A stretch of 64,000 bases of DNA from Haloprofundus halobius (lineage in GTDB: Archaea; Halobacteriota; Halobacteria; Halobacteriales; Haloferacaceae): the NCBI RefSeq assembly GCF_020097835.1, contig NZ_CP083666.1, forward strand, positions 2,294,001 through 2,358,000, written 5' to 3'. Below are positions 1 through 64,000 of the stretch, one piece after another (within the stretch, counting starts at the first letter, position 1; each line of letters begins with the position of its first letter). The notes beneath the pieces are model-generated. The model did no database searches. It was not told the DNA's origin and saw only the letters and a list, made by a program, of their open reading frames with translations. The position numbers and the translations under genes were made by a program.

Positions 1-542
1 CGGAGTATCGAGAGGTGACGGCCGGGGACGATGTCGGGCGTCGCCGCGAACTCGACGAGGCGCCGTTCGCCGTCGTCGCGGACCAGCGGAAAGATGCCGC
101 GATCGGTGTTCGAGGCCTGAAACGAGCGCCACGCGCGGTCGAAGTCGTAGTCGACGGGGACGAACTCCCGGACCGTTCGCCCGAGTAGCTCCGACCGCGA
201 GAGACCGAACAGGTCGCACGCGGCGGGGTTGGCGTCGACGTACGTCGCGTCGTCGTCGGCGAGCACCACCGCGTCGAGAGCCTCCTCGAAGACGGCTCGG
301 AACAGTCGGCCGTCGGAGACCGCGACCGAACGCCACCAGATGCGTCCGCGCGAGCCGACTTTCTTCGTTCGTAGCTCCCCACGAGCGACGAGTTTCTTCA
401 GGCGTTTGTGGACAGCGCGCCGCGAACAGTCGAGTTCGGCCGTGATTTCCGTCGTCGTGAGCGGTTCGTCCCGGTGCGTCGGCCGGTCGAATATTTCGAG
501 CGTCTCTGCGTAGATATCCCGTGAGGGATTTCCCGACGACAT
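1..542 (-). CDS. HTH/PAS-domain regulator, 3' part outside window
   Basis: The first 180 residues of a regulator are visible; the gene runs off the left edge. The ATG lies at 542. Residues 27-72 form a winged helix-turn-helix (LTTTEITAELDCSRRAVHKR) with a basic wing ending in GRIWWR. From about residue 80 a PAS domain follows, with the typical YVDANPAACDLFG core and a HLSIL-type end. Haloarchaeal proteins of this build are usually Bat-like sensors or regulators with further PAS/GAF domains and sometimes another HTH. I infer a cytoplasmic signal-responsive DNA-binding protein; the ligand and the C-terminal output cannot be seen. Confidence 0.75.
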   Translation of the reverse strand, partial: MSSGNPSRDIYAETLEIFDRPTHRDEPLTTTEITAELDCSRRAVHKRLKKLVARGELRTKKVGSRGRIWWRSVAVSDGRLFRAVFEEALDAVVLADDDATYVDANPAACDLFGLSRSELLGRTVREFVPVDYDFDRAWRSFQASNTDRGIFPLVRDDGERRLVEFAATPDIVPGRHLSIL

Positions 543-720
543 GCCCCGGTTAGCCCGTCGGTGTATAAATCGGTTCCGTCGACGGAACCGACAGGTCTCG
601 TTCCGTGGAGAGCTCTGCCACGCGGACTGTCGTCTTGTGCCGGACGCATCGTCATACCCGACAGTCGACTGGAGGGATGGCGAAAGTACAAGAGAGGTAA
701 GCACACTTACACAGGGAGAG

Positions 721-1125
721 ATGACCGAAGAACCACTGCGGGCGACGGTGAGCCTGCGCGGCGTGTTGTTCGGCCCCGACAGCGAGGTGCTCGTGGTCCG
801 CCGAGCGAGCGACGGCGGGTGGGAACTCCCCGGTGGTCGCCTCGGCGCGGGTGAGCCGGTCGTTCGCGGGTTGCGACGAGAGGTCGAGGAGGAGACCAGT
901 CTGAACCCCGACGTCGAGGAGCCCGTCCACACGTTCGCGTGGCTCAACGACGCGGGGCGCGGCCGCTTCGCCGTCTACTACTACTGTACCATCGACGGCA
1001 AGTCGGTGTCCTTGAGCGCCGAACACACCGACTACGACTGGGTGGCCGTAGAGACGGCCAAAGAGCGACTGAGCGAGACGCAGACCGAGGCGGTCGTCTG
1101 CGCGTGGGAGATCCACGAGCAGTAA
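721..1125 (+). CDS. Nudix hydrolase
   Basis: A 134-residue Nudix-fold protein. The Nudix box sits at residues 38-60 (GGRLGAGE...REVEEET), with the Mg-binding glutamates in the REVEEE part. Such enzymes split nucleoside diphosphates linked to another group (NTP clean-up, ADP-ribose, NADH); the substrate cannot be told from the sequence. I chose ATG 721 because a GGGAGAG ribosome-binding-like stretch lies just before it and the longer reading frame upstream is not Nudix-like. It stands alone, divergent from the HTH/PAS gene. Confidence 0.85.
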   Translation: MTEEPLRATVSLRGVLFGPDSEVLVVRRASDGGWELPGGRLGAGEPVVRGLRREVEEETSLNPDVEEPVHTFAWLNDAGRGRFAVYYYCTIDGKSVSLSAEHTDYDWVAVETAKERLSETQTEAVVCAWEIHEQ

Positions 1126-1265
1126 GCGACGCTGACCGCCTCCGCTTGACGCTGTAGCGACAGCGACGAAACCGTTCGCCACGGAACAACCATTCGCCGA
1201 CTTCGTTCCGAAGGAACACTTTTAGCCGACAACGAAGTATCGACGAAATAGAGAGGAATGTTCAC

Positions 1266-1712
1266 ATGGCACAATCACCCGTCCTCCTCAGCGTGCTGTT
1301 CGGGATACTGCTCGTCGCGACCGTCGGGTACATCTCCAGACACGAGTGGCGACAGTACGCGGTAGCCGGGGGCGAAAACGTCTCCCGAAGGGACGGACGG
1401 TCGCTCGCGTCGCGGACGGTCAACAGTCCCGCAGCCTGGAGCGTCGCGTTCGTGCTGGCGGTGGTCGCCGTCGGCGGGGCGACGGTGGTCTTCGTCAGCG
1501 GCACCGCCGTGCCGGGGTGGGCCACCCGGACCGCCGGCGCGGTCCTCGCGGCGGGATTCGTCCTCGGTCTCGCGCTGTATCTGTTCTACGGGAGCTTCGT
1601 CTCCGCGCGCGGACGCGGACTGAACCGTGCACAGGCGGCAGCAGTCGGGTCGTGGGCGCTCGGGCTGCTACTCATCGCCGCCGTCGTGCTCAAACTACTG
1701 GGCCTCGTCTGA
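1266..1712 (+). CDS. Small integral membrane protein next to cox genes
   Basis: 148 residues with about four hydrophobic segments: residues 5-22, 57-78, 87-110 and 125-147, the last ending the protein. No motif that I recognise. It is the first of four plus-strand genes (1266-4221) that converge on the cytochrome oxidase operon; the next gene starts 10 bases after its stop, so they are probably co-transcribed. I infer a role in assembling or accompanying the respiratory chain, from position only. Confidence 0.6.
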   Translation: MAQSPVLLSVLFGILLVATVGYISRHEWRQYAVAGGENVSRRDGRSLASRTVNSPAAWSVAFVLAVVAVGGATVVFVSGTAVPGWATRTAGAVLAAGFVLGLALYLFYGSFVSARGRGLNRAQAAAVGSWALGLLLIAAVVLKLLGLV

Positions 1713-1722
1713 GGGTCGACCG

Positions 1723-2415
1723 ATGAGATACCGGACATCCACGCTCGTCGGCCCCGCTCGCCGCCTTCCGGTCGAACTGCGCTGGTTGCTCGCACTCGTC
1801 GCGTTCGAGACGGCGGCGCTCGTCGGCTACTTCGGGTTCACGGACGCGACGGTGACGAGCCCCCGGTACGTGCTCTACCCGTTCGTCTGGATAAACGTCG
1901 GCGTCGTCGCCGTGCTCCGGACGACGCCGCCCGACGCGACCCGCCGAGCGCGGGTCGTCGCCGCGACGCTCTCGACGCTGTACTTTCTGCTACTGGCCGC
2001 ACTCGCCGGGTTGGTGAGTCTCGAACTCGGCGCGCACACGCACGCTCACGTCCACGGCTTGCAGGTCACGATGGCCGCACCCGGGTGGGGGCCGCGCGTC
2101 GGGTACGCGGGGTCGCTCGTCACGGTCAACTTCGTCCCGTACCGCGTTCTCGGCTACCTCGCGTTGTCGTATCTCGTCTACGTGACGCTCCTCGACGCCG
2201 CCGTGGCGGTGCTGTCGGGCGTCCTCGGCGTCGTCACCTGCGTCGGCTGCAGCCTCCCCATCGCTGGCTCGCTCGCCGCGGGAGCCGTCGGCGGGACCGG
2301 CGTCGTCGCGCTCGCGACGCTCTCGGTCGACATCTCGACGATCGTCTTCGTCGGGGCGGTAGCGCTTCTGACAGTTCGGCCGCGGTTCCGAGGTCCGGCG
2401 AAGCTTCGGCCGTGA
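1723..2415 (+). CDS. Polytopic membrane protein, unknown function
   Basis: 230 residues, mostly hydrophobic, with six or seven membrane segments. The middle carries a histidine cluster (ELGAHTHAHVHGLQ, about residues 103-116) and later a CVGCSLPIAGS segment with two cysteines two residues apart, inside a run of small residues. His and Cys-x2-Cys could bind copper or haem, which would fit its place beside cytochrome oxidase genes, but this is inference. ATG 1723 follows the preceding stop by 10 bases. I do not recognise a named family with certainty. Confidence 0.6.
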   Translation: MRYRTSTLVGPARRLPVELRWLLALVAFETAALVGYFGFTDATVTSPRYVLYPFVWINVGVVAVLRTTPPDATRRARVVAATLSTLYFLLLAALAGLVSLELGAHTHAHVHGLQVTMAAPGWGPRVGYAGSLVTVNFVPYRVLGYLALSYLVYVTLLDAAVAVLSGVLGVVTCVGCSLPIAGSLAAGAVGGTGVVALATLSVDISTIVFVGAVALLTVRPRFRGPAKLRP

Positions 2416-2451
2416 CCTCGGGGCGGACGGCCGCCGCGGACGAGTCGCGGA

Positions 2452-2496
2452 ACACAGACAGACGAAACACGGACAGACGAAATACTGACAGACGAT
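2452..2496 (+). repeat. 15-bp tandem repeat, three copies, just before a start codon
   Basis: Three consecutive 15-base units (2452-2466, 2467-2481, 2482-2496) share the core ACAGACGA. The last unit runs into the ATG at 2495. The copies differ at two or three positions each. The repeat occupies the likely 5' leader of the 468-residue membrane protein. Confidence 0.8.
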
Positions 2497-3901
2497 GAAC
2501 GCCCGAACGGACCCTCTCGACGCTCGCATGTCCGTCCGCCTCGTCGCCGGCACCGCTGGCGTCGTCGCCGGCGTGGTCGCGACGTGTTCACGAACGGCTC
2601 TCGCGCACGCGGGATCGCTCAGCGGGTCGCTCCGACCGGTTTCGGTCCCCCTCTGGCTGGTCCTCGTCTCCGGTGGTGGCGTCGTCGGCGTCTCCTTTCT
2701 TCTCACCAGTCTCGTGACCGACCACGAGGCGATTCGGTCGCTCAACGCACGTCGTGTCGCCATCCCGTCGGTTGCGGATACCCGAACCCTCGTCCGGTCG
2801 ATCCTCCGCTGGCTGGCGGTGGCGGCGCTCTTCGGTGTCGTCTCGGTCGGCTTCCTCGGCCCCACCGAACCGCTTCGAAACCTCGCGGTGCTCGTCGTCT
2901 GGGTCGGCTGGTGGGCGGGGTACACGATGTCGACGTATCTCCTCGCGGACACGTGGCCCGTCGTCAACCCGTGGCGGACGGCGGCGGAGGCGCTCCCGGT
3001 GGAGAGCCGTCCGCTTCCGGCCCGCTTCGGTGGCTGGGTGAGCGTCCTCGGGCTACTGCTACTCGTCTGGCTCGAAGTCGTCAGCCCCGTGTCGGAGAAT
3101 CCCCGTTGGCTCGCAGTCGTCGTCGTCTGTTACTCGACCGTGACCGTCGCCGGAGCGGCCGTCTACGGCGACCCGTGGTTCGACCGCGTCGACCCCGTCG
3201 CCCGCGTCTTCCGCCTCTACGGACGACTGGCACCGGTGCAGCGGACCGGCGACGGATACGCGCTCTCGTTTCCGGGGGCGGCGCTCGCGCGACGGCCGAC
3301 CCCCATGGACGAAGCCGACGTGGCGTTCGTCGTCGCGCTGCTGTGGGTGACCACCTACGACGGTCTCGTCTCGACGGTGCCGTGGAACGGCGTCGTACGG
3401 GCAGCGGGTCGCGTCGGCGTCCCGCCGCTTCTCACCCATCTCGTCACCGTGTTCGTCGGCTTCGCGGTTCTCTTCGGCGCGTACCGTCTGGCCGCCAGCC
3501 TCGCCCGTCGAACTGCCGATACGTACGTCACTTCGGGATTCATCGCCGGGTGGTTCGTCCCCTCGTTACTCCCCATCGCCGCAGGCTACCACCTCGCGCA
3601 CTTCCTCGGATTCTTCCTCGGTCTCGCACCGGCGCTCGTCGTCGTCGCACTCGATCCGCTCGCGCCGCCGTACGCGCTGCCGACGCTGGCGCTTCCGGGG
3701 GGGTTCGGAACGCTCCAGCTCGCGTTCGTCGTCGCGGGACACCTGCTCGCCGTCTGGGTGGCGCACGCGCGCTCCTTCGAGCTGTTTCCGGGACGACTGC
3801 AGCCGATTCGGAGCCAGTACCCGCTGGTCGTGCTCGCCATCTGCTACACGGTGAGCAGTCTCTGGATCGTCGCCCAACCGTTCGCCGCCCCCATCAGATG
3901 A
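2495..3901 (+). CDS. Large polytopic membrane protein of the cox neighbourhood
   Basis: 468 residues with roughly 11-12 hydrophobic segments spread over the whole length, so a membrane protein without a large soluble domain. The N-terminus (TAGVVAGVVATCSRTALAHAG) looks like a signal or first membrane helix. No transporter or enzyme signature that I can name. It follows a 79-base gap holding the 15-bp repeats, and its TGA overlaps the start of the next gene (ATGA), so the two are translationally coupled. Its place between membrane proteins and the oxidase operon suggests a respiratory accessory role; unproven. Confidence 0.6.
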   Translation: MNARTDPLDARMSVRLVAGTAGVVAGVVATCSRTALAHAGSLSGSLRPVSVPLWLVLVSGGGVVGVSFLLTSLVTDHEAIRSLNARRVAIPSVADTRTLVRSILRWLAVAALFGVVSVGFLGPTEPLRNLAVLVVWVGWWAGYTMSTYLLADTWPVVNPWRTAAEALPVESRPLPARFGGWVSVLGLLLLVWLEVVSPVSENPRWLAVVVVCYSTVTVAGAAVYGDPWFDRVDPVARVFRLYGRLAPVQRTGDGYALSFPGAALARRPTPMDEADVAFVVALLWVTTYDGLVSTVPWNGVVRAAGRVGVPPLLTHLVTVFVGFAVLFGAYRLAASLARRTADTYVTSGFIAGWFVPSLLPIAAGYHLAHFLGFFLGLAPALVVVALDPLAPPYALPTLALPGGFGTLQLAFVVAGHLLAVWVAHARSFELFPGRLQPIRSQYPLVVLAICYTVSSLWIVAQPFAAPIR

Positions 3902-4221
3902 CCATGTCCGAACCACTCGTCCCCGAGACGTTCGTCCCACCGGGAGAGAAACCGGTAGCGGTCTGTCCGTACTGCGAGCGACCGTTCAAAACCGAGCGCC
4001 GCTGTACGCTCCACGTCGGCGAAGTTCATCCGGACAGCGACGGAGCACACGTCAGCGCGACGAGTCGGGACGACCCGATACTGCGAGAGAGGTACGAAGC
4101 CGCCTCGGAGGCCGAAGCCGAGGAGCTGTTTCTCTTCCACCTGAAGGTGTTCGTCGCGCTCGGGGCCGTCTACGCGGCGTTCATCGTCCTCGCCATCGTC
4201 GCGTTCAGCCTCGCGGGGTAG
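3898..4221 (+). CDS. Zinc-finger protein with C-terminal membrane anchor
   Basis: 107 residues. An N-terminal C2H2-like finger (VCPYCERPFKTERRCTLHVGEVH) is followed by a charged region and one hydrophobic helix near the C-terminus (about residues 79-104). The ATG at 3898 overlaps the previous stop; a second ATG at 3904 is equally possible. The finger would face the cytoplasm if the C-terminal helix spans the membrane. It ends the plus-strand membrane-protein run beside the cytochrome oxidase genes; an assembly or metal-sensing role is a guess. Confidence 0.6.
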   Translation: MTMSEPLVPETFVPPGEKPVAVCPYCERPFKTERRCTLHVGEVHPDSDGAHVSATSRDDPILRERYEAASEAEAEELFLFHLKVFVALGAVYAAFIVLAIVAFSLAG

Positions 4222-4255
4222 TCCGCCGTAGCGGTGGCTATCGTGGCGTAGCCTG

Positions 4256-4489
4256 TCACCGCGGCGTCGACTCCTGCGCGGAGTGTCCCTCTTCCGCGGC
4301 CTCGTCCGGCGCGGGATGCATCGCCACCGCCGCGGTGAGGACGCCGACGCCGACGAGCACGACGACCCCGCCCCCGACGACGACCGCGTCGGCGGCGCCG
4401 AGCGCTTCGCCGACGAGGAGGATAGCCAAGCCGACGACGACGCCGAGTACCGAGACGGCGTACGGAAGCGGAGTTTCTGCGAGACCCAT
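4256..4489 (-). CDS. Small two-helix membrane protein, cox cluster
   Basis: 77 residues; two hydrophobic helices (about residues 10-30 and 36-57) and a charged tail with histidine (EEGHSAQE). Start ATG 4489. It is the last minus-strand gene after the oxidase subunits, separated by 106 bases from the next upstream one. Tiny proteins of this type are common around haloarchaeal oxidase operons and are probably accessory; no function can be read from it. Confidence 0.5.
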   Translation of the reverse strand: MGLAETPLPYAVSVLGVVVGLAILLVGEALGAADAVVVGGGVVVLVGVGVLTAAVAMHPAPDEAAEEGHSAQESTPR

Positions 4490-4595
4490 GTTCGTTGATA
4501 CCACAGAGAGGCACTTCAACCGTCGGTTCGTGTTCCGGAGCGTCGCCGTAGCCACGCCGGAACGCCGCCACAGTTACTCCGGAGCGTCGCCGTCG

Positions 4596-4865
4596 TTACT
4601 CCGGGGCACCGCCGTAGCTGACGACGAGGACGAACAGGAAAACGCCGACGGCCGCGACGACGCCCGGAAGCGCGACGCCCGGTGCGAGTAAGCCCTCACC
4701 TGTCGCCCGCGAGACGCCCGCAGCGACGCCGATTCCGACGGGAATCGAGAACAGGAGCGCGTAGCCGACCGTCGTTCGGGTGACCCCGTCGGGCTTGGAG
4801 GGAGCAGACTCCGACTCGGTGGCGGGCGAATCGGACGACGACGACGTTTTCGTCGGCTGGTTCAC
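4596..4865 (-). CDS. Cox-cluster small membrane protein
   Basis: 89 residues starting at GTG 4865, with a purine-rich GGGGGAAGG just before it, 14 bases after the stop of the subunit IV-like gene. A Ser/Glu-rich soluble N-terminus of about 30 residues is followed by two hydrophobic helices and the end SYGGAPE. Conserved small proteins of this layout occur in haloarchaeal cox operons and are often just called 'cox cluster protein'. Probably a structural or assembly partner of the terminal oxidase. Confidence 0.55.
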   Translation of the reverse strand: MNQPTKTSSSSDSPATESESAPSKPDGVTRTTVGYALLFSIPVGIGVAAGVSRATGEGLLAPGVALPGVVAAVGVFLFVLVVSYGGAPE

Positions 4866-4879
4866 GTCGACCTTCCCCC

Positions 4880-5140
4880 TCAGAGAATCGAGTACGACGC
4901 CGCCAGCGTCAAAGCGAGCGCCGCGAGCAACCCGGTGGCGACGAGGTAGGTGAGCGAGCGCGGTTCGAACCGTAGATGCTGGAAGTACGCCGCGACGAGG
5001 ACGGCCTTCATCGCCGAGAGCGCCAGGATGACGCCGAAGGCGGTCCAGTACGCCAACCCCGCGAACTCCACGAGTACCTGGATCGTCGCCGAGACGAACA
5101 ACACCACGTAAATCGCCGTGTACAGTTTTGTGGATACCAT
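4880..5140 (-). CDS. Cytochrome c oxidase subunit IV-like protein
   Basis: 86 residues with three membrane helices and the central AMKAVLVAAYFQHLRFE segment characteristic of prokaryotic COX4/CtaF/CyoD-type small subunits. It lies 11 bases downstream of the fused subunit I+III gene on the same strand, as expected for subunit IV in a haem-copper oxidase operon. The family helps to assemble or stabilise the copper-haem centre of subunit I in the cytoplasmic membrane. Confidence 0.85.
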   Translation of the reverse strand: MVSTKLYTAIYVVLFVSATIQVLVEFAGLAYWTAFGVILALSAMKAVLVAAYFQHLRFEPRSLTYLVATGLLAALALTLAASYSIL

Positions 5141-5151
5141 TCTCTGTCACC

Positions 5152-7821
5152 TCACAGGATGTAGAACAGCGGGAAGAGGAACAGCCAGACGATGTCGACG
5201 AAGTGCCAGTAGAGGCCAAAGTACTCGACCGTCCGGCTGTCGTCGAGGTACGCCCCTCGCCACGCGCGAGCGACGAGGAACAGCGTGATTAGCAGCCCCA
5301 CGACGACGTGCGCCGCGTGGAGTCCGGTCGTGAGGAAGAACGTCGACGACCGCACGTTCGTCGAGAGCCACAACCCCTCGTGGAACAGGTGTTGCCACTC
5401 GATTCCCTTGTTGACGAGGAAGCCGACGCCGAGGAGGAAGGTGGCGACGAGACACGCGACGACGCCCCCACGACTCCGTTTCTCGGCGGCGACGAGCGCG
5501 AGCACGACCGTGAAACTGCTCGTCAACAGGATGTAGGTGTTCAGCAGGCCGGGGATGGGGTCGGTCGGAACCGGTTCCCACCCGGTCCAGCCGAAGGCGA
5601 CGCGCGTGAAGACGTACGCGCCGACGACGCCGCCGAACAGCACCACGTCGGAGGCGAGAAACACCCACATCCCGACTTTGCCGTTCTCGATACCGGCGAA
5701 CGGCCACGCCTCGCCGAACCCGCCTGCCGGCGCGTCGAACGGTTCGAGCGCCCAGAACAGCAGCGACCCGAACGTGGCCGCGCCGCCGACCGCCGCGGCG
5801 GAGAGATAGACGGTCGCCATCGTACCGTCGCCGAACGACCCGCCCCGGAGGCCTGAGAGGCCGAAAAAGAGCACGAACATCCCGGCGCTCAGCGCCAGCG
5901 GCCAGATGCTCGCGTGGCTGGCGTGTCCGTCGTGCGCGCCGTGTTCGCTGTACGACGCCGCCGGTGGGGTCGACGTCGCCGGCGACCCCACCGCCGTGCC
6001 ACCGTCTTCGACGGCGGCGTCGACGGCTGCGGCTGTTCCGCCGCCGTCGGTCTCCGCGGCCAACTCCGGCGCGTCGCGCCGGAACGAGAGTGCTCCGTCG
6101 CGGTAGGTTGGGACGCCGGGGAAGTTCTCCAGCGGCGGCGGCGACGGGACGGTCCACTCGGCGGTCGTCGAGTAGGCCCACGGGTTGTCCTCCGCGGAGT
6201 CGCCCGCGAACGCGCTCTTGGTCAAGTTGTAGAACATGACGACGAACGACGCCGCGAGGACGAACCCGCCGATTGTGGCGAGTTTGTGCCACGGGGCGAG
6301 GCCGGGCGCGTAGTCGAACACTCGTCTGGGAGTCTGCCACGCGACGAACATGGGGAAGTAGAGCAGATTGAAGCCGACGAAGTAGAGGCCGAAGTGGAGT
6401 TTCCCCAGGAACTCGTCGTACATCCGGCCCGTCATCTTCGGGAACCAGTAGTAGAGGCCGCCCACGAGCGCGGTGATACCGCCGACCATCACGTAGTGGA
6501 AGTGCGCGACGACCCAGTAGGTGCCGCGGAACTCGTAGTCGAGGACGACCGCACCGAGGAAGACGCCGGTGATGCCGCCGATGATGAAAAGCAAGAGCGC
6601 CCCGAAGTTGAAGAGAAACGGCGTCGTGAACCGGATTCGGCCCTTTATCATCGTGTAGATGAGCGCGAACACCATCAGGTCGAACGGGAGCGAGATGCCG
6701 ATGGTCGTCACCATGAACAGCGTCTTGATCTGGAGGTTGATGGAGGTGAGAAACATGTGGTGCATCCAGACGACGAAGCTCTGGAGCGCGACGAGAATCA
6801 TCGCCGCGATGAACCACTTCCGCCCGACGATTCGGCGACCCGTGAACGTCTGGAACGTCTCGGCCATCACGCCCAGCGCGGGGAAGAAGACGATGTACAC
6901 CTCGGGGTGGCCGAAGAACCAGAACAGGTGCGTCCAGAGCAGCGACCCGCCCGGCGTCTCCAGCGCGAAGTAGGTCGTGCCGAGCAGGCGGTCAGACGAG
7001 AGGATGAGCAGCGCCGCGAGCAGGGCGGCGAAGGCGAACAGCATCATCCACACCGTCAGGAGGATGGTCCACGTAAACAGCGGCAGGCGACGGAGCGTCA
7101 ACCCCTCTGCGCGCATCCGATGTATCGTCGTGATGAAGTTGACGGAGGAGACGGTGACCGAGGTGACGAACAGCACCAGCGCGAGGACGGCCGCACTCGC
7201 TCCCACGTCCGGCATGAACGTCGGCACGTTCAGGGGGGCGTACATCGTCCACCCGCCCGCGAACGTTCCACCCTGGAAGAACGAGACGGCGAAGAGGAGC
7301 CCCGACGCGAGGTAGAGCCAGTAGCTGAGCGCGTTGAGTCGCGGAAACGCGAGGTCTTTCGCACCGATCTGTAGCGGGACGACGTAGTTGGCGAAGCCGA
7401 ACGCGAACGGCGATAGGAACCAGAACACCATCAACAGACCGTGCGCCGACACCGCCTGATTGTACGCGACGGGGTCGAGAATCGTCTCACCGACGGCGCG
7501 CGGTGCCCACAACTGCACGCGCAGGAGTAGCGCGAGCGTCCCGCCGAGAAGCAGGAAAAAGAGCGAAGTCACGACGTAGAGGATGCCGACGTCTTTGTGG
7601 TTGGTCGTGATCAGCCACCGCCGTATCTCGCCGGTGGACGGAAACGCGTGTTCTTCGGAGTGGTGTTCTTCGGGTTCGTACTCGTCGCCCACGAGAGAGC
7701 GGTCCCGGTGTGCCGTGCCGCCGTCGGCGCGGCCGCCGTCAGTCAGTCGCTTATCGGCGGTTTTGCCGTCGATCGCGCCCTCGTCTTCGTCTGTTGGTGT
7801 CGAAGCTCGTCGCTCGCTCAT
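5152..7821 (-). CDS. coxAC: Fused cytochrome oxidase subunit I+III
   Basis: 889 residues. About residues 60-570 are a haem-copper oxidase subunit I with the low-spin haem histidine (SAHGLLMVFW), the CuB/Tyr motif GHPEVY, the CuB histidine pair WMHHMF and the haem ligands in AHFHYVMVGG. The glutamate in GHPEVY marks an A1-type proton channel. A Pro/Ser- and acid-rich linker follows, then a subunit III domain (about 655-889) with WHFVDIVWLFLFP at the end. It reduces O2 to water and pumps protons. The start overlaps the coxB stop by 4 bases. Whether the donor is halocyanin, a cytochrome or quinol is not visible; the CuA site in coxB argues for a metalloprotein donor. Confidence 0.95.
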   Translation of the reverse strand: MSERRASTPTDEDEGAIDGKTADKRLTDGGRADGGTAHRDRSLVGDEYEPEEHHSEEHAFPSTGEIRRWLITTNHKDVGILYVVTSLFFLLLGGTLALLLRVQLWAPRAVGETILDPVAYNQAVSAHGLLMVFWFLSPFAFGFANYVVPLQIGAKDLAFPRLNALSYWLYLASGLLFAVSFFQGGTFAGGWTMYAPLNVPTFMPDVGASAAVLALVLFVTSVTVSSVNFITTIHRMRAEGLTLRRLPLFTWTILLTVWMMLFAFAALLAALLILSSDRLLGTTYFALETPGGSLLWTHLFWFFGHPEVYIVFFPALGVMAETFQTFTGRRIVGRKWFIAAMILVALQSFVVWMHHMFLTSINLQIKTLFMVTTIGISLPFDLMVFALIYTMIKGRIRFTTPFLFNFGALLLFIIGGITGVFLGAVVLDYEFRGTYWVVAHFHYVMVGGITALVGGLYYWFPKMTGRMYDEFLGKLHFGLYFVGFNLLYFPMFVAWQTPRRVFDYAPGLAPWHKLATIGGFVLAASFVVMFYNLTKSAFAGDSAEDNPWAYSTTAEWTVPSPPPLENFPGVPTYRDGALSFRRDAPELAAETDGGGTAAAVDAAVEDGGTAVGSPATSTPPAASYSEHGAHDGHASHASIWPLALSAGMFVLFFGLSGLRGGSFGDGTMATVYLSAAAVGGAATFGSLLFWALEPFDAPAGGFGEAWPFAGIENGKVGMWVFLASDVVLFGGVVGAYVFTRVAFGWTGWEPVPTDPIPGLLNTYILLTSSFTVVLALVAAEKRSRGGVVACLVATFLLGVGFLVNKGIEWQHLFHEGLWLSTNVRSSTFFLTTGLHAAHVVVGLLITLFLVARAWRGAYLDDSRTVEYFGLYWHFVDIVWLFLFPLFYIL

Positions 7822-8531
7822 GATGAACTCGAACTGTTACTGGTGTTGGCGTACCACGCCCGGTACTCGTCGGGTTCCATGACGACGATTTCTGCCGTCA
7901 TGTACGAGTGACCCGAACCGCAGAGTTCGTAGCACTGGGCCGTGTAGTTCCCAGTCTCGTTCGCGACGAACCACGTATCCGTCCGTTGGCCGGGTATCGC
8001 GTCGGTCTTCACCTTTAGCTCCGGGACGCCGAAGTTGTGGAACACGTCCGCGGACGTGGCGCGCAAGCGGACCGGTTCACCCGCCGGAACGCGGAGGACC
8101 CCGTCGGTCGTGTGACCGTTCTCGTACGTGAACTCCCACCCGAACTGGTAGCCTTCGACCTGAACCTCCAGCGACTCCTCGGCCGAGGGGCCCTCCTCGA
8201 CGAACAGCAGCGTTCCGTACGTCCACGAGATGAGCGAGATGACGATGACGACGCTCAGCGTGAACGACGTGACGAGTTTCCGTCCGCCGCCTCCGCCGAC
8301 CGGCAGTTCACCGAGTTTCGGCGGGTCGAAGCCGTCGTCGGACCGGCCCTCACCGTCGCGGTACACGTAGGCGGTGTAAAGCATGTAGGCGATGACGACG
8401 ACGCCGACGAGCGTGCCGAGAATCAAGAAGACGAGAAAGATTCGCTGAAACACGAACGTTCGCGTCCCGCGTGGAATCAACTCCGACTGCAAAACGAGCG
8501 CCGAGAGGACGGGCCACAACCCCGTGTACAT
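7818..8531 (-). CDS. coxB: Cytochrome oxidase subunit II
   Basis: 237 residues. Two N-terminal membrane helices (about 20-45 and 80-105) precede an outward-facing cupredoxin domain with the CuA site AQCYELCGSGHSYM (Cys-x3-Cys-x3-His-x2-Met). The CuA centre takes electrons from the external donor and passes them to haem a in subunit I. I start it at ATG 8531; GTG 8540 in the same frame is also possible. The palindrome TGGTACCA touches the start codon. First gene of the oxidase operon. Confidence 0.93.
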   Translation of the reverse strand: MYTGLWPVLSALVLQSELIPRGTRTFVFQRIFLVFLILGTLVGVVVIAYMLYTAYVYRDGEGRSDDGFDPPKLGELPVGGGGGRKLVTSFTLSVVIVISLISWTYGTLLFVEEGPSAEESLEVQVEGYQFGWEFTYENGHTTDGVLRVPAGEPVRLRATSADVFHNFGVPELKVKTDAIPGQRTDTWFVANETGNYTAQCYELCGSGHSYMTAEIVVMEPDEYRAWYANTSNSSSSS

Positions 8532-8539
8532 TGGTACCA
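8532..8539. promoter_or_regulatory. TGGTACCA palindrome touching coxB start
   Basis: An 8-base perfect palindrome lies directly before the coxB ATG (minus strand). The same 8-mer is the centre of the longer palindrome at 9238-9253. It could be a repressor site or chance. Confidence 0.3.
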
Positions 8540-8686
8540 CTCAACCAAGTGTAACGAGACTAGCTGTCCTATTTACCGTTTTGTGAGGTGAACGAGACAG
8601 TCAGACGAGGAGAGGAATGCGCGCGGGAAACGTCGGGAACGTCGGAAGTGTCGAATTCGACGAAGGTGAAGGCGTGAAATTGGCTC

Positions 8687-9211
8687 TCAGACGTCGTGCT
8701 GTGGAATACCGATGGTCCGGTCGAGCACCGAACCGAGCGTCACGCCGTAAACCCAGTGCGCAAGAAGCGAGAAGAGGAGGTAGAGGACGACGGTCACGGC
8801 TCCCCCGGAGGGCCAAAACGCCGGGACGAACCCGAACCAGAATATCGTCGCCAAGGACGCGCCGCGGACTGCCCTCGGGCGCTCTGGTGGCAGAAACGCC
8901 CCGACGACGAGAAACACGAGCGGTAGCACGACGGTCCCCCCGAGACCGAACAGGACGATACCGAGCGTCAGCGTCGGTTCGACGCCGAAGAATCCGGCGA
9001 GACCGGCGAACCGCGTCACGGGTTCGGTCTCGAAGAGGCCGAACACCGCCGGGACACCGACGAGTACCGGTAACATCAACACCGTCCCGAGCAGTCCGCC
9101 GGCCATCGCGACGACGACAACGCGAATCGTAATTGGAATCGCTGCCTCACCGACGACCGCCTCGTCGACGGTCGTGCTCTCTGACTCGCTTACGCCTCCG
9201 TTCGTCGCCAT
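8687..9211 (-). CDS. Four-helix membrane protein upstream of coxB
   Basis: 174 residues; after a soluble N-terminus of about 25 residues come four hydrophobic helices (about 28-50, 68-105 as two, 140-160). Ends IGIPQHDV. The chosen ATG at 9211 starts MATNGG; a longer frame would begin in the AT-rich promoter. It lies 155 bases upstream of coxB on the same strand and its promoter contains a long palindrome whose core recurs at coxB. It may be a cox accessory protein; I do not recognise the family securely. Confidence 0.6.
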   Translation of the reverse strand: MATNGGVSESESTTVDEAVVGEAAIPITIRVVVVAMAGGLLGTVLMLPVLVGVPAVFGLFETEPVTRFAGLAGFFGVEPTLTLGIVLFGLGGTVVLPLVFLVVGAFLPPERPRAVRGASLATIFWFGFVPAFWPSGGAVTVVLYLLFSLLAHWVYGVTLGSVLDRTIGIPQHDV

Positions 9212-9237
9212 ACTAGATACTACTCGACGGACAATGT

Positions 9238-9253
9238 TAAATGGTACCATTTA
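9238..9253. promoter_or_regulatory. 16-base palindrome in the promoter of the 8687-9211 gene
   Basis: TAAATGGTACCATTTA is a perfect palindrome 26 bases upstream of the ATG at 9211 (minus strand). That is the distance expected for a TATA element of a leaderless haloarchaeal gene, and its A/T-rich arms could serve as one. A regulator bound here would block TBP. Seen directly; function inferred. Confidence 0.45.
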
Positions 9254-9504
9254 CCAATACACCCGTGTCTCTCGGGTGGTGACGTACACTACTGTGCGCA
9301 GACGCCGGCTGTCGCTCTGGCGCAGACATCGGTTGTGCTTCGCCGGCCGCACTCGCGCCCGCGAGAGGAATAGTGGGGCTGACGTCCACGTGGGGCTGCC
9401 GCTTCGCCGCAGCGACCCGCGCGTTCAAGTGGGTTGCTCTCGGTAGCTCCGTCCATGAATCTGCCGACCGGCCCGAACCAACGCAGACCCGAGGTGACTG
9501 TCCC

Positions 9505-11796
9505 GTGAGCGACGGTCCGAACACCGACACCGAGAGCGAGGTGGGCAGCGACACAGACGCGGACGAAGCCCAGATTCGCGCGCTCGACGACGCGACGATT
9601 CGGCAAATCGCGGCGGGCGAAGTGGTCGAACGCCCGGCCTCCGTAGTGAAGGAACTCGTCGAGAACAGCCTCGACGCCGACGCCTCGCGCGTCTCCGTCG
9701 CCGTCGACAACGGCGGGAGAGACGGTATCCGCGTCCGCGACGACGGCGAGGGGATGACCGAACCGAACCTCGAACGCGCCGTCGAGAAACACACGACGAG
9801 CAAGATACGCGACATCTCTGACCTCGACGCCGGCGTCGGGACGCTCGGCTTCCGGGGCGAGGCGCTGCACACGATCGGCGCGGTGTCGCGGCTCACCGTC
9901 CGGTCGAAACCGCGCGAGGGCGGTACTGACGGCGCTCCGAGCGGCGCTGGAGCCGAACTCACCGTCGAGGGCGGCGAGACGGGCGAGACGCGGCCCGCAG
10001 GTTGTCCGGCCGGGACGACCGTCGAAGTCGCCGACCTCTTCTTCAACACGCCCGCCCGCAAGAAGTTCCTCAAGACCGACCCCACCGAGTTCGACCACGT
10101 CAACACCGTCGTCACGCAGTACGCGCTCGCGAACCCCGACGTCGCAGTCTCGCTCGAACACAACGGGAGGGAGGTGTTCGCCACCGAGGGCAACGGCGAC
10201 CTATCCTCCGCAGTACTGGCCGTCTACGGCCGCGAGGTGGCCGAGGCGATGGTCCGCGTCGAGTACGACGCCGGGGGACCCGGCCCCGTCGAGTCGGTGT
10301 CGGGCGTCGTCAGCCACCCCGAGACGACCCGCGCCGGGCGCGAGTACCTCTCGACGTTCGTCAACGACCGCTACGTCACCGCCGCGACGCTCCGTGAAGC
10401 CGTACTCGACGCCTACGGCGGCCAACTCGCTCCCGACCGCTACCCCTTCGCCGTCCTGTTCGTCGACGTCGAACCCGACGCCGTCGACGTGAACGTTCAT
10501 CCGAGGAAGATGGAGGTCCGGTTCGACGACGAGTCGAGCGCCAAGCGCGCCGTCACCGACGCCGTCGAGGACGCGCTGTTGGACCACGGCCTGATTCGGT
10601 CGTCCGCGCCGCGCGGCCTCTCCGCGCCCGACGAGGCGGAAGTTCGGCCCGGTGAGAGAGACGAAGCGGAGGTCGTCGGCGGCGCGGGGACGACCCACGA
10701 ATCGGCGAGTGACGTCGCCGGACGGACGAGTCGCGTCGATAGGCGAGCGACGCGGGTTGGCGACGAGGAAGCGAGTGTGGCCCCCGAAACGAACGAGCGC
10801 GCGAATCCGTCCGACAGCGGGTCGTCGCGGCCGCCTCGAAACGCCGACTCGTCGTCCGAGGACGGAGCCTCGGAGACGGCGACGACGAACGCCCGCTCGG
10901 CACGGCCGTCACGGGCCGAGCAGGAGACGAGCGCGTCCGAGGCGGACAGCGACACGGCGGAGACACCGTCCGACGCGGTGCGACCGATCGTCGTCGATTC
11001 GACGCCCGAGACCGCCCGAAACGCCGAACGCGAACAGTCGTCGTTCGCGTCGACCGGTTCGGAGACGGAAGCGAGCGCCGAGAACGACGCAGACCGGCGA
11101 CTGTCGGGCGTCACCGCGCCGACGACGCAGCGGACGCTCACCGGCGACGACGCGACGCCGGAGACGGTGTTCGAGAGTCTGCCGCGGATGCGCGTCCTCG
11201 GCCAGTTGCACGAGACGTACGTCGTCGCGGAGACGCCTGCCGGTCTGGTGCTCATCGACCAGCACGCCGCCGACGAGCGCGTCAACTACGAGCGCCTGCA
11301 GAACGAACTCGCCGGCGACACGCCGACACAGGCGCTCGCGGACCCCGTCGAGTTGGAGTTGACCGCGCGTGAGGCAGCGCTGTTCGAGGAGTACGCCGAC
11401 GCGCTGGCGCAGGTCGGCTTCCACGCCGGACGTAGCGGCGAGCGTCGCGTCGAAGTCCGGACGGTTCCCGCCGTCTTCGACGCGACACTCGAACCGGAGT
11501 TGCTCCGCGACGTGGTGAGCGCGTTCGTCGCCGAAGAAGACGACGGCGGCGAGCGGACCGTCGACGCCGTCGCCGACTCGCTGCTGGCGGATTTGGCGTG
11601 CTACCCCTCGATTACGGGCAACACGTCGCTGACCGAGGGGTCGGTCGTCGAACTGCTGGAGGCGCTGGACGCCTGCGACAACCCGTACGCTTGCCCGCAC
11701 GGTCGACCCGTCGTCATCGCGTTCGACCGCGACGACATCGAAGCCCGATTCGAGCGCGATTACCCGGGGCACGCCGGGCGGCGCGCCGAGGAGTAG
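9505..11796 (+). CDS. mutL: DNA mismatch repair protein MutL
   Basis: 763 residues. The GHKL ATPase domain shows VVKELVENSLDA (residues 47-58), DDGEGM (79-84) and GTLGFRGEAL (about 112-121). A long acidic, Ser-rich linker (about residues 370-550) leads to a C-terminal dimerisation domain with the endonuclease motif DQHAADERVNYE, an ACYPSI segment and CPHGRP, the metal-binding set of nicking MutL proteins. It would nick the strand to be repaired after mismatch recognition. The start is taken as GTG 9505, preceded by GAGGTGA. No mutS is adjacent, unlike the usual mutS-mutL pairing. Confidence 0.95.
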   Translation: MSDGPNTDTESEVGSDTDADEAQIRALDDATIRQIAAGEVVERPASVVKELVENSLDADASRVSVAVDNGGRDGIRVRDDGEGMTEPNLERAVEKHTTSKIRDISDLDAGVGTLGFRGEALHTIGAVSRLTVRSKPREGGTDGAPSGAGAELTVEGGETGETRPAGCPAGTTVEVADLFFNTPARKKFLKTDPTEFDHVNTVVTQYALANPDVAVSLEHNGREVFATEGNGDLSSAVLAVYGREVAEAMVRVEYDAGGPGPVESVSGVVSHPETTRAGREYLSTFVNDRYVTAATLREAVLDAYGGQLAPDRYPFAVLFVDVEPDAVDVNVHPRKMEVRFDDESSAKRAVTDAVEDALLDHGLIRSSAPRGLSAPDEAEVRPGERDEAEVVGGAGTTHESASDVAGRTSRVDRRATRVGDEEASVAPETNERANPSDSGSSRPPRNADSSSEDGASETATTNARSARPSRAEQETSASEADSDTAETPSDAVRPIVVDSTPETARNAEREQSSFASTGSETEASAENDADRRLSGVTAPTTQRTLTGDDATPETVFESLPRMRVLGQLHETYVVAETPAGLVLIDQHAADERVNYERLQNELAGDTPTQALADPVELELTAREAALFEEYADALAQVGFHAGRSGERRVEVRTVPAVFDATLEPELLRDVVSAFVAEEDDGGERTVDAVADSLLADLACYPSITGNTSLTEGSVVELLEALDACDNPYACPHGRPVVIAFDRDDIEARFERDYPGHAGRRAEE

Positions 11797-11878
11797 CGTC
11801 GCTGGAGGGGAGTCCACGACCGGGGCATATCCGCCGGAACTCCCCGAACTTATGTGACCCTCGCAAGAACGGGGGAGC

Positions 11879-12838
11879 ATGACCGACCTCGTGACGTTCG
11901 GCGAGACGATGCTTCGCCTCTCGCCGTCGCAGGGAGAGCGACTGGAGACGACCGACGAACTGGACCTTCGCATCGGCGGCGCGGAGAGCAACGTCGCCGC
12001 CGCGGTCTCCCGTCTCGGATTCGACTCCGTGTGGCTCTCGAAACTGCCGGACTCGCCGCTGGGTCGGCGCGTCACCGTCGAACTGCAGAGCCACGGCGTC
12101 GAGACGCCCGTCGCGTGGAGCGACGCCGACGCGACGCGGATGGGCACCTACTACATCGAACACGGCGGCGCGCCGCGCGGAACGAACGTCATCTACGACC
12201 GCGCCGACGCCGCCGTCACCACCGTCTCGGCCGACGAACTCCCGACCGAGCGCATCCGCGAGAGCGAAGCGTTCTACACCAGCGGCATCACCCCGGCGCT
12301 GTCGGACGCCGCGGCGGAGGCGACGGCGACGCTTCTGGCGACGGCGAACGACGCCGGAACGACGACGGTGTTCGACCTGAACTACCGCTCGAAGCTCTGG
12401 AACCACGAGGAGGCGGCCGAGGGGTACCGCGCGCTGTTCGACGCCGTGGACGTACTCGTCGCCGCCGAACGCGACACCCGCGAGGTGCTCGGCCGAGACG
12501 GCAGCCCCGAGGATCTCGTCTTCGGACTCGTCGACGACTACGACTTCGAGACGGTCATCCTCACCCGCGGCGAGGAGGGCGCGCTCGCGCTCCACGACGG
12601 CGAGACGTACGAGCAACCGGTGTTCGAGGCGGAGACCGTCGACGCCGTCGGTACGGGCGACGCCTTCGTCGGCGGCTTCCTCGCGGCGCGACTCGACGGC
12701 GAGAACGTGGCGACCGGACTGGAGTACGCGGCGGCGACGGCGGCGCTGAAGCGGACCATCGACGGCGACATCGCCGTCGTTACGCGCGCGGAAGTCGACG
12801 CCGTCGTCGGCGAAGACGATGCGAGTATCTCGCGGTAG
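11879..12838 (+). CDS. kdgK: PfkB-family sugar kinase, probable 2-keto-3-deoxygluconate kinase
   Basis: 319 residues. The N-terminus [11 protein letters not shown] and the GGAESNVA segment match KDG kinases of the PfkB family; the second PfkB signature [15 protein letters not shown] (about residues 253-267) carries the catalytic base Asp. The family phosphorylates 2-keto-3-deoxygluconate (and often the galactonate form) with ATP, the last specific step of the semi-phosphorylative Entner-Doudoroff route of halophiles. GGGGGAG precedes the ATG. It stands alone, 82 bases after mutL. Substrate inferred from resemblance. Confidence 0.85.
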
Positions 12839-12971
12839 AGCGGTCGTCGGGAGCGACCGACTCGCGTGCGATCGAAAATCGGGACTCGTCGGTCGTCCTG
12901 ACAGATAGTCATAGGCGAAATTGTACGTGGCCGAAAGATACATTCCGGAGCCGCTAGTCACGGGTGGTGTG

Positions 12972-14186
12972 ATGAGACGCGTAGCGGCAGTAGTGGCGGT
13001 ACTGGTCGTACTATCGACCGCAGCACCGGCTGTCAGCGGACAGTCCGGCGGCGCCGAGAGCGACGCCTACGCCGGGGCGAACGTCTCGTTCGAGACGAAC
13101 GGGTCGGCCATCGCCGACTACGCCGTCGGCGGCGACACGGTGCTGGAGTCGGTCGTGGTGCAGTCACAGAGCGAGGCCAAGCGCGACGTCGGCGTCGGCG
13201 CCGACACGTCGCTGTCGACGGTCTCGTCGGTCGACTGGAGCGCGCTGTCGATGGAGTCGAAGACGGAAACCAGCGCCAGCGTCGAAGCCGAAAGCGGCGC
13301 GAGCCTCGACGCGCACGACAACGAACACGGCATCCTCGTCGTCGACGCGGGCGAGGAGGAGGGGCAGTTCGTCCACGCGAACGTGAGTGACGACGCCGAC
13401 GCCGACGCCGAGGGCGACCGGGTCGTCGTGACGACGGCGAACGGGACGACCGGCGCGTTCGTCGTCGTCGGCGACGGCGAAGTGACCGTCACCGAGGACG
13501 GTAACGTCGGGGCCCAACTCGGCGCGGACGACAAGTTGGTGTTCCGTTCGTACGAGGGCGAACGCTCCGAGGACGACAGGGAGCAGGAGCGACTCGTCTC
13601 CGAAGGGACGGCCGCCGCCGAGGTGCACGTGATGCAGCGAGACGGCGAGACGGTGAGCGACGTCGTCTCGTACGCCGACGGCACGACCGTCGAGACGGCC
13701 GAACAGAGCGAGAACGCCGTCCGAATGACCGTCGACCGAAGCAGCGATGAGGGGACGGTGCTGCTCACGAGCGTCTCCGAGACCGCCGAAAACGTCTCGG
13801 TGACCGTCGACGGCGAGGCGGCCGCGGAGGCCTCCTCGTACGGCGAACTCGAGAGTGCCGCCAACGGCGGTGACAGCTCCGCCTACATGGTGTCGGAGGG
13901 GAGCGCCGACGCGAGCGCCGACGTACTCGTCGCGGTGAATCACTTCTCCGAGCGGGAGATCGCAGTCGACGGTAGCGACGAGGGGACGACCGACGACGGT
14001 AGCGGCGAGGAGACGACCGACGGCGATAGCAGCGGCGAGGAGACGACCGACGGGGAATCGACCGACAACGAGACGGGCGACGACGGCGACGCCACGACTT
14101 CGTCGACGGAGATGCCCGGCTTCGGCGTCGGTGCGGGACTGCTCGCCGTCGTACTGAGCGCGTTCGCGCTCGTTCGACGGGCGTAA
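12972..14186 (+). CDS. PGF-CTERM surface glycoprotein
   Basis: 404 residues. A signal peptide (residues 1-25, ending AVSG) is followed by an all-beta-looking, Asp/Glu/Ser-rich ectodomain, then a Thr/Asp/Glu/Ser-rich stalk (about 345-378) typical of O-glycosylated spacers. The C-terminus is a tripartite sorting signal: PGFGVG, a hydrophobic helix and RRA. PGF-CTERM proteins are cut by archaeosortase A and lipid-anchored. Several N-x-S/T sites suit N-glycosylation. The role of the ectodomain is unknown. Confidence 0.85.
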   Translation: MRRVAAVVAVLVVLSTAAPAVSGQSGGAESDAYAGANVSFETNGSAIADYAVGGDTVLESVVVQSQSEAKRDVGVGADTSLSTVSSVDWSALSMESKTETSASVEAESGASLDAHDNEHGILVVDAGEEEGQFVHANVSDDADADAEGDRVVVTTANGTTGAFVVVGDGEVTVTEDGNVGAQLGADDKLVFRSYEGERSEDDREQERLVSEGTAAAEVHVMQRDGETVSDVVSYADGTTVETAEQSENAVRMTVDRSSDEGTVLLTSVSETAENVSVTVDGEAAAEASSYGELESAANGGDSSAYMVSEGSADASADVLVAVNHFSEREIAVDGSDEGTTDDGSGEETTDGDSSGEETTDGESTDNETGDDGDATTSSTEMPGFGVGAGLLAVVLSAFALVRRA

Positions 14187-14293
14187 AACGGAGGACGGGC
14201 GAAGAGACGGAGGTGCGTCGTCGGCCGACGACGTCGTTCGTCGGCGCCTACGACCGCCGTAACCGCTAATTCGGTGGCGTGGGATAGTTCGGT

Positions 14294-15691
14294 ATGCACG
14301 TCGCCATCCTCGGTGCCTACGGGAGCGCGGGCGTCGCTGCCGCCGAACGCCTCGCCGACGCGGACGAAGTCGACCGCCTGACGCTTCTCGACGGCGGCGA
14401 CCCGGGAGGCGGACTCTGTATCCTCCGCGGCTGTATGCCCTCGAAGGAGGTGCTGTCGGCGGCCGAACATCGCTACCACGCCCGCCACGACGAACGCCTC
14501 GTCGGCGAACCACCGGAACTCGACCTCGACCGAGTGGTCTCGGCGAAAGACGCGCACATCCACAACTTCGCCGAGCACCGCCGGAACGCCGTCCACGCGC
14601 TGGCGACCCACGACGGCGTCGAGTTCGTCGGCGAGAACGCTCGCTTCGCCGGCGCGCGGACACTCGCCGTCGGCGACCGGGAACTGACGCCCGACTACGT
14701 CGTCGTCGCCACCGGGTCGACGGTGAACGTCCCCGACACGCCCGGACTCGACGAGGTGCCGTACTCGACGAGCGCCGACGTACTCGACGCCACCGAGTTC
14801 GGCGACTCGGGTGTCGTGATGGGGTTCGGCTACGTCGGCGTCGAACTCGCCGCGTACCTCTCGGAAGCAGGTGTGGACCTCACCGTCGTCGAGCACGACG
14901 ACAGACCGCTCGACGAAGCCGACCCGGAGTTCGGCGACGACCTGCTGGCGCTCTACCGCGAGGAGTTCGGCATCGACGTGCGGACGAACGTGAGCGAACA
15001 GCGCGTCGAGCGGACCGACGAGGGCGGCGTTCGGCTGTATCTCACCGGCGGGAGCGACGAGGAACTCGTCGAAGCCGACCAGTTGTTTCTCTTTACGGGA
15101 CGGCGACCCAACGTCGACGGGCTGAATCTGGAAGCGGCGGGACTGCAGGCCGAGAAAGGGTGGGTCGACGAGACGATGCAGGCGCGAGACGACGACCGGC
15201 TGTTCGTCGTCGGCGACGTGAACGGACACGAACCCATCCTCCACGTCGCCAAGGAACAGGGCTTTCTCGCCGCCGACAACGTACTGGCGCACGCGGCCGG
15301 TGAGGAACTCGAACCGTACGAGAACGTCCACCACCACGTCATCTTCTCGGGGGCGGCGGTGTACCCGTACGTCCGCGTCGGACACTCCGAGCGGTCGGCC
15401 GACGATGCAGGGTTGAACTACGTCAGCGTCTCGCGGGAGGCCAGCGACGACGGCGTGTTCAAGACGAAGTACGCGACGCGGGGACGGGCGAAACTCGTCG
15501 TTGACGCCGACGAGGGCACAGTATTGGGTTACCAGGGCTTACACTACCACGCCGACGTGATGGCGAAGACGATGCAGGTCGTCGTCGAACGCGGGATGCG
15601 CGTCGACGAGATCCCGGACCGCGCGTACCACCCGACGACGCCCGAGATAATCGACGGCCTACTCCGGGCGGCGAAGTCGGAACTCCGCTGA
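14294..15691 (+). CDS. FAD-dependent pyridine nucleotide-disulfide oxidoreductase
   Basis: 465 residues, the size of dihydrolipoamide dehydrogenase or mercuric reductase. The redox disulfide is Cys42/Cys47 in GLCILRGCMPSK. The NAD(P) fold is at about 175-180 (GFGYVGVE), the second FAD motif near LFVVGDVNG, and the C-terminal catalytic His-Glu pair is in HPTTPEII. The N-terminal dinucleotide loop is atypical (LGAYGSAG), lacking the usual GxGxxG. No 2-oxo-acid dehydrogenase genes are near, so it need not be the lipoamide enzyme; the true substrate is open (thiol, CoA-disulfide, metal or other). Confidence 0.8.
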   Translation: MHVAILGAYGSAGVAAAERLADADEVDRLTLLDGGDPGGGLCILRGCMPSKEVLSAAEHRYHARHDERLVGEPPELDLDRVVSAKDAHIHNFAEHRRNAVHALATHDGVEFVGENARFAGARTLAVGDRELTPDYVVVATGSTVNVPDTPGLDEVPYSTSADVLDATEFGDSGVVMGFGYVGVELAAYLSEAGVDLTVVEHDDRPLDEADPEFGDDLLALYREEFGIDVRTNVSEQRVERTDEGGVRLYLTGGSDEELVEADQLFLFTGRRPNVDGLNLEAAGLQAEKGWVDETMQARDDDRLFVVGDVNGHEPILHVAKEQGFLAADNVLAHAAGEELEPYENVHHHVIFSGAAVYPYVRVGHSERSADDAGLNYVSVSREASDDGVFKTKYATRGRAKLVVDADEGTVLGYQGLHYHADVMAKTMQVVVERGMRVDEIPDRAYHPTTPEIIDGLLRAAKSELR

Positions 15692-15812
15692 ATCCCTCGT
15701 TGACGGCGAAATCCCTTGCTTGGGACTCTGTATCACGTGTTCTCGAAGTTACAATAATTGGGGCGCATGAATAGCCAAATACAAATGCGCCAGCCGCATA
15801 TGGGGCGAGTAC

Positions 15813-17291
15813 ATGGCATCACTGTCGTTCGAACCACTGGCGTACGACGACATACCCGATGACGAGCGCCCCTCGCTCGGACAGGCGCTCGTCCCGGTCG
15901 TCGGCATGCTGTTGTTTCTGAGCGTAGGTGCGATCTGGCTCGAACTGGACGCGCACGTGCCGCTTCTGTGGGGTATCGTCCTGACCGGTCTCGTCGGCCG
16001 GTTCTGGTACGGTCTCTCCTGGCAGCGGATGTACGAGGGAATCGTCGACGGACTCCGCATGGGCATGCAGGCGATTCTCATCCTGTTTATCATCTACATG
16101 CTCATCGCGACGTGGACCGACGCCGGGACGATCCCGGGGCTCATCTACTACGGACTCGAACTGCTGTCGCCGGACATCTTCCTGCCCGTGACGGCGCTTC
16201 TTGCGACGGGCGTCGCCTTCGCCGTCGGTTCGTCGTGGACGACGGCCGGTACGCTCGGGGTGGCGTTCATCGGCATCGGCTCCGGGCTCGGCGTCCCGGA
16301 AGCGATGACCGCGGGTGCGGTGCTCACCGGGTCGTACACCGGGGACAAGATCTCGCCGCTGTCGGACACGACGAACCTCGCGTCGGCGGTGACGAACACC
16401 GACCTCTACACCCACATCCGGACGATGCGTGTCGGGACGGGCATCGCACTACTCATCTCACTCGTCCTCTACAGCTATCTCGGCCTCTCGGCGACGGGGT
16501 CGATTCCCGCCGGGCGCGTCGGCGAGATTCAAAGCGCCATCGTCGGCGCGTACTCGGTGAACCCCGTCGTCTTCCTCCCGCTCGTGGTGACGTTCGGCCT
16601 CGCGCTGTACGGATTCCCGGCGCTCCCGTCGCTGACGGCGGGCGTCTTTGCCGGGGCGTTCACGAGCATGGTCGCGCAGGGTCGACTGAGCGTCGAGGGG
16701 TTCATCCACGTCTGGGACGTCGCCCAGAACGGCACCGCGCCGGAGACGAACGTCGACCTCGTCAACAGTCTGCTGGAGACGGGCGGCCTCATCGGCTCGT
16801 CGTGGACTATCACCATCGTCGTCGCGGCGCTGGCGCTCGGCGGACTGCTGGAGCGAACGGGCGTCCTTGCGGTTCTCGCGTATCACCTCAGCAACGGTCT
16901 TCACAGCGTCGCTGGCATCACCGCCGGGACAGCCGTCTCCGCGTTCGGAATGAACGTCCTCGCCGCCGAGCAGTACATGAGTATCGTCGTCCCCGGTATG
17001 AGCCTCCGCGGCATCTACGAGGAGAAGGGTCTCGACAGCCGCAACCTCTCGCGCGCCGTCGAGGCCGCCGGAACGACGACGAGCGCGCTCATCCCGTGGA
17101 ACGCGGGCGGCGTCTATATGGCGGGCGTTCTCGGGGTGCCGACGCTCGAATACGCGCCGTACTACTTCCTCGGCCTCATCTCGCCGCTCGTGCTCCTGTT
17201 CATGGGCGTCACCGGCTGGCGCATCACCTATCAGGGCGAGGAGACGACCGCCGGAATTCGAGGCGCGGTCGAATCCATCGGCGACGACTGA
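15813..17291 (+). CDS. nhaC: NhaC-family Na+/H+ antiporter
   Basis: 492 residues with about 11-12 membrane helices. The NhaC core is visible as GSSWTTAGTLGVAFIGIG and GAVLTGSYTGDKISPLSDTTNLA, with the acid and Thr/Ser residues of the ion path. It would exchange Na+ for H+ across the membrane, a housekeeping need for a halophile that keeps cytoplasmic Na+ low. It is monocistronic, 121 bases after the oxidoreductase. Confidence 0.93.
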   Translation: MASLSFEPLAYDDIPDDERPSLGQALVPVVGMLLFLSVGAIWLELDAHVPLLWGIVLTGLVGRFWYGLSWQRMYEGIVDGLRMGMQAILILFIIYMLIATWTDAGTIPGLIYYGLELLSPDIFLPVTALLATGVAFAVGSSWTTAGTLGVAFIGIGSGLGVPEAMTAGAVLTGSYTGDKISPLSDTTNLASAVTNTDLYTHIRTMRVGTGIALLISLVLYSYLGLSATGSIPAGRVGEIQSAIVGAYSVNPVVFLPLVVTFGLALYGFPALPSLTAGVFAGAFTSMVAQGRLSVEGFIHVWDVAQNGTAPETNVDLVNSLLETGGLIGSSWTITIVVAALALGGLLERTGVLAVLAYHLSNGLHSVAGITAGTAVSAFGMNVLAAEQYMSIVVPGMSLRGIYEEKGLDSRNLSRAVEAAGTTTSALIPWNAGGVYMAGVLGVPTLEYAPYYFLGLISPLVLLFMGVTGWRITYQGEETTAGIRGAVESIGDD

Positions 17292-17404
17292 ATTCGGCCG
17301 ACGGCGACCGAGTGCGACCGGCGACGATTGAACTTGGCCGACGACGACCGAGCGCGGCCGACGACGAGTGACGAAATCGACGACGCCCGTCGATGCCGCC
17401 GCCG

Positions 17405-18556
17405 TTACCGGCGGACGAGCCTCGACGTGTCGGCCCCGGTCTCGTCGGCGGCGTCGGCGTCGAGGACCGGGAGCGAGACGCGAACCCGCGTTCCGCGCGG
17501 CGTCCGCTCTTCGAGGTCGACGGTGCCGTCGGAGTCGTCGACGATCCAGTTGACCAGCCAGAGGCCGATGCCGCTGGCGTGGGTGAGTTGCGTCTCCTGT
17601 CCCGACTGGAACACCGACAGTTCGTCGTGCGGAATCCCCGGCCCGTCGTCGGCGACGCAGAAGTCGATTCGGTCGTCCTCGTGCAGTTCGAGCGAGACCC
17701 GGACGCGGGGCCGCGCGTTCGGATTGTGGACGATCGCGTTCTCCAGCAGGTTGTTCACCGCGACGCCGAGGAGTTGGTTGGCTCGGACGGATCCCGTCTT
17801 CCCGTAATCAGTCTCGACGAGCGCGTCGGGATACTCGTCGCGAACCGTCCTCACCTCCCGGTCGACGAGCGCGCGGAGGTCGACGACCGTCTGCTCGGCG
17901 TCCGAGAGCAGATGCTCGATGCGTCGAGCGTTGTCGCCGAGCGACGCGAGGTCCAACGCCGTCTGCTCGATTATCTCGGCGTGCGCTTCGACGTCACCGT
18001 CGGCCTCGGTCAGGAGGTCGGCGTAGCCGAGGATGACGTTCGAGCGGTTCCGGACGTCGTGCCGGAGGACGCGGTTGAGCACGCGCAGTCGTTGGTTGAG
18101 CCGCGTCGTCCGCTCGCGTTCGGCGGCCAGACGGTGCTCGGTGGTCCGTCGCTGCACGTCGTACACCCCGACCAGGAACCCGACGAGCGCGCCGCTTGTC
18201 ATCCCGCCGACGAAGACGATGCTCCAGTTGCTCAGGACGACCCCCTCCGAAAGCTGATAGAGCAGCATCAGCGCGACGATGGCGCAGGTGATTGCCGCGC
18301 CCGCCGAGCACCAGAACCCGACTGTCGCCACGTTCGAGTCGTCGAACTCCTGGCGGGTGAGCCAGACGCCGCACAGAAAGAGGATGAGCGCGACGCAGAA
18401 GGGGATGAACGCCCCGAAGATAAACGTCGGGACCGACCTCGAACTCCGGACACCGTGAAGGGCGTATACTGCCGCAGTCACGACTGCGAACCCGAAGACA
18501 GAGAGGTACCCCAGAACGCGTCCGGCAGATTTCATAGACGGAGAGACACGATACAT
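17405..18556 (-). CDS. Membrane histidine kinase
   Basis: 383 residues. Four N-terminal membrane helices (about 14-33, 45-64, 78-100, 111-132) are followed by a short coiled linker and the DHp helix with the phospho-accepting His166 (LNRVLRHDVRNRSN). The ATPase part shows NNLLENAIVHN, DDGPGIP and GIGLWLVNW. There is no response regulator next to it, the usual orphan arrangement in halophiles. The membrane part resembles no sensor I can name. ATG 18556 gives the longest frame; ATG 18535 is an alternative. Confidence 0.88.
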   Translation of the reverse strand: MYRVSPSMKSAGRVLGYLSVFGFAVVTAAVYALHGVRSSRSVPTFIFGAFIPFCVALILFLCGVWLTRQEFDDSNVATVGFWCSAGAAITCAIVALMLLYQLSEGVVLSNWSIVFVGGMTSGALVGFLVGVYDVQRRTTEHRLAAERERTTRLNQRLRVLNRVLRHDVRNRSNVILGYADLLTEADGDVEAHAEIIEQTALDLASLGDNARRIEHLLSDAEQTVVDLRALVDREVRTVRDEYPDALVETDYGKTGSVRANQLLGVAVNNLLENAIVHNPNARPRVRVSLELHEDDRIDFCVADDGPGIPHDELSVFQSGQETQLTHASGIGLWLVNWIVDDSDGTVDLEERTPRGTRVRVSLPVLDADAADETGADTSRLVRR

Positions 18557-18694
18557 AAGTCAGAAGATCAAACTATAATAAGTTTTGTTATCAGGGTGGG
18601 AGGTCGAAACGACGAGACGACACGAGCGGCGGCGGCCAGCAGCGAGGAGCGGCGACATCGTCCGCCTTATGCCGACGACGACGAAAGCCCGAGT

Positions 18695-19306
18695 ATGGAA
18701 CTGACGACGCGCGGTCGCTACCGGGTGCTCGGCCGACCGCGCGACCCCGACGAACTGCTCTTGGTCGAACTCGACGAGGAGTCGTTCGACCCGACGTACG
18801 TTCGGACCGACGGGTACGAAGACCGTCTCGGCGACGAGGTAGCGGCACTACGCCCCGGGTACGTTGTTGAGGCGACGCTGGCGTGGGACGACGACGGAAC
18901 GCCCGCGTTCGACGCGCTCACCGTCGAACGTCAGAGTCGGGTCGAGTTCGTCGACGATGTCACAGGACTGTTCGAAGCCGCGCGGGAGACGTGGAACGAG
19001 GCGGTCGCCGCCGGCGACGGGATGAACTCCCGTGTGACGCGCGACACCGACGGCCGGGCGAACGGTGCCCTCTACGTGTTCGCCGAGCAACCGGGGGCAC
19101 GCGATCTGTTCGACGAGTTCCGAAGCGGCGTGCTCCCGCTGGAACCACTCGTCGAGCGCGTGAACGAGGAGCGAGGCGACGACGACCCGCGCGAGGTGTT
19201 CGTGATGCGTCCGGTCGACGGGCAGTTCGTCGTCGTCTACATAGTCTTCGAGAAGGGAGGAATGTTGGCGAACACGGTCCGAGAGACGTACGACTGTCCT
19301 CGATAA
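18695..19306 (+). CDS. Conserved haloarchaeal protein, unknown function (DUF6663-like)
   Basis: 203 residues, soluble, acidic. The first part (about 1-75) looks like a small beta-barrel (TRGRYRVLG...LLLVEL), and the rest is alpha/beta, with the well-conserved-looking end VVVYIVFEKGGMLANTVRETYDCPR beginning near residue 178. I believe this is the family listed as DUF6663, but that is from memory. Divergent from the histidine kinase with a 138-base gap. No function can be assigned. Confidence 0.6.
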   Translation: MELTTRGRYRVLGRPRDPDELLLVELDEESFDPTYVRTDGYEDRLGDEVAALRPGYVVEATLAWDDDGTPAFDALTVERQSRVEFVDDVTGLFEAARETWNEAVAAGDGMNSRVTRDTDGRANGALYVFAEQPGARDLFDEFRSGVLPLEPLVERVNEERGDDDPREVFVMRPVDGQFVVVYIVFEKGGMLANTVRETYDCPR

Positions 19307-19358
19307 CGGGCAACGCTGCTCCAGTAGACGAGAGCCAAGCGGTGAAAGGGTGCGGCCG

Positions 19359-20711
19359 TTACGTCTCGACTGTCTCTGCTCGCGGGAAGTGGTCTATCGT
19401 CTCCGCGCGGAACCGTTCCTCGTCGAACTCGTGGTCGTCGCCGAGGAACTCGACGACCCGCTTCGCGTCGTTCATCGCGTTCTTCAGGCAGGTCGACGCG
19501 CCGGGCGACGGCGTGATGTTGAAGATGATGTCGTCGCCGAGTATCGTCGCTTCGCCCATGTCGAGCGCCTTCGCGTCGGTGTCGACGATCTGCGGTCGCA
19601 CGCCGCCGTAACCCTTCGCGCGGTCGATATCGTCGAGTTCGACGGTGGGGACGACCTTCTGGACGTTCGGAAGGAACGCTCGCTTGCCGACCTCGGGAAC
19701 GTCGTAGACGAGGTTCCGGAGGACGTACGGGAGCAGGATTCGGTCCGAGAGGACGTTGGCGTAACTCAGGAACGAGTCGAGGCTCAGGCCGAACACGTCG
19801 AAGAAGTCGCCGACCGTCGAGATACGGCCGCGTTCGAGCGCCGGGACGACTTTCGCGGTCGGACCGAACCGCGTGATCGAGTCGTCGTGGACGTCGGCGT
19901 CGCCGTGGACCGCCGCGAACGGCAGTTTCCTCATCTGGAGCGTGTACACTTTCCCGTTCAGCAGGTCGTCAGCGAGGAAGAAACTCCCCGCGACGGGCAA
20001 AAGCGACAGGTTCTCGCCGTACCCCATCTCCTTGGCGATCTGGAGGCTGTGCGACCCCGCGGCGACTACGGCGACGTCGGAGCGGAACCGGCCCTCGTCG
20101 GTCTCGATGCTGAAGCCGTTGCCTCGGTCGACGAGGTTCGTCACCTTCGTCCCGGTGTACACGTCGACGCCCGGTTGCCCCTCGGCCTCCTGTACGAACG
20201 ACTCCGACGTCTCGCCGTAGTCGACGACGTAGCCGTCGGGGGTCTGCAGCGCCAGTAGCCGCTCGTCGGGGTCTCTCCCCTCGACCACCTTCGGTTCGAG
20301 TTCCTCGATTTCGTCGCGGCCGATGGCCTCGAGTTTCGGGAACAGGTCGCCGAACCCCTCGTCCTCGTGTCGCGTCCGCAGTTCCCGGACTTCCTCGTCG
20401 CCGACCGCGAGCACCATCTTGCTCCGCTTACTGTGCATCTCGCGGTCGGGGTCGACGTTCTCGAGATACCCCGCCAGTAACTCCGCGCCCTCCTTGACCT
20501 CCTCGGCCTTTTCGAGGGTGTAGTTCGTCTCGATGTCGCCGAAGTGAAGCGTCTGAGAGTTGTTCGTGTGATGGGAGTTTATCGCCGCGATTTCGTCTTC
20601 CTTCTCGAACAGCGCGACGTTCTCGATGTCGGTGAAGTTCGACACCGCGTAGAGCAACGACGCCCCGCTGATTCCCCCGCCGATGATGACCAAATCATAG
20701 TTCTCAGGCAT
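19359..20711 (-). CDS. mqo: FAD-dependent malate:quinone oxidoreductase-like protein
   Basis: 450 residues. The N-terminal FAD-binding motif is DLVIIGGGISGASLLYAVS (residues 6-24); HTNNSQTLHFGDIETNY and the C-terminal NITPSPGASTCLKNA match the malate:quinone oxidoreductase family. It would oxidise malate to oxaloacetate and give electrons to menaquinone at the membrane, bypassing NAD-dependent malate dehydrogenase. A related 2-hydroxyglutarate oxidase (LhgO type) is the alternative. Monocistronic; the upstream 200 bases hold its promoter. Confidence 0.85.
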   Translation of the reverse strand: MPENYDLVIIGGGISGASLLYAVSNFTDIENVALFEKEDEIAAINSHHTNNSQTLHFGDIETNYTLEKAEEVKEGAELLAGYLENVDPDREMHSKRSKMVLAVGDEEVRELRTRHEDEGFGDLFPKLEAIGRDEIEELEPKVVEGRDPDERLLALQTPDGYVVDYGETSESFVQEAEGQPGVDVYTGTKVTNLVDRGNGFSIETDEGRFRSDVAVVAAGSHSLQIAKEMGYGENLSLLPVAGSFFLADDLLNGKVYTLQMRKLPFAAVHGDADVHDDSITRFGPTAKVVPALERGRISTVGDFFDVFGLSLDSFLSYANVLSDRILLPYVLRNLVYDVPEVGKRAFLPNVQKVVPTVELDDIDRAKGYGGVRPQIVDTDAKALDMGEATILGDDIIFNITPSPGASTCLKNAMNDAKRVVEFLGDDHEFDEERFRAETIDHFPRAETVET

Positions 20712-20919
20712 AGTTTGCTGTGGTAGTCGATTCCGGTTCAGTGGTCTCTCCCGGCGGTTAATTCACTTTTCATACGAGTATCTCTCGCCGTCGTGACGTA
20801 TCGATGCGCGTTGTCGGATAGACGGTGCGGAGAACCCGTGTGCCGCGCCTCGACGTCCGAATGGGAGCGCAGGTCGCGTCCGCCAGAGGTCACCCCGTAA
20901 CCCGACTCGTTTCGGATCG

Positions 20920-21362
20920 CTATCGCACTACCTCGTCGGATTCGACCTCCCACTCGTCGAACAGCGCGACGACGTTCCGTTCGATTTCGTCGCGGATTCG
21001 ACGCACTTCGTCGAGGTCGCGCCCGTGCGGGTCGCCGAGGGCCCAGTCGCGCACGTCGACACCCGACGACGCGTCGAGTTCGAGCGTCGAACAGCCCATC
21101 GTCGCGACAACGTCGCAGGACTCCAGTTCGTCGGCGGATACCTCCCTCGGTGTCGCTTCGAGAGGTCGATGTCGAGTTCGCGCATCGCTTCGACGACCTC
21201 GTCGTGGACGCGGTCGGCGGGCCGGGTGCCGCCGGTGACGCCGGTGACGATGTCCACTTCGTCGACGAGTCCCCGGCGCTCGCGCTCGGCGAAGGCGGTC
21301 GCCATCTGACTCCGTCCGGCGTTCTGGACGCAGACGAAGCCGAGTCGCGCGTTTTCTCTCAT
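20920..21362 (-). pseudogene. LMW phosphatase/ArsC-like gene with a frameshift
   Basis: The first about 68 codons from ATG 21362 read as a low-molecular-weight phosphatase with the P-loop CVQNAGRS (Cys-x5-Arg), ending ELDIDLS. From about 21160 the homology continues only in another frame (EATPREVSADELE...VATMGCS...DVRDWALGDPHGRDLD), to the TAG at 20920. A single missing base near 21159-21161 (one base absent from the CTCTCGAAG context) would restore one frame. The intact relative at 41778-42203 has the same order of motifs. Either a recent inactivation or a sequencing error. Confidence 0.8.
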
Positions 21363-21477
21363 GGGACGACGTCGGTCGGTCAGTCCCTTGACGGTTCCTC
21401 TGAGAACTATATAGCGCTCCGAACCGCCGACTGGGCGTGGTCCGTGCGCTCGCGGACGTGAGAACCGAAATCCGGGA

Positions 21478-21552
21478 TGGGCCCTGCCGGATTTGAACCA
21501 ACGACCACTCGGTTATGAGCCGAGCGCTCTAACCAGACTGAGCTAAGGGCCC
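21478..21552 (-). tRNA. tRNA with CAU anticodon (elongator Met or Ile2)
   Basis: 75 bases. The acceptor stem GGGCCCT pairs with AGGGCCC, discriminator A. The anticodon loop reads CTCATAA between CGG...CCG arms, so the anticodon is CAU. The first pair is G-C, not the A-U of archaeal initiators, so it is elongator Met or the Ile2 tRNA whose C34 is modified to agmatidine; sequence alone does not decide for me. No CCA is encoded. It is followed by no obvious tail duplicates. Confidence 0.9.
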
Positions 21553-21662
21553 TCGTTCGTCGTACTATCGGGCTTCCCTTTAGCGTTATCTATCGACACT
21601 ATGTCCCAGTAACCGTGTTCGGAGGGACACCACTCGTCGAAGCGACGTTCGAGAGAAAACGA

Positions 21663-21767
21663 CGCCGTCGCCAGGACTCGAACCTGGGACCACCTCGTGA
21701 CTGCGGTAAACAGTCGGGGACTACTCACCTTAACAGCGAGGTGCTCTACCAACTGAGCTACGACGGC
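21663..21767 (-). tRNA. tRNA-Asn(GUU) with a 32-base intron
   Basis: 105 bases on the minus strand. Acceptor GCCGTCG pairs with CGACGGC, discriminator G. D-arm GCTC/GAGC, anticodon stem CCTCG/CGAGG, T-arm CCAGG/CCTGG. The loop reads CTGTTA before an insert, so the anticodon is GTT. Exon 1 is 21731-21767, exon 2 is 21663-21698, and 21699-21730 is an intron at the canonical position after base 37. The exons add up to 73 bases. It would be cut by the archaeal splicing endonuclease at a bulge-helix-bulge. Confidence 0.9.
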
Positions 21768-21911
21768 TTGCTGCACCTCTTCGTATTCGGGTTGATTTGA
21801 TAGGGCTTTCGTTTTCCCCCGACCCCGTCTATCGGTCGCACACCATTCAAGCCGCCGAGAGACCGCCCGCGCACCGACACGTTTTCGCCGCGACCGGCCG
21901 AAGCCGGGACA

Positions 21912-23264
21912 ATGACCGACCTCGACAGCGTCGTCGCGGCCGTCCGCGAGCGCATCGACCCCGACGCCGACGAACGCGCCGCCCTCGCGGCGGCCGTCGA
22001 CGCCCTCCGCGAGCGTGTCGAGGCCACCGTCTCCGACCTCCCCGTCGAGGCCGACGCCGTTCAGGTCGGTAGCACCGCCCGCGGGACGTGGCTCTCCGGC
22101 GACCGCGACATCGACCTGTTCGTCCGCTTCCCGCCGGCGCTCCCGCGCGAGGAGCTCGAACGCTACGGACTGGAAATCGGCCGCGCCGTCCTTCCGGGCG
22201 GTCACGAGGAGTACGCCGAACACCCGTACGTCAAGGGCGACTTCGAGGGGTTCGACGTGGACCTAGTCCCCTGTTACGACGTGCCCGAGGCGACCGACAT
22301 CCAGTCGGCAGTCGACCGGACGCCCTTCCACAACGCCTACCTCGACGCCAAACTGGACGACGACCTTCGAGCCGACGTTCGCGTGTTCAAACGCTTCCTC
22401 AAAGGCATCGGTGCGTACGGCAGCGACCTCCGCACGAAGGGGTTCTCCGGCTACCTCTCGGAACTCCTGATTCTGGAACACGGCGGCTTCGAACCGCTGC
22501 TTCGCGCCGCCGCCGACTGGCACCCGCCCGTCGAGTTCGACCCCGAAGATCACGGCCGGGCGACGTTCGACGACCCGCTCGTCGTCATCGACCCGACCGA
22601 CCCGGAGCGAAATGTCGCCGCCGTGCTCTCGGCGGCGAACGTCGCCCGCCTGCAGCACTACGCCCGCGAGTTGCTCGCCGAACCGCGCGAAGCGTTGTTC
22701 TTCCCGCCGGACGAGCAGTCGTACTCGCGGGTCGACGTCCGCGAGCAGCTCTCGCGGCGCGGGACCCACCCCGTCGCCGTCGTCTTCGACGCGCCCGAAA
22801 TCGTCGAAGACCAACTCTACCCGCAGTTAGAGAAGTCGCTGTCGGGCGTCGTCTCCGAACTCGACCGCCGCGGCTTCGCCCCGCTGCGGGCGACGGCGAT
22901 GGCGGACGGCCGCGCGGTGCTGTTCGTCGAGTGCTCGGTCGCCGAACGCTCGGCGTTTGCGCGTCACGACGGCCCGCCGGTCGCCGTGCGACAGCACGCG
23001 ACCGGTTTCTTCGAGAAGTACCAGGGAGCCGACGACGTGTACGGCCCCTTCATTGACGGTGACCGGTACGTCGTCGAGCGCGAGCGCGCGTTCACGACGC
23101 CCGAGGCGCTCCTGTCGAGCGACGCGCTGTTCGACGTGGCGCTGGGCGCGCAGGTGGGGTCGGTACTGGGAGAACGGTACGAGGTGCTCGTCGGCGACGA
23201 CGTGGCGACGCTGGCCGACGAGTTCGGCGACGAACTCCGCGCTCACTTCGAACCGCGGCCGTAG
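21912..23264 (+). CDS. cca: CCA-adding enzyme (archaeal class I tRNA nucleotidyltransferase)
   Basis: 450 residues, the usual archaeal size. The nucleotidyltransferase motif is GSTARGTWLSGDRDIDLF (residues 53-70) with catalytic Asp66/Asp68; a third Asp lies in GFDVDLVPCY. The rest fits the palm, body and tail of class I enzymes, including KRFLKGIGAYGSDLRTKGFSGYL split over about residues 157-180. It adds or repairs the 3' CCA of tRNAs, none of which is encoded in the tRNA genes here. It starts divergently from the two tRNA genes just upstream. Confidence 0.95.
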   Translation: MTDLDSVVAAVRERIDPDADERAALAAAVDALRERVEATVSDLPVEADAVQVGSTARGTWLSGDRDIDLFVRFPPALPREELERYGLEIGRAVLPGGHEEYAEHPYVKGDFEGFDVDLVPCYDVPEATDIQSAVDRTPFHNAYLDAKLDDDLRADVRVFKRFLKGIGAYGSDLRTKGFSGYLSELLILEHGGFEPLLRAAADWHPPVEFDPEDHGRATFDDPLVVIDPTDPERNVAAVLSAANVARLQHYARELLAEPREALFFPPDEQSYSRVDVREQLSRRGTHPVAVVFDAPEIVEDQLYPQLEKSLSGVVSELDRRGFAPLRATAMADGRAVLFVECSVAERSAFARHDGPPVAVRQHATGFFEKYQGADDVYGPFIDGDRYVVERERAFTTPEALLSSDALFDVALGAQVGSVLGERYEVLVGDDVATLADEFGDELRAHFEPRP

Positions 23265-23284
23265 CGACGCGATCCAAAGCGTCG

Positions 23285-24298
23285 CTACGCCGAGTCGAGA
23301 CCGTAGCGGTCGAGCAGTTCGTCGACGATCTCGACCGTCTCCTCGTCGGGGTCCTCGTCGGGGTCCATCGGGCGGCGACCGTCGAACGTCTCGTGGACGG
23401 TGGCGACGCCCTCAGAGAGCGTGTCGAGGCCGTATCCGCCCTCCAGAACGAACGAGAGCGCGGCGTCGGTCTCCTCGGCGAGCATCCGGACGGCGTCGGT
23501 CAAGAGGGCGTATCCCTCGGTAGAGACGCGCATCCGCGAGATGGGGTCGTGGCGGTGTGCGTCGAAGCCCGCGCTGACGACGAGCAGGTCGGGGTCGAAC
23601 GACTCGAAGACGGGGGCGAGTCCCGACTCGACGACGTACAGGTAGTCGGCGTCGCCGCTGCCGGCCGCCAGCGGGGCGTTGAACGTCGCCAGTTCGCCGT
23701 CGCCCTCGCCGGTCTCGTCGAGTTCGCCCGTGCCGGGGTAGAGGCCGTCCTCGTGGATGGAGGCGTAGAACACGTCGCCGCGGTCGTAGAAGATGTCCTG
23801 CGTGCCGTTGCCGTGGTGGACGTCCCAGTCGAAGATAGCGACGCGTTCGGCGTCTCCGTCGTCGAGCACCGCCTGGGCGGCGACTGCGGCGTTGTTGAAG
23901 TAGCAAAAGCCCATCGCGTCGTCGAAGACGGCGTGGTGCCCCGGGGGTCGGCCGAGTGCGAACGGGGTGTTTCGACCGTCGTTTCCGTCGAGCGCCGCGC
24001 GGGCGGCCCACTGGGAGAGGCCGGCGCTGGCGAGCGCGGCGTCCCACGTTCCCTCGCAGGCGACGGTGTCGGGGTCCCAGTTGCCGCCGCCGCTGGCGCA
24101 GAACTCCTTGACCGCCTCGACGTAGTCGTCGTCGTGGACGCGCATGACCTCCGACTCCGTCGCCGGGTCGGCGTCGACGTACTCGACGCCGTGGCGTTTC
24201 TTCAGTCCCTCGCGGATGGCGAGGAGACGGTCGGCCGTCTCCGGGTGACGCGGGCCGGTGTCGTGTTCGAGGCACGTCTCGTTGTAGCCGAACTTCAT
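23285..24298 (-). CDS. Histone deacetylase family protein
   Basis: 337 residues. The class II-like deacetylase core is clear: RPPGHHA (117-123) with the catalytic His pair, FDWDVHHGNGTQDIF (156-170) with zinc ligands Asp159 and His161, a later zinc ligand in SAGFDAHRHDP, and LEGGY near the end. The family removes acetyl groups from lysine or from small acetylamines. Its start lies 2 bases after the stop of the histone gene on the same strand, so the two form an operon. This suggests, but does not prove, that the histone or other chromatin proteins are substrates. Confidence 0.9.
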   Translation of the reverse strand: MKFGYNETCLEHDTGPRHPETADRLLAIREGLKKRHGVEYVDADPATESEVMRVHDDDYVEAVKEFCASGGGNWDPDTVACEGTWDAALASAGLSQWAARAALDGNDGRNTPFALGRPPGHHAVFDDAMGFCYFNNAAVAAQAVLDDGDAERVAIFDWDVHHGNGTQDIFYDRGDVFYASIHEDGLYPGTGELDETGEGDGELATFNAPLAAGSGDADYLYVVESGLAPVFESFDPDLLVVSAGFDAHRHDPISRMRVSTEGYALLTDAVRMLAEETDAALSFVLEGGYGLDTLSEGVATVHETFDGRRPMDPDEDPDEETVEIVDELLDRYGLDSA

Positions 24299-24300
24299 CG

Positions 24301-24732
24301 CTACTCGAAGAGGGAGAAGTACGTCTCGATGTCTTCGGCCTGGACGGTGCGCCGGTCGGCGTGGTGGGCGAGTTTCGTCGCCGCGCTCGCGACGTTGTTG
24401 GCGTAATCTTCGAGGATGTCCGCGAGCGCGATGCGCGCCTCCATCGAGACGCGGTACTGGTCGTCGATATCGAGTCGCGCGATTCGGTCGATGGGGGCGA
24501 TGGGGAGTTCGAGCGCGTCGCGGCTGACGACCTGTTCGACGCCGAAGTCCTCGGCCATCAGTGTCTTTCGACCGTCCGCCGTCGCGTGTTCGGCGGCGTC
24601 CTCGGCGAGTCGCGCGCCGTGGAGTTGGATGCGACGTGCGAGTTCTTCGGCCGCGTCGGCGCTGACTCGGAGTTCGCCCGCGTTCCGTCGGATGAGCGTG
24701 TCGACGGGGGCGAACGGTAACTCGACACTCAT
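24301..24732 (-). CDS. hstA: Archaeal doublet histone
   Basis: 143 residues made of two histone folds in tandem (about 1-70 and 75-143). Each repeat starts with a similar motif (LPFAPVDTLIRR and LPIAPIDRIARL) and contains the helix-strand-helix endings ATADGRKTLMAEDF and HADRRTVQAEDI. Such fused histones are the haloarchaeal form; the dimer equivalent folds within one chain. It is acidic as expected for a halophile. First gene of the pair with the deacetylase; rpa lies 133 bases upstream on the same strand. Confidence 0.95.
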   Translation of the reverse strand: MSVELPFAPVDTLIRRNAGELRVSADAAEELARRIQLHGARLAEDAAEHATADGRKTLMAEDFGVEQVVSRDALELPIAPIDRIARLDIDDQYRVSMEARIALADILEDYANNVASAATKLAHHADRRTVQAEDIETYFSLFE

Positions 24733-24865
24733 ACCCTGATACCAGTCGGTGCGGTGTATAATGCTTTGCGTTGGGGACGCGTCGGCGACTCGCACGCCGG
24801 ACCGAGACAGCGTCGGCTCTCGGAACTGTGGAGACGAACCATCGTCGGAATCGACTCGACGGGGC

Positions 24866-26323
24866 TCAGAGCACTTCGTCGGCGTCGATACGGTCTCCCG
24901 AGAGCGTTCCGCGGACGGTGACCGTCTCGCCGAGTCGGAGATTCGCGCCGGTGTCGACGCTGCGCGTCTCGGTGCCGTTGTCGAGGATGACCGGGTCGCC
25001 CGCCTGGACGACGGTACCGGTGAACTCGACCGTCTCGCCGTCGGCGCTCGCGTCCTCGGTTTCGACTGTCGCCGCCGCGGCGGTGCCGTTGGAAGCGGAG
25101 GGGCCGTCAGACGCGCCGCTGTCGCTCGAAGAACCGCTCGACTCGCCGCCGAACGCGGAGAGGCCACCGGCGTTCGAGCTCGCGTCGTCGCTCGCGCCCG
25201 AGTCGCTGGAGGCGGGCGCGTCCTTCTGGACGGTCACCGTCGAGCGCCACCCGGCGGAGGCCTCGATGTCCTCCTGCCAGCCGTCTTTGATTTCGACGTC
25301 CGCAAGGACGACGTGGTCGGCGAGTTCGACCTCGGTGTCGGCTTTCTCGCCCCAGAGCGCGACGCGCACGTCGCCGGTGTCGTCCTTCACGCGGATGTTT
25401 CTGACCTGTCCCTCCGAGCCGTCGTTGCGCTCGAACGTCCGCTTGGGGTCGGCCTCGATGACGCCGCCGGCGATGTCGACGGTCTGGCCGATCTCGAGCG
25501 AGCCGATGTCGGTCGTCTCGGGGACGTACTGGACGGTCTCGTCGAGGCGCTCGACCGCACCGCGCGAGCCGACGTGGAGTTCGAGGTTACCGTCGCGCTC
25601 GCGGACGTAGCCGTCGACGACTTCGACGCTCTCCCCGGCGTCGAACTCCTCGGCGAGGTCGGCTTTGTCGTCCCAGAGCGTGACGCGGATGCGTCCCGTC
25701 GGATCGCCGAGTGCGAGGTTCGAGACGCGGCCCTCCGAGCCGTCGTCGCGCGAGAACGTGCGGACGGTGCCGCTGTCGAGCACCTGTCCCTTCAGGTTCA
25801 CGTCCGAGAGACCGAGCGAGAGATCTTCGACGCGGTAGCTGTCGAGAATCTGCACGTCGACTTCGGCGTCGGGGTCGGGTTCCGCCTGGTCGACGTTCAC
25901 CTCGACGCCGTTGTAGCCGTCCTTCGGGCGGCCTTTGATGCGGAGCACCTCTCCCACGTCGAGTTCGCCCTCGGCGATGGACTCGGCAATCTCGTCCCAG
26001 AAGGAGATACGGATTCTCCCCGTCTCGTCGGCGACTTCGACGTTGACGACGCGGCCGTCCTCGTCCTCGCCGTCGCGCTCGAACGTCCGGAGGTCGCCGA
26101 CGCTGACGACCTTCGCGACGAACTTCACCTCGTCCATCCCGGGTTCGACGTCGGCGATGCCGTTGACTTCCTCGTCGCGGAGTTCGTGGGCGATGAGCAT
26201 CGCCGCCGTCTCCTCGTCGGCGAGGCCGCCCATCTGTTCGACCTTCTCTTCGACTGCGGCTTCGAACTCCTCGAACTCGACGTCGGTGTCGAGGTCCTCG
26301 TACACCTCTTCTATCGCGCCCAT
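24866..26323 (-). CDS. rpa: Replication protein A-like single-stranded DNA-binding protein
   Basis: 485 residues. After an N-terminal helical part (1-45) come three consecutive OB-fold units (about 60-155, 165-265, 270-370), each with a FxRxDGxEGxVxN...xDxTGxIRxxxWD pattern, then a Ser/Ala/Gly-rich acidic linker and a fourth, C-terminal OB-like segment (about 430-485, VEFTGTVVQAGDP...). It binds and protects single-stranded DNA in replication and repair. ATG 26323 starts MGAIEEVYE. It lies upstream of the histone gene on the same strand. I believe it is the rpa2-type gene of Haloferax. Confidence 0.9.
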   Translation of the reverse strand: MGAIEEVYEDLDTDVEFEEFEAAVEEKVEQMGGLADEETAAMLIAHELRDEEVNGIADVEPGMDEVKFVAKVVSVGDLRTFERDGEDEDGRVVNVEVADETGRIRISFWDEIAESIAEGELDVGEVLRIKGRPKDGYNGVEVNVDQAEPDPDAEVDVQILDSYRVEDLSLGLSDVNLKGQVLDSGTVRTFSRDDGSEGRVSNLALGDPTGRIRVTLWDDKADLAEEFDAGESVEVVDGYVRERDGNLELHVGSRGAVERLDETVQYVPETTDIGSLEIGQTVDIAGGVIEADPKRTFERNDGSEGQVRNIRVKDDTGDVRVALWGEKADTEVELADHVVLADVEIKDGWQEDIEASAGWRSTVTVQKDAPASSDSGASDDASSNAGGLSAFGGESSGSSSDSGASDGPSASNGTAAAATVETEDASADGETVEFTGTVVQAGDPVILDNGTETRSVDTGANLRLGETVTVRGTLSGDRIDADEVL

Positions 26324-26670
26324 CTCAGAGCCACCCCTGCGGTCGGTGTTTCCGAACCGTAGAATCTGCGACACCCATAATCGTGTAGCGAAGCAGGGAA
26401 GGCCCGCGCTTAAGCGTTGTCCTTGGTAGGGTAGAGTGGTGCAGTCTCTCGATTTTCGTGATGTCTACGGGGAAATTCACGGTGGATGTTACGTCGGTTA
26501 TGGTAGAAAAACGCTCGCGACGGAGGTGGGTTCCGCGCGGGGCGTCGCCGCGAAGTGTCGTCGCGGAGTGTCTCCGTGGAGCGTTGTCGCGGAGTGCCTC
26601 CGTGAAGTGTCGTAGCAAAGGGTCGTCAGCGTCAGCGAGCACCGTCGGAGGACGCGGTCGAAGCGCGAAC
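26324..26670. other. Intergenic stretch with tandem repeats
   Basis: 347 bases between the start of rpa and the end of the lipoprotein gene. It holds an AT-rich part (about 26370-26500, rpa promoter region) and the 26-bp tandem repeat described separately. No coding frame there looks real. Confidence 0.6.
26554..26620. repeat. 26-bp tandem repeat, about 2.6 copies
   Basis: Copies at 26554-26579, 26580-26605 and a partial one at 26606-26620. The core is TCGCGGAGTG(T/C)CTCCGTG, which contains short inverted parts (CGGAG...CTCCG), so each unit can fold into a small hairpin. A further worn fragment precedes it. Not a CRISPR: the copies directly abut. Confidence 0.75.
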
Positions 26671-27225
26671 TCACTCCGTCGCGGTCGACGAGGTGACCGT
26701 AGTTTGGCCGTCGGCACCGTCGTGAACCACGTCGACAGTACCGGGCGTTCCGTCCTCGAACACGACGCGGAGTTCGTAGCCGCGGCTGACGAGCGCCTGC
26801 GTACAGGCCTCGTCCTCGTCTCGTTCCTCCTCCGTCGCGACGACGACGGAGAGGCGGTCGTCGGAGGGGTCGTACTCGGCGCTGTCGAGGACGGCCTCCG
26901 AACAACCGTTTCGTCCCCGGATACAGCCCTCGACGACGACCGTGTCGCCGTCGCGGGAGACCGTCGCCGATCCAGCTCGGTCGCAGTCGCCCGTGCGCTC
27001 GAACGCTCGGTCGGCGATTCTCGGTGCGCTCTCGTCGGAGTCCTCGCCGGGCGTCTCCGTCTCGCCGTCGGTGCCGTCGGCGCCGCCGGAGTCGGCGTCC
27101 GTGCCGTCGTCACCGTTTTCGCCGTCATCGCCGTTCGTTCCATCGTCTGTTCCGCTACTCGTGCACCCCGCGAGAGCGACGGCGGCGAGCACGGTCGTTC
27201 GTCCGAGGAACGTTCGTCGGTCCAT
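26671..27225 (-). CDS. Tat-exported lipoprotein, unknown function
   Basis: 184 residues. The N-terminus DRRTFLGRTTVLAAVALAGC has the twin arginine and a lipobox with Cys20 as the lipid anchor. A Gly/Asp/Glu-rich spacer (to about 65) leads to a domain of about 110 residues with four Cys (CDRAG, GCIRGRNGC, ACTQAL), which may form disulfides outside the cell. The start is ATG 27225. Small halophile lipoproteins of this type are common; no function is visible. Confidence 0.7.
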   Translation of the reverse strand: MDRRTFLGRTTVLAAVALAGCTSSGTDDGTNGDDGENGDDGTDADSGGADGTDGETETPGEDSDESAPRIADRAFERTGDCDRAGSATVSRDGDTVVVEGCIRGRNGCSEAVLDSAEYDPSDDRLSVVVATEEERDEDEACTQALVSRGYELRVVFEDGTPGTVDVVHDGADGQTTVTSSTATE

Positions 27226-27325
27226 ACCAACCCGAACGAGAGCTCTTTTCAAATGCCTTCCGTACGGTCAAAAATCTCTTTGGGTCACTATCCGGACTGC
27301 AGTTTCGTCGGTCGGGGTCGAAAAT

Positions 27326-27475
27326 GGACGGCTGAAGGACGGTAACCGCGACCTGACCGCCCACGGCAAACACCCCCACATCTTCCCCTCGATCGCCCGC
27401 GCGTACGGCAGACGGCAGACGCCGTTTCGGTTGAAGAAACTCCTGCTCGTCTACGAACGCGTCGCCCGCGAGTAG
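27326..27475 (+). pseudogene. 3' remnant of an unidentified gene
   Basis: About 49 codons ending in TAG at 27475 show normal halophile codon use (mostly G or C in third position) and a plausible protein tail (HPHIFPSIARAYGRRQTP, then FRLKKLLLVYERVA), but there is no upstream start with coding character; just before it the sequence turns into the AT-rich promoter of the lipoprotein gene. I read it as the surviving end of a gene cut off by deletion or rearrangement. I do not recognise the family. Confidence 0.45.
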
Positions 27476-27659
27476 CGAGTCCAACGACACGAGGCGACTG
27501 TTTAGTAGAGCAGTTCGATTCCGGTGTGTGGATGTGGAGAACGCGAACGATGGACCGTTCGTCAACGGCACGCCGTCTATCGACTGTGCTGCGATACCGT
27601 ACCGTCCAGCGCCCTCGAATCGGAAGCCACTTATGCAGGTCGGGTGTATCCGTAGTTGA

Positions 27660-27732
27660 GTCCTGATAGGGTAGTGGACTATCCTCTTGGCTTGCGGAGC
27701 CAGGGACCGGAGTTCAAATCTCCGTCAGGACG
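27660..27732 (+). tRNA. tRNA-Arg(GCG)
   Basis: 73 bases. Acceptor GTCCTGA pairs with TCAGGAC, discriminator G; anticodon stem TTGGC/GCCAG with loop TTGCGGA, anticodon GCG, decoding CGC/CGU. T-arm CGGAG/CTCCG with TTCAAAT loop. Its 3' end is copied, once inverted and once direct, in the next 70 bases. Confidence 0.92.
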
Positions 27733-27744
27733 TTCACTTCGTTC

Positions 27745-27798
27745 ACGACCTGACGAGCCTCACGCTCGCGTTGCTCGCGTGAGACTCCGTCAGGACGT
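27745..27798. repeat. Hairpin with arms copied from the tRNA-Arg 3' end
   Basis: Left arm ACGACCTGACGAG (27745-27757) is a near-perfect inverted copy, and the right arm CTCCGTCAGGACGT (27785-27798) an exact direct copy, of the tRNA-Arg tail at 27720-27733. Between them an inner stem CTCACGC/GCGTGAG (27759-27765 / 27777-27783) closes a small loop. The right arm looks like an att-type tail duplicate. Confidence 0.7.
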
Positions 27799-27847
27799 TT
27801 TCACGGCGCAACACGACGAGCGTAGCGAGGAGTCTGGCCGTGTGAAA
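27797..27847. repeat. Second hairpin, AGCGA-type loop
   Basis: GTTTTCACGGC (27797-27807) and GCCGTGTGAAAC (27837-27848) are complementary with one bulge; the loop contains GACGAGCGTAGCGAGGAG. It overlaps the end of the previous hairpin by two bases. Same loop motif as hairpins behind tRNA-Val and tRNA-Phe. Confidence 0.5.
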
Positions 27848-28136
27848 CATCTCCGCGGAGATTTGAGCAGGTGAGACGCAACGCGACCGCCGCTGAACTG
27901 GTTCCGCGTTCTCGCTCGCGCAGAGATTAGTCAAAGGGTTGGTACGGCAGAGTGCAACGAGCGGAGCGAGCGCTCTCAGCCCTCGGGTCCGGCGGTTCGA
28001 CCGACGTTTCCCCTCGTGAGTTTACCCAGTATTCCGACGGTCGACGGTCGTCTGCGCTACACTTTCGGGTCGTGGCGATATTCTTTACCCGCATCTATTG
28101 TTAATGATTATATCATTCGACGCCGGACGAATAAGT

Positions 28137-29129
28137 ATGGTTCGACGACAATCCGCGGAGATAGATAGACGAACGTTCGTGAAAGGGACCGGTGCCGCGC
28201 TCGGCACCGCCGCGGTCGGCGGCGTCGCGACAGCGAGAGGGAGATCCACGGACGAGGCGAGCGGCGCCGACGTCTCGTTCGGCGAAGGCGACGACCCGAT
28301 CGAGATCGCCCATCGAGGGTTCGCCGGTCAGTATCCCGAGAACACGGTCGCGGCGGCCGTCGGGTCGGGGCTCGCGAACGCGGACGCCATCGAGATAGAC
28401 GTCGTACCCTGCGCGGGCGGGGAAGTCGTCGTCTTCCACGACGACGGCCTCTCGGAACGCGCCGGCGACGGCCTCACCGACCGGGAGGGACTCGTCTGGG
28501 AAACCGACTGCGAGACGGTGCTGGAAGCAGAGGTCCTGAACAGCGGTGAGACCGTACCGACGCTCGAAGAACTGATGGACGCGATTCCGACCGAGCTCGC
28601 GGTCAACATCGAACTCAAGAACCCCGGTTCCGCGAACCTCGCGTTCGCCGAGGACGTCGACGGCGACGAGCTGGACCGTCGAAAGGAGCTGTGGCGACCG
28701 TTCGTCGAGGACGTCTTCGACGTCGCCGCGAACTACGACAACGAGATACTCGTCTCGTCGTTCTACGAGGCTGCACTCGCCGTGACCCGAGAGATCGACG
28801 AGTCGATTCCCGTCGCCTTCCTCTTCTGGGACTCCATCGAGGAAGGCCTCCGGGTCACTCGGGAGTACGATTGCGAGGCGCTGCACCCACCGTTCGACAT
28901 GATCCAGGGCTCGCCCTTCTTCGACACCGGCGCGTACATCGAGGACTCCGACTTCGCGGACATCGACCTCCTCGAAGTCGCCCACGAGGAGGGCCGGACG
29001 GTGAACGTCTACACCGTCACGACGTGGTACGAAGCCGAGCAACTCGCCGCGGCCGGGGTCGACGGACTCATCGCCGACTACCCCGGGCTGCTGACCGCGA
29101 GCGACCCCGGTCGCGGAGACGGCGACTGA
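28137..29129 (+). CDS. Tat-exported glycerophosphodiester phosphodiesterase
   Basis: 330 residues. The N-terminus has a Tat signal (DRRTFVKGTGAALGTAAVG). The GDPD fold follows, with IAHRGFAGQYPENT (catalytic His, Glu), IEIDVV and VFHDDGLS, and the C-terminal VNVYTV and GVDGLIADYP motifs. The family hydrolyses glycerophosphodiesters to an alcohol and glycerol 3-phosphate; here outside the cell, perhaps to recover glycerol phosphate or phosphate from archaeal or environmental lipids. Internal deviation: it has an insert near residues 150-190. Monocistronic. Confidence 0.88.
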   Translation: MVRRQSAEIDRRTFVKGTGAALGTAAVGGVATARGRSTDEASGADVSFGEGDDPIEIAHRGFAGQYPENTVAAAVGSGLANADAIEIDVVPCAGGEVVVFHDDGLSERAGDGLTDREGLVWETDCETVLEAEVLNSGETVPTLEELMDAIPTELAVNIELKNPGSANLAFAEDVDGDELDRRKELWRPFVEDVFDVAANYDNEILVSSFYEAALAVTREIDESIPVAFLFWDSIEEGLRVTREYDCEALHPPFDMIQGSPFFDTGAYIEDSDFADIDLLEVAHEEGRTVNVYTVTTWYEAEQLAAAGVDGLIADYPGLLTASDPGRGDGD

Positions 29130-29153
29130 GACGCTCCGGCCGAAACGGCGTGG

Positions 29154-30662
29154 TTACCGACTCGCGGCTTCCTCGGCGCTCTGCGGGACCCCGTCGGGGA
29201 TGCTCAGGTCCGGGTCGTCGTCGACGTTGGCCGTCTCGACCGTCCCGTCGATAGCGCCGCGCCCGCCGCGCGACTCGACCGAGGAGTCCTCGAGGTGGAT
29301 GACGCCGCCGGTCTCGAGGTTGTCGTTTTCGACGACGCCCCACGCGGCCTCGTCGTAGTCGATGAGGATGTCCAGACCGGTGGCTTCGATGTCACCGCCG
29401 TTGCGGACCCAGAGACCGCGCGTGTAGCCCGAATGCGACGTGTAGTCGTCGACGTGGGCGACCGAGTTTTGGAGGTACGACCCGTCGCTGCCGAGTCGGT
29501 AGTTGGCGACGCCGTTGTTCTTCGCGTAGCAGTTCTCGACGTACACCGGCCCGTCGCCGCCACCGGCGTCGATACCGGGAGCGCTGGCGTATATCCCCTG
29601 CTTCCAGCCCTGGAAGTTGACGTTCCGGATCGTCACTTCGCCTTCGTGAGCCTTCCGGACGAAAACGAAGTTGATGTCGGACGTTCCGCCGCCCGCGTAG
29701 AGGTTCTCGACCACGCCGGTCCCGTCGTCGTCGGTCACCTCGAACGTGAACAGGTCCCTGTTCGAGGCGTTCTCTAATTCGCCCTCGATGCCGATGTTCC
29801 GGATGGCCCAGTCGTCGCCGCTCGCGTCGATATTGAGCGACGCGCCGTCGGCGGTGACGTCGTAGAGGACGTTTTCGAGCGTCTCACCGCTTCCGACGAT
29901 CTCGTCGTACGTCTCTCCGGCGTCGACGACGATCGTCTCGTATTCGTTGTCTCCGGTCTCCTCCTCTTCTTCCTCGTCGTCGTCGGTGTCGCCACGGCCC
30001 GCGTCGGTGTCGAACTCCGAGGGGTCGACCTCGTCGCCGTCGACCGTGATGGTGACGCCGTCGTCGGCGTCTAGCGCGGTGAGCTCGCCCTCGAAGTTGT
30101 AGGAGTCGGTGCCGTCGTTGGCGACTTCGCCGTTTGCGGACTGCCCGTCGATCACGTCCTCCTTGTCGGTGTTCGCCCGTCCGCCGTTAGTGATATCGCC
30201 GGACGCGGTGAACGAGTAAAACCCGTCACCGACAGCTTCGAGATAGCTCGAACCGTCCGAAGAGGAACCGATCTCCTCGCCGTTGACGTAGATGGTGACG
30301 CCGTCGTCGGCGTCGAGTTCGGTGAGTTCGCCCGCGAAGTGGTACGAGTCGGTACCGTCGTTGGCGACCTCGCCGCTGGCGGACTGTCCGTCGATATCGT
30401 CTTCCTTAGAGAGGTTCGCGCGTCCGCCGTTGACTATCTCGCCGGACGTGCTGAACGAGTAGAAGCCGTCACCGACGGCTTCGAGAGTGTTCGAGGGATC
30501 GGCGGCCGCGACGCCGGCGGTTCCGAGACCGCCCGCCGCCGCGATGGTCGCTCCGACGCCACGGAGGAACGGTCGGCGACCGGTCGAGCGAGGTCGGTCG
30601 GCGTTCGTCTGTGTTCGAATTTCGTCACTTTCAGGTTGCGTGGAGTTGTCAGTATCTTGCAC
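29154..30662 (-). CDS. Exported beta-helix protein with duplicated N-terminal domain
   Basis: 502 residues, GTG start. A long Tat leader carries GRRPFLRGVGATIAAAGG (about 28-45). Residues 60-131 and 141-211 are two near-identical copies of a small domain (LEAVGDGFYSF...GEVANDGTDSY...DADDGVTI). A Glu/Asp run (about 225-240) joins them to a parallel beta-helix-like part (about 245-490, repeated short turns such as AIRNIGIEGEL, TIRNVNFQGW), resembling pectate-lyase-fold polysaccharide lyases or binding proteins. The duplicated domain resembles secreted domains of halophilic polysaccharide enzymes; activity is unproven. Convergent with the GDPD gene. Confidence 0.7.
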   Translation of the reverse strand: MQDTDNSTQPESDEIRTQTNADRPRSTGRRPFLRGVGATIAAAGGLGTAGVAAADPSNTLEAVGDGFYSFSTSGEIVNGGRANLSKEDDIDGQSASGEVANDGTDSYHFAGELTELDADDGVTIYVNGEEIGSSSDGSSYLEAVGDGFYSFTASGDITNGGRANTDKEDVIDGQSANGEVANDGTDSYNFEGELTALDADDGVTITVDGDEVDPSEFDTDAGRGDTDDDEEEEEETGDNEYETIVVDAGETYDEIVGSGETLENVLYDVTADGASLNIDASGDDWAIRNIGIEGELENASNRDLFTFEVTDDDGTGVVENLYAGGGTSDINFVFVRKAHEGEVTIRNVNFQGWKQGIYASAPGIDAGGGDGPVYVENCYAKNNGVANYRLGSDGSYLQNSVAHVDDYTSHSGYTRGLWVRNGGDIEATGLDILIDYDEAAWGVVENDNLETGGVIHLEDSSVESRGGRGAIDGTVETANVDDDPDLSIPDGVPQSAEEAASR

Positions 30663-31088
30663 GGAATACGGCTCCGTCGTACGCTACCGGCATCCACCAT
30701 ATAGTTGTCCGCTTCCGTATCTGTACCAAAAAGTGTCGCTACAAGAATAGTAGTCTTCGTGAGGAAGTGTCGCCACGAGAATAGTAATCGCTACGGAGGT
30801 ATCTCGTCGAAATATAAACTCCATCGATTGGTGAATATCTACGGTCGAAAACAGTAACCATCAGATACCTGACTTCGTGTGTGATAGTTCGAGACCGGAT
30901 ACGATACGAGAGGTCGATACGTTAGGGGCGGGTCGAGAGACGGGAGTCGAAGGGGGAGATCGAACCCGACAGCCGAGAGCGACGGGACGAGCGGGTGCGG
31001 ACGCCGGTGCCGACCCGTTCGAGCGCCCCGACGCCCGACGTGGTCACTCGCGGCACGATTTTATCTGGGGGCGACGAACGACTCCGGT
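30663..31088. other. Non-coding stretch with short direct repeats
   Basis: 426 bases between divergent genes. The left part is the promoter side of the beta-helix gene. Two 25-base near-identical copies lie at 30731-30755 and 30765-30789 (period 34, core GAATAGTA(G/A)TC). The rest (30860-31080) shows no coding frame with a proper start. Confidence 0.6.
30731..30789. repeat. 25-base direct repeat pair
   Basis: Copies at 30731-30755 and 30765-30789 differ at three positions, starting AAGTGTCGC and ending AATAGTA(G/A)TC. They lie about 70-125 bases upstream of the beta-helix gene start and could be regulator sites or slippage products. Confidence 0.55.
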
Positions 31089-31709
31089 ATGGAGAACTCG
31101 CTCCGAGCAGGTCTCGCCATCTACAACGCGGGCGAGTACCACGCGGCCCACGACGCGTGGGAGGGGACGTGGCTCGAAGCCGAGGACGGCAGTAACGACG
31201 AGCGACTGCTCCACGGACTCATCCAGTTCACCGCCGTCGTCTACCACGCCCGTCGCCGCAACTGGAGCGGGGCACGACGACTCGCCGGGAGCGCTCACGG
31301 CTATCTCAGCGGTCTCCCGGACGACTACCGCGGCGTGAATATCGCGGTCGTCCGGACGGAGCTCGCACGACTCGCGGCCGACACCGAGCGGATCGAGCGT
31401 CGCCGACCACTCCGACTCACGCACGAGGGCGAAGCGCTTTCGCTCGCCGACCTCGACTTCGAGTCAACGACCGTCGTCGCCCGCGTTCGGGCGGAACACG
31501 ACACTCGATTCGACGAGGGCCGAATCGACGCGGCTATCGACGCCGCCCGCGAGGAGCGCGAAGAGGGGCACCGAACGCGCTACATCGCGCTCGTGATGGA
31601 CTTCGCAACCGGGAGCGACGCCGAACGACCGATAATATACCGGCGGCTCTGTGACCACCTCGAACGCCGCGAGCAGAAGCGACGCGACGTGGAAGGGTTG
31701 TTCGAGTAG
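31089..31709 (+). CDS. DUF309 family protein
   Basis: 206 residues. The N-terminal half has the DUF309 signature: YNAGEYHAAHDAWEGTWLE (12-30) and LLHGLIQFTAVVYHARRRNW. The histidines and acids of this helical domain are conserved in the family, whose function is unknown. The C-terminal half (from about 120) is a charged helical extension. Leaderless-looking ATG. No operon partners. Confidence 0.8.
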   Translation: MENSLRAGLAIYNAGEYHAAHDAWEGTWLEAEDGSNDERLLHGLIQFTAVVYHARRRNWSGARRLAGSAHGYLSGLPDDYRGVNIAVVRTELARLAADTERIERRRPLRLTHEGEALSLADLDFESTTVVARVRAEHDTRFDEGRIDAAIDAAREEREEGHRTRYIALVMDFATGSDAERPIIYRRLCDHLERREQKRRDVEGLFE

Positions 31710-31740
31710 CCGCCGAAGAGCGGTTCGAGTAGCCGCCGCA

Positions 31741-31808
31741 TCGACCCACTTTGCTCGTCGCCGACTCGTCACCGCTCGATGTCGACCCACCCCGCTCGTC
31801 GCCGACTC
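31741..31808. repeat. 27-base direct repeat pair after the DUF309 gene
   Basis: Two copies, 31741-31767 and 31782-31808, of a TCGACCCAC...GCTCGTCGCCGACTC unit, differing at three central bases. Located in the short region between convergent genes. Confidence 0.6.
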
Positions 31809-31850
31809 TCCCCGCTCGCCGTCGAGTCACCGTCATCTCCCGTCGCACCC

Positions 31851-32774
31851 TCACCAGTCGCCGATGAACGCCCACCGCTCGGCGTCGCGCCGGTCGACCG
31901 AGGGAACGTCGCCGAGCAACTCGGGGAGTTCCTCGCGCAGCCACCGGTCGTCGGGGGGTTGCCCGCCCGTCTCGGTGACCGCCTCCGCCGCAGCAGCACG
32001 GAGTTCTTCGGTCGTCGCCTCGCCCCGTCGGCGGAGCGCGTCGAACGCCGCCGCAGCGGCGAGACGTTGCTCGGCCGTCACCTTCCGGGTGACGAGCACG
32101 TGCGTGAGGTTCGCGTACCGGGGGCCGCCGTCTCGACCTCTGAGAACCGCCCGACCGTCCGTGTTCGTGTCGTCGACGGTCCCGTCCGCAATCGAGTCGC
32201 CGACGTAGCGCCAGAACGGACCGGCGTCTCCGTCACCGGCGCTCTTCGCGTCGCCGGGGTCAATGTGGGGCAACTCCGCGAGGGCCGCCCTCGCACAGTC
32301 GTCCCACCACTCGTCGGCGTCGCGGTAGCCGGTCGACGTCTCGGGGAACACGCCCGCCTTCAGTTCCGGCACCGTCGCTTCGCCCCACTCCCGGAGAAAC
32401 GTGAACGCGTGTTTGAGCGTCTCGATGCAGTCGACGCCGACGGGAGATTCCGCGAGCGTCCGCCGAACGTCAGGCGGGAGGTCGATGGCTTCGTCGGCGG
32501 CCGCCGTGTTGGGGGCTTGGAGCACCCGGCGACCGCTTTCGGTGAGCGCGTAGCGTCCGGCACGAACTGTGTCATCACTGCCGTCACCGGCGCCATCGCC
32601 GCCGTCGAGTTCGCGGACGAGATCGTCGTCCGCCATCCGGTGTAACCGCTCGGAGACCGTGTCGGTGTCGACGTCCGCGGTCATTCGGTCGGCTACCTCC
32701 GCGGCGGTAAGCCGTTTGCCGCGTAACCGCGCGAGAACCGAGCGGTCGAAGTCGGTGAGTTTTGTGTTGCTCAT
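31851..32774 (-). CDS. Winged-helix protein with two copies of a conserved C-terminal unit
   Basis: 307 residues. Residues 1-55 form a winged helix (DFDRSVLARLRGKRLTAAEVADRM). A unit at about 113-190 (FLREWGEATVPELKAGVFPE...GYRDADEWWDD...WRYVGDS) recurs in shorter form at about 237-305 (FDALRRRGEATTEEL...WAFIGDW). The same unit ends the protein at 49462-50142. It looks like a small helical domain with invariant Trp and a Y/F-(V/I)-GD end. Probably a DNA-binding regulator; no ligand or target visible. ATG 32774 chosen because the longer frame begins in the promoter. Confidence 0.65.
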   Translation of the reverse strand: MSNTKLTDFDRSVLARLRGKRLTAAEVADRMTADVDTDTVSERLHRMADDDLVRELDGGDGAGDGSDDTVRAGRYALTESGRRVLQAPNTAAADEAIDLPPDVRRTLAESPVGVDCIETLKHAFTFLREWGEATVPELKAGVFPETSTGYRDADEWWDDCARAALAELPHIDPGDAKSAGDGDAGPFWRYVGDSIADGTVDDTNTDGRAVLRGRDGGPRYANLTHVLVTRKVTAEQRLAAAAAFDALRRRGEATTEELRAAAAEAVTETGGQPPDDRWLREELPELLGDVPSVDRRDAERWAFIGDW

Positions 32775-32842
32775 ACGAAGGGATACCCCGGCTTGGCTAT
32801 TGAGACTCCACACCTATCGGTGTGCGGACTAGAGATCCGACT

Positions 32843-33154
32843 ATGGAGCACTCGGACGAACCTATCGCGGCCGCACGAGCGGAGATTCGCCGGGCGAGCG
32901 ACCGTACCGACGGGGAGACGCGCGAACAGTTGCTCTCGCTCGACGAGGGGTTGATGGAACTCGGCGGCGGCGACAAGGTCGAGTCCGACGGCCCGCCGAA
33001 GGAGGACCGCGTCGAACAGGTCGAGGAGACACTCGTCGGGTTAGCGAACGAACTCGACGACGACCACTGGATACAGGACCGCCTCGAAACGGCCCGCGAC
33101 TACCTCGACCAGTACCGTCAGGAACGCGGGGTTCCGACCGACGAGGGGCGATAG
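32843..33154 (+). CDS. Small helical acidic protein, unknown
   Basis: 103 residues, fully soluble, predicted mostly helical with heptad-like spacing. The VEQVEETLVGLANELDD and YLDQYRQERG segments stand out. Small haloarchaeal proteins of this layout are common and uncharacterised. ATG 32843; GTG 32822 is in frame. Divergent from the winged-helix gene with a 68-base gap, so both promoters overlap. Confidence 0.55.
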   Translation: MEHSDEPIAAARAEIRRASDRTDGETREQLLSLDEGLMELGGGDKVESDGPPKEDRVEQVEETLVGLANELDDDHWIQDRLETARDYLDQYRQERGVPTDEGR

Positions 33155-33208
33155 CGGACGGACGCGAGACGCTGACGTCGACGGCGCGCCGAGCGAAAAC
33201 GGAGTCGC

Positions 33209-34174
33209 TCAGTCGAAGTCGAACGAGGGCCACACTTCGTTCTCGTAGAACTCGAAGAACGACTCCTGGTCGTCGCCGACCTGATGGACGTACACGTGGT
33301 CGTAGCCCGCGTCGACGAACTTCTCGAGGTTCTCGACGTGGGTCTGCGGGTCCGGGTCGGTGATGACGCTGTCGGCCTCGCGGACGTCCTCCTTCGAGAC
33401 AGCCTGCGTGGCCTGCTCGAAGTGCGTCGGTGTCGGCAGTATCGAGGAGAGTTCGCCGGGGACGAACGAGTTCGGCCACTGCTCGTAGGCCGTCTCGACG
33501 GCCTCGTCCTCGTCTTCGGCGTAGCAGACGGTCATCTGTGCGAACGTCGGCCCGTCGCCGCCGTTCTCTTCGAATATCCGGAGCGGCTCCTCCTGCGGGC
33601 CGACACACCAGAAACCGTCGCCGAACTCGGCGGCCGCTTTCGCCGCGCGCTCGCCGTACGCGGAGACGGCGATGGGCGGCGTCTCCTCGGGACGCGTGAA
33701 CAGGCGCGCGTTCTCGACGGTGTAGTGCTCGCCGTAGTGGCTCGTCTGCCCGCCGTCCCAGAGTTTTCGGACGACTTCGACGGCCTCTTCGAGCATCTCC
33801 AGTCGGACGCGGTGCGGCGGCCAGTGGTCGCCGAGGATGTGCTCGTTGAGGTTCTCGCCGGTGCCGACGCCCCAGACGAAGCGGTCGCCGAGCATCTGCG
33901 CGGTCGTCGCCGTCGCCTGCGCGAATATCGCGGGGTGCATCCGCATGATGGGACAGGAGACGCCGACGACGACGTCGATCTCCTCGGTTGCCGTCGCGAC
34001 GCCGCCGAGCGTGCTCCAGACGAACGGCGCGTGTCCCTGCTCGCTCACCCAGGGGTGGTAGTGGTCCGAGATGGAGACGAAGTCGTACCCACGCTCTTCG
34101 GCTTCCCGCGCGTAGTCGACGAGGTCGTTCGGCGCGAACTCCTCGCTCGACAGCGTGTAGCCGAACTCCGTCAT
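33209..34174 (-). CDS. F420-dependent LLM-class oxidoreductase
   Basis: 321 residues. A luciferase-like TIM barrel: FGYTLSSEEFAPNDLVDYAREAE at the start (split over 4-26), SISDHYHPW, GVGTGENLNEH and the conserved YGERAAKAAAEFGDGFW. The family (the TIGR03557 type, close to F420-dependent glucose-6-phosphate dehydrogenase) moves hydride to or from coenzyme F420. The substrate is unknown. ATG 34174. It sits near Azf and pterin/deazaflavin-type genes. Confidence 0.85.
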   Translation of the reverse strand: MTEFGYTLSSEEFAPNDLVDYAREAEERGYDFVSISDHYHPWVSEQGHAPFVWSTLGGVATATEEIDVVVGVSCPIMRMHPAIFAQATATTAQMLGDRFVWGVGTGENLNEHILGDHWPPHRVRLEMLEEAVEVVRKLWDGGQTSHYGEHYTVENARLFTRPEETPPIAVSAYGERAAKAAAEFGDGFWCVGPQEEPLRIFEENGGDGPTFAQMTVCYAEDEDEAVETAYEQWPNSFVPGELSSILPTPTHFEQATQAVSKEDVREADSVITDPDPQTHVENLEKFVDAGYDHVYVHQVGDDQESFFEFYENEVWPSFDFD

Positions 34175-34324
34175 CGCGTCCCCCACTGGTTCCACCGGTG
34201 TCGCGTCTGCTTCGGATTCATGCGAGAAAGGGGGCAACGAGCGGGCGCTTAAGCGTGGTTCGTCTCTATGAGTGTTGGGGTCGGCGGAGGGGAGTGACCG
34301 CGAGTCGGTGCTGAGTGCGCGGCA

Positions 34325-35086
34325 TCACTCGAACTCGGCGGAGTTGTCCTGCGGGTCGTAGTCGAGAACCTCCTTGGTCCGCTCGATGGAGTAGTACTTG
34401 CGGTCGTTATCGCTGATTCCGTAAACGATCTCGTAGCCGTAGTCGGCGCGGATGCAGCAGTCGAACAGGTGCGCGCAGTCGCGGTAGGAGAGCCACATCG
34501 CCTGTCCGCGCTCGTAGTCGATCGGCGGGTGGTCGCGCGTCAGGTTGCCGATGCGGACGCAGACGACCGAGAGGTGGGTCTGGTCGTGGTAGTAGCGCCC
34601 GAGCGTCTCGCCCGCCGCCTTACTCACGCCGTAGAGGTTCCCCGGCCGGGGAAGCTCGCTCCCGTCGAGCAGGAACTCGCTCTCGGGGCGGTAGATGTCC
34701 GGCGTCCGGCGCTCGGTCTCGAAGGCGCTCACCGCGTGGTTCGAGGAGGCGAAGGCGACCTTGTCGACGCCCGCCTCGACCGCCGTCTCGAACAGCGCCT
34801 GTGTCCCGTCGATGTTGTTCCGGAGCACGCTGTCCCACGGCGCTTCCGGGCGCGGATCGCCCGCGAGGTGGATGATGGTGCCGACGCCGTCGACGGCCGG
34901 TGTGAGCGCCTCGCGGTCCGTGATGTCGGCGACGTAGACGTCGTCTTGCGTCGTTCCGGGGGGGAGTTTCTCGTCTGCCAGCGGTTCGCGGTCGAGCAGT
35001 CGCCAGTCGTGGTCCTCGCCGATACCACCGAGAATGGCTTGCCCGACGCGCCCGCCCGCGCCCGTCAGTAAAACCGGGTCGTCCAT
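34325..35086 (-). CDS. azf: NAD-dependent glucose-6-phosphate dehydrogenase, Azf type
   Basis: 253 residues, short-chain extended fold. NAD-binding TGAGGRVGQAILGGI (8-22), IIHLAGDPR, catalytic Ser and YGVSKAAGE (Tyr-x3-Lys), and RIGNLTRD. These features and the length match the archaeal 'zwischenferment' of haloarchaea, which oxidises glucose 6-phosphate with NAD+ in an oxidative pentose phosphate route. Related sugar-nucleotide epimerases cannot be excluded without alignment. Convergent neighbours; 151 bases downstream of nothing related. Confidence 0.8.
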   Translation of the reverse strand: MDDPVLLTGAGGRVGQAILGGIGEDHDWRLLDREPLADEKLPPGTTQDDVYVADITDREALTPAVDGVGTIIHLAGDPRPEAPWDSVLRNNIDGTQALFETAVEAGVDKVAFASSNHAVSAFETERRTPDIYRPESEFLLDGSELPRPGNLYGVSKAAGETLGRYYHDQTHLSVVCVRIGNLTRDHPPIDYERGQAMWLSYRDCAHLFDCCIRADYGYEIVYGISDNDRKYYSIERTKEVLDYDPQDNSAEFE

Positions 35087-35202
35087 TCGGTAGTAGATGG
35101 AAATACGGAGGGTAAGTAACGCACGGTTCGGGCCTGCAGCGCGACCGGTCCGACCGATGCGCCGCCCGACAGAGATTAACCGAGCGACGGAGTCGACTCT
35201 GC

Positions 35203-35544
35203 ATGGTCACCGACGCAGAGCAGGCGTGTTTCGAGGCGGGAATCAAGTTCGGGTCGCTCTACCACCAGTTCGCCGGAACGCCCGTCAGCGTCGACAGCGC
35301 GCGGAGTCTCGAAGTCGCGATGGCGGAGGCTATCGAGAATCAACCGTACTGCGAGACAGTCTCGGTGACGGTTCTCGATGACCGGGTCGCCGACGCCATC
35401 GACCACGAGAACGGCTACACCGAACTCACCGGGTCGCTCATGGAGGTCGAGATGGAGATTCGGTACGAATCAGTCAACGTCCGCACGCGCATGGAGATGG
35501 AAGACGGCTATCCGCTGATGAAACTAGTCGACGTAGACGCGTAG
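35203..35544 (+). CDS. mptD: Archaeal dihydroneopterin aldolase, MptD-like
   Basis: 113 residues, full family length. EAGIKFGSLYHQFAGTPVS at the start, AMAEAIENQPYCETVSV in the middle and MEMEDGYPLMKLVDV at the end match the archaeal MptD family. The enzyme releases glycolaldehyde from 7,8-dihydroneopterin in tetrahydrofolate/methanopterin synthesis. Divergent from azf. Its neighbourhood also has an ArfB-like hydrolase, another enzyme of pterin/flavin precursor chemistry. Confidence 0.8.
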   Translation: MVTDAEQACFEAGIKFGSLYHQFAGTPVSVDSARSLEVAMAEAIENQPYCETVSVTVLDDRVADAIDHENGYTELTGSLMEVEMEIRYESVNVRTRMEMEDGYPLMKLVDVDA

Positions 35545-35644
35545 ACAGTCGTGGCCGAATTTTGGACGGAGACCGCGACAGTCGCCGAATTTCACTTTCA
35601 CTTTCGGGCGTGCGTTTAAAACAGGTCGGGTCGAAAAGCCGGGT

Positions 35645-36136
35645 ATGAGCCAATCGCAACTGGGCGACGACGAACTGTTCGGCGAGGCGGCCGCGGAGAT
35701 GCGCGAAGACGTCGAGGAACACCTCGCCGCGGCGCGCGAGACGCTTCCGGAGGGCAACGACATCTGGGAGACGGAGGCCGACAACGTCCTCGGTGTGCTC
35801 AACGGCCTGCGCTCGGCGCTCGACACCGGCGACGCCGAAGACCACCTCCGACAGGCGAAGAAGTGGTACACCATCGGCGAACGCGCCGACGCGTTCGAGG
35901 ACGCAGACGACCTCGCAGAGGCCATCGAGGACATCGAGGAACTGCTCGAACAGATAACCGAGGCCCACGAGAACGTCGGCGAACTCGCCAGCACGATTCC
36001 GCAACTCCGCGGCGCGTTGGACGAGGCCCACGAAGAAGCCGACGACGAGAGCGAAGCAGACGAGGACGAAGACGACGAGGAAGAGACGGAAGCCGACGAC
36101 GAGGACGACGAGGACGACGAGGACGACGAGGAGTGA
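35645..36136 (+). CDS. Haloarchaeal acidic protein (DUF5790-like)
   Basis: 163 residues. A helical domain (about 1-125, including KKWYTIGERADAFEDADDLAEAI split over 75-98) is followed by a tail of almost only Asp and Glu (about 128-163). I believe it is the DUF5790 family, from memory. The poly-acid tail suggests a chaperone-like or nucleic-acid-mimicking role, unproven. It stops 12 bases before the stop of the convergent creatininase-like gene. Confidence 0.65.
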   Translation: MSQSQLGDDELFGEAAAEMREDVEEHLAAARETLPEGNDIWETEADNVLGVLNGLRSALDTGDAEDHLRQAKKWYTIGERADAFEDADDLAEAIEDIEELLEQITEAHENVGELASTIPQLRGALDEAHEEADDESEADEDEDDEEETEADDEDDEDDEDDEE

Positions 36137-36147
36137 ACGACGGGTAG

Positions 36148-36888
36148 CTACGTCCGTCGTTCGGGCCTCGAAACGTCCCGCTCGGCGACCACGTCAAGGA
36201 CGCGTGCCAGCGCCGCTGCGGCCACGTCGAGCAGTTCTTCGCCCAGTACCGCGTCGCCGTCGCTCGGGTCGCCGACGACGCCATTCTCGGAGAACTCCGC
36301 CGAGTCGTGCGCGAGGTTGACGCTCGCGACCCACTCGCCCCAGCGGTCGGCCGCCCCCGTTCTCGCCTCCTCCATTCGGTCTTCGTGTACCGTCTCGGGA
36401 GCGACGTGTCTGAGCAGCGCCGTCTCCAGCGGCCCGCCGTGGCCCATCCGCGTCGCGTGTTCGCCGACGGCTTCGAACCAGGTGAACGGGACGGCGTACG
36501 CGTCGTCGTGACGACTGACTCTCGCCGTCACCTCGCGGAGCGCGCCGACGTTGCCGCCGTGGCCGTTGACGACGACGACGCGGTCGAAGCCGTGGTACGC
36601 GAGGCTCTGAACCGTCTCACGGACGTACGAGCGGAACGTCTCCTCCGAAACCCAGAGCGTCCCGGGGAACTGTCGGTGTTCCTCGGCGACGCCGACGGGG
36701 ACGGTCGGTCCAACGACGACATCTCTGTCGGCCGCCTCCGCACCCGCCGCAGCGACCGCTTCGGCGGTGAGCGCGTCGGTTCCGAGGGGGGCGTGTGGAC
36801 CGTGCTGTTCGGTGCTGCCGACCGGGAGTAACGCGAGGTCGGTGTCGAGGTCTCGGACATCGGTCCACGCGGCGTCGGTGAGCTGCAT
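36148..36888 (-). CDS. Creatininase-family amidohydrolase, possibly ArfB
   Basis: 246 residues. The metal-binding motifs are all present: LLPVGSTEQHGPHAPLGTD (20-38), GVAEEHRQFPGT, VVVNGHGGN and HGGPLETA. Archaeal members often are ArfB, the formamide hydrolase of riboflavin and F420 precursor synthesis; others act in mycofactocin-like pathways or on creatinine. With MptD and an F420-type oxidoreductase nearby, ArfB is the best guess. ATG 36888. Confidence 0.8.
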   Translation of the reverse strand: MQLTDAAWTDVRDLDTDLALLPVGSTEQHGPHAPLGTDALTAEAVAAAGAEAADRDVVVGPTVPVGVAEEHRQFPGTLWVSEETFRSYVRETVQSLAYHGFDRVVVVNGHGGNVGALREVTARVSRHDDAYAVPFTWFEAVGEHATRMGHGGPLETALLRHVAPETVHEDRMEEARTGAADRWGEWVASVNLAHDSAEFSENGVVGDPSDGDAVLGEELLDVAAAALARVLDVVAERDVSRPERRT

Positions 36889-36960
36889 ACCGAGCGCACT
36901 CGCTCAGGGGGCTTGTAGGCCACGGCTTCGACGGGTACGAACCCTCGCGCCTTCGTTCAC

Positions 36961-36973
36961 TATATCCGATATA
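36961..36973. promoter_or_regulatory. TATATCCGATATA inverted repeat in a divergent promoter
   Basis: A perfect inverted repeat TATATC-C-GATATA lies between the divergent creatininase-like and DUF5789-like genes, 40 bases before ATG 37014. It may be TATA elements for both directions or an operator. Confidence 0.4.
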
Positions 36974-37013
36974 TGCGAACCGGTTTTTCCCTAGGCGTCG
37001 ACCACAGAGACGC

Positions 37014-37337
37014 ATGAGTAACGACGAAGCCGACGACAGCCGCGAGTTGGGCGTCGAGTTCGGCGAGTTGGAAGGCGAACTCGAATCGCACGACTACCCG
37101 ACGACGACGGAGGAACTCGTCGACGAGTACGGCGACTACGAACTCGAACTCTCGAACGGGACGCGGACGTTCGGCGAAGTCATGGAGCCGTACCAAGAGG
37201 AGATGGACCAAGACTTCGAAGACGCCGAGGAGGTCAAGCAGGCGGTGCTGAACATGGTCGGGTCGGAAGCGGTCGGCCGCCAGCGGTACAGCGATCGCGG
37301 CAACGAGCAGTCACAGGACGAGCAGGAATCGGTTTAA
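37014..37337 (+). CDS. Small haloarchaeal protein (DUF5789-like)
   Basis: 107 residues, acidic, soluble. It has VEFGELEGELESHDYPTT near the start and QAVLNMVGSEAVGRQRYSDRG near the end, the pattern of the family I remember as DUF5789. No function known. Promoter with the palindrome 40 bases upstream. Confidence 0.65.
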   Translation: MSNDEADDSRELGVEFGELEGELESHDYPTTTEELVDEYGDYELELSNGTRTFGEVMEPYQEEMDQDFEDAEEVKQAVLNMVGSEAVGRQRYSDRGNEQSQDEQESV

Positions 37338-37375
37338 CGGGTTTTCTTCGGACGGAGTGCCCCGGACGCCGAGTC

Positions 37376-39319
37376 TCAGTCGTCTTGGGCTTCCGTCCGC
37401 GCCTGACGACGGGACGCGCGCTCGACGAACTCCTCGGGGAGTTCGTCTATCTCACCGGCCTGCACCCCCCAGAGGTGCGCGTAGAGGTCGTCGTTGGCGA
37501 GCAGGTCCTCGTGGGTGCCGCGCTCTTTGACCCGTCCGCCTTCGAGGACGAGAATCCGGTCGGCGTCTTTGATGGTCGACAGACGGTGGGCGATGGCGAA
37601 CGTCGTCCGGTTCTCGGTGAGTCTGTCGAGGCTCCGCTGGATGAGCATCTCCGTCTCGGTGTCGACGTCGGAGGTCGCCTCGTCGAGGACGAGGATTTCG
37701 GGGTCTTTGAGGATGGCGCGGGCGATGGAGAGCCGCTGGCGCTGGCCGCCGGAGAGTTTCACGCCGCGTTCGCCGATTTCGGTGTCGTAGCCGTCCGTGA
37801 GATTCTCGATGAAGTCGTGCGCCTCGGCGGCTTTCGCGGCTTCGACGATCTCCTCATCCGTGGCGTCGAACGCGCCGTAGGCGATGTTGTCGCGGACGGT
37901 TCCGTAGAACATGAACGTCTCCTGGCTCACGTAGCCGATGGCCTGTCGGAGGCTCGGGATCGTCACATCGCGGAGGTCTTGACCGTCTATCTCGATTCGG
38001 CCCTCGTCCACGTCGTACATCCGCAGGAGCAGTTTCAAAATCGTCGACTTGCCTGCCCCCGTCGGCCCGACGAGCGCGAGCGTCTCGCCGCCCTTGACGA
38101 CGAAGTCGACGTCTTCGACGATGGTCTCGTCCTCGTCGTAGCCGAAGGTGACGTCGTCGTACTCGACGCGACCCTCGTCGACGACGAGTTCGTCGGCGTC
38201 GGGGTCCTCGACGATGCGCGAGGGTTCGTCCATGAGGCCGAAGATGCGCGCCGAGGAGGCGCGGGCGCGCTGGTACATATTGATAATTTGTCCGAACTGT
38301 GCCATCGGCCAGATGAACCGCTGGGTGAGGACGATGAACGTGACGAACTGGCCGATGCTGAGCGCCTCGGTGAACGGCCCCGGCGGGCCGGCGAACACCC
38401 ACAGACCGCCGACGAAGAACGTGATGACGAAGCCGATACCGGCGAGGACGCGCAGACCGGGGAAGAACTTGATGCGCGTGCGAATCGCGTCCCAGTTGGC
38501 GTCGAAGTAGTCCATCGACACGTCGTCGACGCGGTCAGATTCGTAGTTCTCCGTGTTCGAGGTCTTTATGACCTGAATCCCGCCCAGATTGTTCTCCAGT
38601 CGGGAGTTGAGCGTCCCCACCGAGGACCGAACGTCAGCGTATTTGGGCTGGATGATGTTGACGAACTTCCACGTGAATAGCGCGATTAGCGGTACTGGGA
38701 GGAGCGCGATGAGCGCCAGTTGCCAGTTCATCGAAAAGAGGATGGCCGCGATGGCGACGACCATCACCGATAGGCGGAAGAAGGAGTTCATCCCGTCGTT
38801 GAGGAACCGTTCGAGGCGGTTGACGTCGTTCGAGAGGATGGACATCATCTCGCCGGTCTGCTTGTCGGCGAAGAAGTCCATGTTCAGCCGCTGCATCTTG
38901 TCGTAGGTGTCGGTGCGGATGGCGTGTTGGATGTTCTGCGCGAAGGAGTTCCAGCCCCAGTTTCGCGTCCAGTGGAATATCGCGCCGCCGAAAAAGCCGA
39001 AGGCGATGAGTCCGACAGAGAAGTAGAACTGCCCGGTCTGCGTCGTCGGAATCACGCCTGCGACGGCGGCGGCCGACAGCGGAACCGTGTCTGCGACCGC
39101 CTGCGCGTACTCCTTGTCGCCGAAGACGGCGTCGATAGCGATGCCGAGCACTACCGGCGGGAGGAGGTCGAGCAACCGGGCGACGACGCTCGCGAGTAAC
39201 CCGACGACGAACTGCGTGGTGTTCTGCCGACCGTACTCGCCGAACAGTCGGCGCATCGGGTTGTCCGTCTTCTCTCGCTGCGCCTCGAAGGGGTCGTCGT
39301 CGTCCACGGCCGTTCCCAT
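37376..39319 (-). CDS. ABC exporter (fused permease and ATPase)
   Basis: 647 residues: a six-helix membrane domain (about 35-340) followed by an ATPase domain. Walker A is GPTGAGKST (about 416), the signature LSGGQRQR, Walker B ILVLDEATSD, and the H-loop AHRLST. This is the MsbA/multidrug-lipid exporter type that works as a dimer. Substrate unknown. It shares a strand with the DUF192 gene 34 bases upstream, possibly one transcript. Confidence 0.92.
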   Translation of the reverse strand: MGTAVDDDDPFEAQREKTDNPMRRLFGEYGRQNTTQFVVGLLASVVARLLDLLPPVVLGIAIDAVFGDKEYAQAVADTVPLSAAAVAGVIPTTQTGQFYFSVGLIAFGFFGGAIFHWTRNWGWNSFAQNIQHAIRTDTYDKMQRLNMDFFADKQTGEMMSILSNDVNRLERFLNDGMNSFFRLSVMVVAIAAILFSMNWQLALIALLPVPLIALFTWKFVNIIQPKYADVRSSVGTLNSRLENNLGGIQVIKTSNTENYESDRVDDVSMDYFDANWDAIRTRIKFFPGLRVLAGIGFVITFFVGGLWVFAGPPGPFTEALSIGQFVTFIVLTQRFIWPMAQFGQIINMYQRARASSARIFGLMDEPSRIVEDPDADELVVDEGRVEYDDVTFGYDEDETIVEDVDFVVKGGETLALVGPTGAGKSTILKLLLRMYDVDEGRIEIDGQDLRDVTIPSLRQAIGYVSQETFMFYGTVRDNIAYGAFDATDEEIVEAAKAAEAHDFIENLTDGYDTEIGERGVKLSGGQRQRLSIARAILKDPEILVLDEATSDVDTETEMLIQRSLDRLTENRTTFAIAHRLSTIKDADRILVLEGGRVKERGTHEDLLANDDLYAHLWGVQAGEIDELPEEFVERASRRQARTEAQDD

Positions 39320-39353
39320 TATCTCCGTAACAGGAGACCCCCGTTAAAAAGCA

Positions 39354-39944
39354 TTACCTACGAATCGAAATACTCCGCTTCGCCGTCGCGTTTCCGTCGG
39401 CGGTTTCGTTCGGAATCACCAGTCTGTCGCCCTCCGAGACGCCGGTTCGGTTGGTGTAGCCCATCGGGACTTCGAGGACGTACGTTCCGGTGCCGGAGTA
39501 CCGCGTCAGTTGGCTCTCGGACGTATCGGCCGGATCCAGCGGCGCGTGGTGGATTCGCGTGATGGTCCCGTTTTCGTCGACGAAGACGATGTCGAGCGGG
39601 AAGTCCATGTTCCGCATGACGTAGGAGTACTCGCCCTCGCTGTCGTGGATGAACAGCATTCCCTCGCCGTCGTCGAGCGACGTGGTGTTGCTCAGTCCGG
39701 TGTAGCGTTTGTTGTAGGTGTCGGCGATTCGGACGTCGACGGTGGCGAGTTCGGTCCCGTTCGCCTCGTCGACGGCAGTAACCGTCGTCGTGTTGTACTC
39801 GCTCGGGTCGGGGGGACTACGGACGTAGTCGAGGGCGAAGACGCCGCCTACGGCCGTCAGGGAGACGACGAGAAGACCGACAAAGAGAGCTCGCGAGCGC
39901 ACGGTCGTGAGAACGAACCCCACGCGAGTAAGCGTTCCGGACAC
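39354..39944 (-). CDS. DUF192 protein with N-terminal membrane anchor
   Basis: 196 residues. One membrane helix (about 18-40) anchors an outside domain of the DUF192 family: RYTGLSNTTSLDDGEGMLF (84-102), MRNMDFPLDIVFVD and VLEVPMG. The family is widespread and of unclear function. The start GTG 39944 is uncertain; other GTG codons lie shortly inside the frame. Confidence 0.75.
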   Translation of the reverse strand: MSGTLTRVGFVLTTVRSRALFVGLLVVSLTAVGGVFALDYVRSPPDPSEYNTTTVTAVDEANGTELATVDVRIADTYNKRYTGLSNTTSLDDGEGMLFIHDSEGEYSYVMRNMDFPLDIVFVDENGTITRIHHAPLDPADTSESQLTRYSGTGTYVLEVPMGYTNRTGVSEGDRLVIPNETADGNATAKRSISIRR

Positions 39945-39993
39945 GGACGCAGAGAGTAACAGTTATTCGAGCGGAGTGACTCGGGCGAGGTAC

Positions 39994-40067
39994 GGGCTCG
40001 TGGTCTAGCTGGTTATGACGTGGCCTTTACAAGGCCGAGGTCGGTGGTTCGAATCCGCCCGAGCCCA
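39994..40067 (+). tRNA. tRNA-Val(UAC)
   Basis: 74 bases. Acceptor GGGCTCG/CGAGCCC, discriminator A; anticodon loop TTTACAA between GGCC-type stems, anticodon TAC; T-arm GGTGG/CCGCC. Its 3' part is copied at 40157-40180 and, degenerate, at 42643-42662. Confidence 0.93.
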
Positions 40068-40108
40068 CTAATTCTGTCCGAGCGATAGAGCACGAATTCG
40101 TGACCCGA

Positions 40109-40174
40109 GGGCGATTCCGAACCTGACGACGAGTGAGCGTAGCGAACGAAGTCGGCGTGGTTCGAATCCGCCCG
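40109..40174. repeat. Hairpin with arms copied from the tRNA-Val T-arm; direct tail copy to 40180
   Basis: Left arm GGGCGATTCCGAACC (40109-40123) is an inverted copy of the T-arm, right arm GGTTCGAATCCGCCC (40159-40173) the direct copy; they pair with one bulge on each side. The inner CGAC/GTCG pair closes a loop with GAGTGAGCGTAGCGAACG. The direct copy continues to 40180 and differs from the tRNA tail by one base. Confidence 0.75.
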
Positions 40175-40492
40175 CGCCCATCCATACTCTGCACGGTTTT
40201 CAGCCAACGGATCCGGACTCTGCAGTTCTTCTATCCCTTATTTTCGAGTTTGAAGGTCGGAGAGCACTTCCAGCCACTTTGGAGTCCGACCATTCGTTCT
40301 CCCGGTTCGCTCCTGTCTCGCCTTCACTGAGGGTCGACAGCGCTGTAGAAGGTAATCGATCGCCGATTGGCGATTCTCTCGGTGAGTAGTCGCCGTTCGT
40401 GCTGGAGTCACGCTCCCCTATCGAGCCCTTTCGAGAGTGTCCTCGATACGATCGTCACGGGCTCGTTTGCGCTCGCCAAATGCTGCGAAACA

Positions 40493-40519
40493 GCTATATT
40501 AGTGGTAGCTAATATTAGC
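40493..40519. promoter_or_regulatory. arsR promoter/operator
   Basis: GCTATATTAG (40493-40502) and the perfect 12-base palindrome GCTAATATTAGC (40508-40519) lie 11-37 bases before the arsR ATG. CTATATTA can be the TATA element for a leaderless start at 40530. The palindrome is the size and place expected for an ArsR-type repressor site blocking polymerase entry. Observed sequence; function inferred. Confidence 0.6.
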
Positions 40520-40529
40520 ATACGATAAA

Positions 40530-40901
40530 ATGAGTCAGCAATCGTCTGCACCCGACGAGAACGAGACACCTAGAACGGACAGAGCGTGTTGTACTGCAGC
40601 ACACACCCTGACCGAGTCAGAACTCGCCTCGGACGTCCAACTCCTCTCGGCACTCGGAAACGACACACGGTATGAAGCACTCAGACTCATCGCCGACAGC
40701 GATGGTGAGGTCTGCGTCTGTGAACTCGAGCCCGCACTCGGTGTCAGCCAGAGCGCCATCAGTCAAGCACTCTCGCGGTTGTACACTACTGGACTCGTCT
40801 CACGACGCAAAGAAGGCCGTTGGCGATACTATGCAGCCACCCCACGAACAGAGACTATTCTGAACACGCTTGATGAGACTCGAGGTGAGTCCAGTGAGTG
40901 A
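40530..40901 (+). CDS. arsR: ArsR-family metalloid-responsive repressor
   Basis: 123 residues. A winged helix (about 38-110) with GEVCVCELEPALGVSQSAISQALSRL (split over 59-85). The CVC pair at the start of helix 3 is the thiolate As(III)/Sb(III) site of classical ArsR (ELCVCDL type); another CC pair sits near residue 20. It would leave its operator when arsenite binds. First gene of the arsR-arsM unit; its end overlaps the arsM start by 8 bases. Codon third positions are richer in A/T than in neighbouring core genes. Confidence 0.9.
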   Translation: MSQQSSAPDENETPRTDRACCTAAHTLTESELASDVQLLSALGNDTRYEALRLIADSDGEVCVCELEPALGVSQSAISQALSRLYTTGLVSRRKEGRWRYYAATPRTETILNTLDETRGESSE

Positions 40902-41712
40902 ACAGAGCCAATCGTTTGGAACTTCGTCTGGGTTAGCTCCCGACGAACAACGTCGTGCGGTACGACAACGATATGCCCGTATTGCGAGCGAAAATTCGAG
41001 TTGCTGTGGAGACTCTGACAGCTGTTGTGGCGACCAGAGCGAACTGAATCGCCAACTGGGGTACTCCGAGAGTGACGCGACTACTGTTGCCGAGGGCGCA
41101 AATCTGGGACTTGGCTGTGGGAATCCGAATGCGATCGCCTCTCTTCGACCCGGTGAAACCGTTCTTGACCTTGGATCCGGTGCTGGCTTCGATTGCTTCC
41201 TCGCAGCGCAGGAAGTCGACGAAACGGGACGTGTCATCGGTGTCGACATGACGCCAGAGATGATCGAGAAAGCCAGAGCCAACATCGAGAAGAACGACGC
41301 GACGAACGTCGAGTTCCGACTCGGCGAGATCGAACACTTACCCGTTGCTGACGGGAGAGTAGACGTCATTATCTCGAATTGCGTGGTGAACCTTTCGCCG
41401 GACAAACAGCAGGTGTTCGATGAAGCCTATCGCGTTCTTCAACCTGGAGGTCGACTCGCGATTTCTGACGTTGTGTCGACTGCTGAATTGCCAGACGATG
41501 TTCACGCTGACCCGGAGTCAGTCGCCTCCTGTGTCGCTGGCGCATCACCCATCTCCGAGCTCGAGCGGATGCTGTCTGCTGTAGGCTTCGAGCGGATCCG
41601 GATTCAGTCGAAAGAAGAGAGTGAGCAGTTCATCAGCGAGTGGGATGATGAACACGACGTCAGCGACTACATCGTCTCTGCGACGATTGAAGCGGTTAAA
41701 CCGGCCCAGTAG
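40894..41712 (+). CDS. arsM: Arsenite S-adenosylmethionine methyltransferase
   Basis: 272 residues. The SAM-binding motif is TVLDLGSGAGFDCFLAAQ; ISNCVVNLSPDKQQVF and ESVASCVAGASP carry the family's As(III)-binding cysteines, together with the Cys in LGLGCGNPNAIASL. An N-terminal SSCCGDSDSCCGD stretch has two more Cys pairs, as in many archaeal ArsM. It methylates arsenite to mono-, di- or trimethyl arsenicals. I start it at GTG 40894, overlapping arsR; ATG 40873 is an alternative. Same transcript as arsR. Confidence 0.93.
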   Translation: MSEQSQSFGTSSGLAPDEQRRAVRQRYARIASENSSCCGDSDSCCGDQSELNRQLGYSESDATTVAEGANLGLGCGNPNAIASLRPGETVLDLGSGAGFDCFLAAQEVDETGRVIGVDMTPEMIEKARANIEKNDATNVEFRLGEIEHLPVADGRVDVIISNCVVNLSPDKQQVFDEAYRVLQPGGRLAISDVVSTAELPDDVHADPESVASCVAGASPISELERMLSAVGFERIRIQSKEESEQFISEWDDEHDVSDYIVSATIEAVKPAQ

Positions 41713-41777
41713 CGACAACCTGCGTACTGACCAGCAGTATTATCTCTGCTCTCCTTCGAGACAAGACGTCCCTTCCC

Positions 41778-42203
41778 ATGTCCGCCGAAACCAGTATCGC
41801 GTTCGTGTGCGTCCAAAATGCGGGTCGTTCACAGATGGCGGCGGCGTTCGCCGAACGTGAAGTTGAAGAACGCGATGTCGGCGACCGAATACGGATTCTG
41901 ACCGGAGGAACCCAGCCTGCCGACCGTGTTCACGATATCGTGGTACAAGCGATGGACGAAGAAGGATTCAATCTCGCTGGTAATCCCCCACGCGAAATCA
42001 CTCCCGATGAGTTAGAGAACGTCGATATCGTCATCACAATGGGCTGCTCTGCTGACAACATTTGTCCGATGACGTGGCGGGGCGACGCTCGCGATTGGGC
42101 GCTCGACGATCCACACAGACAAGACCTCGAATCGGTACGCGAAATCCGAGACGAAACCAAGCGACGAGTGAGTGCTCTGTTCGACGAGCTCGGTACTCCG
42201 TAA
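41778..42203 (+). CDS. arsC: Arsenate reductase, LMW phosphatase type
   Basis: 141 residues. The P-loop CVQNAGRSQM (11-20) holds the nucleophile Cys; the second and third redox Cys are in TMGCSADNICPMTW, the thioredoxin-linked arrangement. DARDWALDDPHRQ carries the general-acid Asp. It reduces arsenate to arsenite, which ArsM then methylates. 65 bases after arsM, same strand, probably same unit. The frameshifted relative at 20920-21362 lacks the third Cys. Confidence 0.92.
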   Translation: MSAETSIAFVCVQNAGRSQMAAAFAEREVEERDVGDRIRILTGGTQPADRVHDIVVQAMDEEGFNLAGNPPREITPDELENVDIVITMGCSADNICPMTWRGDARDWALDDPHRQDLESVREIRDETKRRVSALFDELGTP

Positions 42204-42885
42204 ACCACCACTAGCATACCGCTGTTATCTAGGTAGTATTACAGCGCTTTCTTCATACAGGTAGCTGTTGCCGGACGTAGATCCTCGAACTCACAAGTCT
42301 GACGGATGGATGCCGGTGCGTCAATTCGCTCGATTTGGAGATCTGAAGAATCAAGAGCCTAGATTATGTGACGGGGTTGTGATTCAGACTCAGATGTCTG
42401 TGCGCTTTCAGACTCTCCACACGCGATTCGTCGAGGCGCAATTGTTCACCACCTGAGTGAGGGCTTCGACTAGACACCGCGAGTGAGCGGGTCGGTGTCT
42501 CCGTCTCAGCACTTTGGAAGGACTACGACCCACGCACAGAGTGACGTCAACGAGGGGATCGACACAGTATGTGCGAGTCCAGAAACAGCTGCGAGGGTGA
42601 TTCGAAGCAGAGAGTGAAGCGAACGAAGTGAGCGGAACGATCGTGGTTCGAATCCGCCTGAGTTGACTAATGTCTTTTTTGATAGAGCTTTGATTGCAGT
42701 TACTTACCTAGTAACGGATGATACATCAATTTTCCCATGGTTCTCTCAGAAACGGTTCGCTACACGGTGATTTTCGTCGTCGGTCGACAATCAGTTCGTG
42801 ATAGATCCCATGTATTTTCTCACTACAACAGTAACTAATATATACAAGTGAATTATGCAGACTATCTGGTAGTAGTGATAATCTA
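42204..42885. other. Right flank of the ars cassette, non-coding
   Basis: 682 bases. 42204-42590 shows only short frames without coding character. 42596-42670 has the tRNA-Val tail copy described separately. 42720-42885 is strongly A/T-rich, with TAATATATAC near 42836-42845 as a TATA candidate for the next gene. Confidence 0.6.
42596..42670. repeat. Degenerate tRNA-Val tail copy in a hairpin; right border of the ars cassette
   Basis: GGTGATTCGAAGC (42596-42608) is the inverted arm and GTGGTTCGAATCCGCC (42643-42658) the direct copy of the tRNA-Val T-arm, with GAAGCGAACGAAGTGAGCGG in the loop. The direct copy continues GAG...ACTAAT, which also matches the bases right after the tRNA gene. This is what a worn att site would look like. 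Confidence 0.7.
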
Positions 42886-43440
42886 ATGCTCCGAAACGTA
42901 CTCGCGGGCGTCGGCGTCCTGACGTTAGTCGTCGCCGCGGGCATCGGTGGCGCGCTGGCACTCGGTCTCACACCAGGCGATATCGTCGACGGCACAACCG
43001 ATAAGGTCGGCGACAACGCACCCGAAGACGTGCAAACCGACGGTGGCAGCGACGACGCGAGCGGAGCGTCGACGAGTGGAGACGACAGCGCCGTACAGGA
43101 CGCGTACGACCAACCGCTCCGGTTTTCGGTCGGCGAGATCGACGAGTGCGGGACGACGTGTCGGGACGTAACGGCGCACGTGAAGAACACCGGCAACGAG
43201 TCCGTCAACGACGTCGACGTGACGGTTCGTCTCTTCGCCGACGACGACGAGGTGTGGGACGGAAGCGTCGAAGTTGGCTCTGTCGACGCCGCGGAGACGC
43301 AGGAGCAGACCATTCGCGTCGAACTCGGCTACACGGACGCGTACAAGATCAAGCAGAACGACGGCTACGTCACGGTTCGCACGACGGTGACGACGGCCGA
43401 CGGGACCTTCGAGTTCGAAGAGCGACGGAAAGTCGCGTGA
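42886..43440 (+). CDS. Exported or anchored protein with beta-sandwich domain
   Basis: 184 residues. One N-terminal hydrophobic helix (4-28) acts as signal anchor; an Asp/Ser/Gly-rich spacer (about 35-70) leads to a domain of about 110 residues with VTAHVKNTGNESVNDVDVTVRLF (split over 93-115), the pattern of FxLYD/CARDB-like Ig-type domains. Two Cys (ECGTTC) may form a disulfide outside. Function unknown. It lies between the ars cassette and tRNA-Phe. Confidence 0.7.
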   Translation: MLRNVLAGVGVLTLVVAAGIGGALALGLTPGDIVDGTTDKVGDNAPEDVQTDGGSDDASGASTSGDDSAVQDAYDQPLRFSVGEIDECGTTCRDVTAHVKNTGNESVNDVDVTVRLFADDDEVWDGSVEVGSVDAAETQEQTIRVELGYTDAYKIKQNDGYVTVRTTVTTADGTFEFEERRKVA

Positions 43441-43507
43441 GAACGGTCGGCACGCCGTTGGTGTGTTCCGAAATCCTTTTTGCTCCCATGCGCATCCATC
43501 AGAGTGC

Positions 43508-43581
43508 GCCGCCTTAGCTCAGACTGGGAGAGCACTCGACTGAAGATCGAGCTGTCCCCGGTTCAAATCCGGGAGGCGGCA
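43508..43581 (+). tRNA. tRNA-Phe(GAA)
   Basis: 74 bases. Acceptor GCCGCCT/AGGCGGC, discriminator A; anticodon stem TCGA/TCGA with loop CTGAAGA, anticodon GAA; T-arm CCCGG... with GTTCAAATC loop. The last 24 bases recur three times in the next 1.6 kb. Confidence 0.93.
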
Positions 43582-43655
43582 TTTTCCTGCGAACCAACGA
43601 AGGAGCGGAGCGACTGAGGCGGTGAGCTGTGAAAATGTGAACCGACCGATTTGAA
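43582..43655. repeat. 75-base module, copy A (after tRNA-Phe)
   Basis: This stretch and 43870-43944 are aligned over 74-75 bases with about three quarters identity, both starting TTTTCC right after a tRNA-Phe tail and both ending GATTTGAA. So tail plus module was duplicated as a unit. Within copy A, CATTTTC (43580-43586) pairs with GAAAATG (43631-43637). Confidence 0.75.
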
Positions 43656-43717
43656 TCACGGAACGAGCGAACAGCCGTGAACGAAGTTCCGGAGGTTCAA
43701 ATCCGGGAGGCGGCATT
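43648..43717. repeat. tRNA-Phe tail copy 2 with inverted arm
   Basis: GATTTGAA (43648-43655) is inverted to TTCAAATC (43696-43703); inside, GGAAC (43660-43664) pairs with GTTCC (43686-43690) and CACGG with CCGTG. The direct tail copy 43694-43717 is identical to the tRNA over 24 bases. Confidence 0.8.
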
Positions 43718-43722
43718 CTTCT

Positions 43723-43774
43723 GATTCCGACATCCGAGCGAGGCGTCTCGTCGCCGAGCGACTCAGTCGGAATC
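43723..43774. repeat. Hairpin GATTCCGAC/GTCGGAATC
   Basis: A perfect 9-base stem (43723-43731 and 43766-43774) encloses a 34-base loop with CCGAGCGAGGCG and GCCGAGCGACT. Same design as the tail hairpins but with arms unrelated to the tRNA. Confidence 0.7.
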
Positions 43775-43793
43775 TGTCGATGTCACCGACCGC

Positions 43794-43871
43794 GATTTGA
43801 ACCCGGCGAGTCGCAACCGCGAGCGAAGCGAGCGGTCCGTCTCGACTCGATTCAAATCGGGAGGCGGTATT
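43794..43871. repeat. tRNA-Phe tail copy 3 with inverted arm
   Basis: Left side GATTTGAAC...CGAGTCG (43794-43813), right side CGACTCGATTCAAATC (43843-43858): a long stem with one internal bulge. The loop reads CGCGAGCGAAGCGAGCGG. The direct tail copy runs 43849-43871 and has lost one C and changed two bases. Confidence 0.8.
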
Positions 43872-43944
43872 TTCCCACGAATCAACGAGGGAGCGAACGG
43901 ACCGAGTCGGTGAGCCGTGAAGATGTGATCCAGACGGATTTGAA
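43870..43944. repeat. 75-base module, copy B
   Basis: Counterpart of 43582-43655, following tail copy 3 as copy A follows the tRNA itself. It ends GGATTTGAA, the start of an inverted arm, but no direct tail follows here; the next tail is beyond the MBL gene. Confidence 0.75.
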
Positions 43945-44117
43945 GTAGACAAGTCGCAGCCCGGAAGTGCGGGGAGTTCGGTTCGACGACCGCTCTGACT
44001 TCGTTCGCCGACGCGTCGTGGACCCGATTCGTCCCACGTCAGAAGATTTACTCACCCCCGCGCAGTTCGCTCCGACATGGTTCGACACGACGCGGTCGAC
44101 GCGGCGCGGGGTTCGCG

Positions 44118-44972
44118 ATGACGATCACGAGCAGCTGGGGCGAGTGGTGGGCGCGTGAGGAGATCAACGGCACGGAGGTCGAAGACCACGTCTCGCTGTG
44201 GTACCTCGGCGTCGCAGGCTGGGGAATCCGGTCGCCGGAGACGGCAATCTACATCGACCCGTACTTCAGCACGGAGCGGGACCGCGAGTACGTCGCACGG
44301 ATGTCCCCGGTACCGATGGAGCCCGCCTGGGTCGACGAGTGCGACGCGGTCTTCTGCACGCACGACCACCGGGATCACTTCTGGCCGCCTTCCTTCGGGC
44401 CGCTGCTGGAGGACGGTGCGTCCGTGCACGCCCCGGCGGAGTGCTACGAGAACTTCGACGTGAGCGAGATCGAAGCGGAGAAGCGGACGGTCGTCGAGCC
44501 CGGTGACAGCGTCGAGGTCGGCGACCTCACGATCCACGTCCGCGGCGGCTACGATCCGGACGCGAACGGTACGGTGACGTACGTCATCGAGCACGAGACG
44601 GGGAGGGTCTTCCACGGCGGTGACAACCGTCCCTGCGAGGCGTTCGAGGAGATCGGCGAGGAGTTCGACATCGACATCGGGATGCTCTCCTACGGGACAA
44701 ACGCCCGCAAACTGAACGACGAGGGGGAGGTCGTCACGCGGAAGCTCTACAACGATCCCGACGAAATCGTGGAGGCGACGAACGCGCTCGGGATCGATCG
44801 ACTCGTCCCCGAGCACTGGCGGCGGTGGCGTTCCATCCACGCGGATCCGGGCGCTCTGGAGAAGGCGGCGGCGACGTTCGAGTACCCCCACGTGATCGAA
44901 GGGATCGAGGTCGGCGATCGGCTCCGCCTCGACCGGCCGGGCGTCGTCCCGCCGACACGTCTCAGCAGGTGA
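44118..44972 (+). CDS. MBL-fold metallohydrolase, UlaG-like
   Basis: 284 residues. The metallo-beta-lactamase metal site is CTHDHRDHFWP (HxHxDH type, about residues 78-88); an YIDPYF strand and GIRSPET precede it, HGGDNRP and VPEHWRRW later supply further ligands. It resembles the UlaG/ascorbate-6-phosphate lactonase-like subgroup. The substrate is unknown. It lies alone between tRNA-Phe tail copies 3 and 4, so it may be cargo of an integrated element. Codons contain more GGATC/GATC-type choices than neighbours, but I did not compute bias. Confidence 0.8.
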   Translation: MTITSSWGEWWAREEINGTEVEDHVSLWYLGVAGWGIRSPETAIYIDPYFSTERDREYVARMSPVPMEPAWVDECDAVFCTHDHRDHFWPPSFGPLLEDGASVHAPAECYENFDVSEIEAEKRTVVEPGDSVEVGDLTIHVRGGYDPDANGTVTYVIEHETGRVFHGGDNRPCEAFEEIGEEFDIDIGMLSYGTNARKLNDEGEVVTRKLYNDPDEIVEATNALGIDRLVPEHWRRWRSIHADPGALEKAAATFEYPHVIEGIEVGDRLRLDRPGVVPPTRLSR

Positions 44973-45043
44973 AGCTGGGTTCGAGCGGTCGTGCGTCATC
45001 TGCTGATTCGAAACGCAAGCAGAGACGCGGAATCGTCGTGTGT

Positions 45044-45129
45044 TCGAGCTGTCCCCGTACCCGTGAGTGCAGCGAACGGATGCTCGGGGAGTCGACTCGC
45101 CGGCGGTTCAAATCCGGGAGGCGGTATTT
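45044..45129. repeat. tRNA-Phe tail copy 4, split by an insert
   Basis: TCGAGCTGTCCCCG (45044-45057) equals the tRNA-Phe bases from the anticodon stem into the T-arm. Then 46 bases not from the tRNA follow (about 45058-45103, with CCCCG/CGGGG able to pair around GTGCAGCGAACGGATG), after which the T-loop and acceptor half resume to 45129. Confidence 0.75.
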
Positions 45130-45202
45130 CTGTGATTTCGAGCCGACGAGCGGAGCGAGCGCTCGACTCCGAGTTCTGAGACTCCGCGTCGTCGCACAGA
45201 AA
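45127..45202. repeat. Hairpin TTTCTGTG/CACAGAAA
   Basis: A perfect 8-base stem (45127-45134 and 45195-45202) with a 60-base loop containing GACGAGCGGAGCGAGCGCTCG. It begins at the end of tail copy 4, just as hairpins begin at the ends of other tail copies. Confidence 0.6.
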
Positions 45203-45336
45203 CCCGTTTCCGTGCTACGTGAACTCCACTCAGTCCTCGGAGAGCGCATCGAGTAAGTCAGCTATCCGAGCGCGTCGACAGCAGCGTTTTGCCCGTCGCC
45301 GACCTACTCAGTCCGGGTCGTCGCACCCACACGACT

Positions 45337-46116
45337 ATGAGCTTCTCAGCCACACCTCCGAAATCAGACCGCCTCTCGGAACGCATCGAGGCGGGAATCG
45401 ACCGCGTGAACTCGGCGACGGACAGTCAGTCCGAACTGACTGGGACGGCCAAAGAGCTGTTCGACGTGCTCGTTGCGACCGAGATGCTCCTGGAGAGCAT
45501 CGATTTGGAGCGGTTACGTCACGTCGTCGACATCGAACAACTCCCGACGATCGTCGACTTCGACCGCCTCGCAGACGCGATCAGGGAGCACGACCCCGAT
45601 TTAGCCTTCGACCTCAGTAACGTAGAGCAGGTCGTCGACAGACGGGAACTGTGGGCCTCGGTCGATCTTCTCGGGGTCGCGAAAGCAAAGCGGCGGCTGG
45701 AGAGCGAACTCGAGGACCTCCCGGGGAGTAGCGGTTCCTTCGAGGTCGACAGCGACTCGCAAGCCGCCGAAGATGCCGAGGCGTTCGTCTCCTCGCTCCG
45801 TTCGGAGGCCAGAGAGGTGACAATCCAACAGGAGTTCACGAAGAAGTTGGAAGTCGCTCGAAGAGCGGTCGTACAGCAACACGTGGCCTTCGAGCGACTC
45901 TACGCGTCCGAAGAGATGCGCTCGCGAAACCCGAGCGAGCGGCAGAGAGGTCGAAACCCGACGGCCGTCTCGTTGCGTCCGTCGGGGCCGCTTGCAGACG
46001 GCGTTTCGACGCGAGTATCGACGGTTCCGGCGGCGGTTCCGTACTCGAAAATCGATGCGCTTCCGCGAATCTACGGTCGGCGGTGGAGGACGGTCAAGGC
46101 TGAGCGGAGACGATAG
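45337..46116 (+). CDS. Uncharacterised helical protein
   Basis: 259 residues, mostly charged helices (possible coiled coil near 120-200, with EFTKKLEVARRAVVQQHVAF). The N-terminal half has a repeated LE.(L/I)..V.D...LP.IVDFDRL pattern. The C-terminus turns Arg/Ser/Pro-rich and ends IYGRRWRTVKAERRR. I do not recognise the family. ATG 45337 is chosen over frames starting upstream in the repeat region. Confidence 0.6.
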   Translation: MSFSATPPKSDRLSERIEAGIDRVNSATDSQSELTGTAKELFDVLVATEMLLESIDLERLRHVVDIEQLPTIVDFDRLADAIREHDPDLAFDLSNVEQVVDRRELWASVDLLGVAKAKRRLESELEDLPGSSGSFEVDSDSQAAEDAEAFVSSLRSEAREVTIQQEFTKKLEVARRAVVQQHVAFERLYASEEMRSRNPSERQRGRNPTAVSLRPSGPLADGVSTRVSTVPAAVPYSKIDALPRIYGRRWRTVKAERRR

Positions 46117-46186
46117 CTTCGGAGAACCGTCCGTGAGCGCGAGGCGACACCATTTACACGGAGAGTCGGTCTGTTCGTACGTGAAC

Positions 46187-46705
46187 ATGGACGGCTCGGT
46201 CATCCGAACGGATCTCCCGGGACACGAAGCGGAACTGCGGAAGCTGCTTCGTGCGTATTTCGACGAAGCGAACGAGGAGGGCCAAGAGTGGTTCGACGAC
46301 GAGTCGTTCGGCGCGGAGCCGGCGGAGATAGTGACCGCCGACCTCGATAGACTCGCGTCGGCGGCGATTTCGGAACCGCTGTTTCTGGCGTATCACGGCG
46401 ACGAACTGGCCGGCTCGATTCAGTTGAAACAGTTGGACGAGACGACGGCCGAGGTGAAGCGGCTCTACGTGAAGCCGTCGCACCGGGGCGAGGGAGTCGG
46501 ACGGACGCTCGTCGAAACGCTGCTTTCAGAGGCGAGAGTTGACGGATTCAGGACGCTCCGATTGGGCGTCGCCCCCTATCACGGAAACGCGCGGTCGCTG
46601 TACCGAGAACTCGGCTTCGAGTTCACGCCCGCGTACGAGGAAACGCAAGCCCCGACCGAGATTCACGACGACTGGGGTTTCATGGAGCGGTCGCTCAGGG
46701 AGTGA
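46187..46705 (+). CDS. GNAT-family N-acetyltransferase
   Basis: 172 residues. The acetyl-CoA site is VKRLYVKPSHRGEGVGRTLVE (split over about 92-112), the Q/RxxGxG/A type. The first half has EWFDDESFGAEP; the end LYRELGFEF is typical of GNAT proteins. The amine substrate is unknown. ATG 46187, with GTG 46181 as alternative. Confidence 0.85.
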   Translation: MDGSVIRTDLPGHEAELRKLLRAYFDEANEEGQEWFDDESFGAEPAEIVTADLDRLASAAISEPLFLAYHGDELAGSIQLKQLDETTAEVKRLYVKPSHRGEGVGRTLVETLLSEARVDGFRTLRLGVAPYHGNARSLYRELGFEFTPAYEETQAPTEIHDDWGFMERSLRE

Positions 46706-46730
46706 CCGACACCCAGCGTGACACCTCGGT

Positions 46731-46826
46731 TTACAGCAGCGACCGAAGCAGCCGAATCGGGAACGTGACGACGGCGATGACGAAATTGAGTATCGTACGT
46801 AGCAGCGAGCGGATAGCTCCGAACAT
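46731..46826 (-). CDS. Possible 31-residue membrane peptide
   Basis: MFGAIRSLLRTILNFVIAV and a short basic tail: one hydrophobic helix with arginines on both sides. Very short proteins with this look occur in haloarchaea, but nothing else supports it. It is convergent with the GNAT gene. Low confidence. Confidence 0.3.
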   Translation of the reverse strand: MFGAIRSLLRTILNFVIAVVTFPIRLLRSLL

Positions 46827-47007
46827 CACGAGACTGTGCCACGCCGAACGGTATCGTGGTTGGGGTTGCACGTGCCGGGCGAGTGCGCGCCCGAGAGCAC
46901 TCCGTCGCCGCCGAGCGTTCGTGTTTCCGCGTGCCGAGACATCTATTCTCACGGGGGGCCGGGAAAGAAAGAGCTATAGTTTCGGTTCGAAATAGAGCTA
47001 ACAACTA

Positions 47008-48453
47008 GTGACCCGTCTTCCAAATCCGATTCGAGGAGTAATACTGCTCATCGGCCTCGCGCTGGCGCGACTCGGCCTCGTCGCACCCGAGCGCGTCCGC
47101 CGGACGACCGACCTCTCGTGGCCGCGCATCGTCACGGGCGTCGCGCGCATGTCGAAGAACGCCGTCGACGTGGCGATGGTCGGTATCGCCATCGGTCCCG
47201 CCGCGATCGCCGGCGTCGGTCTCGCCAGTGCCTACTGGGGCATCGCGTTCGCGCTCGGCGGCGGGTTCGCCGCCGGGACCATCGCACTCGTCTCGCAGCG
47301 TTACGGGGCGAACGCGTTCGAGGAACTCGGACAGGCCGTTCGCTCCAGCCTCCTCGTCGTCGTCGCGGTGACGGTCCCCGTGATGCTCGCGTTCGTCTTC
47401 TTCCCCGCCCACCTCATCGACCTCATCAGCGGCGACGCCGCCGCCATCGGCTTCGGGGCGATCTACCTCCAGATCGTCGGATTCGCGGTCCCCTTCGCGG
47501 GCGTCAACCTCATCGGCAGTCGCATCTACATCGGCCTCGACGACGCGTGGACACCGATGCTCGTCCGCGCCGGCGGCGCGATATCGAACATCGTCTTCAG
47601 CGCCGTGTTCATCTTCGGCCTCGACATGGGTGTCGCGGGTGCGGCGTTCGGCACGCTGCTGGCGAACGTCTTCGTCACCGTCGCCTTCACCGTCGGTCTC
47701 GTCAACGGCCGCCTCCCAGGCGCGGGCGACCTCCCCGTCGCTGTCGACCTGACCGGGTCGTACGTCGATTGGCCGACGATGCGGCAGATAGTCGAGATCG
47801 GCCTCCCCGTCGTCGGCCGCAGCATGGTGTGGACCGTCGCCAACTTCCCGATGCTCGCCATCGTCGGCATGTTCGGCGCGCCGGTGCTCGCCGCCTACGT
47901 CATCAGCCGCCGCATCTGGGGCATCATGAACACGCCCGGGTGGGGCTTCGGTCTCGCGTCGAGCAGTCTCGTGGGGCAGGAACTCGGGTCGGGCGACGAG
48001 CGGACCGCGGAGGCGTACGGCCGCGAAATCGTCCGCTTTTCGGTCGCGACGTACGTCGTCGCCGCGGCGCTCGTCGCGGTGTTCGCCGAACCCATCGTCC
48101 TCGCGTTCGTCAGTTCTCGGTCCGACCCCTCGTTTTCGATGGCCGTGACGCTCGTCTACGTCTCCTGTTTCGCGGTCATCGCCCAGGGCGTCAGCGGGGC
48201 GTCTGCGGGCCCGCTCGACGCCAGCGGCGACACGACGTGGCCGTTCCTCAGTCAGGCGCTCGGGATGTTCGCGTTCTCGATTCCGGTCGCCTACCTCGGC
48301 GCGACGACGTCGCTCGCCTACTGGGGGCTGTACCTCTCGTTCGTCGCGGAGACGACGGTGCCGGCGGTGCTCAACTACTACCGCTTCTCCACCGGGAAGT
48401 GGAAACTCGTGAGTCGGAAGTTCCGCCCCGGGTCGGCCGTCGCCGACGACTGA
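47008..48453 (+). CDS. MATE-family efflux transporter
   Basis: 481 residues, 12 membrane helices in two similar halves. SKNAVDVAMVGIAIGPAAIAGVGLA near the start (split over 48-72) and GAPVLAAYVISRRIWGIMN in the second half are typical of MATE/DinF-like proteins; they export drugs or metabolites by Na+ or H+ exchange. GTG start at 47008. The Nudix gene follows 12 bases after the stop, maybe one transcript. Confidence 0.9.
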   Translation: MTRLPNPIRGVILLIGLALARLGLVAPERVRRTTDLSWPRIVTGVARMSKNAVDVAMVGIAIGPAAIAGVGLASAYWGIAFALGGGFAAGTIALVSQRYGANAFEELGQAVRSSLLVVVAVTVPVMLAFVFFPAHLIDLISGDAAAIGFGAIYLQIVGFAVPFAGVNLIGSRIYIGLDDAWTPMLVRAGGAISNIVFSAVFIFGLDMGVAGAAFGTLLANVFVTVAFTVGLVNGRLPGAGDLPVAVDLTGSYVDWPTMRQIVEIGLPVVGRSMVWTVANFPMLAIVGMFGAPVLAAYVISRRIWGIMNTPGWGFGLASSSLVGQELGSGDERTAEAYGREIVRFSVATYVVAAALVAVFAEPIVLAFVSSRSDPSFSMAVTLVYVSCFAVIAQGVSGASAGPLDASGDTTWPFLSQALGMFAFSIPVAYLGATTSLAYWGLYLSFVAETTVPAVLNYYRFSTGKWKLVSRKFRPGSAVADD

Positions 48454-48465
48454 CGGAGCCAGACC

Positions 48466-48972
48466 ATGACCGACCGAATCGCCCCGGACGTGCCCCGCGA
48501 GCGACAGACGATACGGCTCTCCGAGGAGCGTCTGGCGTCGTTTCGAGCGTGGGCGGAGAACGGAACGGCGCTCGCCGCGGCGGCGCGTGTGCGCGACTCC
48601 GAGGACCGCATCGCGCTCGTGAAGAACCGGTGGTCTCGCGGGTGGATTCTCCCGGGCGGAGGGGTCGAACCCGGCGAGCGACCGGTCGAGGCCGTACGGC
48701 GCGAGGTGCGCGAGGAGACAGGGTTGGATGCGTCCGTTGGGGAGGTGCTCGTCGTCGTCGACCAAACGTACGTCTCCGAATCCGGAGACACGGAGTCCCG
48801 CGGTGCTGCGTTCACCGCACAGTACATCGTCTACGCGGCTCGCGCCGACGGCGAGATTCTACCCCCGGAACGGGTGGATACGACCGACGACGAGATACGC
48901 GCCGTGCAGTGGTTCGAGACACTCCCGGACCGCCTCCACGACGGCGAACTCCTCAAGCCGTACTTGTACTGA
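48466..48972 (+). CDS. Nudix hydrolase
   Basis: 168 residues. The Nudix box GGGVEPGERPVEAVRREVREETGL is complete (spread over about residues 64-87). An N-terminal extension of about 45 residues (helical, charged) precedes the fold. Substrate unknown. Close behind the MATE gene. Distinct from the Nudix protein at 721-1125. Confidence 0.88.
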   Translation: MTDRIAPDVPRERQTIRLSEERLASFRAWAENGTALAAAARVRDSEDRIALVKNRWSRGWILPGGGVEPGERPVEAVRREVREETGLDASVGEVLVVVDQTYVSESGDTESRGAAFTAQYIVYAARADGEILPPERVDTTDDEIRAVQWFETLPDRLHDGELLKPYLY

Positions 48973-49115
48973 CAGGCCCTCCGATGGTGGCGGTCGCACT
49001 CTCGGCGTTCGATGTCGAGTTCGGCGCCGAGAGTGCGTCTCGCGACTGTTGTCGGATCGTACTGACAACGAAGACTCGGAAGGGTTATGATGCCAGACGG
49101 ACTCCGTTCAGAAGT

Positions 49116-49310
49116 ATGGCAAAAGGTACGGTTGACTTTTTCAACGACACCGGCGGTTACGGATTCATCAAAACTGAAGACGCGGACGACGACGTGTTCT
49201 TCCACATGGAAGACGTCGGCGGCCCGGACCTCGAAGAGGGTCAGGAAGTGGAGTTCGACATCGAGCAGGCCCCGAAGGGCCCGCGCGCGACGAACGTCAC
49301 CCGACTGTAA
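49116..49310 (+). CDS. cspA: Cold-shock domain protein
   Basis: 64 residues. One cold-shock OB fold: MAKGTVDFFNDTGGYGFIKT with the RNP1 core GGYGFIK, and RNP2 VFFHM. Acidic for its type, as usual for halophiles. It binds single-stranded RNA/DNA and may act as RNA chaperone. AAGGGTTATGAT about 32 bases upstream is a TATA candidate. Confidence 0.92.
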   Translation: MAKGTVDFFNDTGGYGFIKTEDADDDVFFHMEDVGGPDLEEGQEVEFDIEQAPKGPRATNVTRL

Positions 49311-49461
49311 GCGTCGTTCTTTTCGGAACGTCGATTACGATCACACACTCTTATTTGGGAACCTCACCGGCGAGCGACTGCCTCGGTCGTCCGCCGTCCC
49401 ACCTTCGTACGTTCGTCGCTCCGCCTCGCGTTCTCACGTTCGTCACTCTTCCTCGTTTTCG

Positions 49462-50142
49462 TCACTCACGCTCACCGACCGAGTCGCCGACGACTCGCCA
49501 CTCGTCGTCGGGACCGCCCGGCGCTTCGACGTCCGGTAGCCCCGAGAGCCCCGGTTCGACGACCGCGTCCCACCAGCCGTCGTCCGGCGAGTCGTATCCG
49601 GCGGCGTGTTCCGGAAACACGTCGCGCTCGAACGCCTCCCGCGAGACGTGGCCGCGCCGACGGAGGTAGCCGTACGCGGCTCTGAGCGCCTCGTGTCGAC
49701 GCCGCCGCTGGTCCGACGACCCCGGCGGTTCGAAGGCGTCGATGGCGTCAGCGACGTCGTCGGTCAAGTCGTACGCGTCGCCGAGCGGTTCCTGCGACGG
49801 CGACTGCGGCGTCTCGCTCGGGTCGTTCTGCATCGCCGGCGGGACGGCATCGCTGCTCGTCGTCGCCGCCTGCGCCTCGACGTCGGTTTCGACGGTCGAT
49901 TCGTCGGGCGGCGCTCGCGACGCGCCCGCCTCGGTGAGGGTGTACGCCTCCCCGCGCGGGTCGTCGCCGAGGTCGAGCAACCCCTGCTCGTAGAGGTCGT
50001 CAACCCGGTCGCCGATTCGGTCGTTCGTGGTCGGTAGCTCGTCTGCGACGTCCTCCGAAAGCAACGCCGACGCGTCGGTCCGGGCGAAGACAGCCAGAAT
50101 CTCCTCATCGCTCACGTTCGGTTCGCGGTCAGCGTCCGTCAT
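49462..50142 (-). CDS. Winged-helix protein, paralogue of the 31851-32774 gene
   Basis: 226 residues. The N-terminal winged helix (about 9-60, ILAVFARTDASALLSEDVADEL) is followed by a Ser/Ala/Asp-rich linker and a C-terminal unit (about 150-225: YGYLRRRGHVSREAFERDVFPE, GYDSPDDGWWD, EWRVVGDS) shared with the protein at 31851-32774. Likely a regulator of a small haloarchaeal family. ATG 50142. Confidence 0.6.
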   Translation of the reverse strand: MTDADREPNVSDEEILAVFARTDASALLSEDVADELPTTNDRIGDRVDDLYEQGLLDLGDDPRGEAYTLTEAGASRAPPDESTVETDVEAQAATTSSDAVPPAMQNDPSETPQSPSQEPLGDAYDLTDDVADAIDAFEPPGSSDQRRRRHEALRAAYGYLRRRGHVSREAFERDVFPEHAAGYDSPDDGWWDAVVEPGLSGLPDVEAPGGPDDEWRVVGDSVGERE

Positions 50143-50251
50143 ACGGTCGGGACGAAACACGGAGTCAGTTGAAGCCTCGGCGCGACCGCGCCGTCGTCGC
50201 GAACGGTTGAATCGGAGTCGGATTTTTCGGGCTGTCGACCGTCGGGTCGGT

Positions 50252-51262
50252 ATGGGCAGCGGTGAGACCGACCAGTTGACGCAGAGCGGACTCGTCTACG
50301 AACCGTACCGGTCCTCGCCGCTGAAGCGCTGGGTGCTCTTGGACGGCAACCGACTGGTGCTGACCGGTCTGCTGTCGGTCGCCGTCTGCGCGTCCGTGGC
50401 GGCGCTCTGCTGGGTCGGCGTCGTTCCCGTCGGAGACGCCGACGCCGTACTGTCGCTCGTCGGCACGCTGGTCGGCGGGACGCTCCCGTTCATCACCATC
50501 GTGCTCGCCATCAACCAACTCGTCCTCTCGCAGGAACTGGGGTCGACCGACGACCTGCGGGCGCGGCTGACGGCAATGCAGGAGCTCCGTCGGGAGGTCG
50601 AGTCACTCACCGGTCGGAACGTCAGCCCCGCCGCGCCCGCGGACTTTCTCCGCGACCTCGTCGAGCAGAGTCGCTCGCGCGCGGCGACGCTCGAATCTGC
50701 CGTCGAAGACTCCGACGGCGACCTCCGGGAGACGGTCCATCAGTACGTCGAGACGGTCGAAAACGAGAGCGAGACGGTGTCGGAAGCGCTCGAAGGGACG
50801 GAGTTCGGCACCTTCGAGGCGCTCTCGGCCGTCCTCGGTCACTTCGATGGGCGGCACATGCACACGGCGCGGGTGCTGCGGGCGGACCACGGCGGGGCGT
50901 TCGGCGACGAAGCCGAGACGCTCGACGAACTCGTCGCGCTGCTCGAACAGCTCGCCGTCGCCCGGCAGACGTTCAAGACCATCTACGTCCAGCACGAGCT
51001 CGCGACGCTCTCGCGGCTCCTGCTCTACGTCGGCTTTCCGACTCTCTTCGGCGGCGGGTTGCTCATCCTCTCGTACGGGTCGCTGCTGTCGTCGACCGCC
51101 GGGAGCGGCCTCCCCTTCTGGCTCGTCTCGGGCGGCGTCACCCTCGTCTTTCTTCCGTTCGTCGTTCTCCTGACGTACACGCTCCGAATCGCGACGGTGG
51201 CGAGTCGCACGGCCGACTTCGGCCCGTTCGTGCCGCGAGCGACGGTGAAAGACGACCTCTGA
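50252..51262 (+). CDS. Membrane protein with central soluble helical domain
   Basis: 336 residues: two membrane helices at about 37-60 and 65-90, a cytoplasm- or outside-facing helical region of about 155 residues (100-255), and two further helices at 260-285 and 290-320. The topology recalls bestrophin- or DUF-type channel-like proteins, but I see no motif to prove it. Divergent from the winged-helix gene. Confidence 0.6.
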   Translation: MGSGETDQLTQSGLVYEPYRSSPLKRWVLLDGNRLVLTGLLSVAVCASVAALCWVGVVPVGDADAVLSLVGTLVGGTLPFITIVLAINQLVLSQELGSTDDLRARLTAMQELRREVESLTGRNVSPAAPADFLRDLVEQSRSRAATLESAVEDSDGDLRETVHQYVETVENESETVSEALEGTEFGTFEALSAVLGHFDGRHMHTARVLRADHGGAFGDEAETLDELVALLEQLAVARQTFKTIYVQHELATLSRLLLYVGFPTLFGGGLLILSYGSLLSSTAGSGLPFWLVSGGVTLVFLPFVVLLTYTLRIATVASRTADFGPFVPRATVKDDL

Positions 51263-51397
51263 GCGCCGAGGGACCGCGCGGCGCACCGCTCTCTTGGCGC
51301 CTCGCATACCGGCACACCAGTCGAACCGGATGCCGGACACCGGGACCGAACGCGATTGGCTTTTGTCGTTGCCGACCGAACTGTCGACGAACCCTGA

Positions 51398-52210
51398 ATG
51401 ACCGACGACGAACGGGCCGCCGAGGGCGGTGACGCCGGCAACGACGCCGAGACGGACCGCAGAGCGCACGCGGTGACGCTCCACCGGCCGACTCACCGCG
51501 ACGTACTCTGGCAGGTCGAGGAGGCGTTCGAACGCGGCGACATGGTGACGCTGTTCGGCCGCTGCACCGTCGAGTACGACGGCCGCGCCGCCAGCACGCT
51601 CGGTCTCGGCAACCGACTCGTGATTCTCAAACCCGACGGCGCGGCGCTCGTCCACACCGACGAGAAGCGAACACCGGTCAATTGGCAGCCGCCGGGATGC
51701 GAACACCACGCGGCGGTCCGAGACGGCCAGTTTCGGGTCCGAAGCGAGCGAACGACGCCCGATGAGACGCTCGACGTGCGCTTCGAGCAGGTCCACCAGG
51801 TCTCCTCGCTGGCGGTCACCGGCGGACGCGACCTCGACTTGCAGGGGAGCGAGGAGGACCTCCGTCAGCACATCCTCGACGACCCGGACCTCGTCGAGTC
51901 GGGTTTTCTGCCGTTGGCGACGGAGCGCGAGACGAGCGCCGGGCCGGTCGACATTTACGGCGAGGACGACGACGGCGTGCCCGTCGCCGTGGAGTTGAAG
52001 CGGCGGCGGGTCGGCCCCTCGGCGGCGGGCCAACTCCAGCGCTACGTCGCCGCCCTGCGCGAGGAGTTCGGCGACGGCACGGCGGTCCGCGGTATCTTGG
52101 TCGCTCCCTCGGTGACCGATCGGGCGGCGGCGCTGTTGGAAGAGCGCGGCCTCGGTTTCGTCGCGCTCGACCCGACGACGGGCCGGCCGCCGGAGGATTC
52201 GACGGAGTAG
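51398..52210 (+). CDS. nucS: Mismatch-specific endonuclease NucS
   Basis: 270 residues. N-terminal DNA-binding half with VTLFGRCTVEYDGRAAS; C-terminal RecB-like nuclease half with VESGFLPLATER, GPVDIYGEDDDG (catalytic Asp about 186) and VAVELKRRRVG (Glu, Lys about 202-204). This is the archaeal EndoMS/NucS family, which cuts both strands at mismatches and also flap-like DNA. Alone in its transcript, 120 bases ahead of rpl10e. Confidence 0.93.
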   Translation: MTDDERAAEGGDAGNDAETDRRAHAVTLHRPTHRDVLWQVEEAFERGDMVTLFGRCTVEYDGRAASTLGLGNRLVILKPDGAALVHTDEKRTPVNWQPPGCEHHAAVRDGQFRVRSERTTPDETLDVRFEQVHQVSSLAVTGGRDLDLQGSEEDLRQHILDDPDLVESGFLPLATERETSAGPVDIYGEDDDGVPVAVELKRRRVGPSAAGQLQRYVAALREEFGDGTAVRGILVAPSVTDRAAALLEERGLGFVALDPTTGRPPEDSTE

Positions 52211-52330
52211 TCGAGCGAAGCGAACTCGATCCCCCAGACGGGCCGAAGCCGTGCCACCGAGTCGCAGAACGCGCAGAGGACGCATCGAAGGCTTTATTCA
52301 CGGCGTTGGCCTTGTTCAGCGCAAGTAACT

Positions 52331-52861
52331 ATGGCAGACAAACCGGCCTCAATGTACCGGGAGATCTCCAAACAGCCGTACACGCGGCGTGAGTACATCA
52401 CTGGGATTCCCGGCTCGAAGATCGCACAGCACAACATGGGTAACCTGCAGACGGGTCCGGAGGACTACCCGGTTCAGATTAGCCTCCGCGTCGAAGAGGA
52501 GTGCCAGATCCGCCACGGCGCGCTCGAATCGGCACGCCTGTCGGCGAACCGCCTGCTCCTGAAGCACGTCGGCCAGCCGAACTACAAGATGGTGCTCCGC
52601 AAGTTCCCCCACCACGTCCTGCGCGAGAACAAGCAGGCGACCGGTGCGGGTGCGGACCGTGTCTCCGACGGGATGCGCCAGGCGTTCGGGAAACCGGTCG
52701 GCACGGCCGCGCGCGTCCAGCGCAACGACGCCGTGTTCACCGCCTACTGCAACCCTGAGGACGCCGAGACGGTGAAGGACGCGTTCCGCCGCGCCTACAA
52801 CAAGATGTCGCCGCCGTGCCGCATCGTCGTCGAGGAAGGCGAAGAACTGCTCGTCGCGTAA
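52331..52861 (+). CDS. rpl10e: Ribosomal protein L10e (uL16)
   Basis: 176 residues, the normal archaeal length. [18 protein letters not shown] at the start, [17 protein letters not shown], the loop [20 protein letters not shown] (key tRNA-facing loop) and [10 protein letters not shown] match archaeal L10e/L16. It stabilises tRNA in the peptidyl transferase centre. CTTTATTCA about 40 bases upstream is a TATA candidate, fitting an own strong promoter. Confidence 0.97.
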
Positions 52862-52928
52862 CCGACGAAGAGTCGGTCACCGACGACGGACACACACGCT
52901 TTTCCCTCCTCCACCGAACCCGTAGCGC

Positions 52929-53792
52929 ATGCTGCGACTCGCGGTGACGACGGACGCCGAGACGTTCGAGCGGATGCGCGACCCGCTGGCCTCGCGCGGC
53001 GTCGACGTTCGCCACCTCCGTGCGAAAGAACGGACGATTCGACTCACCGAATCCCCGACAGAGACGTTCGACGTGGGCTTCGTCTACCCGACACGTCTCA
53101 TGGAAGGCGGCGCGCTCGACGCACTCCACGAGGTTCCGTGGGTGAACGACCGCGAAGCGATTCTCACCTCGCGGAACAAAGCAGGCGTTATCGCCTCGCT
53201 CTCGCGGGCGGACGTCCCAGTTCCGCAGACGACGATGGTGTCGAACCCCGTCGACGACGACGAACTGCTCGCCGCCGCCCGCGAGTTCGACGGACCGGTC
53301 GTCGTCAAGCCGAACTCGACGACCCGGGGGACGGGTATCGTCCGCGTCGACGATCCCGACTCGCTCTCCGGCGTGGCGGACTATCTCCGTCTCGTCCACG
53401 ACTACCCCGCGACCGGGGACAAGGCGTATCTCCTCCAGGAGTATCTGCCCGACGCGCGCGACTATCGGGCGATGGTCGTCGACGGCGAGTGTGTCGGCGG
53501 CGTCGAACGCCGGTTACCGACCGAAGCACGGGAGGAAGGGCGCTGGAAACACAACGTCCACCGCGGCGCGAAGGCGACGGGCGTGGAACTCGGTGAGCGT
53601 CACCGCCGTCTCGCCGAGAAAGTCGCCGAGGTGCTGGAGATACCGTACCTCGGCGTCGACCTGCTCGAAACCGAAAATCGGCTCGTCGTCGCCGAGACGA
53701 ACGCACGACCGACCATCGACGACGACGCGAAGTACGATTCGGGTTTCTACGACCGGTTGGCGTCGCTCGTAAAACGGCAGGTCGAGACGTGA
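52929..53792 (+). CDS. ATP-grasp RimK-like ligase
   Basis: 287 residues. ATP-grasp features: GPVVVKPNSTTRGTGIVRV, LLQEYLPDARDYRAMVVDG, and the Mg-binding end VVAETNARPTIDD. RimK/LysX-like enzymes add Glu or other amino acids to a carboxylate acceptor (ribosomal S6, LysW, coenzyme F420 tails). The neighbouring ribosomal gene hints at, but does not prove, a ribosomal target. 67 bases after rpl10e. Confidence 0.88.
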   Translation: MLRLAVTTDAETFERMRDPLASRGVDVRHLRAKERTIRLTESPTETFDVGFVYPTRLMEGGALDALHEVPWVNDREAILTSRNKAGVIASLSRADVPVPQTTMVSNPVDDDELLAAAREFDGPVVVKPNSTTRGTGIVRVDDPDSLSGVADYLRLVHDYPATGDKAYLLQEYLPDARDYRAMVVDGECVGGVERRLPTEAREEGRWKHNVHRGAKATGVELGERHRRLAEKVAEVLEIPYLGVDLLETENRLVVAETNARPTIDDDAKYDSGFYDRLASLVKRQVET

Positions 53793-53885
53793 TGCGGCAA
53801 CTCACCACCGAGATGGCCGCGTCGCTGTGCAGTAGAGAGTGGAAAATTCGGAGGGGGAAGCGACGACTGAGTCGGCGCGTCTTCG

Positions 53886-54257
53886 CTACTCGACGTCGAT
53901 CTCGGCGGAGTCCTCGATTCGGTCGAGCGTCACCTGGAGGACGCCGTTTTTGAACGTCGCGCTCGCGGAGTGTTCGTCGACGCGCGCGGGCAGTTGGATG
54001 CGCTCGTCGTACTCGCGGCGGTCGCTGGCGGCGCTGATGGTGAGGCGCTCGCCGTCGCACTTCAGGTCGATGTCGTCCTTGCCGACGCCGGGGAGGTCGG
54101 CGACGACGCGAATCTGGTCACCCTCGTCGATGACGTCGACGTGCGTCTCGGTCGTGAATCCGGAGCGGTCCTCGAAGCCGCCGGTCATCTCGTTCATCAT
54201 ACGTTCGATTTCGCCGAAAATGTCGCCGAACGGGTCGTCACGGTCGTCTCGCTTCAT
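53886..54257 (-). CDS. Hsp20/alpha-crystallin small heat-shock protein
   Basis: 123 residues. Short N-terminal arm (MKRDDRDDPFGDIFGEI), then an alpha-crystallin domain of about 85 residues with IRVVADLPGVGKDDIDLKC and FKNGVLQVTL. The C-terminal I-x-I-type end is only EIDVE. A holdase chaperone forming oligomers. ATG 54257 avoids a longer frame running into the divergent gapI promoter. Confidence 0.9.
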   Translation of the reverse strand: MKRDDRDDPFGDIFGEIERMMNEMTGGFEDRSGFTTETHVDVIDEGDQIRVVADLPGVGKDDIDLKCDGERLTISAASDRREYDERIQLPARVDEHSASATFKNGVLQVTLDRIEDSAEIDVE

Positions 54258-54371
54258 GCGGCACGCTATGTCGTATGTGCTCAAAAGCCTTCTGTCGGTC
54301 CCGGGGGCGGCGAATCCGTCGCGAGTGATACGCCGAAAAGAGACGTTCCAAAACCCATATAGGAGGTGGGA

Positions 54372-54379
54372 TTTAAATA
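54372..54379 (+). promoter_or_regulatory. TATA element of gapI
   Basis: TTTAAATA ends 22 bases before the gapI ATG at 54402, so the transcript should start at or next to the ATG (leaderless), with the purine-rich GGAGGTGGG upstream in the BRE position. Confidence 0.6.
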
Positions 54380-54401
54380 CTACACAGGCACTAACTCAGT
54401 T

Positions 54402-55451
54402 ATGAGTGAAAAATCGTACCTAAGCGCCGGGGAAGAGGTCGACGAGTCGGAAGTCGTGCGCATCGCGCTTAACGGCTTCGGGCGCATCGGGCGGAACGTC
54501 TTCCGCGCGGTGATAGACGACCCCCGAATCGAACTCGTGGCGATAAACGACGTGATGAGCGGCGAGGACATGCGATATCTCGGCAAGTACGACACCGTCA
54601 TGGGTCGCCTCGACGGCGTGACGCTAGAGGACGACCGCCTCTCCATCGGCGACACGTCGGCGGAGGTGCTCAACGTCCAGAGTCCCGCCGAACTGCCGTG
54701 GGACGATCTCGCCGTCGACGTCGCCTTCGAGTGTACGGGTATCTTCCGGACGTACGACGACGCCCACGACCACGTCAAAGCGGGCGCGGACAAGGTCATC
54801 ATCTCCGCGCCGCCGAAGGGCGACAAGCCTGTCAAACAGATCGTCTACGGCGTCAACCACGACGAGTACGAGGGAGAGGACGTGGTGTCGAACGCCTCCT
54901 GTACGACCAACAGCATCACGCCGGTGGCGAAGGTGCTCAACGACGAGTTCGGCATCAACTCCGGCCTGATGACGACGGTCCACGCCTACACCGGCTCGCA
55001 GAGCCTCATCGACGCGCCGAAGGGCAAGACGCGCCGTGGCCGCGCCGCCGCCGAGAACATCATCCCGACGACGACGGGCGCGGCGAAGGCGACGACCGAG
55101 ATTCTGCCCGAACTCGACGGGAAACTCGACGGGATGGCGATTCGCGTGCCGGTGCCGAACGGCTCCATCACGGAGCTGGTCGTCGACCTGCAGGGCGACC
55201 CGTCGGCGGAGGAAATCAACGAGGCGTTCCGTAACGCCGCCGACGGCGAACTCGCGGGCGTGCTCGGCTACACCGACGACGAGGTCGTCTCCTCGGACAT
55301 CCTCCAGCTGCCGTTCTCCTCGACGGTCGACCTCAACTCGACGAACGTGCTCGAAAACGGTGGCCTCGCGAAGATTCTGACGTGGTACGACAACGAGTAC
55401 GGCTTCTCCTGCCGGATGCTCGACGTGGCGCGGTACGTCACCGAGGAGTAA
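54402..55451 (+). CDS. gapI: Glyceraldehyde-3-phosphate dehydrogenase, type I (bacterial-like)
   Basis: 349 residues. NAD-binding start ALNGFGRIGRNVFR, active-site SNASCTTNSITP (Cys near 167), and the ending WYDNEYGFSCRMLDVARY are typical of the bacterial/eukaryotic GAPDH class. In haloarchaea this class serves sugar breakdown, oxidising GAP to 1,3-bisphosphoglycerate. The first about 20 residues are an extra acidic leader. PGK follows 1.9 kb downstream on the same strand. Confidence 0.95.
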   Translation: MSEKSYLSAGEEVDESEVVRIALNGFGRIGRNVFRAVIDDPRIELVAINDVMSGEDMRYLGKYDTVMGRLDGVTLEDDRLSIGDTSAEVLNVQSPAELPWDDLAVDVAFECTGIFRTYDDAHDHVKAGADKVIISAPPKGDKPVKQIVYGVNHDEYEGEDVVSNASCTTNSITPVAKVLNDEFGINSGLMTTVHAYTGSQSLIDAPKGKTRRGRAAAENIIPTTTGAAKATTEILPELDGKLDGMAIRVPVPNGSITELVVDLQGDPSAEEINEAFRNAADGELAGVLGYTDDEVVSSDILQLPFSSTVDLNSTNVLENGGLAKILTWYDNEYGFSCRMLDVARYVTEE

Positions 55452-55837
55452 GTCGACAGGGCGAAACGTCTCAGTTTTTCGCGTTTTAGATGGTTCGACA
55501 GAGTCGCTGAGCGATACAGACGCTGCAAAGTCCTCGCACTCTCGCCCTTTGCGAGTCCACGGAAGCTTTCGAGTCCGCGGTAGTGAAGACGCACTCTCGA
55601 CTTCCGGAAGAAAACACCTGTCCGGTCTTCTTTAAACTACAGATTATTGATATATTTCGGACATCGGGCTGAATAAGGGCACATATTTAGCAGAACTCAA
55701 ACGAGAAGCGGTAGCTGGGGACCCGTTTCGTTATCGCGTCTGGAGAGTGGTGGTGTGGATCGAATTTCGGACCATGCACCAAGGCCATGATCGACATCAA
55801 GGGAAATTCCTACACGGGTAGCCCCTGACAGTAAAGT
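55452..55837. other. Long spacer after gapI, A/T-richer
   Basis: 386 bases. It begins with T-runs (CAGTTTTTCGCGTTTT about 55470-55485) that can end gapI transcription, and contains AT-rich stretches (TTTAAACTACAGATTATTGATATATTT near 55630-55660 in pieces) that can hold the promoter of the Bat-type regulator. No gene is convincing. Confidence 0.6.
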
Positions 55838-56506
55838 ATGAGCGTTATCTTGGAGTTTACCATCCGCTCTGACCAATTCACGCTCGGCCATATACTCTCG
55901 GAAGCGGGTGACATGCACTTCGAACTCGAACGCATCGTCCCGACGGGCGGTCACATCATGCCGTTCGTCTGGGTCTCCACAGAGGGGGATCCGAACGAAG
56001 ACCTCCCCCGATTCGAAGAGAACATCAGAGAGAGTAATTTAGACCTAGAACTGCTCGCTCTCGACCGGGTAGACGACGGGGGACTCTATCGGATCGAGTG
56101 GAAGAGTCAAACGCAGGGACTCATCAACGGCCTCGGGGAGTCGGAGGCGACGGTGCTTGAGGCCTTCGGCGACGGAAGTTGGACGTTCCGCGTTCGGTTC
56201 ACGGACCACGATAAACTGACCGACTTCCACAATTACCTGACCGATCGCGATATCACGATCCATATCATCCGGACGTACACCTTCGCGGAAGAGGGGGTTC
56301 GCCGTCGCGATTTCGGTCTCACGAATGAACAGCGCGAGGCATTAGTGCTCGCCCTCCAGCGGGGCTACTTCAACACCCCTAGTGAGGTGACCCTTGACGA
56401 ACTGGCGGAGGAACTCGGAATTACGAAACAGGCGATATCGGACCGCATCCGTCGCGGTAACGAGAAGATGTTACGGCCGCTGCTGCTCTCCTCGGCGGCC
56501 CGCTAA
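55838..56506 (+). CDS. Bat-type HTH regulator
   Basis: 222 residues. The N-terminal about 145 residues are the small sensor half common in Bacterio-opsin-activator-like proteins (EFTIRSDQFTLGHILSE...); the C-terminal HTH_10 reads LTNEQREALVLALQRGYFNTP and LAEELGITKQAISDRIRRG. Such regulators control various genes; here it sits between gapI and pgk, so a link to sugar metabolism is possible. Third positions are less G/C-rich than in gapI. Confidence 0.85.
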   Translation: MSVILEFTIRSDQFTLGHILSEAGDMHFELERIVPTGGHIMPFVWVSTEGDPNEDLPRFEENIRESNLDLELLALDRVDDGGLYRIEWKSQTQGLINGLGESEATVLEAFGDGSWTFRVRFTDHDKLTDFHNYLTDRDITIHIIRTYTFAEEGVRRRDFGLTNEQREALVLALQRGYFNTPSEVTLDELAEELGITKQAISDRIRRGNEKMLRPLLLSSAAR

Positions 56507-56592
56507 CACTCCCTGTCACTCGGGTACTTATAAAAGGGTTGACGCGTCAGGAATAGAATTGACGCCACCAGGCCCATTGAGGTTTATCTGTG

Positions 56593-56922
56593 ATGGAAGA
56601 CGAACAGTCTGCGGACATCAGCGGAGAGAAACCATCCACTGATGCGCTATATGCTATACTGGCGAGTGAAACTCGGCGGCAACTCCTTCACTACTTTCAG
56701 GTGAGCGAACAGAACGACAGTTCACTCGACGAACTCGCGGATTTCCTCGTCTCCCAGGATGGTGGGGTCGATACCCCGGAAAAAGCGAAAATTATCCTTC
56801 ACCATCAGGATCTGCCGAAACTCGCACGATATGGGGTAGTCGACTACGATCGTCGGTCCAATTCGGTCCGCTATCGGGGACAATCCCGTCTCGAAGAACT
56901 CCTTCCCCAATCATCAGGTTGA
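56593..56922 (+). CDS. Winged-helix protein of the DUF7344-like type
   Basis: 109 residues. ALYAILASETRRQLLHYFQ and LHHQDLPKLARYGVVDYD, then a beta wing: a small winged helix as in many haloarchaeal regulators. The same pattern (VLENPRRRYVLYHLQ, LHHSHLPKLADADIVDYD) recurs at 61799-62230. Start ATG 56593 with GAGG upstream. Probably DNA-binding; target unknown. Confidence 0.7.
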   Translation: MEDEQSADISGEKPSTDALYAILASETRRQLLHYFQVSEQNDSSLDELADFLVSQDGGVDTPEKAKIILHHQDLPKLARYGVVDYDRRSNSVRYRGQSRLEELLPQSSG

Positions 56923-57121
56923 ACGGGGATACTGAACTGTGAGTATAGTGATTTATTATTCACGCGTTAATTTTGTGTCAGCAAGAAAAGAGAGACTCGC
57001 TTACACCCTTCAAGGACGAGTGCCAAAACTGCGGCGGGAACGAGCCCGGGCAACAATAGCGGGAGAGTCATCCGGATGCACCGAGTCTAGGAGGTGACCC
57101 TGATGGGTCGAATGACGACCG

Positions 57122-57319
57122 TCACAGCGAGGAAACGAGCGCCCAGTACTCATCACGGCCGTCCTTGCACTTCAATAGATCCCATTCCGTTACTATCTCA
57201 TCTGGTGCCAATGCTCCGCTAACTATCTCCTCTCTATTCAGCACGCCGTTCTTGTCGGGTATCGGCGGCTGAACAGAGCCGCCTATCCTCGTACCCACAC
57301 GCGCTCGAACTTCGCCCAC
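57122..57319 (-). CDS. Possible small orphan protein, unusual codon use
   Basis: 65 codons from GTG 57319: VGEVRARVGTRIGGSVQPP, then IPDKNGVLNREEIVSGAL and a Trp-rich end. It uses AGA, AGG, ATA, CTA and TTG, which the core genes here avoid, and sits in an A/T-richer stretch just upstream of pgk. It may be a small acquired gene, the end of one, or chance. No family recognised. The 200 bases before it (56923-57121) hold nothing I can identify. Confidence 0.3.
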   Translation of the reverse strand: MGEVRARVGTRIGGSVQPPIPDKNGVLNREEIVSGALAPDEIVTEWDLLKCKDGRDEYWALVSSL

Positions 57320-57353
57320 GACTAAGTAGCAGTCACACGATTTCCGACGTGAG

Positions 57354-58574
57354 ATGGCTTCGTTCAACACGCTCGACGACCTCGACGCAGAGCAGCGAGT
57401 CCTCGTCCGCCTCGACCTGAACTCCCCCGTCGAAAGTGAGAGAGTACAGGACAACCGCCGCTTCGAGCGGCACGCCGAGACGGTGTCGGAACTCGCCGAC
57501 GACAATCACCGCGTCGTTCTCATGGCCCACCAGGGCCGCCCCGGCGACGACGACTTCGTCTCGCTGGAGCAACACGCCGACATCCTCGCCGACCACGTCG
57601 GAACGGACGTGAAATTCGTCGCCGACACCTACGGCGACGAGGCGCTTTCGGCCATCGACGCACTCGAACCCGGCGAGGTACTGCTGCTCGAAAACGTCCG
57701 GATGGTCGACGACGAGTTGCCCGAGGAAGAGCCCGAAGCGAAGGCCGAGACGGAGTTCGTGCAGACGCTCGCGCCGAAGTTCGACGCCTACGTCAACGAC
57801 GCCTACTCCGCCGCCCACCGCAAGCACGCCTCGCTGGTCGGCTTTCCGCTCGTCCTACCCGCCTACGCCGGGCGCGTGATGCAGTCGGAGTACGAAGCGA
57901 ACTCCAGCATCGCCACCCGCGAGTTCGACGGCGAGGTGACGATGGTCGTCGGCGGGACGAAGGCGACGGACGTCATCGGCGTGATGGACGCCATCGGCGA
58001 GAAGGTGGACACCTTCCTCGTCGGCGGCATCGCGGGCGAACTGTTCCTCCGCGCGGAGGGCTACCCGGTCGGTCGCGACGTCGGCGACATGGACCTCTTC
58101 GACGACCAGTGGGAGAACAACCAGGACGTCGTCGAGGACGTGCTCCAGCGCCGCACGGGGCAGATTCGCCTCCCGGTCGATCTGGCGTACGAGGACGACG
58201 ACGGCGAGCGCGCCGAGATTTCGGTGGAGGATATCGACGAGAAAAACACGGGTTACCTCGACGTCGGTTCCGAGACCGTCGACGGGTACGCGCCGACCAT
58301 CCGCGAGTCCGAAGCGGTGTTCGTCAAAGGGGCGCTCGGGATGTTCGAAGACGAGCGCTTCGCCGACGGCACCGTCGGCGTGCTCCGCGCCATCGCGGAG
58401 ACCGACTGCTTCTCGGTCGTCGGCGGCGGCGACACCTCCCGCGCCATCGAGATGTACGGCCTCGACGAAGACGACTTCTCGCACGTCTCCATCGCGGGCG
58501 GGGCGTACATCCGCGCGCTGACGGGCGAGTCGCTCCCGGCGGTCGAGGTGCTGGAAGAGCAGGCCGAAACGTAA
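57354..58574 (+). CDS. pgk: Phosphoglycerate kinase
   Basis: 406 residues, archaeal length. VLVRLDLNSPVE at the start, HQGRPGDDD, DAYSAAHRKHASLVGFP, GGTKATDVIGVM and the C-terminal VGGGDTSRAIE/ SIAGGAYI motifs. It interconverts 1,3-bisphosphoglycerate + ADP and 3-phosphoglycerate + ATP, between the two GAPDH genes in function and in map order. Translation begins at ATG 57354 with hardly any leader visible. Confidence 0.96.
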   Translation: MASFNTLDDLDAEQRVLVRLDLNSPVESERVQDNRRFERHAETVSELADDNHRVVLMAHQGRPGDDDFVSLEQHADILADHVGTDVKFVADTYGDEALSAIDALEPGEVLLLENVRMVDDELPEEEPEAKAETEFVQTLAPKFDAYVNDAYSAAHRKHASLVGFPLVLPAYAGRVMQSEYEANSSIATREFDGEVTMVVGGTKATDVIGVMDAIGEKVDTFLVGGIAGELFLRAEGYPVGRDVGDMDLFDDQWENNQDVVEDVLQRRTGQIRLPVDLAYEDDDGERAEISVEDIDEKNTGYLDVGSETVDGYAPTIRESEAVFVKGALGMFEDERFADGTVGVLRAIAETDCFSVVGGGDTSRAIEMYGLDEDDFSHVSIAGGAYIRALTGESLPAVEVLEEQAET

Positions 58575-58584
58575 GCACACAGAG

Positions 58585-58818
58585 TCAGTTCGCGCGCTGT
58601 CGAGTCAGCGCTCGCAACCCGGTTCCGACGAGGTAGAGACCGAGTGGGACGAAGAGGACCACAGCAATCGTATCGGCCGGTCCCCACCAGAGCGCGCTGT
58701 CGACACCGCCGATGAGATTAGACGACTGCGCGTAGCTGAGATAGTTGAACACGCGGTAGAGCGGCCACGCGAGGACCACGAGGCCGACACCGATTTTGGG
58801 GAGGACGTCGGTGTTCAC
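58585..58818 (-). CDS. Small two-helix membrane protein
   Basis: 77 residues, GTG start. Two hydrophobic helices (about 7-24 and 47-68) joined by a loop SYAQSSNLIGGVDSALWWG. Ends in Arg/Gln residues. No family recognised. Convergent with pgk (10 bases between stops). Confidence 0.5.
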   Translation of the reverse strand: MNTDVLPKIGVGLVVLAWPLYRVFNYLSYAQSSNLIGGVDSALWWGPADTIAVVLFVPLGLYLVGTGLRALTRQRAN

Positions 58819-58981
58819 GGGTCGAACTCTGTCGAGACGGAAACTAACTGCTTCGGTGACGGATCATCGCGTGTCACGCAGCGGCGGCGTCTCGCGAACG
58901 AGGTCGGAGACTACACTCCGACGGTCACCTTCGGTTTCGACTGACGCCACGACTTTGGTTCTCGCTCCCGAACGAACCTCC

Positions 58982-59473
58982 ATGCTCGTCGGAATCGTCT
59001 CGGACACGCACGACAACCTCGACTGCGTACACGCGGCCGTCGACCACTTCGAATCGGAATCCGTCGATGCCGTGGTTCACTGCGGCGACTTCGTCGCTCC
59101 CTTCTCGGCGACGCCGTTCGACAACGACTGGGAGTTCTACGCCGCCCGCGGCAACAACGACGGCGAGTGGAACCTCCAGTCCGTCGTCGGGTCGTTCGGC
59201 ATGTATCTCGGCGAAGCGGGCGAACTCACCTTCGACGGCGTCGACGTGGCCGTCTATCACGGCACGAGCGGGACGCTCGTCGACGCACTCGTCGACTCCG
59301 GAAACTACGACTACGTCTTCCACGGCCACACTCACCAGCGTGAGGTCGAAGAACGCGGCGAGACCGTGCGCGTCAACCCCGGCGGCCTACCGATTCCGGG
59401 AGCCGACGACGCGTTTCACGTCGCCGTCCTCGACACCGAAACCGGCGAGGTGGCGTCGCAGGAAGTGGCGTAG
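58982..59473 (+). CDS. YfcE/MJ0936-type metallophosphoesterase
   Basis: 163 residues. All motifs of calcineurin-like phosphodiesterases of this small class: IVSDTHDN, HCGDFVAP, ARGNNDGEW, YHGTSG, FHGHTHQRE. It hydrolyses phosphodiesters (the MJ0936 relatives cut bis-pNPP); the cellular substrate is unknown. Convergent with gapII. Confidence 0.9.
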   Translation: MLVGIVSDTHDNLDCVHAAVDHFESESVDAVVHCGDFVAPFSATPFDNDWEFYAARGNNDGEWNLQSVVGSFGMYLGEAGELTFDGVDVAVYHGTSGTLVDALVDSGNYDYVFHGHTHQREVEERGETVRVNPGGLPIPGADDAFHVAVLDTETGEVASQEVA

Positions 59474-59512
59474 AAGGGGAACGCTTCTCGTCTATCGGTT
59501 CGTCGCCCGCGC

Positions 59513-60574
59513 TCAGTCGTCGGCGGCGGCGAACTGCCGATTCTGACCGCCGAAGACGCTCTCGAGGCCGACGCCGAGCGTCTCGTTCGTCAACGCGATG
59601 CTCTCGGCTTTACTCGCGCTGCCGGCGATGGCGCGGACGGCGTCGATGTTCTCGGGAATCACGTCGCTCTCCTGGTGAATCGCCTGAAAGAGATAGAGGT
59701 CGTCGTCCTCGACGGCGATGGACTCCTCCCAGATGCAGTTCTCCCAGAGGTCGCCGCGCGGGCGACCGGCGTCCATCGCGAACTCCTTGAGTTTCCCCGT
59801 GCCGTCGATACCGGCGTGTTTGGGGATGAAGAACAGCCGCGACTCGGCGGCGAGTAGGTCGCGCACGTCCTCGGCCGTCGGCGTCGATTCGAGCGTGACG
59901 TTGACGCTGTGGGTGTGCATCAGCGTCGCCGGCACCTTCAGGCCGAGCGTGTCGATGGCGAGGTCCGGGAAGATGGTCTGCACGTCGGGACCGTGGTGGG
60001 AGGGGAGCGTTACGGGGTCCGGTAGGATGTCGTTAATCGGCCCGCGGCCGGTCTGACCGGGGTCGCCCCCGCGGCGGACGAGCGTCACGCGCGCCTTCTT
60101 CACGCCGTAGGTCTCGTCGAGCGGCGCGAGCAGCCGCGAGAGACCGGTCGTGTTGCAGGAGACCGTTCGGACGAACTGCACGTCGGCCGCCTCGTCGTAG
60201 TTGGCGCGCGCGTTGAAGCTCACGTCCGCGACGTCGGCGTCCTCGCCGCCCTGGAAGATGGCCGGCGTGTCGTGGCGCTCGTACAGCGAGCGGTTCTGCG
60301 CGCCGATTCCGGAGGGAGTGGTGTCGACGACGACGTCGCTCTCGGCGACCAGGTCGTCGACCACGCCGGCGAGGGGAACGCCCGCGTCGTCGAACTGGTC
60401 GACGCGCTCGGGGAGCGCGGCGTAGAGGGGATACCCGTTTCTGACCGCCGTCTCGGCTTCGAAGTTCGGCCGCGTCTTCGCGACCCCGACGAGTTCCATG
60501 TCGGGTTGCGCGCAGACGGCGTCTGCGACGCGTTTGCCGATTGTTCCGTAGCCATTGACGCCCACCTTGAGCAT
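59513..60574 (-). CDS. gapII: Glyceraldehyde-3-phosphate dehydrogenase, type II (archaeal)
   Basis: 353 residues. NAD(P)-binding start [17 protein letters not shown], active-site [31 protein letters not shown], and HTHSVNV are features of the archaeal GAPDH class. In haloarchaea it is assigned to gluconeogenesis. ATG 60574; the aminopeptidase-like gene starts divergently. This window therefore holds both GAPDH classes and PGK within 6.2 kb. Confidence 0.95.
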
Positions 60575-60788
60575 ATTCGGACCTGCTACCGGGAAGGACA
60601 TAGTTATTTCGGAGCTTAACGTTTAGAAATTAACTCTGGGGCGAGTAACCATGTTTCGGTTTCTCCGGGCGTCTAACCGTAATCTTCGTCGAAATCTCGA
60701 GAAAAGAAGGCGAGAGAGGTTCCTCGCAGACGGGCGCGGGGATAGTGATGTGGCAAAGCCTAACCCGTCGCCGGACGGCATCTCGAAT

Positions 60789-61751
60789 ATGACCAACCGC
60801 AATACTGGCGACGAACTCCGCGCGGCCGCGGAGACGGCGCTCGAACAGTGCCTGCGCCTCCAGTCCGACGAATCCTGCGCAGTCGTCACCGACGACAAGC
60901 GAGCGCCCATCGGCGAGGCGCTGTACGAGGTGGCCAGTGAGATTACCGACGACGCCGTCGTCACGCGCTACCCGCCAGGGCCGCAGCACGGTGCGGAGCC
61001 ACCTGCACCAGTCGCGGCGGCGATGCGCGAAGCGGACGTGTTCATCGCGCCGACGACGAAGAGTCTGAGTCACACCCGCGCGCGGAGCGAGGCGTGCGAC
61101 GCCGGCGCTCGCGGCGCGACGATGCCCGGTATCACCGAGGACGTGATGCTCGCGGGCCTCGACGCCGACTACGAGGCCATCGCCCGACACAGCCTCGACG
61201 TACTCGAACAGGTCGTCGACGCCGACGAAGTCCGGGTGACGACGCCGAAAGGTACCGACATCACCTTCGTCCCCGGCGACCGCGAGTGGCTCTCGGACAC
61301 CGGGATGGTCCACGACGCGGGGCAGTTCTCGAATCTCCCCGCGGGCGAGGTGTTCGTCAGCCCCGAGACGGCCGACGGCACCTACGTCGTCGACGGGACG
61401 ATGATGCCGTACGGCCTGCTCGACGAGGATCAGGAGCTCCGATTCGAGGTCGAAGACGGCTACGTGACCGTCATCTCCGACGACGAGGTTCGCGAGCAGG
61501 TCGAAGCAGGCGCAGAGGAGGTCGGGCGGGACGCGTACAACCTCGCGGAACTCGGTATCGGGACGAACGTCGGCGTCGACGAGTTGGTCGGCTCCGTGCT
61601 CCTCGACGAGAAGGCGGCCGGGACGGTCCACATCGCCATCGGCGACGACGCCGGAATCGGCGGCGACACCGTCGCGCCGCTCCACCTGGACGGGATCATC
61701 CGCGACCCGACCGTGTACGCGGATGGCGAGGAAGTGGAACTCCCGCGGTAG
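60789..61751 (+). CDS. Aminopeptidase, M29-like
   Basis: 320 residues. GTDITFVPGDREW and FSNLPAGEVFVSPE are like the metal-binding core of M29/thermophilic aminopeptidases; ELGIGTNVG and GTVHIAIGDD near the C-terminus complete the pattern (leucyl aminopeptidase-like). It would trim N-terminal residues from peptides, with two metal ions. ATG 60789 chosen because it follows an AT-rich block; an in-frame start at 60651 would add an Arg-rich leader not expected here. Confidence 0.8.
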   Translation: MTNRNTGDELRAAAETALEQCLRLQSDESCAVVTDDKRAPIGEALYEVASEITDDAVVTRYPPGPQHGAEPPAPVAAAMREADVFIAPTTKSLSHTRARSEACDAGARGATMPGITEDVMLAGLDADYEAIARHSLDVLEQVVDADEVRVTTPKGTDITFVPGDREWLSDTGMVHDAGQFSNLPAGEVFVSPETADGTYVVDGTMMPYGLLDEDQELRFEVEDGYVTVISDDEVREQVEAGAEEVGRDAYNLAELGIGTNVGVDELVGSVLLDEKAAGTVHIAIGDDAGIGGDTVAPLHLDGIIRDPTVYADGEEVELPR

Positions 61752-61798
61752 CGACCCGGAAGCGAGCGGCCCGCAGTCGCTGGTACTTACTGTTCGTT

Positions 61799-62230
61799 CT
61801 ATCGCTGGTACTGTTCGTACTGTCGCGTGAATTCGAGGAACTCGTCGAGCGGTCGGGTACATTCGGCCATCGTCACCACGTTCGCGTCGGCGTCGTAGTC
61901 GACGATATCCGCGTCGGCCAACTTCGGGAGGTGCGAGTGGTGCAAGTCGGCGTGGATCTGTCCGAGCGTCTCCTCGGAGATGTCGTCGAGGTCCTGGCGG
62001 GTCTCCCACATGGCGACCTGTTCTGCGACCTCCGATAGCGTCGCCGGATACCGGCAGGTCTGCAGGTGATAGAGGACGTACCGACGCCGCGGGTTCTCGA
62101 GGACCCGAAACACCGCGTCGAGCGGAAACGCCCCCGCCTCGTCGGCGCGGACGGAGTCGGGAAACTCGTCGAACTCGTCGGTATTTCCCCCGCCTGCGGT
62201 CGGCGGATCGTCGGGTGCGTCGTCGTCCAT
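61799..62230 (-). CDS. Winged-helix protein of the DUF7344-like type
   Basis: 143 residues; an acidic, Pro/Gly-rich start of about 35 residues, then a winged helix (AVFRVLENPRRRYVLYHLQ, LHHSHLPKLADADIVDYD) and a helical end TRPLDEFLEFTRQYEQ. Related to the protein at 56593-56922. Probably regulates unknown genes. Convergent with the aminopeptidase gene. Confidence 0.75.
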   Translation of the reverse strand: MDDDAPDDPPTAGGGNTDEFDEFPDSVRADEAGAFPLDAVFRVLENPRRRYVLYHLQTCRYPATLSEVAEQVAMWETRQDLDDISEETLGQIHADLHHSHLPKLADADIVDYDADANVVTMAECTRPLDEFLEFTRQYEQYQR

Positions 62231-62491
62231 CTTGTATCCCCCCAGCGCAGTAGCCGCCGGAACCGAACTCGTCGTCGCTGGCCCGTCGAACCGTTCCGTG
62301 CCTCCGCGGCGGCCACTCGTCTTTCGTCCGAAGTACGTGGCTGGAACAACGTTAGTGTTGTTGTTGGTCGCCGCCGTCGGGTCTCCACGGGAGTGGTCGG
62401 TCGGACGACGAAGGCGTGAGAGATGCGGACGGAGAACGCCAGTCGCCGGGAGAAGCGCGGACTTTTACGGCCAGATGGATTACGCCGTCGT

Positions 62492-63139
62492 ATGAGCCAA
62501 AGCGAACGCGTCGCGGTGGTCTGTCCCTCCTGCTCACCGCAGACGGAGACCGTCCACGAGGTGCTCAAACCCGGCGGACAGGCGACCGTCCGCTGCACCG
62601 AGTGCGGACACACCCACAAGACGACAATCGAGGAGGAGCGCGAAACCGAACTGAGCGTCATCGTCTCCCAGGACGGCGAATCGTTCAGTACGACCGTCGA
62701 CGCACCCGCAGAGGAGACGCTGGCCGTCGGCGAGGAGTTCATCGCCGACACGCCCGAGGCCATCATGCTCGTCCGCATCACGTCGCTCGACGTGGGCGGC
62801 GACCAGCGCGTCGACAAAGCCGTCGCTGAGGACGTGGCGACGGTCTGGACGCGCGTCGTCGACAACGTGAGCGTCCCCGTCACGCTTCACCCCGGCGACG
62901 GCCGCCGCGACGAGACGCGGAGTTTCAAACTCAGCGTCCCCGGCGACTACGAGTTCGTCGTCGGCGAGACCGAGGAACTGAACGACGAGGAGTTCGAGAT
63001 AGAGGGCATCCACGTGCGCCAGAACGCGACGAACTACCGCTTCGACAAGTTCGACCGCGACGGCGACATGGTGTTCGCCAAGGACGTCAAACGCATCTAC
63101 GGCCGCGACGAGACGAGTTCGGCGTGGTCGGCGTGGTGA
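62492..63139 (+). CDS. Zinc-finger protein of the HVO_0476-like family
   Basis: 215 residues. An N-terminal ribbon (VVCPSCSPQTE...VRCTECGHTHK) has two CxxC knuckles for one zinc. The rest (about 45-215) is beta-rich, with IVSQDGESFSTTVDAPAEE and VHVRQNATNYRF-type segments (partly GIHVRQNATNYRFDKFDRDG). From memory it is the conserved haloarchaeal family near pcm and gapII. Function unknown; perhaps nucleic-acid or ribosome-linked. The ATG at 62492 precedes it; pcm follows 54 bases after the stop. Confidence 0.8.
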   Translation: MSQSERVAVVCPSCSPQTETVHEVLKPGGQATVRCTECGHTHKTTIEEERETELSVIVSQDGESFSTTVDAPAEETLAVGEEFIADTPEAIMLVRITSLDVGGDQRVDKAVAEDVATVWTRVVDNVSVPVTLHPGDGRRDETRSFKLSVPGDYEFVVGETEELNDEEFEIEGIHVRQNATNYRFDKFDRDGDMVFAKDVKRIYGRDETSSAWSAW

Positions 63140-63193
63140 GATAGCCGACCGCTCGACACGAAACGCGACTCGATACGACGGAGGAAACCTGCT

Positions 63194-63856
63194 ATGGAAT
63201 TCGAAACCGCCCGCAAACGGATGGTCGACCGACTTCTCGAACACGACCGAATCGAACGCGAAGCGACGGCCGAGGCGCTCCGAACCGTCCCGCGCCACGC
63301 GTTCATCCCGCCGGATCGACGAGAGCACGCCTATCATGACCGTCCGTTACCTATCGGCGACGGTCAGACCATCAGCGCGCCGCACATGGTCGCCATCGTC
63401 ACCGACCTTCTCGCGCTCGACCCCGGCGACCGCGTGCTCGAAATCGGCACCGGATGCGGCTACCACGCCGCCGTCACCGCCGAAGCGCTCGCGCGGACGG
63501 GGCGAGACGGCCGAGACGACCATGGAGCGAGCGTCTACAGCGTCGAGTACGACTCCGAACTGGCCGACCACGCCCGCGAGACCCTCTCCGAACACGGGTA
63601 CGACGTCGATGTTCGGACGGGCGACGGGTACGAGGGGTGGGCCGAGCACGCGCCTTACGACCGCGCGTACCTCACCTGTGCCCCCGAGTCGCTTCCGGAA
63701 CGAGTGGTCGAACAGATTCGGCCGGATGGGTGCGTGGTTGGACCGGTCGGTCGCGGGCAGCAGACGCTCGTCCGAGCGTGGCGTCGCGAAGACGGTGACA
63801 TCGACCGTGAGACCCACGGCGGCGTCCGGTTCGTCCCGATGCGACGCGACGACTGA
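63194..63856 (+). CDS. pcm: Protein-L-isoaspartate O-methyltransferase
   Basis: 220 residues. VPRHAFIPPDRREHAYHDRP (split over about 31-50), GDGQTISAPHMVA and the SAM motif VLEIGTGCGYHAAVTA. It methylates isoaspartyl residues formed by protein ageing so they can return to Asp. Usual length. Same strand as the zinc-finger gene, likely one transcript. Confidence 0.95.
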   Translation: MEFETARKRMVDRLLEHDRIEREATAEALRTVPRHAFIPPDRREHAYHDRPLPIGDGQTISAPHMVAIVTDLLALDPGDRVLEIGTGCGYHAAVTAEALARTGRDGRDDHGASVYSVEYDSELADHARETLSEHGYDVDVRTGDGYEGWAEHAPYDRAYLTCAPESLPERVVEQIRPDGCVVGPVGRGQQTLVRAWRREDGDIDRETHGGVRFVPMRRDD

Positions 63857-63938
63857 GACGGCCGCGGGCGACCGACCGAGGAGAACGACCCACCGCCCGC
63901 AACGACCGATTTTTCTCCGCCGACTCCCACTCCCCTGC

Positions 63939-64000
63939 ATGCCGACCGTACACCGTTCGGGGCACGACACCGAGACGCTGTTACTTCTCTGGGCGGCCCG
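63939..64000 (+). CDS. Start of an unidentified gene, cut by the window end
   Basis: About 20 codons (MPTVHRSGHDTETLLLLWAA) from ATG 63939, 82 bases after pcm on the same strand. AT-rich CGATTTTTCTCC lies 20-30 bases before, a possible promoter. Too short for a call. Confidence 0.4.
   Translation, partial: MPTVHRSGHDTETLLLLWAA

Follow-up and report, generated by a model that had tools for sequence, protein, structure and literature searches.

Tail-capped hairpin units behind haloarchaeal tRNA genes: a possible family of cassettes that enter, stack, and decay

In haloarchaeal genomes, tRNA genes are frequently followed by short noncoding units that fold into hairpins and end in a copy of the tRNA's own 3' tail. 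We examined a 64-kb window of the haloarchaeal genome G000 (C1:2294001-2358000), in which a row of tRNA-Phe tails is one example of this genome-wide pattern. The units have a recurring anatomy, are specific to the tRNA that they follow, differ by single units between orthologous tRNAs, turn over fast, and range across the haloarchaeal clade. We give about even chances to the view that they form a haloarchaea-wide family of noncoding hairpin cassettes that enter at tRNA 3' ends, stack there, and decay.

RESULTS

Tail copies and hairpin units behind tRNA-Phe

The tRNA-Phe(GAA) gene lies on the forward strand at 43508..43581 of the window, as do the units, tail copies, and genes of the window listed below, and its last 22 nt (tRNA positions 53-74, at 43560-43581) recur behind it. 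A preliminary description of this DNA had noted tail repeats that become less exact with distance. The repeats are real. Tail copy 2 (43694..43715) is identical at 22/22 positions and tail copy 4 (45105..45126) at 21/22. Tail copy 3 (about 43848..43869) is decayed and stays below 16/22 without gaps because of one deleted and two changed bases, as judged by eye. The loss of exactness with distance thus holds for the third copy but not for the farthest, which is better preserved than the third. When the 64 kb were searched on both strands, further ungapped matches of at least 16/22 occurred only at two other tRNA tails; 20 base-shuffled windows yielded seven such matches in all on the forward strand.

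A typical unit consists, in order, of a spacer (P1, sometimes itself a hairpin), an "antitail" of about 8 to 13 nt that is complementary to the T-loop and T-stem of its own host tRNA, an inner hairpin (P2), and a direct tail copy. Unit 1 (43582..43693) has all of the parts that precede the tail, with its antitail, GATTTGAA, at 43648. The sequence from 43716 onward aligns directly behind tRNA-Phe in G001 and G002, so that unit 1 is extra in G000 relative to both genomes. Unit 2 (43716..43847; antitail GATTTGAA at 43794) has its homolog in the unit that comes first in G001 and G002, and its kind of P1 also resembles the P1 behind tRNA-Asp (88% between G000 Asp and G001 Phe). Unit 3 (43870..43990, right end approximate) is broken and has no tail directly behind it. 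Its start is akin to that of unit 1, at 82% over 74 nt when the tail is counted, and its antitail can be read as GGATTTGAAG at about 43936, with GATTTGAA at 43937. Farther out, tail copy 4 closes the remnant of an anticodon-type unit (45044..45104), in which tRNA positions 40-53 appear at 45044-45057.

These features bear on how the locus was first interpreted, namely as a nested integration scar produced by serial insertion or stepwise duplication. Serial growth is the right kind of process for a locus at which G001 and G002 lack unit 1, although precise loss would look alike. A scar in the usual sense finds no support: the first two intervals between tRNA-Phe tails are 112 and 132 bp long and gene-free, whereas tRNA-Phe-tail-bounded elements elsewhere measure about 8 to 10 kb, two of them with a tyrosine integrase (G129 and G055).

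The same arrangement is found behind two other tRNAs of the window. The tRNA-Val(TAC) gene (39994..40068) is followed by a unit at 40069..40158 and a 21/22 tail copy at 40159..40180. An older tRNA-Val unit (42595..42666; 18/22 tail copy at 42645-42666) is orthologous, by eye, to one that sits directly behind tRNA-Val in G004, and it now lies 2.5 kb off, behind gene cargo. The new and the old unit are separated by an ars-like gene set with a low-molecular-weight phosphatase (Pfam) and, in our own reading, ArsR-like and methyltransferase-like ORFs. Behind tRNA-Arg(GCG), a short unit (27733..27797) ends in a 13-nt acceptor-side tail copy (27785-27797).

The MBL-fold gene as cargo

The preliminary description placed a metallo-beta-lactamase (MBL)-fold gene between tail copies 3 and 4, where there is indeed an intact 284-aa ORF (44118..44972; Lactamase_B_2 match, E = 1.5e-14). 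Other ORFs in this interval are short or overlap it, and the scan for an integrase covered the MBL protein, which gave no match. It had also been asked whether the gene appears only together with tail copy 4. Among 15 named loci with MBL homologs in one scan, "Ca. Halobonum tyrrellensis", from another genus, is the sole one with the gene behind tRNA-Phe, and there a tail copy precedes the gene but the next 6 kb contain none. Among the tRNA-Phe flanks of 46 genomes, some of them only 0 to 1.5 kb long, the gene occurs in G000 and G022 alone, and it was not found in the roughly 4.6 kb behind tRNA-Phe of the four congeners examined. From these loci and flanks, we rejected joint delivery of the MBL gene and tail copy 4. 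On this sequence comparison, the MBL gene is best read as separate cargo that was probably caught in the array.

Own-tail copies across the genome

To characterize the distribution of tail copies, we listed tRNA genes with Rfam's model (47 in G000) and searched for the 12 nt after the T-loop of each, which differ between tRNAs, at 20 to 320 bp downstream with at least 11/12 matches. In G000 and three congeners, the tRNA's own acceptor-side tail recurred behind 74/192 genes (19/47 in G000, 26/47 in G001, 12/47 in G002, and 17/51 in G004). By comparison, tails of other tRNAs encoded in that genome, used where at least 4 of the 12 positions were different, matched in 15/8,730 trials. Upstream of the tRNA, the own tail was found at 0/192 genes in the four genomes. 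In 20 stretches from non-haloarchaeal members of the phylum, there was an own-tail copy at 1/51 tRNAs, and foreign tails matched in 87/2,090 trials, perhaps via tRNA clusters.

This distribution weighs heavily on the view that prompted our analysis, according to which the tails are remnants of successive plasmids or viruses integrated at tRNA-Phe, with the MBL gene as their last cargo. Kilobase-scale elements bounded by tRNA-Phe tails do exist in G129, G055, and G110, where an integrase or D5-like primase was among the ten ORFs tested, which came from four of eight loci. In line with this view, congeners also contain displaced tRNA tails with units behind them. However, the units are mostly 80 to 140 bp, structured, and gene-free, and own-tail copies stand behind 12 to 26 tRNAs per genome. 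Furthermore, the exact 22-nt tRNA-Phe tail was present in 0 viral contigs, a result that also led us to reject viral carriage of the units; a 16-nt hairpin-end pattern occurred in 17 viral contigs, a number that we judged to be about chance. With the own-tail pattern genome-wide and the units free of genes, we rejected integrated-element scars as the general cause, and we regard them as a very unlikely explanation of the tRNA-Phe row.

Antitails match the host tRNA and the hairpins are stable

We extracted 73 units of 46 to 266 nt, most of them 80 to 140 nt long. A clear antitail (score of at least 15/26, located 25 to 60 nt before the tail copy) was present in 45 of them, of which 37 were complementary to the T-loop type of their own host, two to another type, and six to none that we recognized. 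The own-arm ranking over all units and a comparison with other tRNAs' arms are fairer tests of host specificity than these 45 picked units. In the ranking, the own 13-nt arm scored best or tied among 29 arms in 26/73 units, with mean scores of 17.2 for the own arm, 13.7 for other arms, and 10.9 for shuffled units. In the comparison, a hairpin between the tRNA's own T-arm and the antitail formed at 47/162 tRNAs, against 30/480 when another tRNA's arm was used.

The inner hairpins of the 45 antitail-picked units were more stable than shuffled sequences (mean z = -4.2, 91% below -2), while upstream control sequences were not (z = -0.4, 8% below -2). In 28 of 31 listed hairpins, 22 stem cells had changed on both sides, compared to 7.8 in shuffles (0/500 as high), and the stem lost pairing once slid. 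Both sets of sequences, the 45 units and the 28 model hairpins, had been picked for a match to their own arm, so that the folding and outer-stem counts are partly built in. The P2 inner pairs were not used in picking, and these changed on both sides in 6, 13, and 13 of the 28 sequences (alignment columns 17-54, 21-50, and 22-49, respectively). The hairpins of the window gave z scores of -1.95 to -3.05.

Two further kinds of unit were seen. A shorter kind pairs with the acceptor part only (e.g., Arg-TCT and Ala; by eye). In a third, anticodon-type kind, of which the window has a remnant ending in tail copy 4 and which is fuller behind tRNA-Phe in G011, G016, G028, G033, and G056, tRNA positions from about 25-30 to 52-53 precede the hairpins.

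Strong hairpins may reflect RNA function instead of mobility. It is conceivable that the units serve as functional RNA within the tRNA transcript, as archaeal equivalents of the E. coli RtT RNA, and that their turnover represents fast sequence change within a fixed architecture. They would then be trailer hairpins whose antitail pairs with tail copy 2 or, alternatively, with the T-arm of the tRNA itself, serving termination, processing, or a released small RNA. The stability of the inner hairpins and the two-sided changes in P2 agree with this idea, as do the E. coli tyrT repeats, which have an annotated RNA (rttR) and likewise combine tail copies with a partial antitail. In addition, termination sites in Haloferax have T stretches and, in some cases, hairpins (PMC7237163). 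Several observations point the other way. A good tail copy is absent at 118/192 tRNAs. In tail copies, the acceptor part has decayed more (identity of 0.72 to 0.94) than the T-arm part (0.85 to 1.0), as measured on units chosen for their good T-arm. For spacers, the gain in stability over shuffles is slight (z = -1.4), and unit 1 of the window as a whole has a z score of -1.75. Finally, the presence or absence of whole units at orthologous tRNAs, described below, is hard to reconcile with slow change. Taken together, we consider an RNA function of this sort somewhat unlikely as the main explanation.

Orthologous tRNAs differ by single units

Clear differences of one unit, with the flanking sequence resuming right after the tail copy, were found at tRNA-Phe, Leu-CAA, Leu-TAG, Gly-CCC (G004 versus the three others), and Gly-TCC. 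By eye, Arg-TCG showed another. The calls at Ser and Lys-CTT are less secure, since the flanks there come from unit families that are shared. In each of these comparisons, a tail copy accompanied the extra unit.

Among four congeners, there were 159 pairwise comparisons of orthologous tRNAs in which one or both sides had a unit. One or more extra units preceded a shared segment in 18 comparisons (12 tRNAs), the first segment was homologous in 30, first segments of equal index were different in two, and the order of units conflicted in one (tRNA-His, G001 versus G004). No homologous segment was within reach in the other 108. The pace of turnover is also evident from G000 and G001, which have a nearby MATE gene that is 90% identical. 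Units were present in both genomes at 17 orthologous tRNAs, where 12 were different and 5 homologous, and at 11 more tRNAs a unit was present in one genome only.

Each one-unit difference could be a precise deletion between tail repeats. We infer that units were gained and not precisely lost, and that arrays probably grow from the tRNA-proximal end. This polarity is drawn from the 18/159 comparisons with extras next to the tRNA, which the one-unit search was built to detect, in a count confined to the tRNA-proximal side of arrays.

Units are also related across tRNAs. We counted 17 pairs of inner hairpins of different tRNAs with at least 85% identity over 30 nt, three of them within one genome; this is an upper figure, as some pairs are slightly diverged orthologs (e.g., Arg-CCT of G000 and G004). 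For example, Lys and Ser of G004 have the same inner hairpin, with 96% identity over 48 nt.

Alternatively, old arrays might be reshaped without any transposition, by nothing other than unequal recombination between tails, gene conversion between the units of different tRNAs, and palindrome-templated mutation. Some observations favor this. Near-identical tandem blocks were seen by eye in L313 (units 2/4 and 3/5) and in G016, and several genomes have the CGGGG variant both in tRNA-Phe and in the copies of its tail, with both variants listed for G140 and G114. Copying templated by a hairpin would, moreover, yield host-specific antitails. Yet tRNA-proximal extras are usually unrelated to the neighboring unit (by eye), which tandem duplication would not give, and inner hairpins common to different tRNAs need some copying route anyway. 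For these reasons, we think it unlikely that recombination acts by itself, and the entry of cassettes is our preferred reading.

Hairpin units are found across the haloarchaea

We built a covariance model of the inner hairpin and its arms from 28 training hairpins of G000 and its three compared congeners, T-arm included. On its four source genomes, the model gave 66 matches at E of 1e-3 or lower, among 150 first-look candidates scored per genome. Of these, 57 followed a listed tRNA in the same orientation at a distance of at most 450 bp, a figure that is in part built in by the T-arm-containing training set, which would also miss hairpins with no T-arm. Judged by eye from their flanks, seven of the other nine lay behind displaced, decayed, or unlisted tRNA 3' ends; the window's tRNA-Val unit is counted here by its tail copy and its G004 ortholog. 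One match was on the opposite strand behind tRNA-Asp, and one had no tRNA.

With stricter filters, we searched 119 genomes of the phylum. Model matches were present in 21/22 haloarchaeal genomes, the one with no match being G009, and in 0/97 non-haloarchaeal genomes, where a model trained on haloarchaea could miss unlike hairpins. We then took 20 match regions from ten other haloarchaeal genomes, a choice that included visible clusters and was not random. Nineteen contained a tRNA and 18 contained copies of its own tail, and the longest arrays had five tail copies or units in a row. As a DNA query, a window unit gave 22 listed matches in five genomes. All ten with E of 0.005 or lower followed a tRNA 3' end, which was displaced in one case, and a dispersed repeat located away from tRNAs was rejected on these ten best of the 22 matches.

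DISCUSSION

The cassette reading outlines a cycle that would account for the arrays. A cassette would enter directly behind the tRNA, leaving the tRNA whole, and a fresh copy of the segment from the T-loop to the discriminator base (about 20 to 22 bp) would then follow the cassette. With an inverted T-arm copy inside the cassette, the tail copy could fold back on it around the inner hairpin. Later cassettes would use the same tRNA-proximal point, so that older ones are pushed outward and decay there, and recombination between tail copies may delete or multiply them. Genes could become trapped in such arrays, as the MBL gene may have been behind tRNA-Phe and the ars-like set behind tRNA-Val.

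Some results count against the cassette reading. Host-specific antitails would not come from a plain transposon with target duplication; the antitail was possibly made by snap-back synthesis, in which the tail is copied across the inner hairpin. A clear antitail was present in only 45/73 units, and the own arm was best or tied in only 26/73. No enzyme that could mobilize the units was found. Cas1 gave no match in any of the genus's five genomes and was present in 13/41 genomes overall; on the former result (0/5), we rejected Cas1 or a casposase as the mobilizer in this genus.

If the cassette reading is right, nearly 40% of tRNA genes in four genomes (74/192) bear a rapidly changing array that matches the tRNA itself, and the reading could account for some archaeal annotations of a "partial tRNA" or an "att scar". 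It would also point to a novel insertion route aimed at the T-arm, and it cautions that not every tRNA tail repeat is an integration scar. In the open-licence papers searched, we recognized no earlier description of tail-capped hairpin units behind haloarchaeal tRNAs. Their architecture is of a known kind, that of E. coli tyrT/RtT; the haloarchaeal form differs in that it occurs genome-wide, fits each tRNA individually, and is polymorphic.

Several known systems share features with these arrays. The att scars of tyrosine recombinases also have a direct repeat of the tRNA 3' end at their far side, but they are kilobases long and carry genes, whereas the haloarchaeal units are mostly 80- to 140-bp hairpins that occur genome-wide (on the scars, PMC8371274 and PMC3119063). 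Integrated elements are expected to use few target tRNAs and to have mobile genes between the repeats. Here, 12 to 26 tRNAs per genome have own-tail copies, inner hairpins are shared between different tRNAs in some cases, units 1 and 2 have no genes, and the MBL protein has no integrase match.

In CRISPR arrays and casposons, a short target segment is duplicated with each insertion, and the newest unit sits at a fixed end. Haloarchaeal arrays would be similar if their extra units are gains: a tail copy comes with each extra unit, and the newest unit would then lie by the fixed end. They differ in the failure to find Cas1 in the genus and in having hairpins that form common families rather than unique spacers. 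REP/BIME sequences and MITEs are short noncoding palindromic repeats of uncertain mobility. PATEs are likewise short, noncoding, and palindromic, with uncertain mobility (PMC3119063). The haloarchaeal units are set apart from all of these by their ties to tRNA 3' ends and by arms that match the host tRNA.

The nearest precedent is the set of repeats at tyrT/tyrV of E. coli K-12 (RtT, RF00391), which are reported to be released as RNA during tRNA processing (PMC4986893). Like the haloarchaeal units, they stand in tandem behind a tRNA, and each is closed by a copy of that tRNA's 3' tail (19/22 nt, with a spacing of 178 bp). Within the 110 nt that precede each tail copy there is a partial antitail, with an alignment score of 18/26 that has no shuffled control beside it. 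Rfam's curated RtT model does not place the haloarchaeal units among RtT repeats because it matches the E. coli repeats and not the units that we tested: four E. coli repeats matched at E of 6e-28 or lower (133 to 138 bits), while none of six haloarchaeal loci (L313, L314, L316, L318, L320, and L329) matched at E of 1 or lower, and there was no match in the window at 43400-45400 at E of 5 or lower. Unlike RtT, the haloarchaeal units follow many different tRNA species and carry in each case the tail of that tRNA; they also belong to several hairpin families and differ in presence and absence. Under the cassette reading, one could test whether the E. coli tyrT repeats are an instance of a broader process. 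It is possible, though tentative, that haloarchaea and E. coli tyrT have in common a cross-domain process that adds hairpin cassettes, duplicates the tail, and writes in its inverse, producing a self-targeting, gene-trapping array at the tRNA end through a putative enzyme.

Gene cargo at tRNA tails in the window

The tRNA-Val(TAC) locus (39994-40068) is a second example, within one window, of genes carried as cargo beside a tRNA tail. In the stretch behind this tRNA (40069-42670), a fresh hairpin unit comes first, then an ars-like gene set, and then an old displaced unit carrying a decayed copy of the tRNA-Val tail (42645-42666). ARAGORN also predicted a tRNA-Val(CAC) at 23059-23151, which is not among the tRNAs listed for this genome by an Rfam search and is probably a false call.

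The first gene beyond the tRNA-Phe array is a protein-coding gene at 45337-46113. A Pfam search with its protein gave no match, and homologs were found at the same location in two congeners (G002 and G004).

Tails and elements at tRNA genes in other genomes

Tails of tRNA-Phe bound kilobase-scale elements in three fetched stretches, L107 (genome G129), L109 (G055), and L106 (G110). A tyrosine integrase is present in the elements of L107 and L109, and a D5-like primase in those of L106 and L109. Two complete tRNA-Phe genes are spaced 1.9 kb apart in L048 (G031; positions 4469-6412) and 13 kb apart in L059 (G020; 1692-14837). Several genomes of genus g28 carry paired tail sets approximately 2 kb apart.

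The congener G004 contains a displaced 3' half of tRNA-Gly(TCC) followed by units (L251, C1:371000-375500; positions 2070-2260), with the intact gene approximately 5.6 kb away. These units seem to be older than the element that separated them from the intact gene. The same genome holds a dense, perhaps viral, tRNA cluster (L159, C1:2083000-2086300), with four tRNAs in 0.7 kb in the Rfam list and seven ARAGORN calls in 3.3 kb.

Outside the haloarchaea, the sole case found was a tRNA-Cys (L182) with a copy of its own tail approximately 90 bp downstream, matching at 11 of 12 positions.
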